The notes under the pieces are model-generated. The model searched no databases and had not been told where the DNA came from. It was given only the letters and a program-made list of their open reading frames with translations. The position numbers and the translations under genes are program-made. Positions 1-30,816 of a stretch of DNA of 30,816 nucleotides are shown here, piece after piece; the stretch's first letter is position 1; each line of letters begins with the position of its first letter. Source of the stretch: a virus; the IMG/VR virus record IMGVR_UViG_3300025127_005103, positions 1 through 30,816 of that record. The stretch is one strand, 5' to 3'.

Positions 1-239
1 CAGATAATGATATAGCAAGTACAACTTCATCTAGTGGAAAAGCAATAACATTTAGTCCTGCATTCAAAGGTTTACAAGGTGTAGGTATTTCTGCTCAGAA
101 CTTGTCTAGTGGAGATTATTATGTTATAACGAATAAAAGTGAAACTGGATTTACTATAACTTTTAAGGATTCTTCAAATGCAGTTGTAAACAGAACTTTT
201 GATTATGTTGCAAAAGGTTTTGGGGAATTGGTAGCATAG
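1..239 (+). CDS. Tail tip / host-specificity protein (J-like), C-terminal end only
   Basis: The open frame enters from the left edge and stops at TAG 237-239, giving the last 78 residues. They are beta-rich and contain the pattern SSGKAITFSPAF, then SGDYYVIT, GFTITFKDSS and a final RTFDYVAKGFGELVA. This resembles the C-terminal beta domain of J-like/central fibre tail tip proteins of alphaproteobacterial siphophages, where it usually precedes the fibre genes. In that family the protein sits at the tail tip and helps contact the host. The start and most of the protein are outside the window, so the assignment rests on this one domain and on the fibre genes just downstream. Confidence 0.6.
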   Translation, partial: DNDIASTTSSSGKAITFSPAFKGLQGVGISAQNLSSGDYYVITNKSETGFTITFKDSSNAVVNRTFDYVAKGFGELVA

Positions 240-247
240 GAGATTAA

Positions 248-700
248 ATGACAACATTTCAACATGATTATACGATTGAAAACCAAACATTTCCTGACAC
301 AAGAACAGATTTAAATAATGCTCTTAAAGCAATTGTTCATAATAATACTGGTGCAAATGAGCCATCAACAAAATTTCCATATCAATATTGGTATGACTCA
401 ACTACAAATATATTAAAAATAAGAAATGCTGCAAATAATGCTTGGATAAATCTATTTACATTTGATCAATCAGCAGGGACAGCAGATGTGTCAGCAGGAG
501 GTGGAGCAGGATTTTTTCAAGGAGATAATGGAAATAAAGGCGACACAACAAATGGAAAAAAAGATATTTTTAGAACACATGAGCAAGAACTAAATACAAA
601 TACTACAATTGCCTCAACAGATAACTGTGGTTGTTTTTTTAGTCTTTCTATCGCAAGTGGTATAACATTAACAGTAAGCGGAAATTTGGTGATAGCATGA
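248..700 (+). CDS. Small tail-fibre protein
   Basis: A 150-residue protein starting 8 bases after the J-like gene. Its N-terminal half contains DLNNALKAIVHNNTGANEPS followed by PYQYWYDSTTNILKIRNAAN, a pattern common in short marine phage tail proteins: a helix that counts repeats, then a sheet with a tryptophan/aspartate turn. A glycine-rich linker lies at about 80-95. The C-terminal 40 residues are beta-rich and contain a CGC cluster. Its stop overlaps the next start by 4 bases (ATGA), so the two are probably translated together. Likely a fibre or fibre-adaptor subunit; the receptor is unknown. Confidence 0.6.
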   Translation: MTTFQHDYTIENQTFPDTRTDLNNALKAIVHNNTGANEPSTKFPYQYWYDSTTNILKIRNAANNAWINLFTFDQSAGTADVSAGGGAGFFQGDNGNKGDTTNGKKDIFRTHEQELNTNTTIASTDNCGCFFSLSIASGITLTVSGNLVIA

Positions 701-861
701 GTTCAACAATAAAAGTAAATAATATCCAAAATTTAGCAGGAGATGATAGTGGTATAGACCTATCAACAAATGATCAAATAATTTTAAAAACAGCTAACAC
801 CACAGCTATAACAGTAGATGGTTCACAAAATGTTACCCTTGCAGGGAATTTAACTGTTACT
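697..861 (+). repeat. Fibre N-terminal module, copy 1
   Basis: About 165 bases encoding residues 1-55 of the first C1q-type fibre. The translated module is clearly similar to the start of the gene at 1665, with an identical 15-residue core (STNDQIILKTANTTA), but at DNA level synonymous positions have drifted. This is an old rather than recent duplication. Confidence 0.65.
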
Positions 862-1344
862 GGAACTGCAAGTGGTGTTGGTGGTATTTCTATTGCAGAC
901 CAATGGAGAAAAACTGGTGATACAACTGGAACTTTAGACCCAATTACGGATTTAGCAAGAGTAAATACTACTGGGCAAGGAACTATTGGTACAGCAATGT
1001 CCGTATCTTCTGGAATTTTTACATTTCCTACTACTGGAATTTATTTAGTTAAAGGAATTTTTAATTTCTCAAATGGAGTAGATACAAGATATATTTTTGG
1101 ACAAATAAGTTTAACTACAAATAATTCTTCCTATGCTGTAGTAGCAGATGGAGGAACAAGCATAAAACATATGGTAAATAATACATATGCAACTTGTTCA
1201 ACAGAAACTCTTGTAGATGTTACTGATACTTCAAATGTAAAAGTTAAATTTTTATCAGCCCCAGTTACTGAAAGTGTTACAACAAGAGGAGCAACAACTG
1301 TTAATTATACACATTTTACCTTTATAAGATTAGGAGATACTTGA
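697..1344 (+). CDS. Short tail fibre with C1q/TNF-like C-terminal domain
   Basis: A 215-residue protein. Residues 1-55 form a module (IKVNNIQNLAGDDSGIDLS, then NDQIILKTANTTAIT and LAGNLTV) that recurs in the gene at 1665. The C-terminal 120 residues (from about 95) have the look of a C1q/TNF jelly-roll: GIFTFPTTGIYLVKGIFNFS, then alternating strands, ending YTHFTFIRLGD. Such trimeric beta domains are common receptor-binding tips on phage fibres. It overlaps both neighbours by 1-4 bases, so it belongs to the same late transcript. Assignment is by pattern only. Confidence 0.65.
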   Translation: MSSTIKVNNIQNLAGDDSGIDLSTNDQIILKTANTTAITVDGSQNVTLAGNLTVTGTASGVGGISIADQWRKTGDTTGTLDPITDLARVNTTGQGTIGTAMSVSSGIFTFPTTGIYLVKGIFNFSNGVDTRYIFGQISLTTNNSSYAVVADGGTSIKHMVNNTYATCSTETLVDVTDTSNVKVKFLSAPVTESVTTRGATTVNYTHFTFIRLGDT

Positions 1345-1661
1345 TGGATAGACCAAATCATATAGAAAAATATCTTGTAACAGTAAGAAATGGTCATTGG
1401 TATGATTGGTCAGATTCTAAAAATAAAATTTATGAAAATTTAACTGTGATTGATGGTGGTTCAAAACCTACAAAAAAAGAGTGTGAAGATGGTTTAAAAT
1501 CTTTACAAAATGCTTGGGATTTAGAAAATGATTCATATAAATCTAAAAGACGAGACGATTATCCATCTATAGAAAATCAATTAGATGACTTGTATCACAA
1601 TGGCATAGATGGTTGGAAAGAAACTATTAAAGCTATAAAAGACAAGTATCCAAAGGAGTAG
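1344..1661 (+). CDS. Small conserved tail-associated protein (YPSIxxQLDxLYH motif)
   Basis: A 105-residue, charged, non-membrane protein. ATG 1344 is chosen because it overlaps the upstream TGA (TGATG); a TTG one codon earlier is also open. The C-terminus carries DYPSIENQLDDLYHNGIDGW followed by KETIKAIKDKYPKE, a motif widespread in small proteins found next to fibre genes of marine phages and cyanophages and resembling XkdW-type proteins. The N-terminal half has several Trp and Tyr residues. It lies between two related fibre genes, so a chaperone or adaptor role for fibres is plausible but unproven. Confidence 0.6.
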   Translation: MDRPNHIEKYLVTVRNGHWYDWSDSKNKIYENLTVIDGGSKPTKKECEDGLKSLQNAWDLENDSYKSKRRDDYPSIENQLDDLYHNGIDGWKETIKAIKDKYPKE

Positions 1662-1664
1662 ACA

Positions 1665-1830
1665 ATGTCAGAAATAAAAGTAAATAGTGTTGTAAACTCT
1701 ACTGGGGACAATGATAGTGGAATGGATTTATCTACTAACGATCAAATTATTCTAAAAACTGCAAACACAACCGCAGTAACAGTTAATTCAAGTCAAAATA
1801 CAACTCTTGCAGGGAATCTTGTGATTCCAA
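1665..1830 (+). repeat. Fibre N-terminal module, copy 2
   Basis: Second copy of the fibre N-terminal module, encoding residues 1-55 of the second C1q-type fibre. Sequence after the module differs from copy 1, so only the anchor is duplicated. Confidence 0.65.
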
Positions 1831-2327
1831 ATGCAGGAACAATTGGTTCAGCATCAGATACAGATGCTATGGCTATTTCTAGTGCAGGAATTGTAACCAA
1901 ATCAGCACATCCAGCATTTTTCGCAACTGGAGGAGAAAATGATTGGAGGGATAATATTGCAGTTAACACAAATATTGTTTTAGATCATACCAACCACAAT
2001 CAAGGAAATCATTATAACACAACAACTGGTAAATTTACTGCTCCAATAAATGGTGTATATTCTTTTCAATTTGGTGCTTATGTTAAAAATGGGAGTGGAA
2101 CTGCCTTACTGATCGCAAGATTAAATGATGTTAATATTAATTTCAGTAATCCTGCCTATCCTGCAGTAAGTTGTTATACACAAGATGCAGATACAAATGA
2201 TGAAGTAATTGGAATGTCTTGGACTTATTATATGACAGCAAATCAAACAATGTCAGTTGCAAGTGGAGATGCGGGAACAGACTATTTTGCTTCAATGACA
2301 TGGTTCAGTGGTTTTTTAGTTGGATAA
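1665..2327 (+). CDS. Short tail fibre, paralogue of the 697-1344 gene
   Basis: A 220-residue protein. Residues 1-55 repeat the module of the gene at 697 (IKVNSVVNSTGDNDSGMDLS, then the identical STNDQIILKTANTTA and LAGNLV). The rest has diverged: a linker GTIGSASDTDAMAISSAGIV, then a C1q/TNF-like domain from about residue 85 (DWRDNIAVNTNIVLDHTNHN, then GKFTAPINGVYSFQFGAYVK). A shared N-terminal anchor with an exchangeable tip is the usual pattern of fibre diversification. The start follows AAGGAG and a short spacer. It probably binds the same tail site as its paralogue. Confidence 0.65.
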   Translation: MSEIKVNSVVNSTGDNDSGMDLSTNDQIILKTANTTAVTVNSSQNTTLAGNLVIPNAGTIGSASDTDAMAISSAGIVTKSAHPAFFATGGENDWRDNIAVNTNIVLDHTNHNQGNHYNTTTGKFTAPINGVYSFQFGAYVKNGSGTALLIARLNDVNINFSNPAYPAVSCYTQDADTNDEVIGMSWTYYMTANQTMSVASGDAGTDYFASMTWFSGFLVG

Positions 2328-2337
2328 GGAGTAGACA

Positions 2338-2778
2338 ATGAGTCAATTAACAGTTGGAACAATAGCAGAAAAAGTTACAGATGCAGGAGTAACAATTGAT
2401 TCTCTTAACATAAAAGATGGCACTCTTGCTCTTGCTAAATCATTAAAAGGAAGCACAGAAACTGCTACAATATCAACTTCAAAAACTTTAGATTTTAGCA
2501 CATACAATAATTTTGTTCTAACTTTAGGAAATGGATCAAATACTCTTTCAAATCCATCTACAGATGTTACCGCTACAATAGGAACAACAGGTGTAATTAT
2601 TTTTATACAACCATCATCAAGTACTGCAGGCACAGTTTCACTTGAAAGTGATTATGAAACTGTAGGTGGTAGCGGTCTTACTTTATCATCTACAAATAGT
2701 GCCTATGATGTAGTTCCATACATAATCAAAGGAGCAAATTCAATTTTATTGGGAAGTCCACAACTGGCTTTTAGTTAA
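2338..2778 (+). CDS. Small fibre-type tail protein
   Basis: A 146-residue, Ser/Thr/Gly-rich, beta-predicted protein with no membrane segment. It opens MSQLTVGTIAEKVTDAGVTI, a start typical of small fibre modules in marine phages and distantly like the N-termini of its two upstream neighbours. The remainder has short strands (TLDFSTYNNFVLTLGNGSN, then GVIIFIQPSSSTAGTVSLES) as in fibre tip domains. A clear GGAG precedes the ATG (bases 2328-2331), and the stop TAA directly abuts the next ATG. No enzyme signature is visible. Confidence 0.55.
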   Translation: MSQLTVGTIAEKVTDAGVTIDSLNIKDGTLALAKSLKGSTETATISTSKTLDFSTYNNFVLTLGNGSNTLSNPSTDVTATIGTTGVIIFIQPSSSTAGTVSLESDYETVGGSGLTLSSTNSAYDVVPYIIKGANSILLGSPQLAFS

Positions 2779-5679
2779 ATGACATTAAATAATTCACAAT
2801 GGTTTGGTTCAACTGCAGGTTTCTATAATGGTGTTGCTACACAGTCATTAAGGTTTAATGATGATGATAGTGCTTTTTTAACAAGAACACCTTCAAGTGC
2901 TAGTAACAGAAAAACGTGGACTTGGTCGGGTTGGATAAAACGTTCAAGTATAACTTCTACAGCACAGATATTTTTCGGTGCAAGAACTGTAGGAAATGGT
3001 ACATATACTTTGTTATTTTTTGAAGGCACTACAGATTATTTGTATCTTATTGATAATAATGGCACTTTGAGAACATCAAGTGTTTATAGAGACCCCTCTG
3101 CTTGGTATCACGTTGTTTTTGCAGTAGATACAACACAAGCAACTAATACTGACAGATTAAAATTATATGTTAATGGAACACAAATTACAGCCTTTAATAT
3201 TGCAACTTATCCATCACAAAATACTGATTTGAATGTAAATTCAACTGCAACACACTTTATAGGAAAACAAGAAAACCAACAATATTTAGATGGTTATTTG
3301 GCAGAAGTTAATTTTGTTGATGGTTTGCAACTAGACCCAACATATTTTGGAGAGTCAAAAAATGGTGTATGGATTCCAAAAGAATATACTGGCTCATATG
3401 GCACTAATGGATTTAGATTAGAATTTAATAAAACTGGGACTGGAACTGCATCAGCTTCAACAATAGGTGCAGATACAAGTGGCAATACAAATCATTTCAC
3501 ATCTAGTGGTATAGTTGCTTCTGATTGTAATATGCCTGATAGTCCTGAGAATAACTTTGCTACCCTTAATCCCTTAGACCCTTTTAGTGGTACACTTTCA
3601 GAAGGTAATTTAAAGTATGCTAATACTAATAGTTTTAAGGCATCTAGGGGTAATTTTGAAATCCCTTCAAGTGGTAAATGGTACTTTGAGGTATTAAACA
3701 CAACTGCCACAGATGGTGACAATGCCATATGGGCAGGAGTTGCACATCAAGATACTAATATTTCTGCACAACCTAATAATGGTTCTACTACTAAATTTTA
3801 TGGATTGTACAACGACAGTAGTTTAGGAATTTTGAGTAATGGCTCACAATCTTCCTATACAACAAATCAAATATCAGCCAATGGAATAATTCAAATTGCA
3901 ATAGATACGGATAATGATAAATTATATGTGGGCATAAATAATAGTTACTATACTAATGCAACTACATCAGCTTCATTTAATGCTTCTAATTCTACAGAAA
4001 GTATAGATTTATCAGGATATAGACCTTTTGTTGGAGCATATCAAAATACTGGAGTTTTAAATTGTGGACAAGACTCCACTTTTGCAGGAACAATATCAGC
4101 AGGAGGAAATTCAGATGCTAATGGTAAAGGCGATTTTAAATATGCACCGCCAAGTGGATTTCTAGCATTATGCACATCTAATCTTCCAGAGCCTACTATT
4201 AGCCCTAATGCAGATACACAAGCTGATGATTATTTTAGCCCTACATTATACACATCAAATAATATAGGTGCAGGTGGCACACAAAACGTTACTGGTGTAG
4301 GCTTTCAGCCAGATTGGGTTTGGATAAAAAACAGAAGTTCTAGTGGCACATCTCACACTTTGTTTGATTCAGTTAGAGCAGAAGGTAAAATGTTACAATC
4401 TGATAATGCTAATGAAGAAGCTTCAAATAGTCAGTATGGTTATCTTTCAAGTTTTGATAGTGATGGTTTTACATTAACTGGTGGCACAACAAATGCAAAC
4501 TTTATTAATCAAGGAACTGATGCTTATGTATCTTGGAATTGGAAAGCAAATGGAACAACACCAACAAAAACATATAAAGTAAAAGTTGTTTCAGATAGCA
4601 CAGATTATGGTCATGGTACTGGTTCAAATAAATATCAATTTTTTAAAAGTGATGGTTCTACTGGATTTGGAACAAATGGAGTTGATTTAGATTTACAAGA
4701 AGGTGGAACTTACACTTTTGATTGGTCTGATAGTTCTGCACAATCTCACCCTATTAGATTTTCACTTACAAATGATGGCACACATTCTAGTGGAACAAGT
4801 GCAGGAAGTGAATATACAACAGGAGTTGTAAAAGATGATAGTGCTTATACTACTACTATTACAGTAGCTAGTGGAGTTGCAAACCTATATTATTATTGTC
4901 AAAATCATTCTGGAATGGGTGCAGAAATAAGAACTAACACAACACATGGTTCAACAAATTTTGATGGTTCAAATTTATCAGTTTCAAATGCAAACACAAC
5001 GGCAGGGTTTAGCATTGTTAGTTATACTGGAAATTCTACAGCAGGAGCTACAGTTGGTCATGGATTAGGTTCTGCACCAAATATGATAATTGTAAAATGT
5101 AGAAGCAATAGTTCAAGTTCAGACCATTGGTACATTTATCATTCAGGGATTGCTTCAAATGCACAAAATTGGGAAATTTATTTAAATCTAACTAATCAAG
5201 CCTATCAAAATGTTAATCTGCCGTGGAACAATACAGCACCTACTTCTTCAGTATTTTCATTAGGTTCTTTAGCAGATGTAAACCAAACATCTGAAACATA
5301 CATTGCCTATGTGTTCGCAGAGGTAGAAGGATACTCAAAGTTTGGCAGTTATACTGGCAGTTCTGGTACAGTAGGGCGAGGCACTTTTATAAATTTAGGG
5401 TTCAGACCATCTTTTGTTGTGCTTAAAGATATTGATGGTGGGGAATGGGGAATGTTTGATAGTGCAAGGAATACTTTTAATGTTGTTAATAAAAATCTTA
5501 CTGCTGAATCAACTGCTAATGAGTATTCTAGTGATTCTAACAGAGATATGGACTTTTTATCTAATGGTTTTAAATTAATGAATGCTTACCCCAATGGACT
5601 CATTTTTGATAATTCAGCAAGGTCATATATATACATGGCATTTGCTGAAACACCTTTTAAATATGCTAATGCAAGGTAG
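2779..5679 (+). CDS. Large multidomain tail fibre (LamG, SPRY-like, DUF7483-like, cupredoxin-like)
   Basis: A 966-residue fibre starting at the ATG that directly abuts the previous TAA. By eye the domains are: a concanavalin/LamG-type sandwich at 20-195 (TWTWSGWIKRS, SAWYHVVFAVDTT, FIGKQENQQYLDGYLAEVNF); a SPRY-like sandwich at about 296-437 (GKWYFEVLNTT, IAIDTDNDKLYVGINN); a DUF7483-like repeat at about 494-594 (VGFQPDWVWIKNRS, WNWKANG); an inserted plastocyanin-like domain at about 598-719; and two more DUF7483-like units to the end (APNMIIVKCR; FRPSFVVLKDIDGGEWGMFD, then YIYMAFAETPFKYANAR). The inserted domain carries His657, Cys707, His710 and Met713, a full type 1 copper ligand set. The protein probably binds surface glycan or an outer-membrane receptor. 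Domain names are by pattern; the fibre role is well supported by context. Confidence 0.75.
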   Translation: MTLNNSQWFGSTAGFYNGVATQSLRFNDDDSAFLTRTPSSASNRKTWTWSGWIKRSSITSTAQIFFGARTVGNGTYTLLFFEGTTDYLYLIDNNGTLRTSSVYRDPSAWYHVVFAVDTTQATNTDRLKLYVNGTQITAFNIATYPSQNTDLNVNSTATHFIGKQENQQYLDGYLAEVNFVDGLQLDPTYFGESKNGVWIPKEYTGSYGTNGFRLEFNKTGTGTASASTIGADTSGNTNHFTSSGIVASDCNMPDSPENNFATLNPLDPFSGTLSEGNLKYANTNSFKASRGNFEIPSSGKWYFEVLNTTATDGDNAIWAGVAHQDTNISAQPNNGSTTKFYGLYNDSSLGILSNGSQSSYTTNQISANGIIQIAIDTDNDKLYVGINNSYYTNATTSASFNASNSTESIDLSGYRPFVGAYQNTGVLNCGQDSTFAGTISAGGNSDANGKGDFKYAPPSGFLALCTSNLPEPTISPNADTQADDYFSPTLYTSNNIGAGGTQNVTGVGFQPDWVWIKNRSSSGTSHTLFDSVRAEGKMLQSDNANEEASNSQYGYLSSFDSDGFTLTGGTTNANFINQGTDAYVSWNWKANGTTPTKTYKVKVVSDSTDYGHGTGSNKYQFFKSDGSTGFGTNGVDLDLQEGGTYTFDWSDSSAQSHPIRFSLTNDGTHSSGTSAGSEYTTGVVKDDSAYTTTITVASGVANLYYYCQNHSGMGAEIRTNTTHGSTNFDGSNLSVSNANTTAGFSIVSYTGNSTAGATVGHGLGSAPNMIIVKCRSNSSSSDHWYIYHSGIASNAQNWEIYLNLTNQAYQNVNLPWNNTAPTSSVFSLGSLADVNQTSETYIAYVFAEVEGYSKFGSYTGSSGTVGRGTFINLGFRPSFVVLKDIDGGEWGMFDSARNTFNVVNKNLTAESTANEYSSDSNRDMDFLSNGFKLMNAYPNGLIFDNSARSYIYMAFAETPFKYANAR

Positions 5680-5688
5680 GAGAAAATA

Positions 5689-6243
5689 ATGGCTTATAAA
5701 TATAAAGATAGATACCTAAAGGTTGGAAAGGCATGGCAAGACGAAGATGGGTTCAAGCACCCTTATAATTGGGCATCTTCTTGGTCTGCTGAAGATTTAA
5801 AAAAATGGGGTGTTACTGTAGAAAAAGATGTTGATACAAGTTATGACGATAGATTTTATTACCCAAAAGGTATTGAAAAAAAACTAGAAGATGAAAATGT
5901 AGTTGATGATGATGGTAAAGCAGTCATTGACCCTATAACTGGCAAACAAATGATTCAGAGAGGTTTAAAATATCAATGGATAGAAAGAACAAAATCAACT
6001 GCTAATGGTTTACTTACTACATCAGATTGGTATGTAATAAGAAAGTCTGAAACTGATAGTGCTATTCCAAGTGATATTACCAAGTATAGAGCAGATGTGA
6101 GAACTGCTACAAAAACAATAGAAGATAAAATAAATGCTTGTTCTAAGTTAGCTGATTTTATAAAGCTATTTGATGTTCCATTTGATAAAGATGGAAACCC
6201 TACTGGCAAAGCACCAATTTATGATTTCCCTGATGAGGTTTAA
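5689..6243 (+). CDS. Tail-fibre-assembly-like protein
   Basis: A 184-residue soluble, charged protein behind an AGGAG site. Its middle and C-terminal part reads LLTTSDWYVIRKSETDSAIP, then ITKYRADVRTATKTIEDKI. This matches the shape of tail-fibre-assembly and DUF4376-type proteins (a helix preceded by DW..IRK...IP and followed by Y R..VR). Those proteins are chaperones or caps of fibres and are encoded directly after them, as here. The N-terminus has a run of aromatic residues (YKYKDRYLKVGKAWQDEDG). The exact role is inferred from this motif and its place after the large fibre. Confidence 0.55.
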   Translation: MAYKYKDRYLKVGKAWQDEDGFKHPYNWASSWSAEDLKKWGVTVEKDVDTSYDDRFYYPKGIEKKLEDENVVDDDGKAVIDPITGKQMIQRGLKYQWIERTKSTANGLLTTSDWYVIRKSETDSAIPSDITKYRADVRTATKTIEDKINACSKLADFIKLFDVPFDKDGNPTGKAPIYDFPDEV

Positions 6244-6699
6244 ATGAAACTTTCAGAAAATTTCACATTAGATGAACTCTGCAAAAGCAGTACTGCCACA
6301 AGATTAGAAATTGATAATACTGCTTATGATATTGATGTAATTAATAATTTAAAAAATGTAGCTAGAAATATTTTACAACCTTTAAGAGAAAAATTTGATA
6401 TTCCTTTTTCTCCAAACTCTGGTTATAGATCACCCACATTAAATGAAGCAATAAAAGGATCTGCCAAATCTCAGCATTGTGATGGAAAGGCAGTTGATAT
6501 TGAAATACCAACAATTGATAATTCCGTTTTAGCACATTGGATAAATATGAATCTTGAATTTGATCAACTAATTTTAGAGTTTTATAAAAAGGGCGAACCT
6601 AAATCTGGTTGGGTACATGTTTCTTATGATGAGAATAATAATAGAAAAGAAGTTTTAACATATGATGGCAAAATGTATCAAAGAGGATTATTGATTTGA
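6244..6699 (+). CDS. Endolysin: M15A-type zinc peptidase
   Basis: A 151-residue protein with the peptidase M15A fold used by phage endolysins to cut peptidoglycan peptide stems. The N-terminus LSENFTLDELCKSSTATR is typical, followed by NSGYRSPTLNEAI. The zinc motif SAKSQHCDGKAVDIEIP gives His78 and Asp85, and GWVHVSY gives His125; Glu112 in LILEFYKKG is a candidate catalytic base. There is no signal peptide, so it needs a holin, and one lies 0.5 kb downstream. The start has the previous stop fused to it (TTTAAATG) and a GAGG site upstream. The lysis role is well supported. Confidence 0.88.
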   Translation: MKLSENFTLDELCKSSTATRLEIDNTAYDIDVINNLKNVARNILQPLREKFDIPFSPNSGYRSPTLNEAIKGSAKSQHCDGKAVDIEIPTIDNSVLAHWINMNLEFDQLILEFYKKGEPKSGWVHVSYDENNNRKEVLTYDGKMYQRGLLI

Positions 6700-7016
6700 G
6701 TCAAAAAAAACTACAAAAATCATCTGCTTATGAAAGATATGACATAGATGGAGATGGAATAGTTAGTGATGATGAATTTGCTCATATGGCAGACATAAAA
6801 AAACTTGAACATGATCTTAGAAAGCAAAGGGCACAAAGACGTATGGCAACTGCCAGTTTGGTTGCAATGGGTGTTTTTACTGGTGCTATGTTTTTGGTTG
6901 ATGTGGAGAGAGTTAAGGCTTTGGCAGATATTAGTAATCTTTTTTATATCAGTGGTGCAGGGATTGTTGGTGCTTATATGGGAGCTTCAGCATTTATGAG
7001 CAGAAACGGAAAATAA
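6696..7016 (+). CDS. EF-hand membrane protein of the lysis cassette
   Basis: A 106-residue protein starting at TTG 6696, which overlaps the endolysin stop by 4 bases; no better start is visible. Residues 16-27 form a canonical calcium-binding EF-hand loop, DIDGDGIVSDDE, with acidic or oxygen ligands at loop positions 1, 3, 5, 9 and 12. A basic helix (EHDLRKQRAQRR) follows, then two hydrophobic segments at about 50-68 and 82-102. The soluble EF-hand would sit on one face of the membrane. Similar short proteins occur beside endolysins of marine phages. It could be a second holin, an antiholin or a calcium-sensing regulator of lysis. Confidence 0.6.
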   Translation: MSQKKLQKSSAYERYDIDGDGIVSDDEFAHMADIKKLEHDLRKQRAQRRMATASLVAMGVFTGAMFLVDVERVKALADISNLFYISGAGIVGAYMGASAFMSRNGK

Positions 7017-7017
7017 T

Positions 7018-7218
7018 ATGACTGCATTTATGTTGGCTTGTTATTTAAATGGTGTAGCACAAGGAGCAATATATTTTAGATCAGTCGCAGATTGCACATA
7101 TTATACGAAGTTTTTAAGCGAACAAGAGTTTGATAATGAGTCTGGAGAAAAACAAATATATGATTGTATCTGTAAATTAGTTCCACGAATTGATCAAAAC
7201 AAAGTGAGGGTTTATTAA
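7018..7218 (+). CDS. Small cysteine-containing protein of the lysis cassette
   Basis: A 66-residue protein between the EF-hand protein and the holin. Its stop overlaps the holin start by one base. The N-terminus MTAFMLACYLNGVAQGAIYF is moderately hydrophobic and could be a signal or short membrane segment. Four Cys residues (8, 26, 49 and 51 by count) may be oxidised if exported. I do not recognise the family. Context suggests an accessory lysis protein. Confidence 0.5.
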   Translation: MTAFMLACYLNGVAQGAIYFRSVADCTYYTKFLSEQEFDNESGEKQIYDCICKLVPRIDQNKVRVY

Positions 7219-7613
7219 TGTTACAAGCACTTATAGGACCAGTAACTGGATTATTAGATAAATTTATCCCAGATGCAGATCAAAAGGCTAAGTTGGCTCA
7301 CGAGATAGCTACCATGTCTGAAAGACACGCTCAAGAGGCACTTCTTGCTCAGTTAGAGATAAATAAAGCAGAAGCACAATCTGGCTCAATATTTAAAGGC
7401 GGATGGCGACCCGCAGTTGGGTGGGTCTGTGCGATTGCTTTCGCATATCATTTTATCGTAAAAGATTTAATTATATTTGGTGCTAGTTTTGCAGGAGCAG
7501 AACTTCCAGATTTGCCAGAATTTGATATGGGTACACTTTTAACTGTTCTTGGCGGAATGCTTGGCATTGGAGGACTCAGAACCTATGAAAAGCAAAAAGG
7601 CTTGACCAAATGA
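7218..7613 (+). CDS. Holin, three-TM (Holin_3TMs) type
   Basis: A 131-residue protein matching the Holin_3TMs family seen in gene transfer agents and alphaproteobacterial phages. It has an N-terminal amphipathic stretch (LIGPVTGLLDKFIPDADQKA), a charged helix, the family signature GGWRPAVGWVCAIAFAYHF at about 61-79, a second hydrophobic segment around 82-92 and a glycine-rich last one (LLTVLGGMLGIGGLRTYEK) at about 106-125. Such holins open the inner membrane so that the endolysin reaches the peptidoglycan. The stop overlaps the next gene by 4 bases (ATGA). Confidence 0.8.
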   Translation: MLQALIGPVTGLLDKFIPDADQKAKLAHEIATMSERHAQEALLAQLEINKAEAQSGSIFKGGWRPAVGWVCAIAFAYHFIVKDLIIFGASFAGAELPDLPEFDMGTLLTVLGGMLGIGGLRTYEKQKGLTK

Positions 7614-7861
7614 CAAAAAGATTGACAAGACCTCAAATTCAAAGATTTTTAATTTTATGTCAATTAAATGATACTCATACACCAACACTTTTTAAAAAAA
7701 TATTAAAAGAAATGATGAATGACAAATTTGTTGCTTTTGAAAACTCAGAATTTGTGATAACAGATAAAGGAAGACGAGAGATGGAAAGGCTTCTTATCTT
7801 GAGTGGAGAAAACAATGAGGTAATGAATGGCGAGAGAATCAGCACATCAGTTAGCGGTTAA
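7610..7861 (+). CDS. Small winged-helix-like protein
   Basis: An 83-residue soluble protein read in ATGA overlap with the holin. The sequence TRPQIQRFLILCQLNDTHTP, then FKKILKEMMNDKFVAF and FVITDKGRREMERLL, looks like a small winged helix: three helices and a wing ending in the T(D/E)KGR turn typical of such domains. It could bind DNA or a protein partner. It sits between holin and XhlA-like genes, so it may be a late regulator or an accessory lysis protein. No closer identity is seen. Confidence 0.5.
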   Translation: MTKRLTRPQIQRFLILCQLNDTHTPTLFKKILKEMMNDKFVAFENSEFVITDKGRREMERLLILSGENNEVMNGERISTSVSG

Positions 7862-8039
7862 GGCACTAGAGAAAATATCTGAGCATGAAAAAGAATGTGC
7901 TATGCGATGGGGTGAAACAAAATCGTCAATAAATGATATGAAAGAGCATATCAAAAGCCATTCAACAAAGTGGGATAGATTAACATGGTTGATAATAGCA
8001 AGTATTGTGGGATTCTGGATATCAACAATTTTGGTTTGA
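7827..8039 (+). CDS. XhlA-like small membrane protein
   Basis: A 70-residue protein with an N-terminal helical, heptad-like stretch (AVKALEKISEHEKECAMRWG, then INDMKEHIKSH) and one C-terminal transmembrane segment at about 51-69 (TWLIIASIVGFWISTILV). This is the layout of hemolysin XhlA-type proteins that assist holins. ATG 7827 is chosen for the GAGG six bases upstream; it overlaps the end of the previous gene by 35 bases in another frame. It probably anchors in the inner membrane and acts in lysis. Confidence 0.6.
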   Translation: MARESAHQLAVKALEKISEHEKECAMRWGETKSSINDMKEHIKSHSTKWDRLTWLIIASIVGFWISTILV

Positions 8040-8051
8040 TGGAGGATTCTT

Positions 8052-8534
8052 ATAGACCCTTTGACTATCGCAAGTGCCGTAGGAATGGCAACAAGTGCAT
8101 TTAATACTATCAAAAAAGGCTTCGCAATGGGAAGGGATATTGAACAAATGTCTGGAGACATTGGTCGTTGGATGTCAGCAGTTTCTGATGTTGATAATGC
8201 AGAGAAAAAAGCAAAAAACCCACCACTTTTCAAAAAATTGCTATATGCAACTAATATAGAACAACAAGCACTTGAAGCATTCGCTGCCAAAAAAAAATTG
8301 GAAGAACAGAGATATGAACTAAAAACTTTCTTAAACATGACCTATGGTCCACAAGCATATAATGAATTGCTTCAAATGGAAGGTCAGATTCGCAAAGAAA
8401 GAAAACAAGCAATATATGAAAGAGAAAAAATCAAAGAACAAATTATTAGTGTTATAGCTATTATTATTTTGTGTCTTACTATTGTTGGTTTTCTTGTTTT
8501 GATATTTGTCATGTTAAAAAATAAATATGGTTAG
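8052..8534 (+). CDS. Coiled-coil protein with C-terminal TM; possible AUA start
   Basis: About 160 residues. It starts with a hydrophobic alanine-rich helix (TIASAVGMATSAFNTIKKGF), has a long charged helical middle (residues 60-130, with AEKKAKNPPLFKKLL and QIRKERKQAIYEREKIKEQ) and ends in one strong transmembrane segment (IISVIAIIILCLTIVGFLV). The first legal start is TTG 8061, but the only good ribosome site, GGAGG at 8041-8045, lies 15 bases away from it. It lies six bases from ATA 8052, which would give MDPLTIASAVG, the start I recall for similar proteins. I list 8052; 8061 is the conservative choice. The role is unknown; a lysis or envelope function fits its place. Confidence 0.55.
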   Translation: MDPLTIASAVGMATSAFNTIKKGFAMGRDIEQMSGDIGRWMSAVSDVDNAEKKAKNPPLFKKLLYATNIEQQALEAFAAKKKLEEQRYELKTFLNMTYGPQAYNELLQMEGQIRKERKQAIYEREKIKEQIISVIAIIILCLTIVGFLVLIFVMLKNKYG

Positions 8535-8865
8535 TAAATTTGTAATTACATTTTTAATTATATTTTATTCTAATCCTATCTTTTCTGGTGCAAAACAAAT
8601 TGGAAAAAAGAAAGAATACACAAGACAACAAAAGGTTTGGCAGGGTCAAATAAAAGAAAAAAAATATACGACTTGCAGATTAAAGAAAAGGATTACATCA
8701 AAATATACAAATAAAAAAGGTTGTATCTATCAAGGTGGCAATAGAACATTTACATTATTAATTGAAAGTTGGTGTCCAAAAAAATATAAATGTGTTTATG
8801 ATCCAAATGGACAAGAGCCAGATATTGATAAGGTCATGGAAAGTTTAAGGAGTATCAAAGATTGA
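8527..8865 (+). CDS. Secreted small basic protein with four cysteines
   Basis: A 112-residue protein with an N-terminal signal peptide (MVSKFVITFLIIFYSNPIFS) and a probable cut near residues 20-22, then a strongly basic mature region (KQIGKKKEYTRQQK, KEKKYTTCRLKKRITSK). Cys residues in TTCR, KGCIY, SWCPKK and KCVYD could form two disulfides after export. It overlaps the previous gene by 8 bases and the next by 4. A periplasmic role in lysis, for example spanin-like or envelope-disrupting, is possible, but no lipobox or coiled coil is present. Confidence 0.5.
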   Translation: MVSKFVITFLIIFYSNPIFSGAKQIGKKKEYTRQQKVWQGQIKEKKYTTCRLKKRITSKYTNKKGCIYQGGNRTFTLLIESWCPKKYKCVYDPNGQEPDIDKVMESLRSIKD

Positions 8866-9074
8866 CAGAAAAAAAAATAAATGAAAAATCTTATGATTTG
8901 AAAATTGGTGAAAATTCTTTTGAGTTAATTCTAAGAATACTTGGCAATGAATTTGTAGCAATCAAGATTGGCTCAACTAACTTTTCTGGAAAGCTTATAG
9001 CAGGAGGAATACTTCTTCTTTTCTTTACATTTATGATTTTAGAGGTATTTGGATTAAGTGAGTATTTCAAATGA
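8862..9074 (+). CDS. Small single-TM protein
   Basis: A 70-residue protein starting at TTG 8862, overlapping the previous stop by 4 bases; no other start is suitable. A soluble N-terminal part (YDLKIGENSFELILRILGNE, then FVAIKIGSTNFSGKL) precedes one transmembrane helix at about 46-64 (LIAGGILLLFFTFMILEVFG). I do not recognise the family. Its place in an unbroken chain of overlapping late genes supports it being real and suggests a membrane role near the end of infection. Confidence 0.5.
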   Translation: MTEKKINEKSYDLKIGENSFELILRILGNEFVAIKIGSTNFSGKLIAGGILLLFFTFMILEVFGLSEYFK

Positions 9075-9211
9075 CAAAATATTATATATATGAATCAATA
9101 AAGCCATTAAAGTTATTAAGAGAAACTTATGTTGAAAAAGATGCTATGAGATATGCAAAACAAGGTTTTATTGTTAGGTCAAGAACAAAGAAAATAAAAA
9201 AGTCTAGCTAG
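9071..9211 (+). CDS. Short basic protein (46 residues)
   Basis: A 46-residue frame from ATG 9071 to TAG 9209-9211, in ATGA overlap with the gene before it, as in the rest of this cassette. It begins MTKYYIYESIKPLKLL and ends in a basic tail, SRTKKIKKSS. No signal peptide or membrane segment is seen. It is short, so the evidence is translational coupling and uninterrupted spacing to the next gene (11 bases). Function unknown. Confidence 0.4.
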   Translation: MTKYYIYESIKPLKLLRETYVEKDAMRYAKQGFIVRSRTKKIKKSS

Positions 9212-9222
9212 AGTAATTTCAT

Positions 9223-9408
9223 ATGGCAGACCAAATTCTAATATCACTTGAAGAATTAAAAAAAATAAAACTCAATGAAAAACAACTTCTTCTAACAATC
9301 TATCTTGCTGATTATTATATTCTTAAAGAAAAGGAAAAACCAAGAGGTATAAAATCTTTACGAGAGAAGTGTGAATATCTTCTAGGGTATAAATTAGCTC
9401 CAATATAA
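9223..9408 (+). CDS. Small hypothetical protein, last gene of the late unit
   Basis: A 61-residue soluble protein ending two bases before the hairpin at 9411. It reads as two or three helices (SLEELKKIKLNEKQLLLTIY, then YYILKEKEKPRGIKSLREKC), with a spacing that hints at a small helix-turn-helix, but no clear signature is visible. It is the final gene before the convergent early region. No clear ribosome site; the start is the first ATG. Confidence 0.45.
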   Translation: MADQILISLEELKKIKLNEKQLLLTIYLADYYILKEKEKPRGIKSLREKCEYLLGYKLAPI

Positions 9409-9410
9409 AA

Positions 9411-9431
9411 AAGGGGGTCTGAAACCCCCTT
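9411..9431. terminator. Bidirectional terminator between late and early genes
   Basis: A hairpin of 8 base pairs (AAGGGGGT with ACCCCCTT) and a 5-base loop (CTGAA). On the - strand it is followed by six T (from A9407-9412), a good intrinsic terminator for the unit that ends at 9452. On the + strand the tail is weaker (TTAAAT), but it ends the lysis cassette where the two directions of transcription meet. Confidence 0.75.
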
Positions 9432-9451
9432 AAATCGCCTTTAAATAAGTG

Positions 9452-9730
9452 TTAGCGGTATGACTTTTGATCATCAACCTCATCTAATACTGATTCAATG
9501 TTATTACTAGCAAATCCAGTTGGATTATATCCATTTCTAACAATGTGCTTGTGAATAGCATTGTCAAGCAAATCGCCCATCAAAAACTTCAAACCATCTG
9601 AGTTCTCTTTGTGAGCTTTCTGAACCTCCTCTCTTATAACTTGGGAAATTCTGTATTCAATTTCGTTTACCAACTCTGAATACTCGTCTTCATATTTATC
9701 TTGGTTGGTTATGGTATTTGTATCTAACAT
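9452..9730 (-). CDS. Small acidic early protein
   Basis: A 92-residue acidic, helical, soluble protein and the only gene of the first leftward unit. The start has AAGGAG upstream and the P1 promoter further back. The middle (YSELVNEIEYRISQVIREEV, then QKAHKENSDGLKFLMGDLLD) suggests a helical bundle. I see no enzyme or DNA-binding signature. Its private strong promoter suggests it is made early and in quantity, as expected of a host-takeover or anti-defence protein; this is inference. Confidence 0.6.
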   Translation of the reverse strand: MLDTNTITNQDKYEDEYSELVNEIEYRISQVIREEVQKAHKENSDGLKFLMGDLLDNAIHKHIVRNGYNPTGFASNNIESVLDEVDDQKSYR

Positions 9731-9754
9731 CTTTTTCTCCTTTTTAAATGTTAA

Positions 9755-9820
9755 AAATGTATTTACAATTTTAGTATGCCAAATAAAAAAGGGTTTGTCA
9801 ACCCCTTTTGTAGTTTTTTT
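9755..9820 (-). promoter_or_regulatory. Early promoter P1
   Basis: Read on the - strand: A-tract with CTAC (9809-9820), TTGACA (-35, 9796-9801), 17 bases, CATACT (-10, 9773-9778), six bases, then GTAAATACATTT (9755-9766). The distance from -35 to that last motif is 29 bases, as in the five other copies. It drives the 9452-9730 gene. Its -10 is the weakest of the set, and its -35 lies in the loop of the terminator 9787-9809. Confidence 0.8.
9787..9809 (-). terminator. Terminator of the 9819-10443 unit, overlapping P1
   Basis: On the - strand a stem AAAAGGGGTT / AACCCTTTT (one C bulged) closes a 4-base loop and is followed by TTTTTT. It stands 10 bases after the stop of the 9819-9998 gene, so it ends that unit. 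Bases 9796-9801 in its loop are also the TTGACA of P1. Confidence 0.65.
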
Positions 9821-9998
9821 AAATTAATTTGATGTGCCTATCAATAATTCCATCAATTGTTTCTTTGACAACCTTATCGTCCATATATCTCATTTTGAGA
9901 AAATCTGGAGTAACATCTAACTCTTTGGCACATCTTTCAATAATAGTATTTATGAATGTTGCAAAAAGTCTTTCATATTGTGCTTCTGATATTTTCAT
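9819..9998 (-). CDS. Small early protein (59 residues)
   Basis: A 59-residue frame, MKISEAQYERLFATFINTII and on to a TAA at 9819-9821. The ATG at 9998 follows a good GGAG seven bases upstream. The gene is third in the P2 unit, 9 bases after its neighbour, and is followed at once by a terminator. The sequence is helical and charged (ERCAKELDVTPDFLKMRYMD), without membrane or metal-binding signs. Function unknown. Confidence 0.6.
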   Translation of the reverse strand: MKISEAQYERLFATFINTIIERCAKELDVTPDFLKMRYMDDKVVKETIDGIIDRHIKLI

Positions 9999-10007
9999 AA
10001 TGATCTC

Positions 10008-10223
10008 CTAGTTAAATCTTACTTCCATTGATACTTGAGTTTCCGCCCATCTTTTGGCTTCTTCAAAATCATCAAATACTTCATGTTTATTTTCATCATT
10101 GTCAAAGATATTTACAACAACATTTCCATCATACTTTACAACTATTGAAACATCAGCATTTGTGTTTGTCGCTATATAATCTGTGCTTTGAATGTTTCTT
10201 GTTACTTGAACTAAATCTAACAT
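10008..10223 (-). CDS. Small early protein, mixed alpha/beta
   Basis: A 71-residue protein in the P2 unit. ATG 10223 (MLDLVQVTRNIQSTD) is chosen because a GGGGGA lies four bases before it; an ATG four codons earlier overlaps the upstream stop and has no ribosome site. The sequence has beta strands (ADVSIVVKYDGNVVVNIFD) followed by a helix (DDFEEAKRWAETQVSMEV), a compact fold common in small phage proteins. No known signature. Confidence 0.55.
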   Translation of the reverse strand: MLDLVQVTRNIQSTDYIATNTNADVSIVVKYDGNVVVNIFDNDENKHEVFDDFEEAKRWAETQVSMEVRFN

Positions 10224-10224
10224 C

Positions 10225-10443
10225 TTATCCCCCATAAATCTCTATGATTCTTTGTAGTGCATATCCCTTGCCAAATACTGTGTCTACCCACTCTAGATTT
10301 CCATTCTTATTTTCATGTATTGTCCATTCTCCCTTGAACTCTCCAATATCTTCAAGAAAATGACCTACATGAAATTCTTTTCCATAGGCTTTTACTATGT
10401 ATGTATTTTTCCACTCTGGGTGCTTTTTGGTTTTTAGTTTCAT
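10225..10443 (-). CDS. Small early protein, first gene of the P2 unit
   Basis: A 72-residue soluble protein rich in aromatic residues (HPEWKNTYIVKAYGKEFHVG, then EFKGEWTIHENKNGNLEW), probably a small beta sheet ending with a helix (GYALQRIIEIYGG). AGGAAG precedes the ATG. It directly follows the near-perfect promoter P2, so it should be among the strongest early products. Function unknown. Confidence 0.6.
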   Translation of the reverse strand: MKLKTKKHPEWKNTYIVKAYGKEFHVGHFLEDIGEFKGEWTIHENKNGNLEWVDTVFGKGYALQRIIEIYGG

Positions 10444-10467
10444 TTGTTCTTCCTAATTTTGTTAATT

Positions 10468-10530
10468 AAATGTATTTACCTAGATATTATAACTCATTGT
10501 ATCTTGTATGTCAACCGCTTTCGTAGTTTT
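10468..10530 (-). promoter_or_regulatory. Early promoter P2
   Basis: On the - strand: A-tract with CTAC, TTGACA (10509-10514), 17 bases, TATAAT (10486-10491), six bases, GTAAATACATTT (10468-10479). Both hexamers are perfect sigma-70 consensus at the ideal spacing, which is rare in an AT-rich genome by chance. It drives 10443 down to 9819. Confidence 0.9.
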
Positions 10531-10562
10531 TTTTAATTATTCTTATATTTTTTTAAAGAAAA

Positions 10563-10580
10563 GGGGAGCTTTCACTCCCC
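10563..10580 (-). terminator. Intrinsic terminator after the 10587-10817 gene
   Basis: A stem GGGGAG / CTCCCC with a six-base loop. On the - strand it is followed by TTTTCTTT. It stands 6 bases after the stop of the 10587 gene and isolates it from P2. Confidence 0.75.
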
Positions 10581-10586
10581 AATATT

Positions 10587-10817
10587 TTAATTGTATGAAC
10601 GAATTATCTTAATCGTATGTTTGATTTCTTCTGCTATATCCGTATGAATATAGTATTCACGAAATGGGTATTTGATTTGTTGCATTAACCATTCCATATT
10701 TGCATCATTTACTATCCTACGAAGTCTAGGTAAATGTTGCATCTCTTTATCATTAAGAATAGCTTGTAAATAATTTACTGCTTTTACTAATCTTTCTTCC
10801 ATTTTTGTAAGTGCCAT
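10587..10817 (-). CDS. Small early protein under its own promoter
   Basis: A 76-residue basic, helical, soluble protein (MALTKMEERLVKAVNYLQAI, then KEMQHLPRLRRIVNDANMEW). It stands alone between P3 and a terminator and has a strong GGAG. A two- or three-helix bundle is likely; I recognise no family. A separate perfect promoter for one small gene suggests a takeover or inhibitory protein needed early (inference). Confidence 0.6.
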   Translation of the reverse strand: MALTKMEERLVKAVNYLQAILNDKEMQHLPRLRRIVNDANMEWLMQQIKYPFREYYIHTDIAEEIKHTIKIIRSYN

Positions 10818-10837
10818 TTTTTTCTCCTTTTTCTTAA

Positions 10838-10900
10838 AAATGTATTTACACTTTGATTATACATCAAAAGGATTTATATGTCAACACCTAATCTGTAGTT
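10838..10900 (-). promoter_or_regulatory. Early promoter P3
   Basis: On the - strand: CTAC with a broken A-tract, TTGACA (10879-10884), 17 bases, TATAAT (10856-10861), six bases, GTAAATACATTT (10838-10849). Both hexamers match consensus exactly. It drives the single gene 10587-10817. Confidence 0.9.
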
Positions 10901-10908
10901 CTTTTATT

Positions 10909-11481
10909 TTATCTGAAACATTTTCCATGAACCCAACAGACTAATGCCCATCTTTCGCCATGTGTCAAAGGGTTCACTTTATGAGGTAAGAAACTAGGAA
11001 ATAATAATATCTGATTCATTTCAAGATTTATTGTCTGTATGCCATTATTGAAAACTAGAAATTCTCCACCCTCAAAGTCATCATTCAAAAGAATACTAAA
11101 ACCTAACTTTCTTGTAGAGGCATCTCCATTTCCCATGTCTACGTGCCAATCATATCCTGCTGATGGAGCAGTATATTTCAATAACTGTGGTCTTTCAAAA
11201 ATGCCAGATAAGTCATAATTGTATTCTTGATTATACATTATTATCAGATTCAAAATATATTCATCAACCCAAGAATAATCTTCATGTATTGGATAAACAT
11301 CAACATTTCTAATTGATATAACTTTTTCTTTCAAAGTTGAATTTGATTTTTGAACTTGACCAACAACTGGATTGATCTCATTTCTTAAATCAAAAACCTT
11401 TTGGCAAAATGATGAATCAACATAATCAAGCATAACTCCATGTTGAGTTTCATTTATTTTTGGTGGAATAGCTATTGTCAT
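10909..11481 (-). CDS. 2OG-Fe(II) oxygenase (prolyl-4-hydroxylase-like)
   Basis: A 190-residue non-haem iron dioxygenase. The double-stranded beta-helix motifs are present: His113 and Asp115 in YDWHVDMGNGD, His167 in FLPHKVNPLTHGER and Arg177 as the likely 2-oxoglutarate anchor. LGFSILLNDDFEGGEFLVFN is the typical core strand pair. Such enzymes hydroxylate protein, nucleic acid or small-molecule substrates using oxygen and 2-oxoglutarate, and are common in marine phages. ATG 11481 has no good ribosome site; ATG 11433 (MLDYVDSS) follows GGAG but only two bases away. The gene is last in the P4 unit after a 109-base leader. Confidence 0.8.
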   Translation of the reverse strand: MTIAIPPKINETQHGVMLDYVDSSFCQKVFDLRNEINPVVGQVQKSNSTLKEKVISIRNVDVYPIHEDYSWVDEYILNLIIMYNQEYNYDLSGIFERPQLLKYTAPSAGYDWHVDMGNGDASTRKLGFSILLNDDFEGGEFLVFNNGIQTINLEMNQILLFPSFLPHKVNPLTHGERWALVCWVHGKCFR

Positions 11482-11557
11482 TTTTCAGCTTTTGGTAATG
11501 CAAATATCTGATGTTTCTTTGCATTGTATTGGTATCTAAAGGAAGAAAATAGAGATT

Positions 11558-11570
11558 TGTAAATACATTT
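11558..11570 (+). promoter_or_regulatory. Isolated TGTAAATACATTT site, possible operator
   Basis: The motif shared by P1-P6 occurs here in the opposite orientation, within the 109-base leader of the oxygenase gene. No -35 or -10 lies at the fixed distance, so it is not a seventh promoter. The core TGTAAATACA is an inverted repeat, so it could still bind the same protein. Low confidence, because the core also occurs by chance elsewhere. Confidence 0.3.
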
Positions 11571-11590
11571 CATCAGACCAATTCCTTGAC

Positions 11591-11863
11591 TCATGCGAGT
11601 GTGTTTTGAATCTTACCATCAAGTAAGAATTTAGCAAGTGATTTTCTAAATAGCTTGAATGTTCGTAAATCAAATAAATCTGAGTTATATCCTAATTTAG
11701 CTAAACTTTCATAGGCATAATAAGTAAATGAATAATTATTCGTTTTACAATTAACCATCAATTTAAAAACACGATAAAAGGATATTGCACTTTCTTGTTT
11801 CAAACTGTCTACTGCTATATCAAATATTTTTGATTCTTCTGGTTTTAAATTCATAATCTTCAT
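11591..11863 (-). CDS. Small early protein of the P4 unit
   Basis: A 90-residue helical protein. The start ATG 11863 directly follows the upstream TAG and has a perfect AAGGAGG five bases before it. The sequence (KPEESKIFDIAVDSLKQESA, then FRKSLAKFLLDGKIQ) shows no membrane or catalytic signature. It follows the 401-residue gene without a gap, so translation is likely coupled. Function unknown. Confidence 0.55.
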   Translation of the reverse strand: MKIMNLKPEESKIFDIAVDSLKQESAISFYRVFKLMVNCKTNNYSFTYYAYESLAKLGYNSDLFDLRTFKLFRKSLAKFLLDGKIQNTLA

Positions 11864-13069
11864 CTATTCCTCCTTAGTGAAATTATAATCTTTATAAATT
11901 ATCCCAAGATTTGGATCACCTGCTAGGCAATTCCTAATCCAAGTCTTTTTACCATTCTTGAAATGTCTCCAATGTCCTCGTCTTTCATGTTGTCTTTTCT
12001 TTATGCCAGTATATTTAGATTTATATATTTTCCTTACTTGGTTATCTGATAAATCAACATGAAGAACCTTATAATCATTTCTTGGTATAGCTTTTCCAAA
12101 TTGATGGTGTATTACCTTTGCATTAGGTTCAATGACTTCTTCTCTTGTGATTTCTGCATTTAGTAAACCAAATAATGCAATCAAGAATCTTGCATCCCCT
12201 ACGAGAACATCAAGAGAACTTTCTGTCATATGTTTCATTTCATCTTGAGTGTATCCTTTCAAGAATGATTCTTTTGGAACCATCCAATGAACACTTGCAC
12301 CTTGAGCCGTTTCAATTCGTTTGGTCAAATCTTTAAAACAATTGAACTCGTGATTTTTATCATAATCAATTATTTTCCCAACTTTATTGTAATCAATTTG
12401 AATACCGCCATCAACTTGTGTAAACTTTTTCAACAAGTCTTTTGGAAATTTCTCTAGTGCATACCATGGTGCTAAAAGCTGTATTGATTTTCTAAGTTGT
12501 TCTGCAAATAATTCATTTTCATTTTTTACCATCATGTATTCTGGAAGTTCTTCCATTAAATCATTCTTTGCTTTTATATCTTCAAAAGAATCTGGGTCTT
12601 GATTATTCAAAACAAAACAAATTGGTGGAGAAGCAAATTGCTTAGAATCCTCAATTTGAAACCAACACTCATATAAAAAATAACTATCGCCCAAATCATC
12701 AGTAAATTTGCAAATATGATAACCAACCTTTTCTGGAAAATAATCAACTTCTTTATATCTTGTGCCTCTTTCTTGATGGTAATCTTGGTAAAACTTTTGT
12801 CTTACGGATTCATCCCATTCAATCCAAATATTATCAAATTGTGGAAGTCCATTTTGTATCATATCCAAAAGTATGCTTGGTTTTGACATTGATGCTTCAG
12901 ATGCTTTCTTTACCAAATTATCAGATATAACAAACTTTTTTGATTTCAAAATACTCATGCGAGTTTCTAATATTTTGGCATCTGCTATAGAGCCATTAAT
13001 ATAGCCCATGAGTCCTTTCTTGGGTACTCCAAGACAATTTATAATCTTACTCGCTAGAATGGGCTTCAT
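11864..13069 (-). CDS. Conserved phage protein with C-terminal RRGHWR...GDP module
   Basis: A 401-residue soluble protein, the largest in the leftward region. The last 50 residues hold the pattern KKRQHERRGHWRHFKNGKKT, then IRNCLAGDPNLGIIYKDY. I recall this His/Arg-rich signature from the C-termini of various phage proteins; it may bind nucleic acid or be a protease or cargo signal. The rest shows no nucleotide-binding or nuclease motif by eye (SILLDMIQNGLPQFDNIWIE near residue 80). It starts behind GGAGAG and overlaps the previous gene by 23 bases. Second or third in the P4 unit. Function unknown. Confidence 0.6.
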   Translation of the reverse strand: MKPILASKIINCLGVPKKGLMGYINGSIADAKILETRMSILKSKKFVISDNLVKKASEASMSKPSILLDMIQNGLPQFDNIWIEWDESVRQKFYQDYHQERGTRYKEVDYFPEKVGYHICKFTDDLGDSYFLYECWFQIEDSKQFASPPICFVLNNQDPDSFEDIKAKNDLMEELPEYMMVKNENELFAEQLRKSIQLLAPWYALEKFPKDLLKKFTQVDGGIQIDYNKVGKIIDYDKNHEFNCFKDLTKRIETAQGASVHWMVPKESFLKGYTQDEMKHMTESSLDVLVGDARFLIALFGLLNAEITREEVIEPNAKVIHHQFGKAIPRNDYKVLHVDLSDNQVRKIYKSKYTGIKKRQHERRGHWRHFKNGKKTWIRNCLAGDPNLGIIYKDYNFTKEE

Positions 13070-13340
13070 ATTGCTCTCCTACCGCTATATATCCTTTTGC
13101 CAAATGTTTGATAAAGTGCATATAATCTCCATTTGCAAAATCAATCTGAACAAACTTTGTCTTTATCTGTGCTTTCAAATCATCATCTAATCCTTTAATG
13201 AATCCAATGATATGTCCTGCCTTGATAAAATGTAAATTATTTTTACCCTCTTGTTCAATAATATACTCTGGATCAAATCCTTTTTCCTCTAGGAAAGTAT
13301 CAATCCATTTATGAAAATGGCTCTGGTAAATCTTAGTCAT
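13047..13340 (-). CDS. Small early protein of the P4 unit
   Basis: A 97-residue soluble protein starting behind GGAG and overlapping both neighbours (8 and 23 bases). The sequence HKWIDTFLEEKGFDPEYIIE, then GKNNLHFIKAGHIIGFIKGL and VQIDFANGDYMHFIKHLAKG, suggests a helix-sheet-helix fold with a DFxxGDYMHFxxHLAKG motif that looks conserved. I have seen similar unnamed proteins in phages but cannot give a function. Confidence 0.55.
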   Translation of the reverse strand: MTKIYQSHFHKWIDTFLEEKGFDPEYIIEQEGKNNLHFIKAGHIIGFIKGLDDDLKAQIKTKFVQIDFANGDYMHFIKHLAKGYIAVGEQYEAHSSE

Positions 13341-13623
13341 TTATCATCTCCATATCATTTGTTACATAATCATTCATTTCTGTGTAGTAATCATCTACCC
13401 ATTCCATCATCTCTTTACGAGTTCCATTTCCATTATGGTAAATCTCATTACCTTTGTGAATTACTGGCTCATTTGTATCTGGGTGTTTACAAACTTTGAT
13501 GTTAAATACTCTCCAACTAGCATAAGGTGAATCATAAAACCTAACATCTTGTATAAAAAAATCTCTGTAAAGGTAAATAACCTCTCCAAAGTAATCTATC
13601 TTTTTTAGTTTAAATTTTGTCAT
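13333..13623 (-). CDS. Small early protein, first gene of the P4 unit
   Basis: A 96-residue, aromatic-rich soluble protein. N-terminal beta strands (KIDYFGEVIYLYRDFFIQDV, then SWRVFNIKVCKHPDTNEPVI) are followed by an acidic helix (RKEMMEWVDDYYTEMNDYV). GGAAG precedes the ATG and the P4 promoter is directly upstream. No catalytic signature is visible. Confidence 0.55.
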   Translation of the reverse strand: MTKFKLKKIDYFGEVIYLYRDFFIQDVRFYDSPYASWRVFNIKVCKHPDTNEPVIHKGNEIYHNGNGTRKEMMEWVDDYYTEMNDYVTNDMEMIND

Positions 13624-13648
13624 TTTTTCTTCCTTCTTTTGTTTATTA

Positions 13649-13715
13649 AAATGTATTTACTCTATTATAGTCGCATAACTAAAAGATAGTGTCAACTACA
13701 AAATGTAGTTTTTTT
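13649..13715 (-). promoter_or_regulatory. Early promoter P4
   Basis: On the - strand: A-tract with CTAC, TTGACA (13690-13695), then TATAAT (13664-13669) at 20 bases, three bases before GTAAATACATTT (13649-13660). The -10 is shifted 3 bases compared with P2 and P3, yet the distance from -35 to the last motif is still 29. It drives 13623 to 11591 and perhaps the oxygenase. Confidence 0.75.
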
Positions 13716-13759
13716 ATAAAAAAGTGCAAAAAAATTAAGAAATATGATATATTTGATTT

Positions 13760-13786
13760 GTTCATGTATCCCACAATTGCATGAAC
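13760..13786. other. Long-loop hairpin in a gene-free stretch
   Basis: The 201-base gap 13624-13824 holds P4 at its left side and no gene. Within it GTTCATG (13760-13766) pairs exactly with CATGAAC (13780-13786) around a 13-base loop. It lies between the end of the P5 unit and P4. It could be part of a leader, a processing site or a small RNA; it is not a tRNA. Confidence 0.4.
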
Positions 13787-13799
13787 TTTGTCTGGGAAG

Positions 13800-13818
13800 G
13801 GGGAGTACTTGACTCCCC
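13800..13818. terminator. Hairpin terminator after the DUF932 gene
   Basis: A 7-base-pair stem GGGGAGT / ACTCCCC with a 5-base loop (ACTTG). It stands 6 bases after the stop of the DUF932 gene on the - strand. The tail on that strand is CTTCCC, so it may act with the hairpin at 13760-13786 rather than as a classical terminator; the + strand tail (TTTCTTTT) is better. Confidence 0.6.
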
Positions 13819-13824
13819 TTTCTT

Positions 13825-14730
13825 TTAGTTTGATTCTAACTCTTTCCATTGTTTTGAGTTAAGCATTGCTTTTACTGCATTTTGTCTTTTGTGCTGAATT
13901 ATATGAGTTTTTGCATCTGCTTTTCCAACTAGCTTATCAATATGAGTAGACCAATATGTTGCTGATTGGTATGCACACCATAGAGAACCTTTCGCACCAT
14001 TCCTACCATATTCGCCTTTACCATGAATCTGAGTAACTTCTTGCTCATAAAGATTCATTAGAACCCCAAATTGTTTTTGATTGGTTTCAATATCAGATTC
14101 AATATACTTCTGAATATTACTATCTTTTTTGCATATGGTCTTTTTGAACATTTCAGCAATATCATCATCTTCTACGTTTGTGTACCACCATTCATTGTAT
14201 TTCTGCACATCATTGTTCGCTAATTTAACGGCATTAAAAATCTTAGCATTAGAAGCATCAACATCAAAATGTAATGAGTGTCTGCTAGAACTGTATGCTA
14301 GTTGTTGTCCAGAAACTAAAGTATTAAAGCAAACTTTATTCAACCAACCGAAAAATGATTGAAACTTCCATCTGCCATTATATGAGTTTCTAGCTATATA
14401 TTTAAGCATCAAATCATGATCTCCAACTTTTGCAGTATGTCTTGGTAAAGTGATTTCCATTTTTGCCATTGCACCAAGTTCATAACTCTGAACATTTATT
14501 TGTGCATCTGTAAAATCAATACCTCCTGCAAACATATTATCAACGGCACCTCCAAAGGCATCTGAATGTTTTATTGGTTTATATCTTGTCTTGCACATAC
14601 CAAGAAAAGTATTACTATCGGTTCTTCTAATCTGTTTATATTCCGTATTAGGAATAGTCGGTATGTCCATGATTGTTATAGGAAAATCTATTATTTCCAT
14701 TTTGTCTTTTAGTAATTTTGTATCTAACAT
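13825..14730 (-). CDS. DUF932 family protein
   Basis: A 301-residue protein of the DUF932 type, common in phages and plasmids and often near recombination or replication genes. Typical features: NTFLGMCKTRYKPIKHSDAF near residue 40, then YELGAMAKMEITLPRH, a G(D)HDLMLKYIARNSYNGRWK segment and FFGWLNKVCFNTLVSGQQ near residue 125. C-terminal residues 235-300 are helical. The biochemical role of the family is not settled; it has been likened to plasmid-type primase or replication accessory proteins. AAGGAGG before the ATG; last gene of the P5 unit. Confidence 0.75.
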   Translation of the reverse strand: MLDTKLLKDKMEIIDFPITIMDIPTIPNTEYKQIRRTDSNTFLGMCKTRYKPIKHSDAFGGAVDNMFAGGIDFTDAQINVQSYELGAMAKMEITLPRHTAKVGDHDLMLKYIARNSYNGRWKFQSFFGWLNKVCFNTLVSGQQLAYSSSRHSLHFDVDASNAKIFNAVKLANNDVQKYNEWWYTNVEDDDIAEMFKKTICKKDSNIQKYIESDIETNQKQFGVLMNLYEQEVTQIHGKGEYGRNGAKGSLWCAYQSATYWSTHIDKLVGKADAKTHIIQHKRQNAVKAMLNSKQWKELESN

Positions 14731-14740
14731 TATTTCCTCC

Positions 14741-15025
14741 TTAATTTAAGACACTATGTCCACGACCAACTAGACATTTTTTCATTGGGTCATAATCTGG
14801 GATAGTTCCAAACTTCATACATACTTTTGAAGTGCAAAATGGAATTATTCCCAAAATCGTTTCATGTTTTTTTTCAATAAGTGGTTTAATTAATTCACGA
14901 CATTCAAGCCTATCCCTAATCACTTCTTTAGGGTCTTTACTGCCTCTTGGGTCAATTATATAATCAGTTTTTGTACTGCAAGAACTCAATGAAATAATAA
15001 TAATAATTTTAAAAATATGTTTCAT
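14741..15025 (-). CDS. Phage lipoprotein
   Basis: A 94-residue protein with a lipoprotein signal: MKHIFKIIIIISLSSC, lipobox LSSC with Cys16. The mature part begins STKTDYIIDPRGSKDPKEVI and ends MKKCLVGRGHSVLN. Both ends resemble host glycine-zipper lipoproteins (DP.G......Y..DL.EC near the start, C..GRGY.VLN at the end), but the glycine zipper in between is replaced by a short Cys-containing stretch (PFCTSKVC). It probably sits in the periplasm or on the outer membrane. An early phage lipoprotein is often involved in superinfection exclusion (inference). ATGA overlap with the upstream gene. Confidence 0.6.
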   Translation of the reverse strand: MKHIFKIIIIISLSSCSTKTDYIIDPRGSKDPKEVIRDRLECRELIKPLIEKKHETILGIIPFCTSKVCMKFGTIPDYDPMKKCLVGRGHSVLN

Positions 15026-15246
15026 GATCTTAGTCCTTTAAATCCACCATCTTTAAAATGAGTATTAAGAATTTTCTCTGCATCTTTTGAAGTTTGAAAA
15101 TATTCAGTAAATCTATCGTATGGCTCAAGAAATCCATCTGTATTACAGATTTTCCCAATATACCACCCTGCATTAGATGCCATTACAATTGGCTCTGAAA
15201 TACCATTGTAAAATTTTATATCTTTTATCTCTTTAAGTATTTTCAT
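15022..15246 (-). CDS. Small early protein of the P5 unit
   Basis: A 74-residue soluble protein (MKILKEIKDIKFYNGISEPI, then GWYIGKICNTDGFLEPYDRF). Strands are followed by a helix (SKDAEKILNTHF) that ends GGFKGLRS, a pattern seen in small phage proteins of unknown role. A good GGAG precedes the ATG, and it is coupled to the lipoprotein by an ATGA overlap. Confidence 0.55.
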   Translation of the reverse strand: MKILKEIKDIKFYNGISEPIVMASNAGWYIGKICNTDGFLEPYDRFTEYFQTSKDAEKILNTHFKDGGFKGLRS

Positions 15247-15256
15247 TTTTTTCTCC

Positions 15257-15454
15257 TTATTTGCTTCTTCGTTTTATTTTTTCATTTAGAAAAGTCCACT
15301 TCTGGTCAGCATAAAAACTTTCCTTTTCTGGGTTCCAACCCCTCATGCTCTCCTCAGCTTTTAAACAATCTTGGATAACATAATCAAGTTGCTCTAAAGA
15401 AAGTTTCTTTGCTTCCTTTTCCCAAATTTTGAAATTTTCAACTGTAGCTACCAT
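15257..15454 (-). CDS. Small early protein, first gene of the P5 unit
   Basis: A 65-residue helical protein (NFKIWEKEAKKLSLEQLDYV, then DCLKAEESMRGWNPEKESFY and ADQKWTFLNEKIKRRSK). The motif M(R)GWNPEKE.FY.DQ..TF..EI.RR is one I recall from other phage genomes without an assigned function. AGAGGAG precedes the ATG. Confidence 0.6.
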   Translation of the reverse strand: MVATVENFKIWEKEAKKLSLEQLDYVIQDCLKAEESMRGWNPEKESFYADQKWTFLNEKIKRRSK

Positions 15455-15470
15455 TTTAAACTCCTCTAAA

Positions 15471-15534
15471 AAATGTATTTACAATTATTAATATAATTAC
15501 ATTTATAGTAATGTCAACCCTTAAATGTAGTTTT
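15471..15534 (-). promoter_or_regulatory. Early promoter P5
   Basis: On the - strand: A-tract with CTAC, TTGACA (15512-15517), 16 bases, TATATT (15490-15495), seven bases, GTAAATACATTT (15471-15482). The -35 to final motif distance is again 29 bases although the -10 is shifted by one. It drives 15454 to 13825. Confidence 0.85.
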
Positions 15535-15535
15535 T

Positions 15536-15787
15536 TTAAAATAATTTTTGTTGTGATTTATCCTCTGGTTTCCAAGCATAGTAAAAGAGAGTATTCATTC
15601 TTTTTACAAATTTATCTGGAACTTGAGTTTTCTTGATGGGATTGTTCAATTTAGAAAAAGGAATTATCATTGAATTGCTCTGATAATTTATTTGTAAATC
15701 AACTTTCTGTTTTAATGCCTTTTCAACATATCTTCCATGAACTGGCACTAATCCACCAAATAATGTTTTTACCTCTTTGATAATCAT
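15536..15787 (-). CDS. Small early protein of the P6 unit
   Basis: An 83-residue protein. ATG 15787 (MIIKEVKTLFGG) is chosen because a perfect AAGGAGG lies four bases upstream and it forms an ATGA overlap with the previous gene; the ATG six codons earlier has no ribosome site. Contains LVPVHGRYVEKALKQKVDLQ and a C-terminal YYAWKPEDKSQQKLF. No known signature; last gene of the P6 unit. Confidence 0.55.
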   Translation of the reverse strand: MIIKEVKTLFGGLVPVHGRYVEKALKQKVDLQINYQSNSMIIPFSKLNNPIKKTQVPDKFVKRMNTLFYYAWKPEDKSQQKLF

Positions 15788-16281
15788 GCTACCTCCTTGA
15801 ACCATTGTGGTTTCTCTGAAAAATTGTATCTAGCAAACCTTGATTTATCTCTTATATAAAAACCTCTATATGCTTTTATTGGGAAAAACTCATTTGTCTT
15901 AAGGTCATCGTGTCCAGAAAAACATTGAGGGTGTCTTGTCATTTTGCCAGATGGTATAAATCTTGAGCCATTTATCAAAGCAAGTAATAACTTCCTAGAA
16001 TCATGTGTTCTTTTGTATCTAATGGTATATTCATCAAACATACATCTTGCTAAATTCCAAGCAAATAAATAATTATCACGATTCTCTCTCGCCCAAATAC
16101 TGCATGGGTGCTTTACATGAACTGGCTTGTAAAGTTTTTTTTCTTCTGCATAATCTGGTGCATGATGCCAAATAGCGGAACATAACATTTGAGTTTCTTC
16201 TAATGGCATTTTGACAATATGTTGATCACACAAAGACTCTGCAATTTGCTCTGGTGTTTCTTCTATAATAAATCTATTCAT
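15784..16281 (-). CDS. Conserved phage protein, CDxHxxKMxxE family
   Basis: A 165-residue protein of a family widespread in phages, with CDQHIVKMPLEETQMLCSA near residue 18, VHVKHPCSIWARENRDNYLF near 54, CMFDEYTIRYKRTH near 80, and a C-terminal AYRGFYIRDKSRFARYNFSE then WF. Conserved His, Cys and Glu residues look like a metal or catalytic site. Some databases link this family to pyrimidine-dimer glycosylase-like proteins, but I cannot confirm that here. ATGA overlaps on both sides couple it to the SleB gene and the gene downstream. Confidence 0.6.
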   Translation of the reverse strand: MNRFIIEETPEQIAESLCDQHIVKMPLEETQMLCSAIWHHAPDYAEEKKLYKPVHVKHPCSIWARENRDNYLFAWNLARCMFDEYTIRYKRTHDSRKLLLALINGSRFIPSGKMTRHPQCFSGHDDLKTNEFFPIKAYRGFYIRDKSRFARYNFSEKPQWFKEVA

Positions 16282-16715
16282 TTATCTTCTCCTATAATTT
16301 CCCACCTATAAAATATGTGGTCATCTATTCTTGTAATAAATGTTTTAGTTTCTGCCCAACTAGGTTTAACATAATAAGCATGATAGTGAGTAGCACCATC
16401 AACAAAGTCAAAAATGTGTTCATTATATACACCATTAGCAACGTGCTTTGCATCTTGCCATGCTTTATTATTTATAGGTTTGTCACTCTTTCCATCACAA
16501 TACCAACTAAATTGACATTTGTGTTTTATAGGAAGTGATGGTTTCCATTTATAGGTTTGACCTTGTCTTACAACCTCACAAACTGTATTGGGATATCTAG
16601 CATCTTTGACTCTATTCATAACAACTTGTGCAACTGCCACCTGTCCTATAAAACTTTGATTCTTAGCCTCATGATATACATTAAGTGCAAGACATACTAA
16701 TGATTCAGCTAACAT
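16278..16715 (-). CDS. SleB-type cell wall hydrolase
   Basis: A 145-residue protein of the SleB / Hydrolase_2 family, which cleaves peptidoglycan glycan strands. The motif LALNVYHEAKNQSFIGQVAV holds the catalytic Glu16, followed by VAQVVMNRVKDARYPNTVC, CQFSWYCDGKSDKPIN and the C-terminal ATHYHAYYVKPSWA. No signal peptide is present. It is odd that it lies in an early leftward unit, 9 kb from the endolysin. A 41-residue membrane protein gene precedes it, coupled by TAATG. Possible roles: a second lysin, a peptidoglycan-remodelling enzyme, or a virion-borne lysin made early. Confidence 0.8.
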   Translation of the reverse strand: MLAESLVCLALNVYHEAKNQSFIGQVAVAQVVMNRVKDARYPNTVCEVVRQGQTYKWKPSLPIKHKCQFSWYCDGKSDKPINNKAWQDAKHVANGVYNEHIFDFVDGATHYHAYYVKPSWAETKTFITRIDDHIFYRWEIIGEDK

Positions 16716-16840
16716 TATATTAACTCCACAAAGTTTCTATCAAAACAAGATGGCTCAATAAGACAACCAATCCAAAGTGCATAATATGCAATAACAAAAA
16801 GTATCAATAAACATACTATATCTAAAAATAATCTAATCAT
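16715..16840 (-). CDS. 41-residue single-TM protein preceding SleB
   Basis: A short frame from ATG 16840 (GGGAG eight bases upstream) to TAA 16715-16717; the stop shares one base with the SleB start. The translation starts MIRLFLDIVCLLILFVIAYY and continues ALWIGCLIEPSC, one transmembrane helix and a short acidic tail. Translational coupling to a cell wall hydrolase suggests a holin-like or export helper, but it is too short to assign. Confidence 0.5.
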   Translation of the reverse strand: MIRLFLDIVCLLILFVIAYYALWIGCLIEPSCFDRNFVELI

Positions 16841-17042
16841 TATATTTCTCCCAATGTAAGTTCCACATTTCTTCTACCCTTTCATTCAAACCCATAGTTC
16901 CCCAAAGCTGATAACTAAGACAAACTTCCTCTGCTTTTTTTTGAGCTTCTTCCAAAGTTTCAGAGTTCTTTATAATCTCTGGGACTTGTTTATTAATGAA
17001 AGTATCTTCACATTCTAATATATAAGAACTCATACCCATCAT
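16833..17042 (-). CDS. Small early protein of the P6 unit
   Basis: A 69-residue acidic helical protein. The start is the first ATG of MMGMSSYILECEDTFINKQV, with GGGAG five bases upstream; it overlaps the previous stop as ATGA. A helix SETLEEAQKKAEEVCLSYQL follows, then LNERVEEMWNLHWEKYND. No known signature. Confidence 0.5.
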   Translation of the reverse strand: MMGMSSYILECEDTFINKQVPEIIKNSETLEEAQKKAEEVCLSYQLWGTMGLNERVEEMWNLHWEKYND

Positions 17043-17260
17043 ACATTCTCCCTCTTGAAATCTTGTAAAGCTCTTTGATTGTCAAGTTTCTCAATCTGTA
17101 TTGCCATTGATTCTTTCTCAATAAGCATTTGTCTTACAAAAAAAGATATTTGATCTAATGCTATATCTGTGTCTTTTATTGAACTATTTGGATTAAATAC
17201 CTTTTCAATATTCTTAGTAATATATTGTAAGGTTCTAATATCATTGTGTAAATTTTCCAT
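17039..17260 (-). CDS. Small coiled-coil-like early protein, first of the P6 unit
   Basis: A 73-residue, mostly helical soluble protein (MENLHNDIRTLQYITKNIEK, then SFFVRQMLIEKESMAIQIEK). Heptad-like hydrophobic spacing suggests a coiled coil. AGGAGG lies upstream of the ATG, and the P6 promoter stands directly before it. Function unknown. Confidence 0.55.
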   Translation of the reverse strand: MENLHNDIRTLQYITKNIEKVFNPNSSIKDTDIALDQISFFVRQMLIEKESMAIQIEKLDNQRALQDFKRENV

Positions 17261-17281
17261 TTTTTCCTCCTAATTGTGTTC

Positions 17282-17345
17282 AAATGTATTTACATTATTA
17301 CATTCACACAAAAAAGAGTTTAAGTCAACACATATTGTAGTTTTT
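17282..17345 (-). promoter_or_regulatory. Early promoter P6
   Basis: On the - strand: A-tract with CTAC, TTGACT (17323-17328), then TGTAAT or TAATAAT close to GTAAATACATTT (17282-17293). The -35 to motif distance is 29 bases; the best -10 (TGTAAT) is 20 bases from the -35 as in P4. It drives 17260 down to 15536. Confidence 0.75.
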
Positions 17346-17684
17346 TTAAATTTTTATTGATCTTAGATTTGCTGATTTAGTTTGCCAAGCATCAATCTTT
17401 GCTTTTGCTGACTCTCTGAGAAATAATTGTTTTGTATCTCTCTCTATAGCAAATTGAATATTCTTTAGATGTGATAAATATCTTGGATCAGCATAGGCTT
17501 CTCTTTCTTGTGCAGAAACAGATTTGTCAAGATGTTCTTTCATTATCATAGCTTTCAATGACTTTCTATATTCTTCTAAATATATTTTCTCTGCCCTATA
17601 CTTTGCTGATTCCTCAGAGGAATCTCTTAAGAATTCTACTGCTTTATCAACTTCACTTTCTGATAAAAAATCTTTCTTTTCCAT
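17346..17684 (-). CDS. Conserved phage helical protein
   Basis: A 112-residue soluble protein. ATG 17684 (MEKKDFLSESEVDKAVEF) is chosen because it overlaps the preceding stop (TAATGG); a longer frame exists but has no ribosome site. The core KYRAEKIYLEEYRKSLKAMI, then KSVSAQEREAYADPRYLSHL and AKAKIDAWQTKSANLRSIK, is a pattern common in phage genomes (Y-RA--YLEEFRKSLKA and WR-S-ANNR). It lies next to recombination genes, often the case in other phages, but the function is unknown. Confidence 0.6.
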   Translation of the reverse strand: MEKKDFLSESEVDKAVEFLRDSSEESAKYRAEKIYLEEYRKSLKAMIMKEHLDKSVSAQEREAYADPRYLSHLKNIQFAIERDTKQLFLRESAKAKIDAWQTKSANLRSIKI

Positions 17685-17818
17685 TATTCTTCTTTCATTG
17701 TTGTAAAGCAAACAGGACATTTATATTCTTTTTCTTTACTTTTTTTGGTTTTTGGAATTTCTTTCATAGCTATCTTATGTATCCAACAAATCTTTATTTC
17801 TTTTTTATTTACCAACAT
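17684..17818 (-). CDS. 44-residue putative zinc-ribbon protein
   Basis: A short frame from ATG 17818 to TAA 17684-17686, coupled by a one-base overlap to the next gene. GAGGA precedes the start, which lies inside the end of the HNH gene (14-base overlap). The translation has KICWIHKIAMKEIP (Cys11, His14) and KEYKCPVCFTTMKEE (Cys34, Cys37), a likely zinc ribbon. Very basic middle. Possibly nucleic-acid binding. Confidence 0.5.
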   Translation of the reverse strand: MLVNKKEIKICWIHKIAMKEIPKTKKSKEKEYKCPVCFTTMKEE

Positions 17819-18140
17819 GAGTCCTCAAAAATTTAGAATAAAGATATTCTGCATAGGTTCTTCCAAAATCAGCGTCAAGACCATAGGAAACCCAAAATTG
17901 ATCTTCATTGCCTTTAATATCATGAACAAGCATATGATGATATTGGCATAAAGGAATAGAATTATTATCTCCAGACTTCATTCCCATTCCTCTATTTCCA
18001 TCATAAGGCTTTAGCAAATGATGTGCTTGAATAACACCCTTGCACCAATCATCACTTAAAAGATTCAATGCACAAGGATGCTCTGCTACAAATTGTAATA
18101 ATCTTTTATTTCGTATCTTTTTGGTTTTTGGGATAAGCAT
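17805..18140 (-). CDS. HNH-type nuclease (DUF968-like)
   Basis: A 111-residue protein with the HNH layout of DUF968-type phage recombination nucleases: HPCALNLL (residues 21-28), QAHHLLKPYDGNRGMGMKSG with His40 and His41, then NNSIPLCQYHHMLVH with His68, His69 and His73, and GNEDQFW near 78. These cut DNA using one metal ion and often assist phage recombination. It overlaps the upstream zinc-ribbon gene by 55 bases. It belongs to the P7 unit with the exonuclease and ERF. Confidence 0.7.
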   Translation of the reverse strand: MLIPKTKKIRNKRLLQFVAEHPCALNLLSDDWCKGVIQAHHLLKPYDGNRGMGMKSGDNNSIPLCQYHHMLVHDIKGNEDQFWVSYGLDADFGRTYAEYLYSKFLRTHVGK

Positions 18141-18280
18141 CTTTCACTTCTTTCTTTTTCATACTCTCTAGTTCTCTTTGATGCGATTATGTTATCACAT
18201 TCAATACAAATGAATTTGCCATCTTTGACAACCATCATGTATTGACCCCCAACAAAGCATTTCTCACATACAGTAACCAT
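18086..18280 (-). CDS. Small zinc-ribbon protein
   Basis: A 64-residue protein. ATG 18280 (MVTVCEKCFVGG) is chosen for GGAGG five bases before it, against an ATG four codons earlier. Cys pairs CEKC and CIEC (20 residues between them) form a zinc ribbon, followed by a highly basic, charged tail (RTREYEKERSERCLSQKPKR). Probably a small nucleic-acid-binding protein in the recombination unit. Its end overlaps the HNH gene by 55 bases. Confidence 0.55.
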   Translation of the reverse strand: MVTVCEKCFVGGQYMMVVKDGKFICIECDNIIASKRTREYEKERSERCLSQKPKRYEIKDYYNL

Positions 18281-18307
18281 TTTATCCTCCATAAAATTGT
18301 AATTACT

Positions 18308-18676
18308 TTAAAGTATATCGTTATCTTTATTATCGTCAAAGTTTCTTAATGCTAAAGATATATAAGTATTGCCATTATCACTTGTTTTTTTCCATGCAGA
18401 AATTGGCTTTGCACCATCATTCTTTAGTGCATTTATAACACCCTTTGCATCTGGTTGATTATCATCTGACTTATCATCTTGTTTTTTAAGAGTTCCCATA
18501 GCACGATAAAGTTCTATGATTGGTTGACCATCTTTGTTATTACGAAGAACACCAATTACTCTGTGTTCCTCGCCATCAATATTGACTTTACCTTGATGTC
18601 TTATTTGCCAATCATCTGTATTTGAAAACAAGATGCCCTTGTTAGTATCATCAAATTTCTTTACAGAATAATCCAT
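18308..18676 (-). CDS. DUF736-like protein next to ERF
   Basis: A 122-residue soluble protein. The N-terminal part has KGILFSNTDDWQIRHQGKVN, then VNIDGEEHRVIGVLRNNKDG, and the C-terminal part ISAWKKTSDNGNTYISLALR. This resembles DUF736-type proteins (GxLF-x-N, DGxE, ISAWxKxxxxGxxYxSL). It stands in TAATG overlap with the ERF gene, where many phages place an SSB-like protein. It may bind single-stranded DNA and help annealing; that is inference. Confidence 0.6.
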   Translation of the reverse strand: MDYSVKKFDDTNKGILFSNTDDWQIRHQGKVNIDGEEHRVIGVLRNNKDGQPIIELYRAMGTLKKQDDKSDDNQPDAKGVINALKNDGAKPISAWKKTSDNGNTYISLALRNFDDNKDNDIL

Positions 18677-19239
18677 TAAAATATCTCCTTTTTCATTTTT
18701 TCATTATTTGGTGAATTCGGAACATTACCATTGACATCCTTAGATGCTTCATTGCCATCATCATCACTTGCTAAGCCATACAAGGACTGTAGACCATACC
18801 TTTTCGCATAGGTTATACCAGAACCCATTTTATGCGGATTGTCTTTCTCTGGGGCATTTACAAGCACTGGAACACAACATGAAATAGTCTTGTCATCTTT
18901 TTCATGATACACTGTAGTGGTAACAAAAATATCCCTAACAATTTCTTGAGTCTTATTAGTTTGAGTAATTCCATTTTTATCTGTCCTTGTTACTTCAACA
19001 TCTTTAATAATGTTTTTGTATTCAATAGATTGAGAAAATGATAATCCAAACTGTGCTCCATGATTTACGGCATCAATGATAGAGGTTAGGTCTGAGTATG
19101 CTCCACCTTTGCCACCTTTTGAAAAGTAATCATTAGTTGCATTTTTAACTGCACTAATATGTAAGTCTTGAAATCTTGAAAGTGCTTCTTTAAGTGAACC
19201 ACAAACATTTGATTCTTTTTGTTTTTGCAAATTGTTCAT
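18676..19239 (-). CDS. erf: ERF-family single-strand annealing protein
   Basis: A 187-residue ERF recombinase. The signature GSGITYAKRYGLQSLYGLAS followed by DDDGNEA is clear, with upstream FSKGGKGGAYSDLTSIIDAV and FGLSFSQSIEY. ERF proteins anneal complementary single strands in phage recombination and genome circularisation. ATG 19239 has GGAGG five bases upstream and ATGA-overlaps the exonuclease stop; a longer start at TTG is less likely. It works with the upstream exonuclease. Confidence 0.9.
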   Translation of the reverse strand: MNNLQKQKESNVCGSLKEALSRFQDLHISAVKNATNDYFSKGGKGGAYSDLTSIIDAVNHGAQFGLSFSQSIEYKNIIKDVEVTRTDKNGITQTNKTQEIVRDIFVTTTVYHEKDDKTISCCVPVLVNAPEKDNPHKMGSGITYAKRYGLQSLYGLASDDDGNEASKDVNGNVPNSPNNEKMKKEIF

Positions 19240-19991
19240 TGTATCCTCCAAATTTTATTTGCTTCATTCTTCATATTTTGTGACCAATCAAATCTTTCAA
19301 AGTCTGGAAATTCTGATTGAGCTAGTTCTTCCTTAGTTTCTTTTGAACCTAAGAAATCTTGCATTATGAAAGCAATCTTTATCATCTGCTTTCTATAAAT
19401 ATCTAGTGTTTCTTTTGTTAGTGAGAATATCTTATGTTCTCTTGGTGATGCATAAAATAAATCTATTTCTAAATTTGGATAACCAAGTTGATAAACTGCC
19501 ATTTGTCTTAATGCACTCTCTGATGGCTTACTTGGCATTCTAGCGGTTGTCTTCAAATCAACAACTCTATCTTCAAATCTAAAATCAATATATCCAATAA
19601 TTGGAACAGGTATATCATCAAATTGAATATTAATCTTTTCTTGATAGCCTTGAAGATTTTCATATTGAAAATTAAAATCAACAACCTCTCCATATCTTTG
19701 TAGGTCATTTAATTCTTTGGCGGTTTTTTTATCCTCACTATCTATTTGATAATTTGAACATTCTTCAAAAAACCTATCTTCAAGATACTTATAATCAAAA
19801 ATATTATTTTTATATTTCTCTGCTAGTGTTTCTTCTGTTACTATTCCTCGTATAGCACCAACTCCAGAGCCATCTTTTACACCAAATAAATATGACATTA
19901 TCCATAAAGGTCTATTGCGAATAAATAAATTCATACTACTTGGCGAAAGATAAGTTATTCCATGTTGTTCAAAAGGATTGTTACTAATCAT
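19236..19991 (-). CDS. PD-(D/E)XK exonuclease (Cas4/RecB-like)
   Basis: A 251-residue nuclease of the PD-(D/E)XK type: Asp136 in IGYIDFRFED, Asp145-Leu-Lys147 in RVVDLKTTARMP, then RQMAVYQLG (Gln163, Tyr167, Gln168). Upstream Glu residues near 53 in GIVTEETLAE supply the early motif. This is the YqaJ/Cas4-like processing exonuclease normally paired with ERF or Bet. It should chew DNA ends to give the strands annealed by ERF. GAGG before the start and ATGA overlaps at both ends. Confidence 0.85.
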   Translation of the reverse strand: MISNNPFEQHGITYLSPSSMNLFIRNRPLWIMSYLFGVKDGSGVGAIRGIVTEETLAEKYKNNIFDYKYLEDRFFEECSNYQIDSEDKKTAKELNDLQRYGEVVDFNFQYENLQGYQEKINIQFDDIPVPIIGYIDFRFEDRVVDLKTTARMPSKPSESALRQMAVYQLGYPNLEIDLFYASPREHKIFSLTKETLDIYRKQMIKIAFIMQDFLGSKETKEELAQSEFPDFERFDWSQNMKNEANKIWRIQ

Positions 19992-20344
19992 TGCTGAACC
20001 TCACCATCATCATTGGATATTTTAAAAGTGCTTTTGTCTTCTTTTATGTATCTAGCAAAGCATAACAAAGACCAAACAACTGCATCATAAGGTTTTCTAT
20101 TAGTTTTACAAAAATTAAAAGTTGAATCATGACCCTCATAATCAGCATTTTTATTTATATATTTTGATAAATAGAATGTTTCATAATCTTGACCATCTAA
20201 TCCATTAAATTGAATAGCATCACCTTTATATGTCTCATCTTTAAAATTAAAGGTATGTTTTAATCCTCTATAGAATGCCATTATAGTATCCCATTCTTGG
20301 TCTGTAAAATCTGAGGATTGATTCCAATAGTTTGTGTAACCCAT
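19988..20344 (-). CDS. Conserved phage protein (MGYTNYW family), first leftward gene
   Basis: A 118-residue protein of a widespread phage/bacterial family starting MGY(T)xYW, with AIQFNGLDGQDYETF, TFNFCKTNRKPYDAVVWSLL and a C-terminal FKISNDDGE. The combination CKT(A/N)RKPYD is diagnostic, but the function is unknown. It stands first in the longest leftward unit, directly behind the divergent control region with GGAG before the ATG, and is coupled to the exonuclease. Confidence 0.7.
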   Translation of the reverse strand: MGYTNYWNQSSDFTDQEWDTIMAFYRGLKHTFNFKDETYKGDAIQFNGLDGQDYETFYLSKYINKNADYEGHDSTFNFCKTNRKPYDAVVWSLLCFARYIKEDKSTFKISNDDGEVQQ

Positions 20345-20377
20345 TTGTTTCTCCTAATTTGTTTCTTCTTAACATTA

Positions 20378-20408
20378 GTTATAAACACTTTTTTAGGTTT
20401 GTAAACCT
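20378..20408 (-). promoter_or_regulatory. Leftward promoter P7 with overlapping inverted repeat
   Basis: On the - strand: TTTACA (20400-20405), 16 bases, TATAAC (20378-20383). The -35 lies inside the inverted repeat AGGTTT-GT-AAACCT (20395-20408), a likely operator. Unlike P1-P6 it has no GTAAATACATTT. It faces the Cro-like gene at 20462, so autoregulation of a divergent switch is plausible. Confidence 0.6.
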
Positions 20409-20411
20409 TTT

Positions 20412-20440
20412 TTGTTGTTTTTTTTAAAAAAATATTTTAT
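20412..20440 (+). promoter_or_regulatory. Possible rightward promoter
   Basis: TTGTTG (20412-20417) and TTTTAT (20435-20440) at 17 bases, just right of the inverted repeat and 22 bases before the Cro-like gene. Weak and set in an AT-rich tract, so tentative; it is placed mainly because a rightward promoter is required between 20345 and 20462. Confidence 0.35.
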
Positions 20441-20461
20441 AAAGAATCAAAGGAGATCAAA

Positions 20462-20692
20462 ATGAAGTTAAAAGAGTACATAAAAACAAATGGATATAAT
20501 TATCGTAGTTTTGGAAAAGCTATTGGTATTTCCTTTAGAAATGTTGAAATGTGGTCTAGAGGAGAAAGACTGCCAAGATGGCAAGATGCAGAAAAAATAT
20601 TTGAATTTACAAATAATCAAGTAACTGGAACTGATTTATATGAACAACAAATACTTCGCAAAAAAGCAGATTTACAAAGGCAAGAAGTTTGA
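20462..20692 (+). CDS. Cro/XRE-type helix-turn-helix regulator
   Basis: A 76-residue Cro-like protein: NYRSFGKAIGISFRNVEMWS followed by RGERLPRWQDAEKIF is the five-helix HTH pattern, with the recognition helix at SFRNVEMWSRG. It is first in the rightward unit, next to the inverted repeat, with GGAG before the ATG. It probably binds operators in the divergent region, and may bind the TGTAAATACA sites of P1-P6 (inference). Its end overlaps the next gene by 53 bases. Confidence 0.75.
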   Translation: MKLKEYIKTNGYNYRSFGKAIGISFRNVEMWSRGERLPRWQDAEKIFEFTNNQVTGTDLYEQQILRKKADLQRQEV

Positions 20693-20963
20693 TAGTAAAA
20701 AAGAGTTAAATAGGTTTATGATTTTAGAGCAGTTAGAAAAAGAAAATAAAATATTTAACTTAGAATTACATCCAGTTTTTCCTTTGATTGTAAATGGAAA
20801 AAAAATAGGAAGATATACGGCAGACTTTAGGTATCGTGATATTTATGGAAATATTATAGTAGAGGATGTCAAAAGTAAAATAACTAAAACAAGAGATTAT
20901 ATGTTAAGAAAGAAAATATTAGCAACATACTCTCCACCAATAGAGATAAGGGAAATATTATGA
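20640..20963 (+). CDS. DUF1064 PD-(D/E)XK nuclease
   Basis: A 107-residue protein matching DUF1064: MNNKYFAKKQIYKGKKFDSK, then KELNRFMILEQLEKENKIFN, GRYTADFRYRD (Asp62) and IIVEDVKSKITKTRDY (Asp76-Val-Lys78, Glu75), then KKIL. Such phage proteins are thought to resolve branched DNA (Holliday junctions) like RusA. The full conserved N-terminus supports ATG 20640 despite the overlap with the HTH gene and a weak ribosome site. It sits with replication genes. Confidence 0.75.
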   Translation: MNNKYFAKKQIYKGKKFDSKKELNRFMILEQLEKENKIFNLELHPVFPLIVNGKKIGRYTADFRYRDIYGNIIVEDVKSKITKTRDYMLRKKILATYSPPIEIREIL

Positions 20964-21595
20964 GTTGGAAAGCTCAAGGTTGGGCAATAGAACAAAAAAC
21001 TGGTTCTTCAAGTAATAAATGGGTTTTAATGGTTTTGGCAAGTTTTGCTGATGAAAAAAATGAATGTTTTCCTAGTTTTAAGACAATTTGTAATATAACT
21101 GAATTAAGTAAATCTACAGTAATAAGATGTATAAAAGATTTAGAAAGAACTGGGTTTATAGAAACACAAGAAAGATTCGTAGACTTTCAAGATGCCAAAA
21201 GACAAACTAGCAATCTATATAAGTTAAAAATAGGTGGGTTTCAAATTGACACTAGTGGGTATAATAATGACACCCCACCTAGTGTTATGATGAAATCCCA
21301 TATAACCAGTAATAATAAACCAATATATACAGAAGAATTTAATGACTTTTGGAATATGTATCCAAGACGAGAAGGTTCTAAGAAAAAAGCATTTGAATTA
21401 TGGGATAAAGTAACAAAAAATGTAATTACAAAAAAAGAGTTATTTTATTTTTGTGAAAAGTTTAATAAGCTAAATAAAGGAAAAGATGTTAAATATATTC
21501 CTCATTTAACTACTTGGTTAAATCAAAGAAGATGGGAAACTATTAATGAGGAAGAAAAAAAGACAAAGTTTAACTTAAATCAACTAGTGGGGTAA
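20960..21595 (+). CDS. HTH replication initiator-like protein
   Basis: A 211-residue protein. The N-terminal winged helix SSNKWVLMVLASFADEKNEC, then SFKTICNITELSKSTVIRCI and KDLERTGFI is the HTH_36 type of phage replication initiators. A linker follows, then EEFNDFWNMYPRREGSKKKA and PHLTTWLNQRRWE, typical of the C-terminal part of O-type or DnaD-like loaders. It probably recognises the origin and recruits the primase-helicase encoded next. ATGA overlap upstream. Confidence 0.75.
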   Translation: MSWKAQGWAIEQKTGSSSNKWVLMVLASFADEKNECFPSFKTICNITELSKSTVIRCIKDLERTGFIETQERFVDFQDAKRQTSNLYKLKIGGFQIDTSGYNNDTPPSVMMKSHITSNNKPIYTEEFNDFWNMYPRREGSKKKAFELWDKVTKNVITKKELFYFCEKFNKLNKGKDVKYIPHLTTWLNQRRWETINEEEKKTKFNLNQLVG

Positions 21596-21596
21596 T

Positions 21597-23294
21597 ATGA
21601 GTATAAATGAAAAGCTAATGAGTGAGGGGATAAAAGTAAACTATTCTCTTGATCAGCAAAAAGTAAGATGTCCAAAGTGTTCACATACTAGAAAAAATAG
21701 TAGTGAGCCTTGTTTGAGTGTAAGTATAGATAATGAGAAAGCACTATGGAGATGTCATCACTGTGAATGGGAAGGTTCAGCTTTTTCTGACAATGAAACA
21801 AAAACATTCAGAAAAGCAGAAGTTGTTCCAATAAAATCTCCAAAATTACCAGAGGATAAAAAGCTATCAGATAATGCTTTATCATGGTTAGGCAGTAGAA
21901 ATATAAGTATAAAAACGGCACAAGATTTTGGTTTATATACACACAATGGCAGTTTATGTTTCCCATATTATCTTGATAATGAAGTTGTGAATGTTAAATA
22001 CCGAACAAGTAACAAAGAGTTTAGACAAGAAAAAAACTCATTAAGAACATTATATAATATTGATAATGTAAAAAAATATTGGGAAGAAACAAACAAAAAA
22101 GAGATTATATTTGTAGAGGGCGAAATGGATGTTTTAGCCTTATACGACTCTAATTTTACTAATGTTTGCAGTCTTCCAGATGGTGCACCTAAAGAACCAA
22201 AATTTAAAATGAATGATAAAAGGTTTTTCGCATTTGAACAAAGCCAATGGATATTTGATGCCGAACAAGTAATAATAGCTACCGATAATGACCAAGCAGG
22301 TGATGCCCTTAAACTTGAGTTGTTGCACCGTTTCGGTAGGGATATATGCAAAGTTGTCCATTTTCCTAAGTATAATGATAAACAGTTAAAAGATGCAAAT
22401 GAAGTTTTAATACATTTAGGAGCGGATAAGTTAAAGGAATGTATTTACAATGCTGAAGAATTTCCAATTAAAGATATACATACGGCAAATGAATATAAGA
22501 ATGTAGTTCAAAATATATATGATGGTAATGTTCAGAGAGCATTTTCTACTGGGTATGAAAAATTAGACGAAATTTATAAAATTATGCCAAGCACATTTAA
22601 TTTAGTAACTGGTATTCCTAATCATGGAAAAAGTAATTTTTTAGACCAAATATTAATGAACTTAGCAGAGCAACAAGATTTTAAATTTATTGTATATTCA
22701 CCAGAGCATTCAACACCAAATCATTTAAGAAGACTGCTAGAGAAAAGATGCAGAAAACCTTTTGATATAGGACCATACCCAAGAATATCGCAAGAAGAAC
22801 TTAATTCTGGTATGGATTTTTTAGACAGGCATTTTAAATTTATTGAAAATAGCGATGATATACCAACAATAGATTATATTTTAGCAAAAACAAAGGTTGC
22901 AAAGCTAAGATACGGAATACATGGATTAATTATTGACCCATTCAACCAAGTATCAGCAACAAGAGAAAATAATAAAAGAGAAGATGAGCATATAAGAGAT
23001 ATTATTGCTAAATGTCAACAATTCGCTAGAAATCATCAAATAGTTGTTTGGATGGTTGCACACCCTCATAAATTATCTAGAAATGATAGTGGAGTTATAC
23101 CACCACCAGATTTATATCAAGTAAGTGGCTCTGCTCATTGGGCAAACATGGCAGATGTTGGAATAGTTATTCATAGAGATTTTGAAGAAAACAAAACAAC
23201 TATTATTACTAGAAAAATTAGAGAACAAGGGGTTTATGGAGAAATTGGCTCTAAGGATTTCTTCTTTAATTACAAAACGAGGTGCTACGAATGA
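21597..23294 (+). CDS. Primase-helicase (T7 gp4-like)
   Basis: A 565-residue replicative enzyme. Zinc ribbon CPKC (25-28) and CHHC (53-56) for template recognition; Toprim primase core with Glu174 in FVEGEMDVLALYD and Asp230/Asp232 in IATDNDQAGD; RecA-like helicase with Walker A GIPNHGKSN (339-347), Walker B Asp447 in GLIIDPFNQV, and WMVAHPHKLSRN after it. It both lays RNA primers and unwinds the fork. Together with the initiator and DUF1064 nuclease it forms the replication module. No DNA polymerase lies in the window, so the host polymerase or a gene elsewhere is used. Confidence 0.93.
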   Translation: MSINEKLMSEGIKVNYSLDQQKVRCPKCSHTRKNSSEPCLSVSIDNEKALWRCHHCEWEGSAFSDNETKTFRKAEVVPIKSPKLPEDKKLSDNALSWLGSRNISIKTAQDFGLYTHNGSLCFPYYLDNEVVNVKYRTSNKEFRQEKNSLRTLYNIDNVKKYWEETNKKEIIFVEGEMDVLALYDSNFTNVCSLPDGAPKEPKFKMNDKRFFAFEQSQWIFDAEQVIIATDNDQAGDALKLELLHRFGRDICKVVHFPKYNDKQLKDANEVLIHLGADKLKECIYNAEEFPIKDIHTANEYKNVVQNIYDGNVQRAFSTGYEKLDEIYKIMPSTFNLVTGIPNHGKSNFLDQILMNLAEQQDFKFIVYSPEHSTPNHLRRLLEKRCRKPFDIGPYPRISQEELNSGMDFLDRHFKFIENSDDIPTIDYILAKTKVAKLRYGIHGLIIDPFNQVSATRENNKREDEHIRDIIAKCQQFARNHQIVVWMVAHPHKLSRNDSGVIPPPDLYQVSGSAHWANMADVGIVIHRDFEENKTTIITRKIREQGVYGEIGSKDFFFNYKTRCYE

Positions 23295-23851
23295 ACATTG
23301 AACAAATTACAGTCACAGAGCTTAGACCATATGAAAAAAATGCAAGAATACATAGTGATGACCAAATAAATCAACTTGTTAACAGTATGAAAAAATGGGG
23401 TTGGACAATACCAATACTTATTGATGAAGATAATAATATACTTGCAGGGCATGGTCGCTATGAAGCAGGAAAAATACTAGAGTATGATAAAGTTCCTTGT
23501 ATAAGAACCAACGGTTGGACAGAGCAACAGAAAAAAGCATACATAATTGCTGATAATAAACTTGCAGAGAACTCAAGTTGGGATATGGGTTTGTATTTCA
23601 ATGAACTTAAAAACCTTAATGATGAGGGATTTGATTTATCATTCATAGGTGTTGATGATTGGAAATCAATGGAGTTTGCACCAATGTTAGAACCTCAAAC
23701 TAACTCAAGTATTATTACAGAAGATGATTTTGGTGTTGCGGAAAATAATATAAGCAAACAAATAGAAGGGGCATCAAACCAATTGCATAAGGATGGCATA
23801 AAAGTTATGTGTCCAAAATGTGCAGAAGAATTTATTGTTTCTGGGTATTGA
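23291..23851 (+). CDS. ParB-like protein with C-terminal CPKC
   Basis: A 186-residue protein with a ParB/Srx-type N-terminal domain: LRPYEKNARIHSDDQINQLV, then GWTIPILIDEDNNILAGHGR (box with GHGR at 53-56) and EAGKILEYDKVPCIRTNGWT. In phages this domain often sits on or next to DNA methyltransferases and other modification enzymes. The C-terminus carries VMCPKCAEEFIVSGY, only half of a zinc site. ATG 23291 is chosen: GAGGTG lies six bases upstream and it ATGA-overlaps the helicase stop. It opens the unusual block that runs to 27090. Confidence 0.75.
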   Translation: MNIEQITVTELRPYEKNARIHSDDQINQLVNSMKKWGWTIPILIDEDNNILAGHGRYEAGKILEYDKVPCIRTNGWTEQQKKAYIIADNKLAENSSWDMGLYFNELKNLNDEGFDLSFIGVDDWKSMEFAPMLEPQTNSSIITEDDFGVAENNISKQIEGASNQLHKDGIKVMCPKCAEEFIVSGY

Positions 23852-23852
23852 T

Positions 23853-24497
23853 ATGTTAGAGCATAAACATTTACTTCTAATGGCAGATATTCATAAGCCA
23901 ATCAAAAATGAAGAGCAAATTATTAGATGGATTAAAGATTTAGTATCTAAGCTAGATATGAAAATATTAATTCAGCCACAAGCAAAGTATTGTGATACAG
24001 AGGGCAATGCAGGAATAACTTGTATTTGTGCAATAGAAACATCTCACATTGTTTTGCATATGTGGGATGAAATAAACCCTGCAAAATTACAATTAGATAT
24101 ATATACTTGTTCTAATTTAGATTTACCGCTTGTATGGAATAAAATAAGGGAACTAGAGCCATTTGATATTAAATATAAATTCTATGATAGGGATGGTGAC
24201 TTTGTGCTTTTGAATGACAAAGAAGAAAGAAGAATACAAGATAATCTTATTTCAAATAAATGGGTATTTGCTAAATCAATGCCAAAGATTCCTCATTGGT
24301 ATAGTAGAAGTTTAGATTGGGAATCAGAGGACAAATTTGCAGAAGCAGTTGATTTGATAAATAAAAATGGGGTCAAAGAAAAATTTGGCAGTAAATATTA
24401 TACTTATTATCATCACAAAGATTATAAATATTGGACAATGGAAAACAAAAGCACCCCAAGTCATAAGCATATCCTAATAAATAGAGCAAAGATATGA
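23853..24497 (+). CDS. speD: AdoMet decarboxylase (SpeD-like) fused to a phage C-terminal domain
   Basis: A 214-residue protein. Residues 1-120 match bacterial S-adenosylmethionine decarboxylase: EHKHLLLMADIHKP, then ICAIETSHIVLHMWDE and LQLDIYTCSNLD. The self-cleaving serine (Ser64), His69 and Cys86 are kept, so a pyruvoyl enzyme that makes decarboxylated SAM is likely; the Glu usually before the serine is Thr63. Residues 137-214 are a different domain, known to me from other phage proteins: VFAKSMPKIPHWYSRSLDWE, then NKNGVKEKFGSKYYTYY and YKYWTMENKS, ending ILINRAKI. ATG 23853 follows the ParB stop by one base. The fusion ties dcSAM chemistry to the modification-like block. Confidence 0.75.
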   Translation: MLEHKHLLLMADIHKPIKNEEQIIRWIKDLVSKLDMKILIQPQAKYCDTEGNAGITCICAIETSHIVLHMWDEINPAKLQLDIYTCSNLDLPLVWNKIRELEPFDIKYKFYDRDGDFVLLNDKEERRIQDNLISNKWVFAKSMPKIPHWYSRSLDWESEDKFAEAVDLINKNGVKEKFGSKYYTYYHHKDYKYWTMENKSTPSHKHILINRAKI

Positions 24498-25735
24498 AGA
24501 TATTCTTAAATGAAAATGTATGGCAAGTTGGTCTTGAAAGAATGGAATATCTCTTTGATGAATTTGAAAATATAGTAGTTTCATTTAGCGGTGGTAAGGA
24601 TTCTACTGTTACTCTTGAATTAGCACTACAAGTTGCAAGAAAAAGAAATAGATTACCTCTTTCAGTTTACTTTCTTGACCAAGAGGCAGAATGGAGTGCA
24701 GTAATTGATTATGTTAGAGAAGTTATGAGCAGAAAAGAAATAAAACCAATTTGGGTTCAAGTACCAATATTTCTGCCTAATTCAATTTCTCAAGAAGAAC
24801 CTTTTCTCATTACATGGGAAGAGGGCAAAGAATGGATGAGAGAAAAAGACCCACTAGCGATTAAAGATGGTATTGTTTTAAAAGAACAAACAAAAGGAAA
24901 AGAACCAAAAGCAGGTTATTGGTATGATTATTTTGTAAAATCTATAAATCAAATTTTCCCAGAACAATCTGCTTGTTTTCTAGCAGGAATGAGAGCAGAA
25001 GAAAGTCCTCAAAGATTAGCAGGATTAACAAGTGGACAATGTTATAAACATATTACTTGGGGAAGAATATTAGATAAGAAAAAAAATCAATATACATTTT
25101 ATCCATTATTTGATTGGAAAACAAGTGATATTTGGAAAAGTATTCATGAAAATAATTGGAAATATTGCAAAATATATGATGAGTTTTTTAGATATGGTCT
25201 TCCAATAAGAGACATGAGAGTATCAAATCTAACACATGAATCAGCACTTAAGAGCTTATTTTATCTACATGAATTAGAAGGAGATACATGGGAAAAGCTA
25301 AATAAAAGATTAAAAGGAATAAATCAAGCAAAGCACATTGAAAAAAAGAACCTATTAGAATCTAAAAAATTACCATTTATGTTTAAGTCTTGGAAAGAAT
25401 ATAGAAATTATCTTACTGATAAAATTATAACAACACAAAAACATAGAGATGTATTTTATAAAGCATGGAAAAAAATGGACGAATTCTATGATGATATGAA
25501 AACACCATCAGAGCTTCATCAGAAACAAATTAGGTCAATTCTCGTAAATGATCTAGAACTAGTAAAATTAAATAACTATTTACAAACACCATCAGTAATT
25601 GTTTATCGTGAATGGAAAAAGGGAAACCTTTTAAATAGAGCAAGAAATCCAAATCATCTAAATCAGATAAAAGACCATTACTTATCAGATGATTACAGAA
25701 ATAGAATGAAAAAAATATTTGGGAGTAAGGCATAA
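24494..25735 (+). CDS. PAPS-reductase-like PP-loop ATPase (IbrA/COG3969-like)
   Basis: A 413-residue protein of the PP-loop ATP pyrophosphatase superfamily: SGGKDS at 32-37, VYFLDQEAEWSAVIDYVREV, then FLAGMRAEESPQRLAG and FYPLFDWKTSDIWKSIHEN. Its length and C-terminal part (ESALKSLFYLHELEGDTWEK) match IbrA / COG3969 (DUF3440-containing) proteins rather than sulfate assimilation enzymes. Relatives such as DndC adenylate a substrate before sulfur transfer. IbrA normally pairs with the ParB-like IbrB, which is encoded two genes downstream. It overlaps SpeD by 4 bases and the transferase by one. Confidence 0.8.
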   Translation: MKIFLNENVWQVGLERMEYLFDEFENIVVSFSGGKDSTVTLELALQVARKRNRLPLSVYFLDQEAEWSAVIDYVREVMSRKEIKPIWVQVPIFLPNSISQEEPFLITWEEGKEWMREKDPLAIKDGIVLKEQTKGKEPKAGYWYDYFVKSINQIFPEQSACFLAGMRAEESPQRLAGLTSGQCYKHITWGRILDKKKNQYTFYPLFDWKTSDIWKSIHENNWKYCKIYDEFFRYGLPIRDMRVSNLTHESALKSLFYLHELEGDTWEKLNKRLKGINQAKHIEKKNLLESKKLPFMFKSWKEYRNYLTDKIITTQKHRDVFYKAWKKMDEFYDDMKTPSELHQKQIRSILVNDLELVKLNNYLQTPSVIVYREWKKGNLLNRARNPNHLNQIKDHYLSDDYRNRMKKIFGSKA

Positions 25736-26394
25736 TGGATTTAGATAAGATTTATGATAATGTTGCTAAGGATTATGATAATAAATATCAATCAGCAATT
25801 CATAAAATAGAAGATTATATTATTAGCCATATATTAACAAGTCAAATCAAGTCAACTGATACTGTCCTTGATTTAGGATGTGGAACTGGTCATGTTATCA
25901 CTTTAGCCAATTTAAATTATATGCAGTATTATGGTGTTGATTTCTCTCAAGGTATGATTGACGATGCAAAAAGTAAATACAATAATTATACTTTTGTAAA
26001 TCAAGATATTACTAAAATGGATTATATAAAATATTTTAATGTTATTTTAGCAATATATGGTCAAGTTAATTATATTGGTATAAAAAAATTCTGTGATATT
26101 ATACAAAAACACGGAAGCAAAGACATCAAATATATGGCAGTAGTATATGCTAAAAATGGTCATGAAGATTATTCATATACACAAAATTATCAAAACTATT
26201 TCACGAAACAAGAAATAAAAGAAAGTATGTTACAAGAAGGATTTGATGCTTCTGTAAAAGATTTCTCATTTAATGGTAAACAAGAATTTACTGGACAACA
26301 ACAATTAGAAAGAACTTTATTTAGTAAAGACAAAGAAACAAATAATTGTAAATATTATATTATTACAAATTTTGATATTTTTAGGAAGGTTTAA
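25735..26394 (+). CDS. Class I SAM-dependent transferase between IbrA and IbrB
   Basis: A 219-residue Rossmann transferase: motif I VLDLGCGTGH (44-53), the acidic strand-2 end YYGVDFSQGM, and NQDITKMDYIKYFNVILAIY as motifs II-III. The first 40 residues are helical. It lacks a target-recognition domain or the NPPY/PCQ motifs of DNA methylases, so the substrate is not DNA in any obvious way; it may modify a nucleotide, protein or small molecule. Because SpeD makes decarboxylated SAM two genes upstream, an aminopropyl transfer instead of methylation should be considered. ATG overlaps the IbrA-like stop (TAATGG). Confidence 0.75.
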   Translation: MDLDKIYDNVAKDYDNKYQSAIHKIEDYIISHILTSQIKSTDTVLDLGCGTGHVITLANLNYMQYYGVDFSQGMIDDAKSKYNNYTFVNQDITKMDYIKYFNVILAIYGQVNYIGIKKFCDIIQKHGSKDIKYMAVVYAKNGHEDYSYTQNYQNYFTKQEIKESMLQEGFDASVKDFSFNGKQEFTGQQQLERTLFSKDKETNNCKYYIITNFDIFRKV

Positions 26395-27090
26395 ATGAGT
26401 ATAGAAAACATAAAATCATCTATTGAAAATGATTTAGAAAATTTATCAGAAGATGAAAAAATTGAATACATTGAGCAATTAAAAACAAAATTGAACAAAA
26501 TGACAAGTTTAGGAGAGCAACCAATAAATTTTATACGATGGGTTGATGTTGATAAGGTTCAAGCTAATGACTATAATCCAAATAGTGTAGCAGGGCAAGA
26601 AATGAGTCTTCTTTACACATCAATAAAGCATGATGGATATACTCAACCAGTTGTTACTATTTTTGATGAAAAGATAGGTAAATACATAATCATTGATGGT
26701 TTTCATAGATATTTTACTTGTAAGAATAATGAAGATATCAAGGAAAGAAATAAAGGAAGATTACCTATAGTAGTTCTAGAAAAAGATATTAATCAAAGAA
26801 TGGCATCAACTGTAAGGCATAATAGAGCAAGAGGAAAGCACTCAATTGATGGTATGTCCAATATGGTATTTAAGATGTTAGATAATGGTTGGAAAGATGA
26901 AGATATATGTAATCATTTAGGTATGAAACCAGATGAATTATTAAGATTAAAACATATTACTGGATTTAGTAAGTTATTTGAAGATGTAGAATATTCTAAG
27001 TCTTGGACTACAAAAAATCAGATATTATTAAAAAAACAACAACAAGAGTTGGAAAATTCTCAAAATAACGATATAAATGATAGTAAGTGA
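26395..27090 (+). CDS. IbrB-like ParB/Srx-fold protein
   Basis: A 231-residue protein. Residues 1-40 form a charged helical lead; then INFIRWVDVDKVQANDYNPN, IIIDGFHRYFTCKNNEDI (box with DGFHR at 101-105), DINQRMASTVRHNRARGKHS and a helix-turn-helix near 165-190 (GWKDEDICNHLGMKPDELLR). This is the IbrB type of ParB protein, which co-occurs with IbrA. The ParB/Srx fold can bind or hydrolyse nucleotides. AGGAAGG before the ATG. It probably works with the PP-loop protein at 24494. Confidence 0.75.
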   Translation: MSIENIKSSIENDLENLSEDEKIEYIEQLKTKLNKMTSLGEQPINFIRWVDVDKVQANDYNPNSVAGQEMSLLYTSIKHDGYTQPVVTIFDEKIGKYIIIDGFHRYFTCKNNEDIKERNKGRLPIVVLEKDINQRMASTVRHNRARGKHSIDGMSNMVFKMLDNGWKDEDICNHLGMKPDELLRLKHITGFSKLFEDVEYSKSWTTKNQILLKKQQQELENSQNNDINDSK

Positions 27091-27112
27091 TAATAATTGA
27101 TAAGAGTAAGAT

Positions 27113-27673
27113 ATGACAATTAAATTAACTGAAACTTTAAAAACTCAAATTAAATCAGAATTTGTTGAGGGTTTGGTTGATAATGATAATAAAAGAAACT
27201 ATCCAAGTATAGATGAATTATCAAAAAGACATAATGTAGCAATTGCTACTCTTTACAGACACTCAAAAAAAGAAGATTGGCAGAAAGCTAAAAATCAATA
27301 TCAAAGTAAAATTGAAGAAAAGCTAAAAGAAAGAAGAATGAAAGATTTTGTAAGAGCATCAGAAAGATTAGATGAAAGTTGCTTACAAATATCACAAGGT
27401 CTTTTAAACTCTGTTGGAAGAAAACTTCAAAGAATGATGGAAAAGCAAAATGAAAATCCATCATATGAAGGCTATCCTAATAGTGAATTAAGAGAAATGT
27501 CTAATACAGTTATTAATGCCCAAAGAATAGGTAAACTTGCTTTGGGTGAAGCTCAAGAAATATCAAAGGTTTCTGCAAATGTTACAAATGACGAAGACTT
27601 CCAATTCTTGGTCAACGAGATACAAGAAATTAACAGAGAAAGGTCAAAGAGGGCTAATCACACTATCCAATGA
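27113..27673 (+). CDS. terS: Small terminase subunit
   Basis: A 186-residue helical protein with an N-terminal HTH (NYPSIDELSKRHNVAIATLY, then RHSKKEDWQKAKNQYQSK) and a long helical middle, followed by MSNTVINAQRIGKLALGEAQ. TerS recognises the packaging site and regulates TerL. It lies just before TerL, whose start overlaps its last 95 bases in another frame. A 22-base gap separates it from the IbrB-like gene, so it shares its transcript. Confidence 0.8.
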   Translation: MTIKLTETLKTQIKSEFVEGLVDNDNKRNYPSIDELSKRHNVAIATLYRHSKKEDWQKAKNQYQSKIEEKLKERRMKDFVRASERLDESCLQISQGLLNSVGRKLQRMMEKQNENPSYEGYPNSELREMSNTVINAQRIGKLALGEAQEISKVSANVTNDEDFQFLVNEIQEINRERSKRANHTIQ

Positions 27674-28874
27674 TTGGCACAAAACTGCTCGTGATCAACA
27701 ATTGACACCTCATGGTGATTGGGATATTTGGTTAATACTTGCAGGAAGGGGTTGGGGTAAAACAAGAACTGGTGCAGAGGACATTGCTTTCTTTGCATTA
27801 TCAAATCCAGAGAGTATTTGTGCAGTTGTTACACCAACGTTTGGAGATATAAGGAGAGTTGCATTCGGTGGTCCTAGCGGACTTATGAGCATAATTCCTA
27901 AAGAATGTTTGTTAAGTGGTCGTGGTCAAGGATATAATAGTAGTTCAGCAGAAATAAGATTATATAATGGAAGTAAAATAATGGGATTCTCAGCTACAGA
28001 GCCAGATAGATTAAGAGGTCCACAATTTCATAGAGCATGGTGCGATGAATTAGCAGTTTGGCAATATGCAGATACCTTTGACCAATTAATGTTTGGTTTA
28101 AGATTAGGTACAAAACCTCAATGTATAATTACGACAACACCAAAACCAACTCCACTTATTAAGAGTTTAGTCAAAAGGAATAATATAGTTGTAACAAAAG
28201 GAAGTACTTTTGATAATGCACCTAATCTTGCACCATCTGCTCTAGCTATGCTAAAAGAAAAATATGATAATACAAGATTAGGAAGACAAGAACTATATGC
28301 AGAAATTGTAGATGATGTTGAGGGTGCTTTATGGACACCATCAATGATTGAAGCTAAGAGAATACCAAAATTAGAAGAACAATTACAAAGAATTATAATA
28401 GCAGTTGACCCTGCGGTTACAAACCAAGAAGGTAGTGATGAAACTGGAATTATCGTGTGTGGAAAAGGTTTTGATAATAGATACTATATTTTAGAAGATT
28501 TATCTGCTAGAATGTCTGCAGATGCTTGGGCTAATGTTGTTGTAAATACATTTTATAAGTATGAAGCAGATAGAGTCATAGCAGAAGTTAATAATGGTGG
28601 TGATTTGGTTGAAAGGCTTTTAAGAACAGTTGATAGTTCTGTACCTTATAAGGCAGTAAGGTCAAGTAAAGGAAAGCTTGTAAGAGCAGAGCCAATATCA
28701 GCACTTTATGAACAAGGAAAAGTTAGTCATGTTGGCACTTTTTCTAAATTAGAAGATCAATTGTGTTCTTATACTTTAGATAGTAGAAGTTCACCAGATA
28801 GGCTTGATGCTCTAGTATGGGGGTTGACTGAACTCAGCAAATCGTCTGGTCAAGCGATGTGGAGAGTATCATAG
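27579..28874 (+). CDS. terL: Large terminase subunit
   Basis: A 431-residue packaging motor. ATPase: Walker A AGRGWGKT (55-62), Walker B and catalytic Glu at Asp156-Glu157 (AWCDELAVW), coupling motif IITTTPKPTP. Nuclease: Asp277 in IIAVDPAVTN, ADRVIAEVNNGGDLVE, and Asp407/Asp410 in SPDRLDALVWGL. It pumps DNA into the procapsid and cuts concatemers. The start is uncertain; ATG 27579 (AAAGG nine bases upstream) and ATG 27588 are possible. Both lie inside terS. Confidence 0.92.
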   Translation: MLQMTKTSNSWSTRYKKLTEKGQRGLITLSNDWHKTARDQQLTPHGDWDIWLILAGRGWGKTRTGAEDIAFFALSNPESICAVVTPTFGDIRRVAFGGPSGLMSIIPKECLLSGRGQGYNSSSAEIRLYNGSKIMGFSATEPDRLRGPQFHRAWCDELAVWQYADTFDQLMFGLRLGTKPQCIITTTPKPTPLIKSLVKRNNIVVTKGSTFDNAPNLAPSALAMLKEKYDNTRLGRQELYAEIVDDVEGALWTPSMIEAKRIPKLEEQLQRIIIAVDPAVTNQEGSDETGIIVCGKGFDNRYYILEDLSARMSADAWANVVVNTFYKYEADRVIAEVNNGGDLVERLLRTVDSSVPYKAVRSSKGKLVRAEPISALYEQGKVSHVGTFSKLEDQLCSYTLDSRSSPDRLDALVWGLTELSKSSGQAMWRVS

Positions 28875-28883
28875 GAGTCAATA

Positions 28884-30779
28884 ATGGGATTTAAAGAAGC
28901 TTGGAAAGCATTATTTGATAATCAAGTAAAGCAAGGTCCAATGGTTGCCTATTCTAATGTAGGCACACAAACTCAACCAAAACAATCATTTTCAGATTTA
29001 GCAAAAGAAGGCTATGAAGAAAATGCGATAGTTTACAGATGTATAAATGAAATATCAAATGGTGCATCAGCGGTAAAATTTAAATTATTTAGAGGAGATC
29101 AACCAATAGAGGATTCTCCACTTATGGATTTACTTGAAAGACCTAATCCTATGTGTAGCCAATCAGAGTTTTTTCAGATTGTTTATTCATATTTATTATT
29201 AAGTGGCAATAGTTACATTCTTAAAACTGGTCCAGATGAGGGATTGCCTCAAGAACTTTACACACTAAGACCAGATAGAATGAGAATTATTCCTAGTCAA
29301 AGTATGATTCCAAGTAAATTTGAATACATTATAAATGGTCAAGTAAATACAACATATGATGTGAATGTATCTACTGGCGAAAGTATGGTTAAGCAAATAA
29401 AGTTATTTAATCCACTTGATGATTATTATGGTTTAAGTCCATTAAAAGCTGCAAGCTCAGATATTGATCAACATAACCTATCAAGCAAACATAATGTAAT
29501 GTTATTGATGAATGGTGCAAGACCAAGCGGTGCAGTTATATATAGACCAAAAGATGAGGCAGGGAATATGACTATGCTTACAGATAGTCAAAGGGAGATG
29601 CTCAGATCAGACTTGAAACATAGGTTTGAAGGCTCAACAAATGCAGGCAGAACTATGGTTTTAGAGGGAGATTTTGATTACAAAGAAATGGGATTAACAC
29701 CAAAAGACATGGATTTTGTCTCTATGAAGAATTTTTCTGCAAGAGATATTGCTTTGTGTTTTGGAGTCCCTGCACAGTTAGTAGGAATACCAGATAGCCA
29801 AACCTATTCAAATATGGCAGAAGCAAGACTTGCTCTGTATGAAGAAACAATAATCCCACTTTTAAAACATATTGAAAGTGATTTAAATGAATGGTTAGTA
29901 CCTCAGTTTGGAGAAGATATAGATTTAAAATATGACATTGATAATATTCCTGCGATAACCGAAAGAAGAAGAATGATTTATGATAATGTTATATCAGCAG
30001 TAGATAAAGGTATCATTACAAGAAATGAAGCTAGAGAAAGATTAGGTCTTGAGCCAATATCTGGTGGAGATGATGTTTATATTGGTGCTAACTTATTTCC
30101 TCTTGGAAGCGAAGTGCCAAAACCAACACAACCAACGGAAGATGAAACTGCTAAAAATCTTTATGAAGATGCTTATGGAGAAGAAAAGTCAGAGGTATCC
30201 GAAGACGTATTTACAACAATAGAAGAGGCAACCGCAAGAGCTATGGATATTGGTTGTAGAGGTTATCATGCTCATGACTCAGAGGGCAACACAGTTTATA
30301 TGCCATGTGAAAGCCATGCTGAATATGAGAGAATAGTTGGAAAGCCACTCACAATGCCAAAAGAAGTAAAGATGGAAAGAAAGCCAACAAGTGCTATGGT
30401 AAGAAATGCACAAAGAGCCTTAAACTGGAGAAAAGATGGTAAGGAAGGCGGAACAATAATTGGTGTTACTAGAGCTAATCAAATCGTAGCTAGAGAAAAC
30501 TTATCAAATTCAACTATTTTAAGAATGTTTAGTTTTTTTAGTAGGCATGAAGTTGATAAAAGAGCTACTGGATTTAGGCAAGGAGAAGAAGGATTTCCAA
30601 GTGCAGGGAGAGTTGCTTGGGATTTGTGGGGTGGAGATGAAGGTTTTGCATGGTCAAAAAGAAAGCGAGATCAAATTATGAAAGAAAGACATGAGAAATC
30701 TAGCACACAAACAAACCAGACGGAAGATTTCAATAAAAAAGGAATACAGAGAAATAAACCGAATAAGAAGAAGCTATGA
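28884..30779 (+). CDS. HK97-type portal protein with two extra C-terminal domains
   Basis: A 631-residue protein. Residues 1-400 are a phage portal of the HK97 family (NAIVYRCINEISNGASAVKF, LLERPNPMCSQSEFF, GNSYILKTGPDEGLPQELYT, DYYGLSPLKAASSDID, FSARDIALCFGVPAQLVGIP, ARERLGLEPISGGDDVYI). After an acidic linker come a Cys/His-rich segment (RAMDIGCRGYHAHDSEGNTV) and a domain at about 500-600 (RNAQRALNWRKDGKEGGTII, MFSFFSRHEVDKRATGF, GFPSAGRVAWDLWGGDEG) that I recall from other phage head genes. GGAG lies upstream of the ATG. Portal function is certain; the C-terminal part may be inside the capsid or a protease-related module. Confidence 0.88.
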   Translation: MGFKEAWKALFDNQVKQGPMVAYSNVGTQTQPKQSFSDLAKEGYEENAIVYRCINEISNGASAVKFKLFRGDQPIEDSPLMDLLERPNPMCSQSEFFQIVYSYLLLSGNSYILKTGPDEGLPQELYTLRPDRMRIIPSQSMIPSKFEYIINGQVNTTYDVNVSTGESMVKQIKLFNPLDDYYGLSPLKAASSDIDQHNLSSKHNVMLLMNGARPSGAVIYRPKDEAGNMTMLTDSQREMLRSDLKHRFEGSTNAGRTMVLEGDFDYKEMGLTPKDMDFVSMKNFSARDIALCFGVPAQLVGIPDSQTYSNMAEARLALYEETIIPLLKHIESDLNEWLVPQFGEDIDLKYDIDNIPAITERRRMIYDNVISAVDKGIITRNEARERLGLEPISGGDDVYIGANLFPLGSEVPKPTQPTEDETAKNLYEDAYGEEKSEVSEDVFTTIEEATARAMDIGCRGYHAHDSEGNTVYMPCESHAEYERIVGKPLTMPKEVKMERKPTSAMVRNAQRALNWRKDGKEGGTIIGVTRANQIVARENLSNSTILRMFSFFSRHEVDKRATGFRQGEEGFPSAGRVAWDLWGGDEGFAWSKRKRDQIMKERHEKSSTQTNQTEDFNKKGIQRNKPNKKKL

Positions 30780-30816
30780 AAGGCAACTCAATTTTAGGTT
30801 AATAACTCTTTTTTCA

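Follow-up and report, generated by a model that had tools for sequence, protein, structure and literature searches.

A genome-specific word at the predicted 5' ends of early messages in an uncultivated phage

In the window, the whole 30,816-nucleotide stretch of viral DNA analysed here, six cassettes of one design place an identical 12-base block, GTAAATACATTT, at the predicted start of transcription. Sequence comparison, within the window and with sister phages, shows predicted promoters, a block under strong selection that is held in fixed register with them, and tags that agree within each genome and diverge between sisters. We surmise that the block serves as a 5'-leader tag specific to its genome, which a trans-acting factor recognises, most probably in the mRNA, and give this reading a probability of about 0.45. 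The block would then be the first 12 nt (GUAAAUACAUUU) of the early messages that six host sigma-70-type promoters produce, with transcription beginning at the G; the factor reading the tag would be phage-encoded, and the tag would act mainly at the mRNA 5' end, affecting how well early messages are translated or how stable they are, as suspected for the SAS of cluster K mycobacteriophages.

Results

A search of the window for TTGACW-N(27-31)-GTAAATACATTT returned six matches on the minus strand, each at a spacing of exactly 29 bases (Table 1), vs. none in 100 dinucleotide shuffles of the window. The six minus-strand cassettes proposed in a first-pass annotation are thus borne out at the same places, as are its account of the -35 (TTGACA in five, TTGACT in the one at 17328), its distance of 8-10 bases from CTAC to the -35 (measured as 8, 8, 10, 9, 9 and 8) and its picture of a modular regulon of like promoters within one phage. 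The constant distance from -35 to block that it claimed holds throughout the window but fails in 16 cassettes pooled from five phages, where the gap is 29 in 11, 30 in two and 28 in one, with two cassettes having no clear -35. Its -10 spacings of 16, 17 or 20 bases have to be revised, as all six -10s can be placed at a spacer of 17 or 16, and three of the weaker ones are preceded, one base 5', by the TG of an extended -10; because GAATGT is weak, we take this placement as a reading and not as proof. The six cassettes are predicted sigma-70-type, host-type promoters in that they fit the pattern of TTGACA, a 16-18 spacer and a TATAAT-like -10, with the cassettes at 13695 and 17328 doing so only via a weak -10 and the extended TG. 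Since a -10 can be read at a 16-17 spacer in every cassette, GTAAATACATTT begins at the predicted +1, its start lying 6 bases past the -10 in five cassettes and 7 in the remaining one; this position, together with a constant orientation, supports the annotation's alternative that the block is a conserved transcript start.

Table 1. Predicted promoter cassettes, off-cassette copies of the block and the HTH gene in the window
Feature	Position	Strand	-35	-10 (spacer)	Block	ORF predicted to be driven	Remarks
Cassette 1	9755..9822	-	TTGACA 9796-9801	TG + CATACT 9773-9778 (17)	GTAAATACATTT 9755-9766	9452-9730	A-tract/CTAC
Cassette 2	10468..10535	-	TTGACA 10509-10514	TATAAT 10486-10491 (17)	10468-10479	10225-10443	
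Cassette 3	10838..10906	-	TTGACA 10879-10884	TATAAT 10856-10861 (17)	10838-10849	10587-10817	
Cassette 4	13649..13716	-	TTGACA 13690-13695	TG + GACTAT 13667-13672 (17)	13649-13660	13333-13623	
Cassette 5	15471..15538	-	TTGACA 15512-15517	TATATT 15490-15495 (16)	15471-15482	15257-15454	
Cassette 6	17282..17349	-	TTGACT 17323-17328	TG + GAATGT 17300-17305 (17), weak	17282-17293	17039-17260	
Off-cassette copy, exact	11559..11570	+					Antisense to array; inside small ORF frame 11536-11673 (minus), peptide shared with L083
Off-cassette copy, exact	28542..28553	+					Inside terminase large subunit gene, sense strand
Off-cassette copy, one mismatch	22437..22448	-					Inside primase/helicase gene, antisense; exact at homologous place in L171
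HTH protein, 76 aa	20462..20692	+					Conserved across clade whatever the tag

Mean pairwise identity among the six cassettes is 1.00 over the block (72/72 letters) and 0.94 over the -35. Elsewhere it stays near the value that composition predicts: 0.37 vs. 0.33 for the spacer, 0.36 vs. 0.38 immediately 3' of the block and 0.34 vs. 0.32 upstream. With spacer and flanks no more alike than background, the cassettes are not fresh duplications. The conserved run spans +1 to +12, whereas -1 varies both within the window and among the pooled cassettes. In the window the block is asymmetric, and the T at -1 that an inverted repeat needs is present in 4/6 cassettes. In the 16 pooled cassettes, a set that is circular for the searched letters and free to vary only at -1, at +8 (as C or T) and from +12 on, and from which one L203 cassette with the variant GTATAAATATATTT was left out, -1 is T10/A5/G1 and +8 is C9/T7 with the G at +1 kept; block orientation is constant in 16/16, though the motif search itself found them. 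Outside the clade the -35/block pair is at background (55 IMG/VR stretches, gaps 22-36, no peak at 29), and among eight contexts inspected there at gaps 28-30 only that in L032 (gap 28) is cassette-like. A 16-bp dyad, TGTAAATATATTTACA, was tried and rejected, its enrichment being weak (8 vs. 3.9 expected at 3 mismatches).

Sister phages carry the same kind of cassette with other tags: some have ATAATTACAAAA or ATAACGATCAACAA, and in six (L084, L086, L088, L090, L091 and L130) the uniform piece is instead found at the ribosome site; L125/L133 have ATAACGAT. Each genome keeps one tag throughout its cassettes, and the distribution of tags agrees with the primase tree. The longest shared leader word averages 10.2 within vs. 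5.1 between genomes, with 0/1000 label shuffles as high, a test on 38 cassettes that is optimistic because 14 rows (divergent-promoter and intragenic hits) were removed by eye and 13 genomes kept; for the spacers the corresponding values are 5.0 and 4.5. The same gene can carry different words, as orthologues of ORF 13333 have ATAATTACAAAA in L093 and GCACAGGAG in L086, L088 and L094. Tag and promoter are separable, since in L093 (ORF 15022 orthologue) and L086 (ORF 13333 orthologue) the tag lies 3' of a terminator-like hairpin with no promoter recognised by eye.

The HTH protein encoded at 20462, which the first-pass annotation proposed to test for binding to a possible operator, is unlikely to read the block: it occurs in phages with quite different tags, its predicted recognition helix begins SFRN in the window as in L125/L133 and SHRN in L083 and L203, without co-variation with the tag, and its own divergent promoter region has no block. 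A search by gene content among partial contigs gave no candidate reader. The phage genes also include one for an Erf-like annealing protein and one for an exonuclease-like protein.

Among 32 IMG/VR stretches with CTGATGAAATNTATTTAC, only the contig of L083 (L150) looked homologous; no near DNA relative was found among phage records, the nearest isolates being distant, and a scan of genome contigs gave no DUF932 relative. Known RNA families had no gathering-level match in the window, L101, L093 or L032, and matches in the array and in L086, L088 and L094 were at chance level only. In open-access papers, our literature search found none describing this motif.

Discussion

The strongest evidence against an mRNA tag is the enrichment of off-cassette copies, which favours a DNA operator; our second most probable reading is that a phage DNA-binding protein binds (T)GTAAATAYATTT, an asymmetric site overlapping +1 of each early promoter, to repress all units jointly, and that it occupies further dispersed genome sites in the manner of L5-type operators/stoperators. 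GTAAATAYATT occurs off cassette 8 times in 110.8 kb of group phages vs. twice in 888.4 kb of sisters, a rate that may be underestimated, and permuted 11-mers average 0.67 such copies, with 0/400 reaching 8; 4/8 copies form two homologous pairs, which with the possibly low sister rate tempers the comparison. One-mismatch copies of TGTAAATAYATTT are likewise in excess (21 vs. 6.1 expected), and T stands at -1 in 7/8 off-cassette copies. Seven of the eight lie within coding frames, two of these frames having been read by hand and the gene list used for placement lacking ORF 11536-11673 and classing the copy at 11559 as intergenic; five of the seven are antisense, a majority that an mRNA tag does not predict. 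The enrichment, with copies in mixed orientation, speaks for an operator, which may serve a factor other than the 20462 HTH; a constant position over +1 is typical of a repressor, and exact identity of the block suggests sequence-specific recognition. Against it stand the following: 1) no binding protein was found, the HTH protein not co-varying with the tag; 2) the inverted-repeat core that the first-pass annotation took for a possible operator is not kept as a dyad in relatives, given the letters at -1 and +8; 3) the dispersed copies, with their mixed orientation, are largely genic; 4) the conservation of the two copies common to the window and L171 lies within what the genes themselves permit, 29.5% of 13-mers retaining at least 12 letters; 5) no exact off-cassette copy was found in L203, L172 or L173.

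Antisense RNA from 11559 was also considered and rejected as the main reading. The exact copy there is the complement of the block in each of the six leaders, and its homologue in L083 differs at the base that is also altered in most leaders of that phage; the site is, however, part of a small ORF frame whose peptide, ..WSDE[MI]YL.. (translated by hand), is shared, and the base change replaces M by I. In L086 and L094 the reverse complement of the phage's own tag stands 5' of a 2OG-Fe(II) oxygenase gene, but there it pairs in cis with the ribosome site of that gene.

It is improbable that the block is a passive initial transcribed sequence, without a reader, that merely aids escape of host RNA polymerase as at T5 N25. 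The UP-like A-tract, the near-consensus -35 and the place of the block within the +1 to +12 region, which governs N25 escape (PMC12464699), are consistent with that role, and RTAA-form starts near the predicted +1 are found in 28/38 cassettes vs. a mean of 8.1 in shuffled leaders. Escape, however, needs no 12 exact bases, yet the block is conserved more than the -10; moreover, sisters change the tag in all cassettes together, and copies occur both without a recognised promoter and dispersed through the genome. Least of all do we credit homogenisation by recombination, with duplication or conversion spreading a nearly functionless block: modular cassettes at gene borders and the annealing and exonuclease-like proteins would suit it, but it would have copied just 12 bases, because spacer, discriminator and 3' flank show no similarity above background.

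We therefore return to the leader tag, with the caution that the +1 tags and the ribosome-site tags of certain sisters, taken here as one tag that has moved, may be unrelated. Since sisters use the same promoter kind with a different tag, it is suggested that each virus labels its early messages privately; the full form of this idea, in which each phage has a private 5'-terminal tag read only by its own factor, with tag and reader turning over together between sisters, we consider rather unlikely. If true, it would amount to a code by which early phage mRNA (or its promoters) is recognised as self, so that a phage could favour or silence its own early genes while leaving those of a co-infecting relative unaffected. 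Words repeated in phage leaders or promoters (SAS, ESAS) have been known since 2011, their function unproven. The sister set presents such a word changing jointly across the cassettes of a genome, and one gene bearing different words in different phages; because the word shifts together per genome, differs on the same gene and starts at the predicted +1, the function of the tag becomes a testable question. The array may also provide promoter modules that are short and strong, carry a defined leader and come from uncultivated phages.

Among known systems, the nearest parallel is the SAS/ESAS of cluster K mycobacteriophages, whose function is given as unknown, with translation suspected (PMC3203893, PMC11373665, PMC12699233). 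Both are short asymmetric words in the leaders of many genes of one phage, usually in one orientation and partly joined to a sigma-type promoter module, and the subcluster-specific consensus of the extended part resembles the lineage-specific consensus repeated here through one genome. SAS, however, lies 3-9 bases 5' of the start codon, overlapping the ribosome site (PMC3203893, PMC11373665, PMC12699233), whereas the window block starts at +1 and ends 16-25 bases before the ATG; blocks of sister phages share the ribosome-site placement, in form only. As for 17-bp imperfect inverted repeats, a SAS/ESAS feature, none common to the six cassettes was seen by eye (a CTAC..GTAG repeat occurs in 1/6), and SAS/ESAS have no sequence relation to the block.

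L5-type operators/stoperators of cluster A mycobacteriophages (PMC9283540) resemble the block as asymmetric sites of ~13 bp found both at promoters and dispersed. They occupy short intergenic gaps, their orientation following that of transcription (PMC9283540), unlike the dispersed copies here, which are mostly genic and of mixed orientation, and they have a known immunity repressor (PMC9283540), whereas the only HTH protein here is conserved across tag types. T5 N25 (PMC12464699) is likewise a strong phage promoter for host polymerase, with an UP element and a region from +1 to about +20 that matters, but the N25 work concerns escape and not a word exactly repeated at many promoters. AR9/phiKZ early promoters (PMC5312081) are also numerous and built alike, a G at +1 following at a fixed 6-base step; their conserved motif, however, lies upstream of +1 and is read by a virion polymerase (PMC5312081), whereas the predicted promoters of the window are of sigma-70 type and carry their conserved word downstream of +1.

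Cassettes and tags

The six cassettes of one design claimed by the first-pass annotation (A-tract/CTAC, -35, -10, then a 12-base block) were recovered at their minus-strand places, with TTGACW-N29-GTAAATACATTT occurring six times in the window and never in 100 shuffles of it. A small ORF follows each cassette, 16-25 bases separating block and ATG. The block letters are identical in 6/6 cassettes, and spacer, -10 region and flanks show only background similarity, which indicates old cassettes and strong selection on the 12 bases. The -10 had been described as varying in place (16, 17 or 20 bases from the -35); spacers of 16 and 17 do occur, but the best reading is constant, at 17 in five cassettes and 16 in one, and TG precedes the three poorer -10 hexamers. 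Counted from the -10, the G of the block is predicted to be +1 or one base later.

In a clade of relatives gathered by DUF932 and primase searches, GTAAATAYATTT cassettes were found in the uncultivated phage contigs L083 (four, one of which lies on L100, a further piece of that contig), L203 (three plus one variant), L032 (two) and L172 (one), the -35 being mostly TTTACT in L083, L203 and L172. Pooling 16 cassettes from five phages, window included, gave T10/A5/G1 at -1, C9/T7 at +8 and T15/A1 at +12, the remaining block letters being fixed by the motif search itself. The supposedly constant -35-to-block distance held in the window (29 in all six) but loosened in the pool (29 in 11/16, 30 in two, 28 in one). 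A clear -35 is lacking in two L203 cassettes, whose -10 sits six bases before the block; three further cassettes (Table) keep the -35-to-block distance with the best -10 hexamer out of place. Neither anchor is therefore perfect.

Sister phages carry other tags. ATAATTACAAAA stands at the predicted +1 in 5/6 L093 cassettes; ATAACGAWYAAYAA-like leaders do so in one cassette each of L115, L116, L117, L125, L133 and L135, whose further cassettes have related or other leaders. L084, L090, L091, L130 and kin have little in common at +1 and share ATGGGAGAAAACA or a similar sequence at the ribosome site, where L086, L088 and L094 carry GCACAGGAG. Leader similarity (longest shared word) was 10.2 within vs. 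5.1 between genomes (0/1000 shuffles as high), and spacer similarity 5.0 vs. 4.5 (51/1000 shuffles); low within-genome leader values in L116 (3) and L133 (4) indicate that the within-genome rule is not universal. Orthologues of ORF 13333, which follows window cassette 4, each bear their own phage's tag (L093, 58%; L086, 56%; L094, 52%; L088, 44%), which ties the tag to the genome rather than to the gene. A primase tree (21 rows) grouped the window with L171, L172, L173 and L203 (91/98) and the ATAACGAT phages in a second group (93/91), L083 being not firmly placed.

Features of the window and its relatives
Phage	Position	Feature
Window	9755-17345 (-)	six cassettes
Window	11559	exact off-cassette copy, within small ORF frame
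Window	28542	exact off-cassette copy, within terminase gene, encoding V-N-T-F
Window	11536-11673 (-)	small ORF overlapping end of 90-aa gene
Window	20344-9452	leftward block
Window	20345-20461	back-to-back promoters
Window	20462-20692 (+)	HTH protein, 76 aa
Window	23820-26394	PAPS-reductase-like and methyltransferase-like proteins
L203	5833	-10 displaced
L172	2286	-10 displaced
L032	2596	-10 displaced
L032	2653-2663 (-)	extra GTAAATATATTT directly upstream of a cassette's A-tract, between two divergent transcription units
L093	8706	spacer one shorter, block shifted along with it
L093	10658	diverged cassette
L093	9011 (-)	tag after terminator-like hairpin
L086	3061	tag after terminator-like hairpin
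L086	4355-4430	oxygenase-upstream RNA
L094	4103-4180	oxygenase-upstream RNA
L088	about 5033-5110	oxygenase-upstream RNA

Genome context

The window is an IMG/VR virus record of 30,816 bases. No near DNA relative was found among phage records, and phage isolates are distant by terminase (Roseobacter phage CRP-6, 47.6%) and primase (30.4%), each the best among matches listed, and by DUF932 (HMO-2011, 24.3%). Rightward genes encode the terminase large subunit, portal, primase/helicase, two ParB-like proteins and the small HTH protein; the leftward block encodes exonuclease-like, Erf-like annealing, SSB-like, HNH, endolysin-like, DUF932 and 2OG-Fe(II) oxygenase products besides numerous small unknown genes. 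Both the PAPS-reductase-like protein and the neighbour upstream of it have matches in L171 and in no control locus. The small ORF has the peptide WSDE[MI]YL in common with L083, even though the frame next to it is not conserved.

The region that separates the HTH gene from the leftward early genes, in the window as in its homologues from 13 relatives, has TTTAC-type -35s that point away from a common A/T tract, with GTAAAC and GTTTAC inverted in several; several sisters have similar exonuclease leaders of the AACGAAGAACGAAGAATGAGG type. Upstream of the HTH gene, the divergent region of L087, L090 and L120 has an inverted repeat, GTGGCAAC...GTTGCCAC, with a shared stretch, AAGGCGAAATTCTTTAA; the repeat resembles a site or a structured RNA. 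Upstream of the oxygenase gene in L086, L094 and L088, a conserved RNA without an Rfam match pairs CTCCTGTGC (TTCCTGTGC in L088) with the ribosome site of that same gene (GCATAGGAG), its inner stem varying by paired changes; it is possibly a cis-regulatory switch.

Level of action and candidate reader

We favor, at a probability of about 0.45 and from sequence features, that the block may act as an mRNA leader, as suggested by: 1) its same orientation in the cassettes; 2) its start at the predicted +1; 3) the ribosome-site block of sisters, which apparently takes the same role; 4) tags that directly follow a terminator-like hairpin and precede a gene without a recognizable promoter (L093, L086). 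A DNA operator is a somewhat weaker contender: off-cassette GTAAATAYATT occurs eight times in 110.8 kb of group phages vs. twice in 888.4 kb of sister DNA, which comprised L093 and 75 primase loci, permuted 11-mers in group DNA averaged 0.67 with 0/400 reaching eight, and one-mismatch copies of TGTAAATAYATTT numbered 21 vs. 6.1 expected; however, two pairs of the eight lie in homologous places, leaving about six independent, and conservation of two copies in L171 was no higher than expected. That the block is a passive initial transcribed sequence seems unlikely.

The HTH protein, earlier named as one to test for binding to the sites, is found across four types of tag (GTAAATAY, ATAATTAC, ATAACGAT and the ATGGGAG ribosome-site type), with no match in the GCACAGGAG contigs and L032, which are partial. 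Its predicted recognition helix, with residues assigned from the HTH_3 family (Pfam match below cut-off), starts with SFRN in the window and in ATAACGAT phages L125 and L133, SWRN in L171, SHRN in L083 and L203 and SIRN in L093; the same SFRN residues thus accompany different tags, which speaks against this protein as reader.

Comparison with known systems

In the literature consulted, the closest likeness to the block is the SAS/ESAS of cluster K mycobacteriophages, in which one genome has repeated copies of a 13-bp start-associated sequence and of an extended element that carries a promoter (PMC3203893, PMC11373665, PMC12699233). The SAS, however, lies at the ribosome site, whereas our block starts at the predicted +1, and we therefore do not class it as a SAS/ESAS member. 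The L5 stoperators are the nearest operator parallel (PMC9283540), T5 N25 illustrates that an initial transcribed sequence can matter (PMC12464699), and AR9 early promoters share the 6-base step to G+1, with another polymerase (PMC5312081).

Follow-up and report, generated by a model that had tools for sequence, protein, structure and literature searches.

A recurrent phage gene cassette built on IbrA and IbrB as a candidate modular system for DNA-base hypermodification

The window, meaning the whole stretch of DNA analysed here, comprises 30,816 nt of the IMG/VR virus record IMGVR_UViG_3300025127_005103 (positions 1 to 30,816). At 23291-27090 it carries a cassette of five plus-strand genes encoding ParB1, a SpeD fusion, an IbrA-like protein, a SAM-dependent transferase and an IbrB-like protein. 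A primase-helicase gene, placed at 21597-23294 by the reading-frame check, overlaps ParB1 (23291-23851; a 186 aa ParB-fold protein; gap -4). After a gap of +1 comes the SpeD-Cdom gene (23853-24497), whose 214-aa fusion product joins an N-terminal SpeD-like pyruvoyl-dependent decarboxylase domain (23853-24194) to the C-terminal Cdom (24219-24494). The IbrA-like gene (24494-25735; gap -4) encodes a PAPS-reductase-type PP-loop with DUF3440, and is followed by MT8, a class I SAM-dependent transferase in the tailoring slot (25735-26394; gap -1), and by the gene for the IbrB-like ParB/Srx-fold protein (26395-27090; gap 0). The near-gapless chain described in an earlier sequence-only reading is borne out by the re-checked frames, with joins of -4 to +1 bases. 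Its run into terS/terL is likewise upheld: a plus-strand gene in the TerS position (27113-27673) lies directly 3' of the cassette after a gap of 22 bases, the plus-strand gene for TerL, the terminase large subunit (27672-28874), has a confirmed identity, as does the portal gene after it, and the same placement recurs in unrelated phages. The TerS-position gene has weak profile support, so the assignment relies on its position and on the recurrence of its family, seen in 32 loci, next to TerL.

The SpeD domain matches PF02675 at residues 15-109 of the fusion and contains the motif ETSHIVLHMWDE; pyruvoyl S64, H69 and C86 of the active site (residues as in PMC10407285) are invariant in 14 sequences. 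Among named proteins its nearest relatives are SpeD proteins of pelagiphages; one of them is the arginine decarboxylase of HTVC201P, whose activity has been tested and to which it is 52.6% identical over 114 residues, with an ETSH...WDE motif in both (PMC9992855, PMC10407285). A proline separates AdoMetDC from arginine decarboxylases (PMC10407285). This position, read here as the Pro of WPE, is occupied in S-PM2 (WPE) and lacks the proline in the window (WDE); the SpeD of phiN3, tested as an AdoMetDC, likewise lacks it, which calls for caution in using the proline as a criterion. Because the residue that marks true SAM decarboxylases is absent, the window's SpeD probably makes an amine and is probably an amine-making decarboxylase rather than a SAM decarboxylase.

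MT8 matches Methyltransf_25/31, carries a DLGCGTG motif and belongs to methyltransferase families only, with neither a Spermine_synth profile match nor a GGGDG-type motif as a spermidine synthase signature. With the diagnostic proline absent and a transferase unlike SpeE beside it, this SpeD probably does not carry out the SAM decarboxylation step proposed earlier as a supply for an aminopropyl transferase, and DNA aminopropylation by decarboxylated SAM is disfavoured for the window on the same grounds. A second SpeD type (L080, L087) keeps the proline, and there aminopropylation by decarboxylated SAM is conceivable. SpeD entered the slot from at least three lineages, with 21 of the 23 loci of one type; its fusions and its recurrence in the slot rule it out as an unrelated neighbour. 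The window's SpeD differs from phage SpeD proteins turned arginine/ornithine decarboxylases in being fused to Cdom and embedded in a cassette.

ParB1 has profile matches to PF02195, phrog_620, phrog_498 and PADLOC MTase_II (1.6e-30) and PDB matches to ParB/Noc, and shares its family with the ParB domain that is joined to N6/N4 DNA methyltransferases in phages. Within the phrog_498 DNA methyltransferase, ParB1 corresponds to the ParB part, and the methyltransferase of a related locus (L002) to the MTase part. The DPPW motif is invariant across the DPPW11 family of related loci, L002 included; MT8 takes its place in the window's cassette. A C-terminal CPxC motif of ParB1 (C174-P175-x-C177) and G53/R56 are kept in at least 95% of 63 relatives.

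IbrA matches PAPS_reduct (PF01507, 2.9e-17) and DUF3440 (PF11922, 4.3e-07), both above cut-off, with weak profile matches to TilS_N and DndC, and its SGGKDST motif is nearly invariant. Across 64 sequences it has no conserved catalytic or Fe-S cysteine, no column exceeding 62% Cys. DndC-type sulfur transfer is thus unlikely, and the relatedness to DndC, offered earlier as a link to nucleic acid modification, probably does not extend to sulfur chemistry. IbrB matches phrog_2159, with PF02195 sub-threshold and SbnI weak; its DGFHRY and RHNRARGxHS motifs are nearly invariant, and it is 54% identical to the annotated IbrB of Streptococcus phage CHPC1148. The pair resembles other phage and prophage IbrA-IbrB pairs in its domains (PAPS-reductase PP-loop plus DUF3440; ParB/Srx fold), which are likewise encoded by adjacent genes.

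At least 593 relatives of IbrB are present in IMG/VR, and the best 80 of them were fetched. Among 49 non-redundant IbrB phage loci, IbrA and ParB1 each occur in 48, Cdom is present in 39, and 48 have one or more tailoring enzymes; the median intergenic gap in cassette loci is -4. The window's gene order (ParB1, SpeD-Cdom, IbrA, MT8, IbrB) is repeated in L017 and, with an additional DPPW-MTase, in L011-L013. Given this recurring order and the near-constant presence of IbrA and ParB1, the grouping is not chance. IbrB is at least 55% identical in 2268 of 2278 phage pairs, and in 1259 of those 2268 no TerL similarity was detected. The cassette is a real conserved unit, common to many unrelated phages and lying just upstream of the packaging genes; the co-occurrence across phages whose failure had been named beforehand as a possible refutation is found. 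One copy of the cassette, L156, lies in a bacterial genome. Its core is ParB1, Cdom, IbrA and IbrB. The tailoring slot holds SpeD, SAM-MTases, SET, GNAT, glycosyltransferases, DPPW N6/N4-MTase-like proteins or a 2OG-oxygenase. What had been read as one five-gene system is thus a conserved modification-type unit in which SpeD and the transferase belong to the exchangeable tailoring parts and not to the core. As that reading supposed, a system with SpeD and a transferase between IbrA and IbrB is apparently undescribed: no description of the cassette was found in the literature searched, and an earlier mention in a 2013 base-modification survey (doi 10.1093/nar/gkt573) is possible.

The SpeD domain of the fusion noted earlier is confirmed, but the rest of the gene proves to be a reusable domain. 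Cdom is small and uncharacterised, with motifs 'FAKSMPKIPHWY ... YWTM ... INRAK', and elsewhere forms a separate gene or is fused to SpeD, SET, GNAT or the methyltransferase MT8 (the last in L005, L054, L055, L057, L058 and L065). Its AF2 model has a pLDDT of 88. No family or fold match was found in Pfam, PHROGs or the PDB (model search, none at E <0.35), a BFVD search gave one clear, nameless match, and no cultured phage in the genome collection searched carries the domain. In bacteria, Cdom directly adjoins McrC (L110) and, in L111 and L113, GmrSD proteins that differ from each other, all belonging to type IV modification-dependent restriction; a bacterial Cdom-MT8 adjoins a PD-(D/E)xK-like protein, a weak match below cut-off (PF14281, E = 0.018). 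Of the roughly 17 bacterial Cdom loci seen, less than half lie near restriction-type genes and three near ADP-ribosylglycohydrolase genes, so a reader role for Cdom rests on few cases. Surveys of bacterial genomes found Cdom in 2/295 genomes at order level and in 9/395 and 2/294 at phylum level, the centre genome being counted in each; the query of the genome scan for the domain was a 5-row alignment. Being small and lying beside McrBC, GmrSD and enzymes, Cdom resembles the EVE/YTH readers of type IV restriction (PMC7641849). It differs in that the PUA-like fold by which those readers are recognised was not found, the model having no PDB match at E <0.35, and Cdom is a putative reader.

We consider it the most probable reading, at slightly better than an even bet, that the cassette is a modular and probably undescribed DNA-base hypermodification system. 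DNA is the favoured target, as suggested indirectly by the ParB1 and DPPW families and by the occurrence of Cdom beside type IV restriction genes. This target, the reader role of Cdom and the chemistry of the cassette are what we infer; the observations comprise the conserved unit and its modularity, the domain identities, catalytic residues and fusions, and the presence in unrelated phages. ParB1 would bring the machinery to DNA, the IbrA PP-loop would activate a carbonyl or carboxyl group by adenylation, and IbrB, with its ParB/Srx fold and SerK/SbnI-like DGxHR motif, would provide a second ATP-dependent activation, leaving the base with a side group that resembles an amine or amino acid. 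Cdom may then recognise the modified base and carry tailoring enzymes to it, where exchangeable steps (decarboxylation, N-methylation, acylation, hydroxylation, glycosylation) would leave every phage with a final product of its own, most likely for anti-restriction and made before packaging. The window's tailoring pair would consist of a SAM-dependent methyltransferase and a SpeD-like decarboxylase whose substrate is probably arginine, ornithine or a linked amino acid. A bolder version, which we regard as speculative and rather doubtful as a whole, is that IbrA-IbrB attach an amino acid to a DNA base through PP-loop ligation, as a DNA counterpart of lysidine formation. The slot would then edit this amino acid (SpeD decarboxylation, SET/MT8 N-methylation, GNAT acylation, OG20+GT5 hydroxylation and glycosylation), and Cdom would be a new class of modified-base reader, delivering enzymes in phages and standing beside type IV restriction in bacteria. 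To our knowledge, no modified nucleoside is known from any cassette-bearing phage, which counts against the DNA reading, as do two further points: cultured phages (e.g. Streptococcus, Flavobacterium) have plain IbrA-IbrB pairs with neither Cdom nor the tailoring set, whereas here the pair is the core of a larger cassette, and no sequence-recognition domain is recognised in the cassette.

Known modification systems offer partial parallels and, for bases derived from amines or amino acids in phage DNA, a precedent. Dnd/Ssp phosphorothioation also sets a PP-loop enzyme beside a ParB-like protein (DndC, DndB; PMC10853773), but IbrA lacks the conserved Cys and, among the neighbour families that recur, no DndA/DndD/DndE or Ssp partner stood out. 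Phage bases with amine- or amino-acid-derived side chains include the putrescinylthymidine (putrescinyl-T) of phi W-14, 5-NedU of M6 and 5-NeOmdU of ViI, formed by kinase-type activation and amine transfer (PMC6449724); the predicted cassette product would be of this type. Those systems use a 5hmdU kinase and an alkylamine transferase, in contrast to the PP-loop and ParB/Srx proteins here, and neither these families nor a dUMP hydroxymethylase was found among the profile-scanned proteins of the window, which is a fragment. In the CmoX/CmoY pathway of phage S-B43, glycine is ligated to carboxymethylcytosine and ParB genes lie near CmoX (PMC12783734). The likeness lies in a SAM-derived handle, a ligase and a frequent ParB neighbour, the difference in a C5 SPPC transferase and AMP-forming ligase there versus N6/N4-type DPPW or class I MTases and a PP-loop protein here.

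Other substrates have to be weighed against DNA. Proteins or amino acids, more often than DNA, are the substrates of SET, GNAT and AspH/prolyl-hydroxylase-like folds, which counts against the DNA reading. The cassette might alter side chains of a virion, terminase or host protein that Cdom binds, as the SET-Cdom and GNAT-Cdom fusions and the position beside terS/terL could suggest. The 2OG-Fe(II) oxygenase family OG20 of related loci points the same way: this double-stranded beta-helix protein, with an invariant H84, D86, H130 triad, matches AspH and prolyl hydroxylases, its nearest folds, at a Foldseek probability of 1.00 (TM-scores, by query, of only ~0.4-0.5), and always occurs with the glycosyltransferase GT5 (7/7, p = 0.003 uncorrected), a pairing that also counts in favour of the modular DNA reading. 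TerL, however, is an unlikely common substrate because it is not conserved among phages that share the cassette, and with the ParB1 and DPPW-MTase families and the restriction neighbours of Cdom pointing to DNA, we judge a protein target improbable. RNA, such as tRNA, or the free nucleotide pool seems improbable as well: TilS and similar PP-loop enzymes modify tRNA, IbrA weakly matches TilS_N and DndC, and MT8 matches phrog_4752 'tRNA methyltransferase', but the links of ParB1/DPPW and Cdom are to DNA modification and restriction, and the window contains no tRNA gene.

It is quite improbable that SpeD simply supplies a polyamine for packaging or host takeover while the rest are unconnected auxiliary or regulatory genes that adjoin it by chance. 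Stand-alone phage SpeD proteins do make agmatine or putrescine (PMC9992855), and pelagiphage SpeD adjoins ribonucleotide reductase or other genes outside this cassette; set against this are the SpeD-Cdom fusion, a slot held in several lineages, strict co-occurrence and overlapping genes. That IbrA-IbrB and ParB1 are transcriptional co-activators with incidental chemistry, in line with the naming of IbrAB in E. coli and with their database label 'co-activator of prophage gene expression', is highly improbable given the invariant PP-loop and the catalytic tailoring enzymes constantly alongside.

The annotation of IbrA-IbrB in phages and prophages goes back years but names no chemistry. A conserved cassette with a changeable tailoring set makes their role directly testable, since a distinct product is predicted for every cassette type although the core stays the same. 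If the cassette does modify DNA, phages would have in it a widespread, combinatorial way of hypermodifying their DNA, SpeD-type decarboxylases would gain a role outside polyamine metabolism, and Cdom would be a new domain that possibly serves both sides of the phage-host conflict. Fusion is not confined to Cdom: a GT is also found fused to IbrA.

The five-gene cassette at 23291-27090 (+) is a real, widespread unit. After reading frames and junctions were rechecked, all five genes claimed by the sequence-only reading are found in this 30,816-base IMG/VR virus record, and family searches uphold their identities: ParB (ParB1), SpeD, a PAPS-reductase/DUF3440 protein (IbrA-like), a SAM-dependent methyltransferase (MT8), and a ParB-like protein (IbrB-like). 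Junctions from the primase-helicase gene to IbrB measure, in order, -4, +1, -4, -1, and 0 bases; 22 bases separate IbrB from the terS-position gene, which is followed by TerL and then portal. An IbrB alignment scanned against IMG/VR returned at least 593 relatives, of which the best 80, chosen by closeness to the window IbrB rather than at random, gave 49 non-redundant loci after a 95% IbrB identity filter and a requirement for at least 3.5 kb upstream. These 49 contain IbrA (48), ParB1 (48), at least one exchangeable "tailoring" family (48), and Cdom, a small domain (39); 39 of them have a recognisable TerL and 37 a gene in the TerS position, and the median gap between neighbouring cassette genes is -4. 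Of 2278 pairs of loci, 2268 have IbrB proteins with at least 55% identity, yet for 1259 of those 2268 no similarity between the TerL proteins was detected, so the cassette is common to unrelated phages and strongly constrained.

The ParB1-IbrB interval draws one to three enzymes from a small repertoire: glycosyltransferase GT5 (23/49 loci), GNAT12 (17/49), methyltransferase DPPW11 (14/49), MT8 (12/49), SpeD (10/49), OG20 (7/49), DPPWd15 (6/49), and GT28 (4/49). GNAT12 avoids MT8 (p = 0.002), SpeD (p = 0.008), and OG20 (p = 0.04), and GT5 accompanies OG20 in 7/7 loci (p = 0.003); these p-values are one-sided across the 49 loci, uncorrected for the 28 pairs tested, and ignore relatedness. In the window itself, SpeD and MT8 make up the set. 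Phage locus L017 has the identical five-gene order, L011-L013 add DPPW11 to it, and in the closest relative, L002 (75% in SpeD-Cdom), SpeD is followed by a DPPW methyltransferase and then by IbrA.

Cdom is a separate domain of ~85 residues, C-terminal in the window's SpeD gene and encoded by a stand-alone gene in most cassettes. It is fused to SpeD in the window, L002, L011-L013, and L017, to MT8 in L005, L054, L055, L057, L058, and L065, to SET in L021 (confirmed by Pfam) and L031, and to a weakly assigned GNAT-like domain in L035; in L094 a glycosyltransferase is fused to IbrA. Such fusions argue that the tailoring enzymes belong to one process. The AlphaFold model of Cdom is good (pLDDT 88), and a PDB structure search with it gave no match.

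Genome surveys show that bacterial Cdom is rare. In some loci it lies directly behind McrC (L110 4069-8240) or one of two GmrSD proteins that differ in PADLOC type (L111 5311-8240; L113 190-2399). ADP-ribosylglycohydrolase genes (PF03747) adjoin or overlap it at L107 7126-8234, where Cdom is also downstream of McrC, and at L109 995-2823 and L112 6974-8550. Bacterial Cdom-MT8 fusions occur in L157-L161, adjoining, in L159-L161, a protein that matches PD-(D/E)xK weakly. With EVE domains of type IV systems as precedent (PMC7641849), we read these neighbourhoods, a small sample in which some Cdom proteins are close relatives, as pointing to modified DNA; a base-reader role leaves the ADP-ribosylglycohydrolase neighbours unexplained.

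Our data demonstrate that the cassette is conserved and modular and that its catalytic residues are intact. SGGKDST is kept in nearly all of 64 IbrA sequences, among which no conserved cysteine was found. IbrB retains DGFHRY and RHNRARG in an alignment of relatives and matches SbnI weakly in profile searches; family searches place ParB1 among the ParB domains found in phage DNA methyltransferases, and the protein ends in a conserved CPxC. Cassette SpeD keeps its catalytic Ser, His, and Cys, and a tree (modest support, some long branches) suggests that at least three SpeD groups are used. Nearest to the window type are pelagiphage SpeD proteins, and for one of these, from HTVC201P, arginine decarboxylase activity has been demonstrated (PMC9992855). 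A proline that reportedly distinguishes AdoMetDC from ADC (PMC10407285) is absent from the window type and retained in the type found at locus L087, which lies inside the cassette in 21/23 IMG/VR loci. Pelagiphage SpeD genes are located elsewhere, outside the cassette, so the SpeD-cassette link is specific to cassette phages. Two IMG/VR contigs, L135 (92 kb) and L136 (90 kb), share another gene order, in which L087-type SpeD lies apart from the cassette.

Profile searches with OG20 recognised no family. At probability 1.00, though with low TM-scores, its model (pLDDT 91) matches AspH, prolyl hydroxylases, and a nucleoside-antibiotic hydroxylase; HxD...H is invariant, and OG20 is best regarded as a probable 2OG-Fe(II) oxygenase.

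We propose that the cassette acts on nucleic acid, most likely DNA, where IbrA would perform adenylation, IbrB would give a second activation, Cdom may act as reader, and SpeD could either supply an amine or edit a linked amino acid. These tailoring enzymes are the kind expected to edit side chains of the amine or amino-acid type, and for that reason modification of protein stays a serious rival to DNA modification. No published description of the cassette was found in the literature searched, which excluded many subscription papers and a key 2013 survey. Hypermodification clusters are already known; new would be this core, the reader-like Cdom, and this use of SpeD.

A full cassette in bacterial genome G686 (L156: MT8, IbrA, Cdom, DPPW methyltransferase, IbrB), probably within a prophage, is a possible experimental source. 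Amidoligase (PF12224) and gamma-glutamyl cyclotransferase genes often adjoin the cassette on the opposite strand (L053, L006, L011, L017, L021, L042, L051, L063, L092, L096) and are possibly a companion pathway. Far from the cassette, the window encodes a separate 2OG-Fe(II) oxygenase (10909-11481 (-); PF13640, phrog_61), which might add a hydroxylation step or else be an unrelated auxiliary gene. It also encodes a DUF932 protein (13825-14730 (-)) and a weakly pyrimidine-dimer-glycosylase-like protein (15784-16281 (-)).
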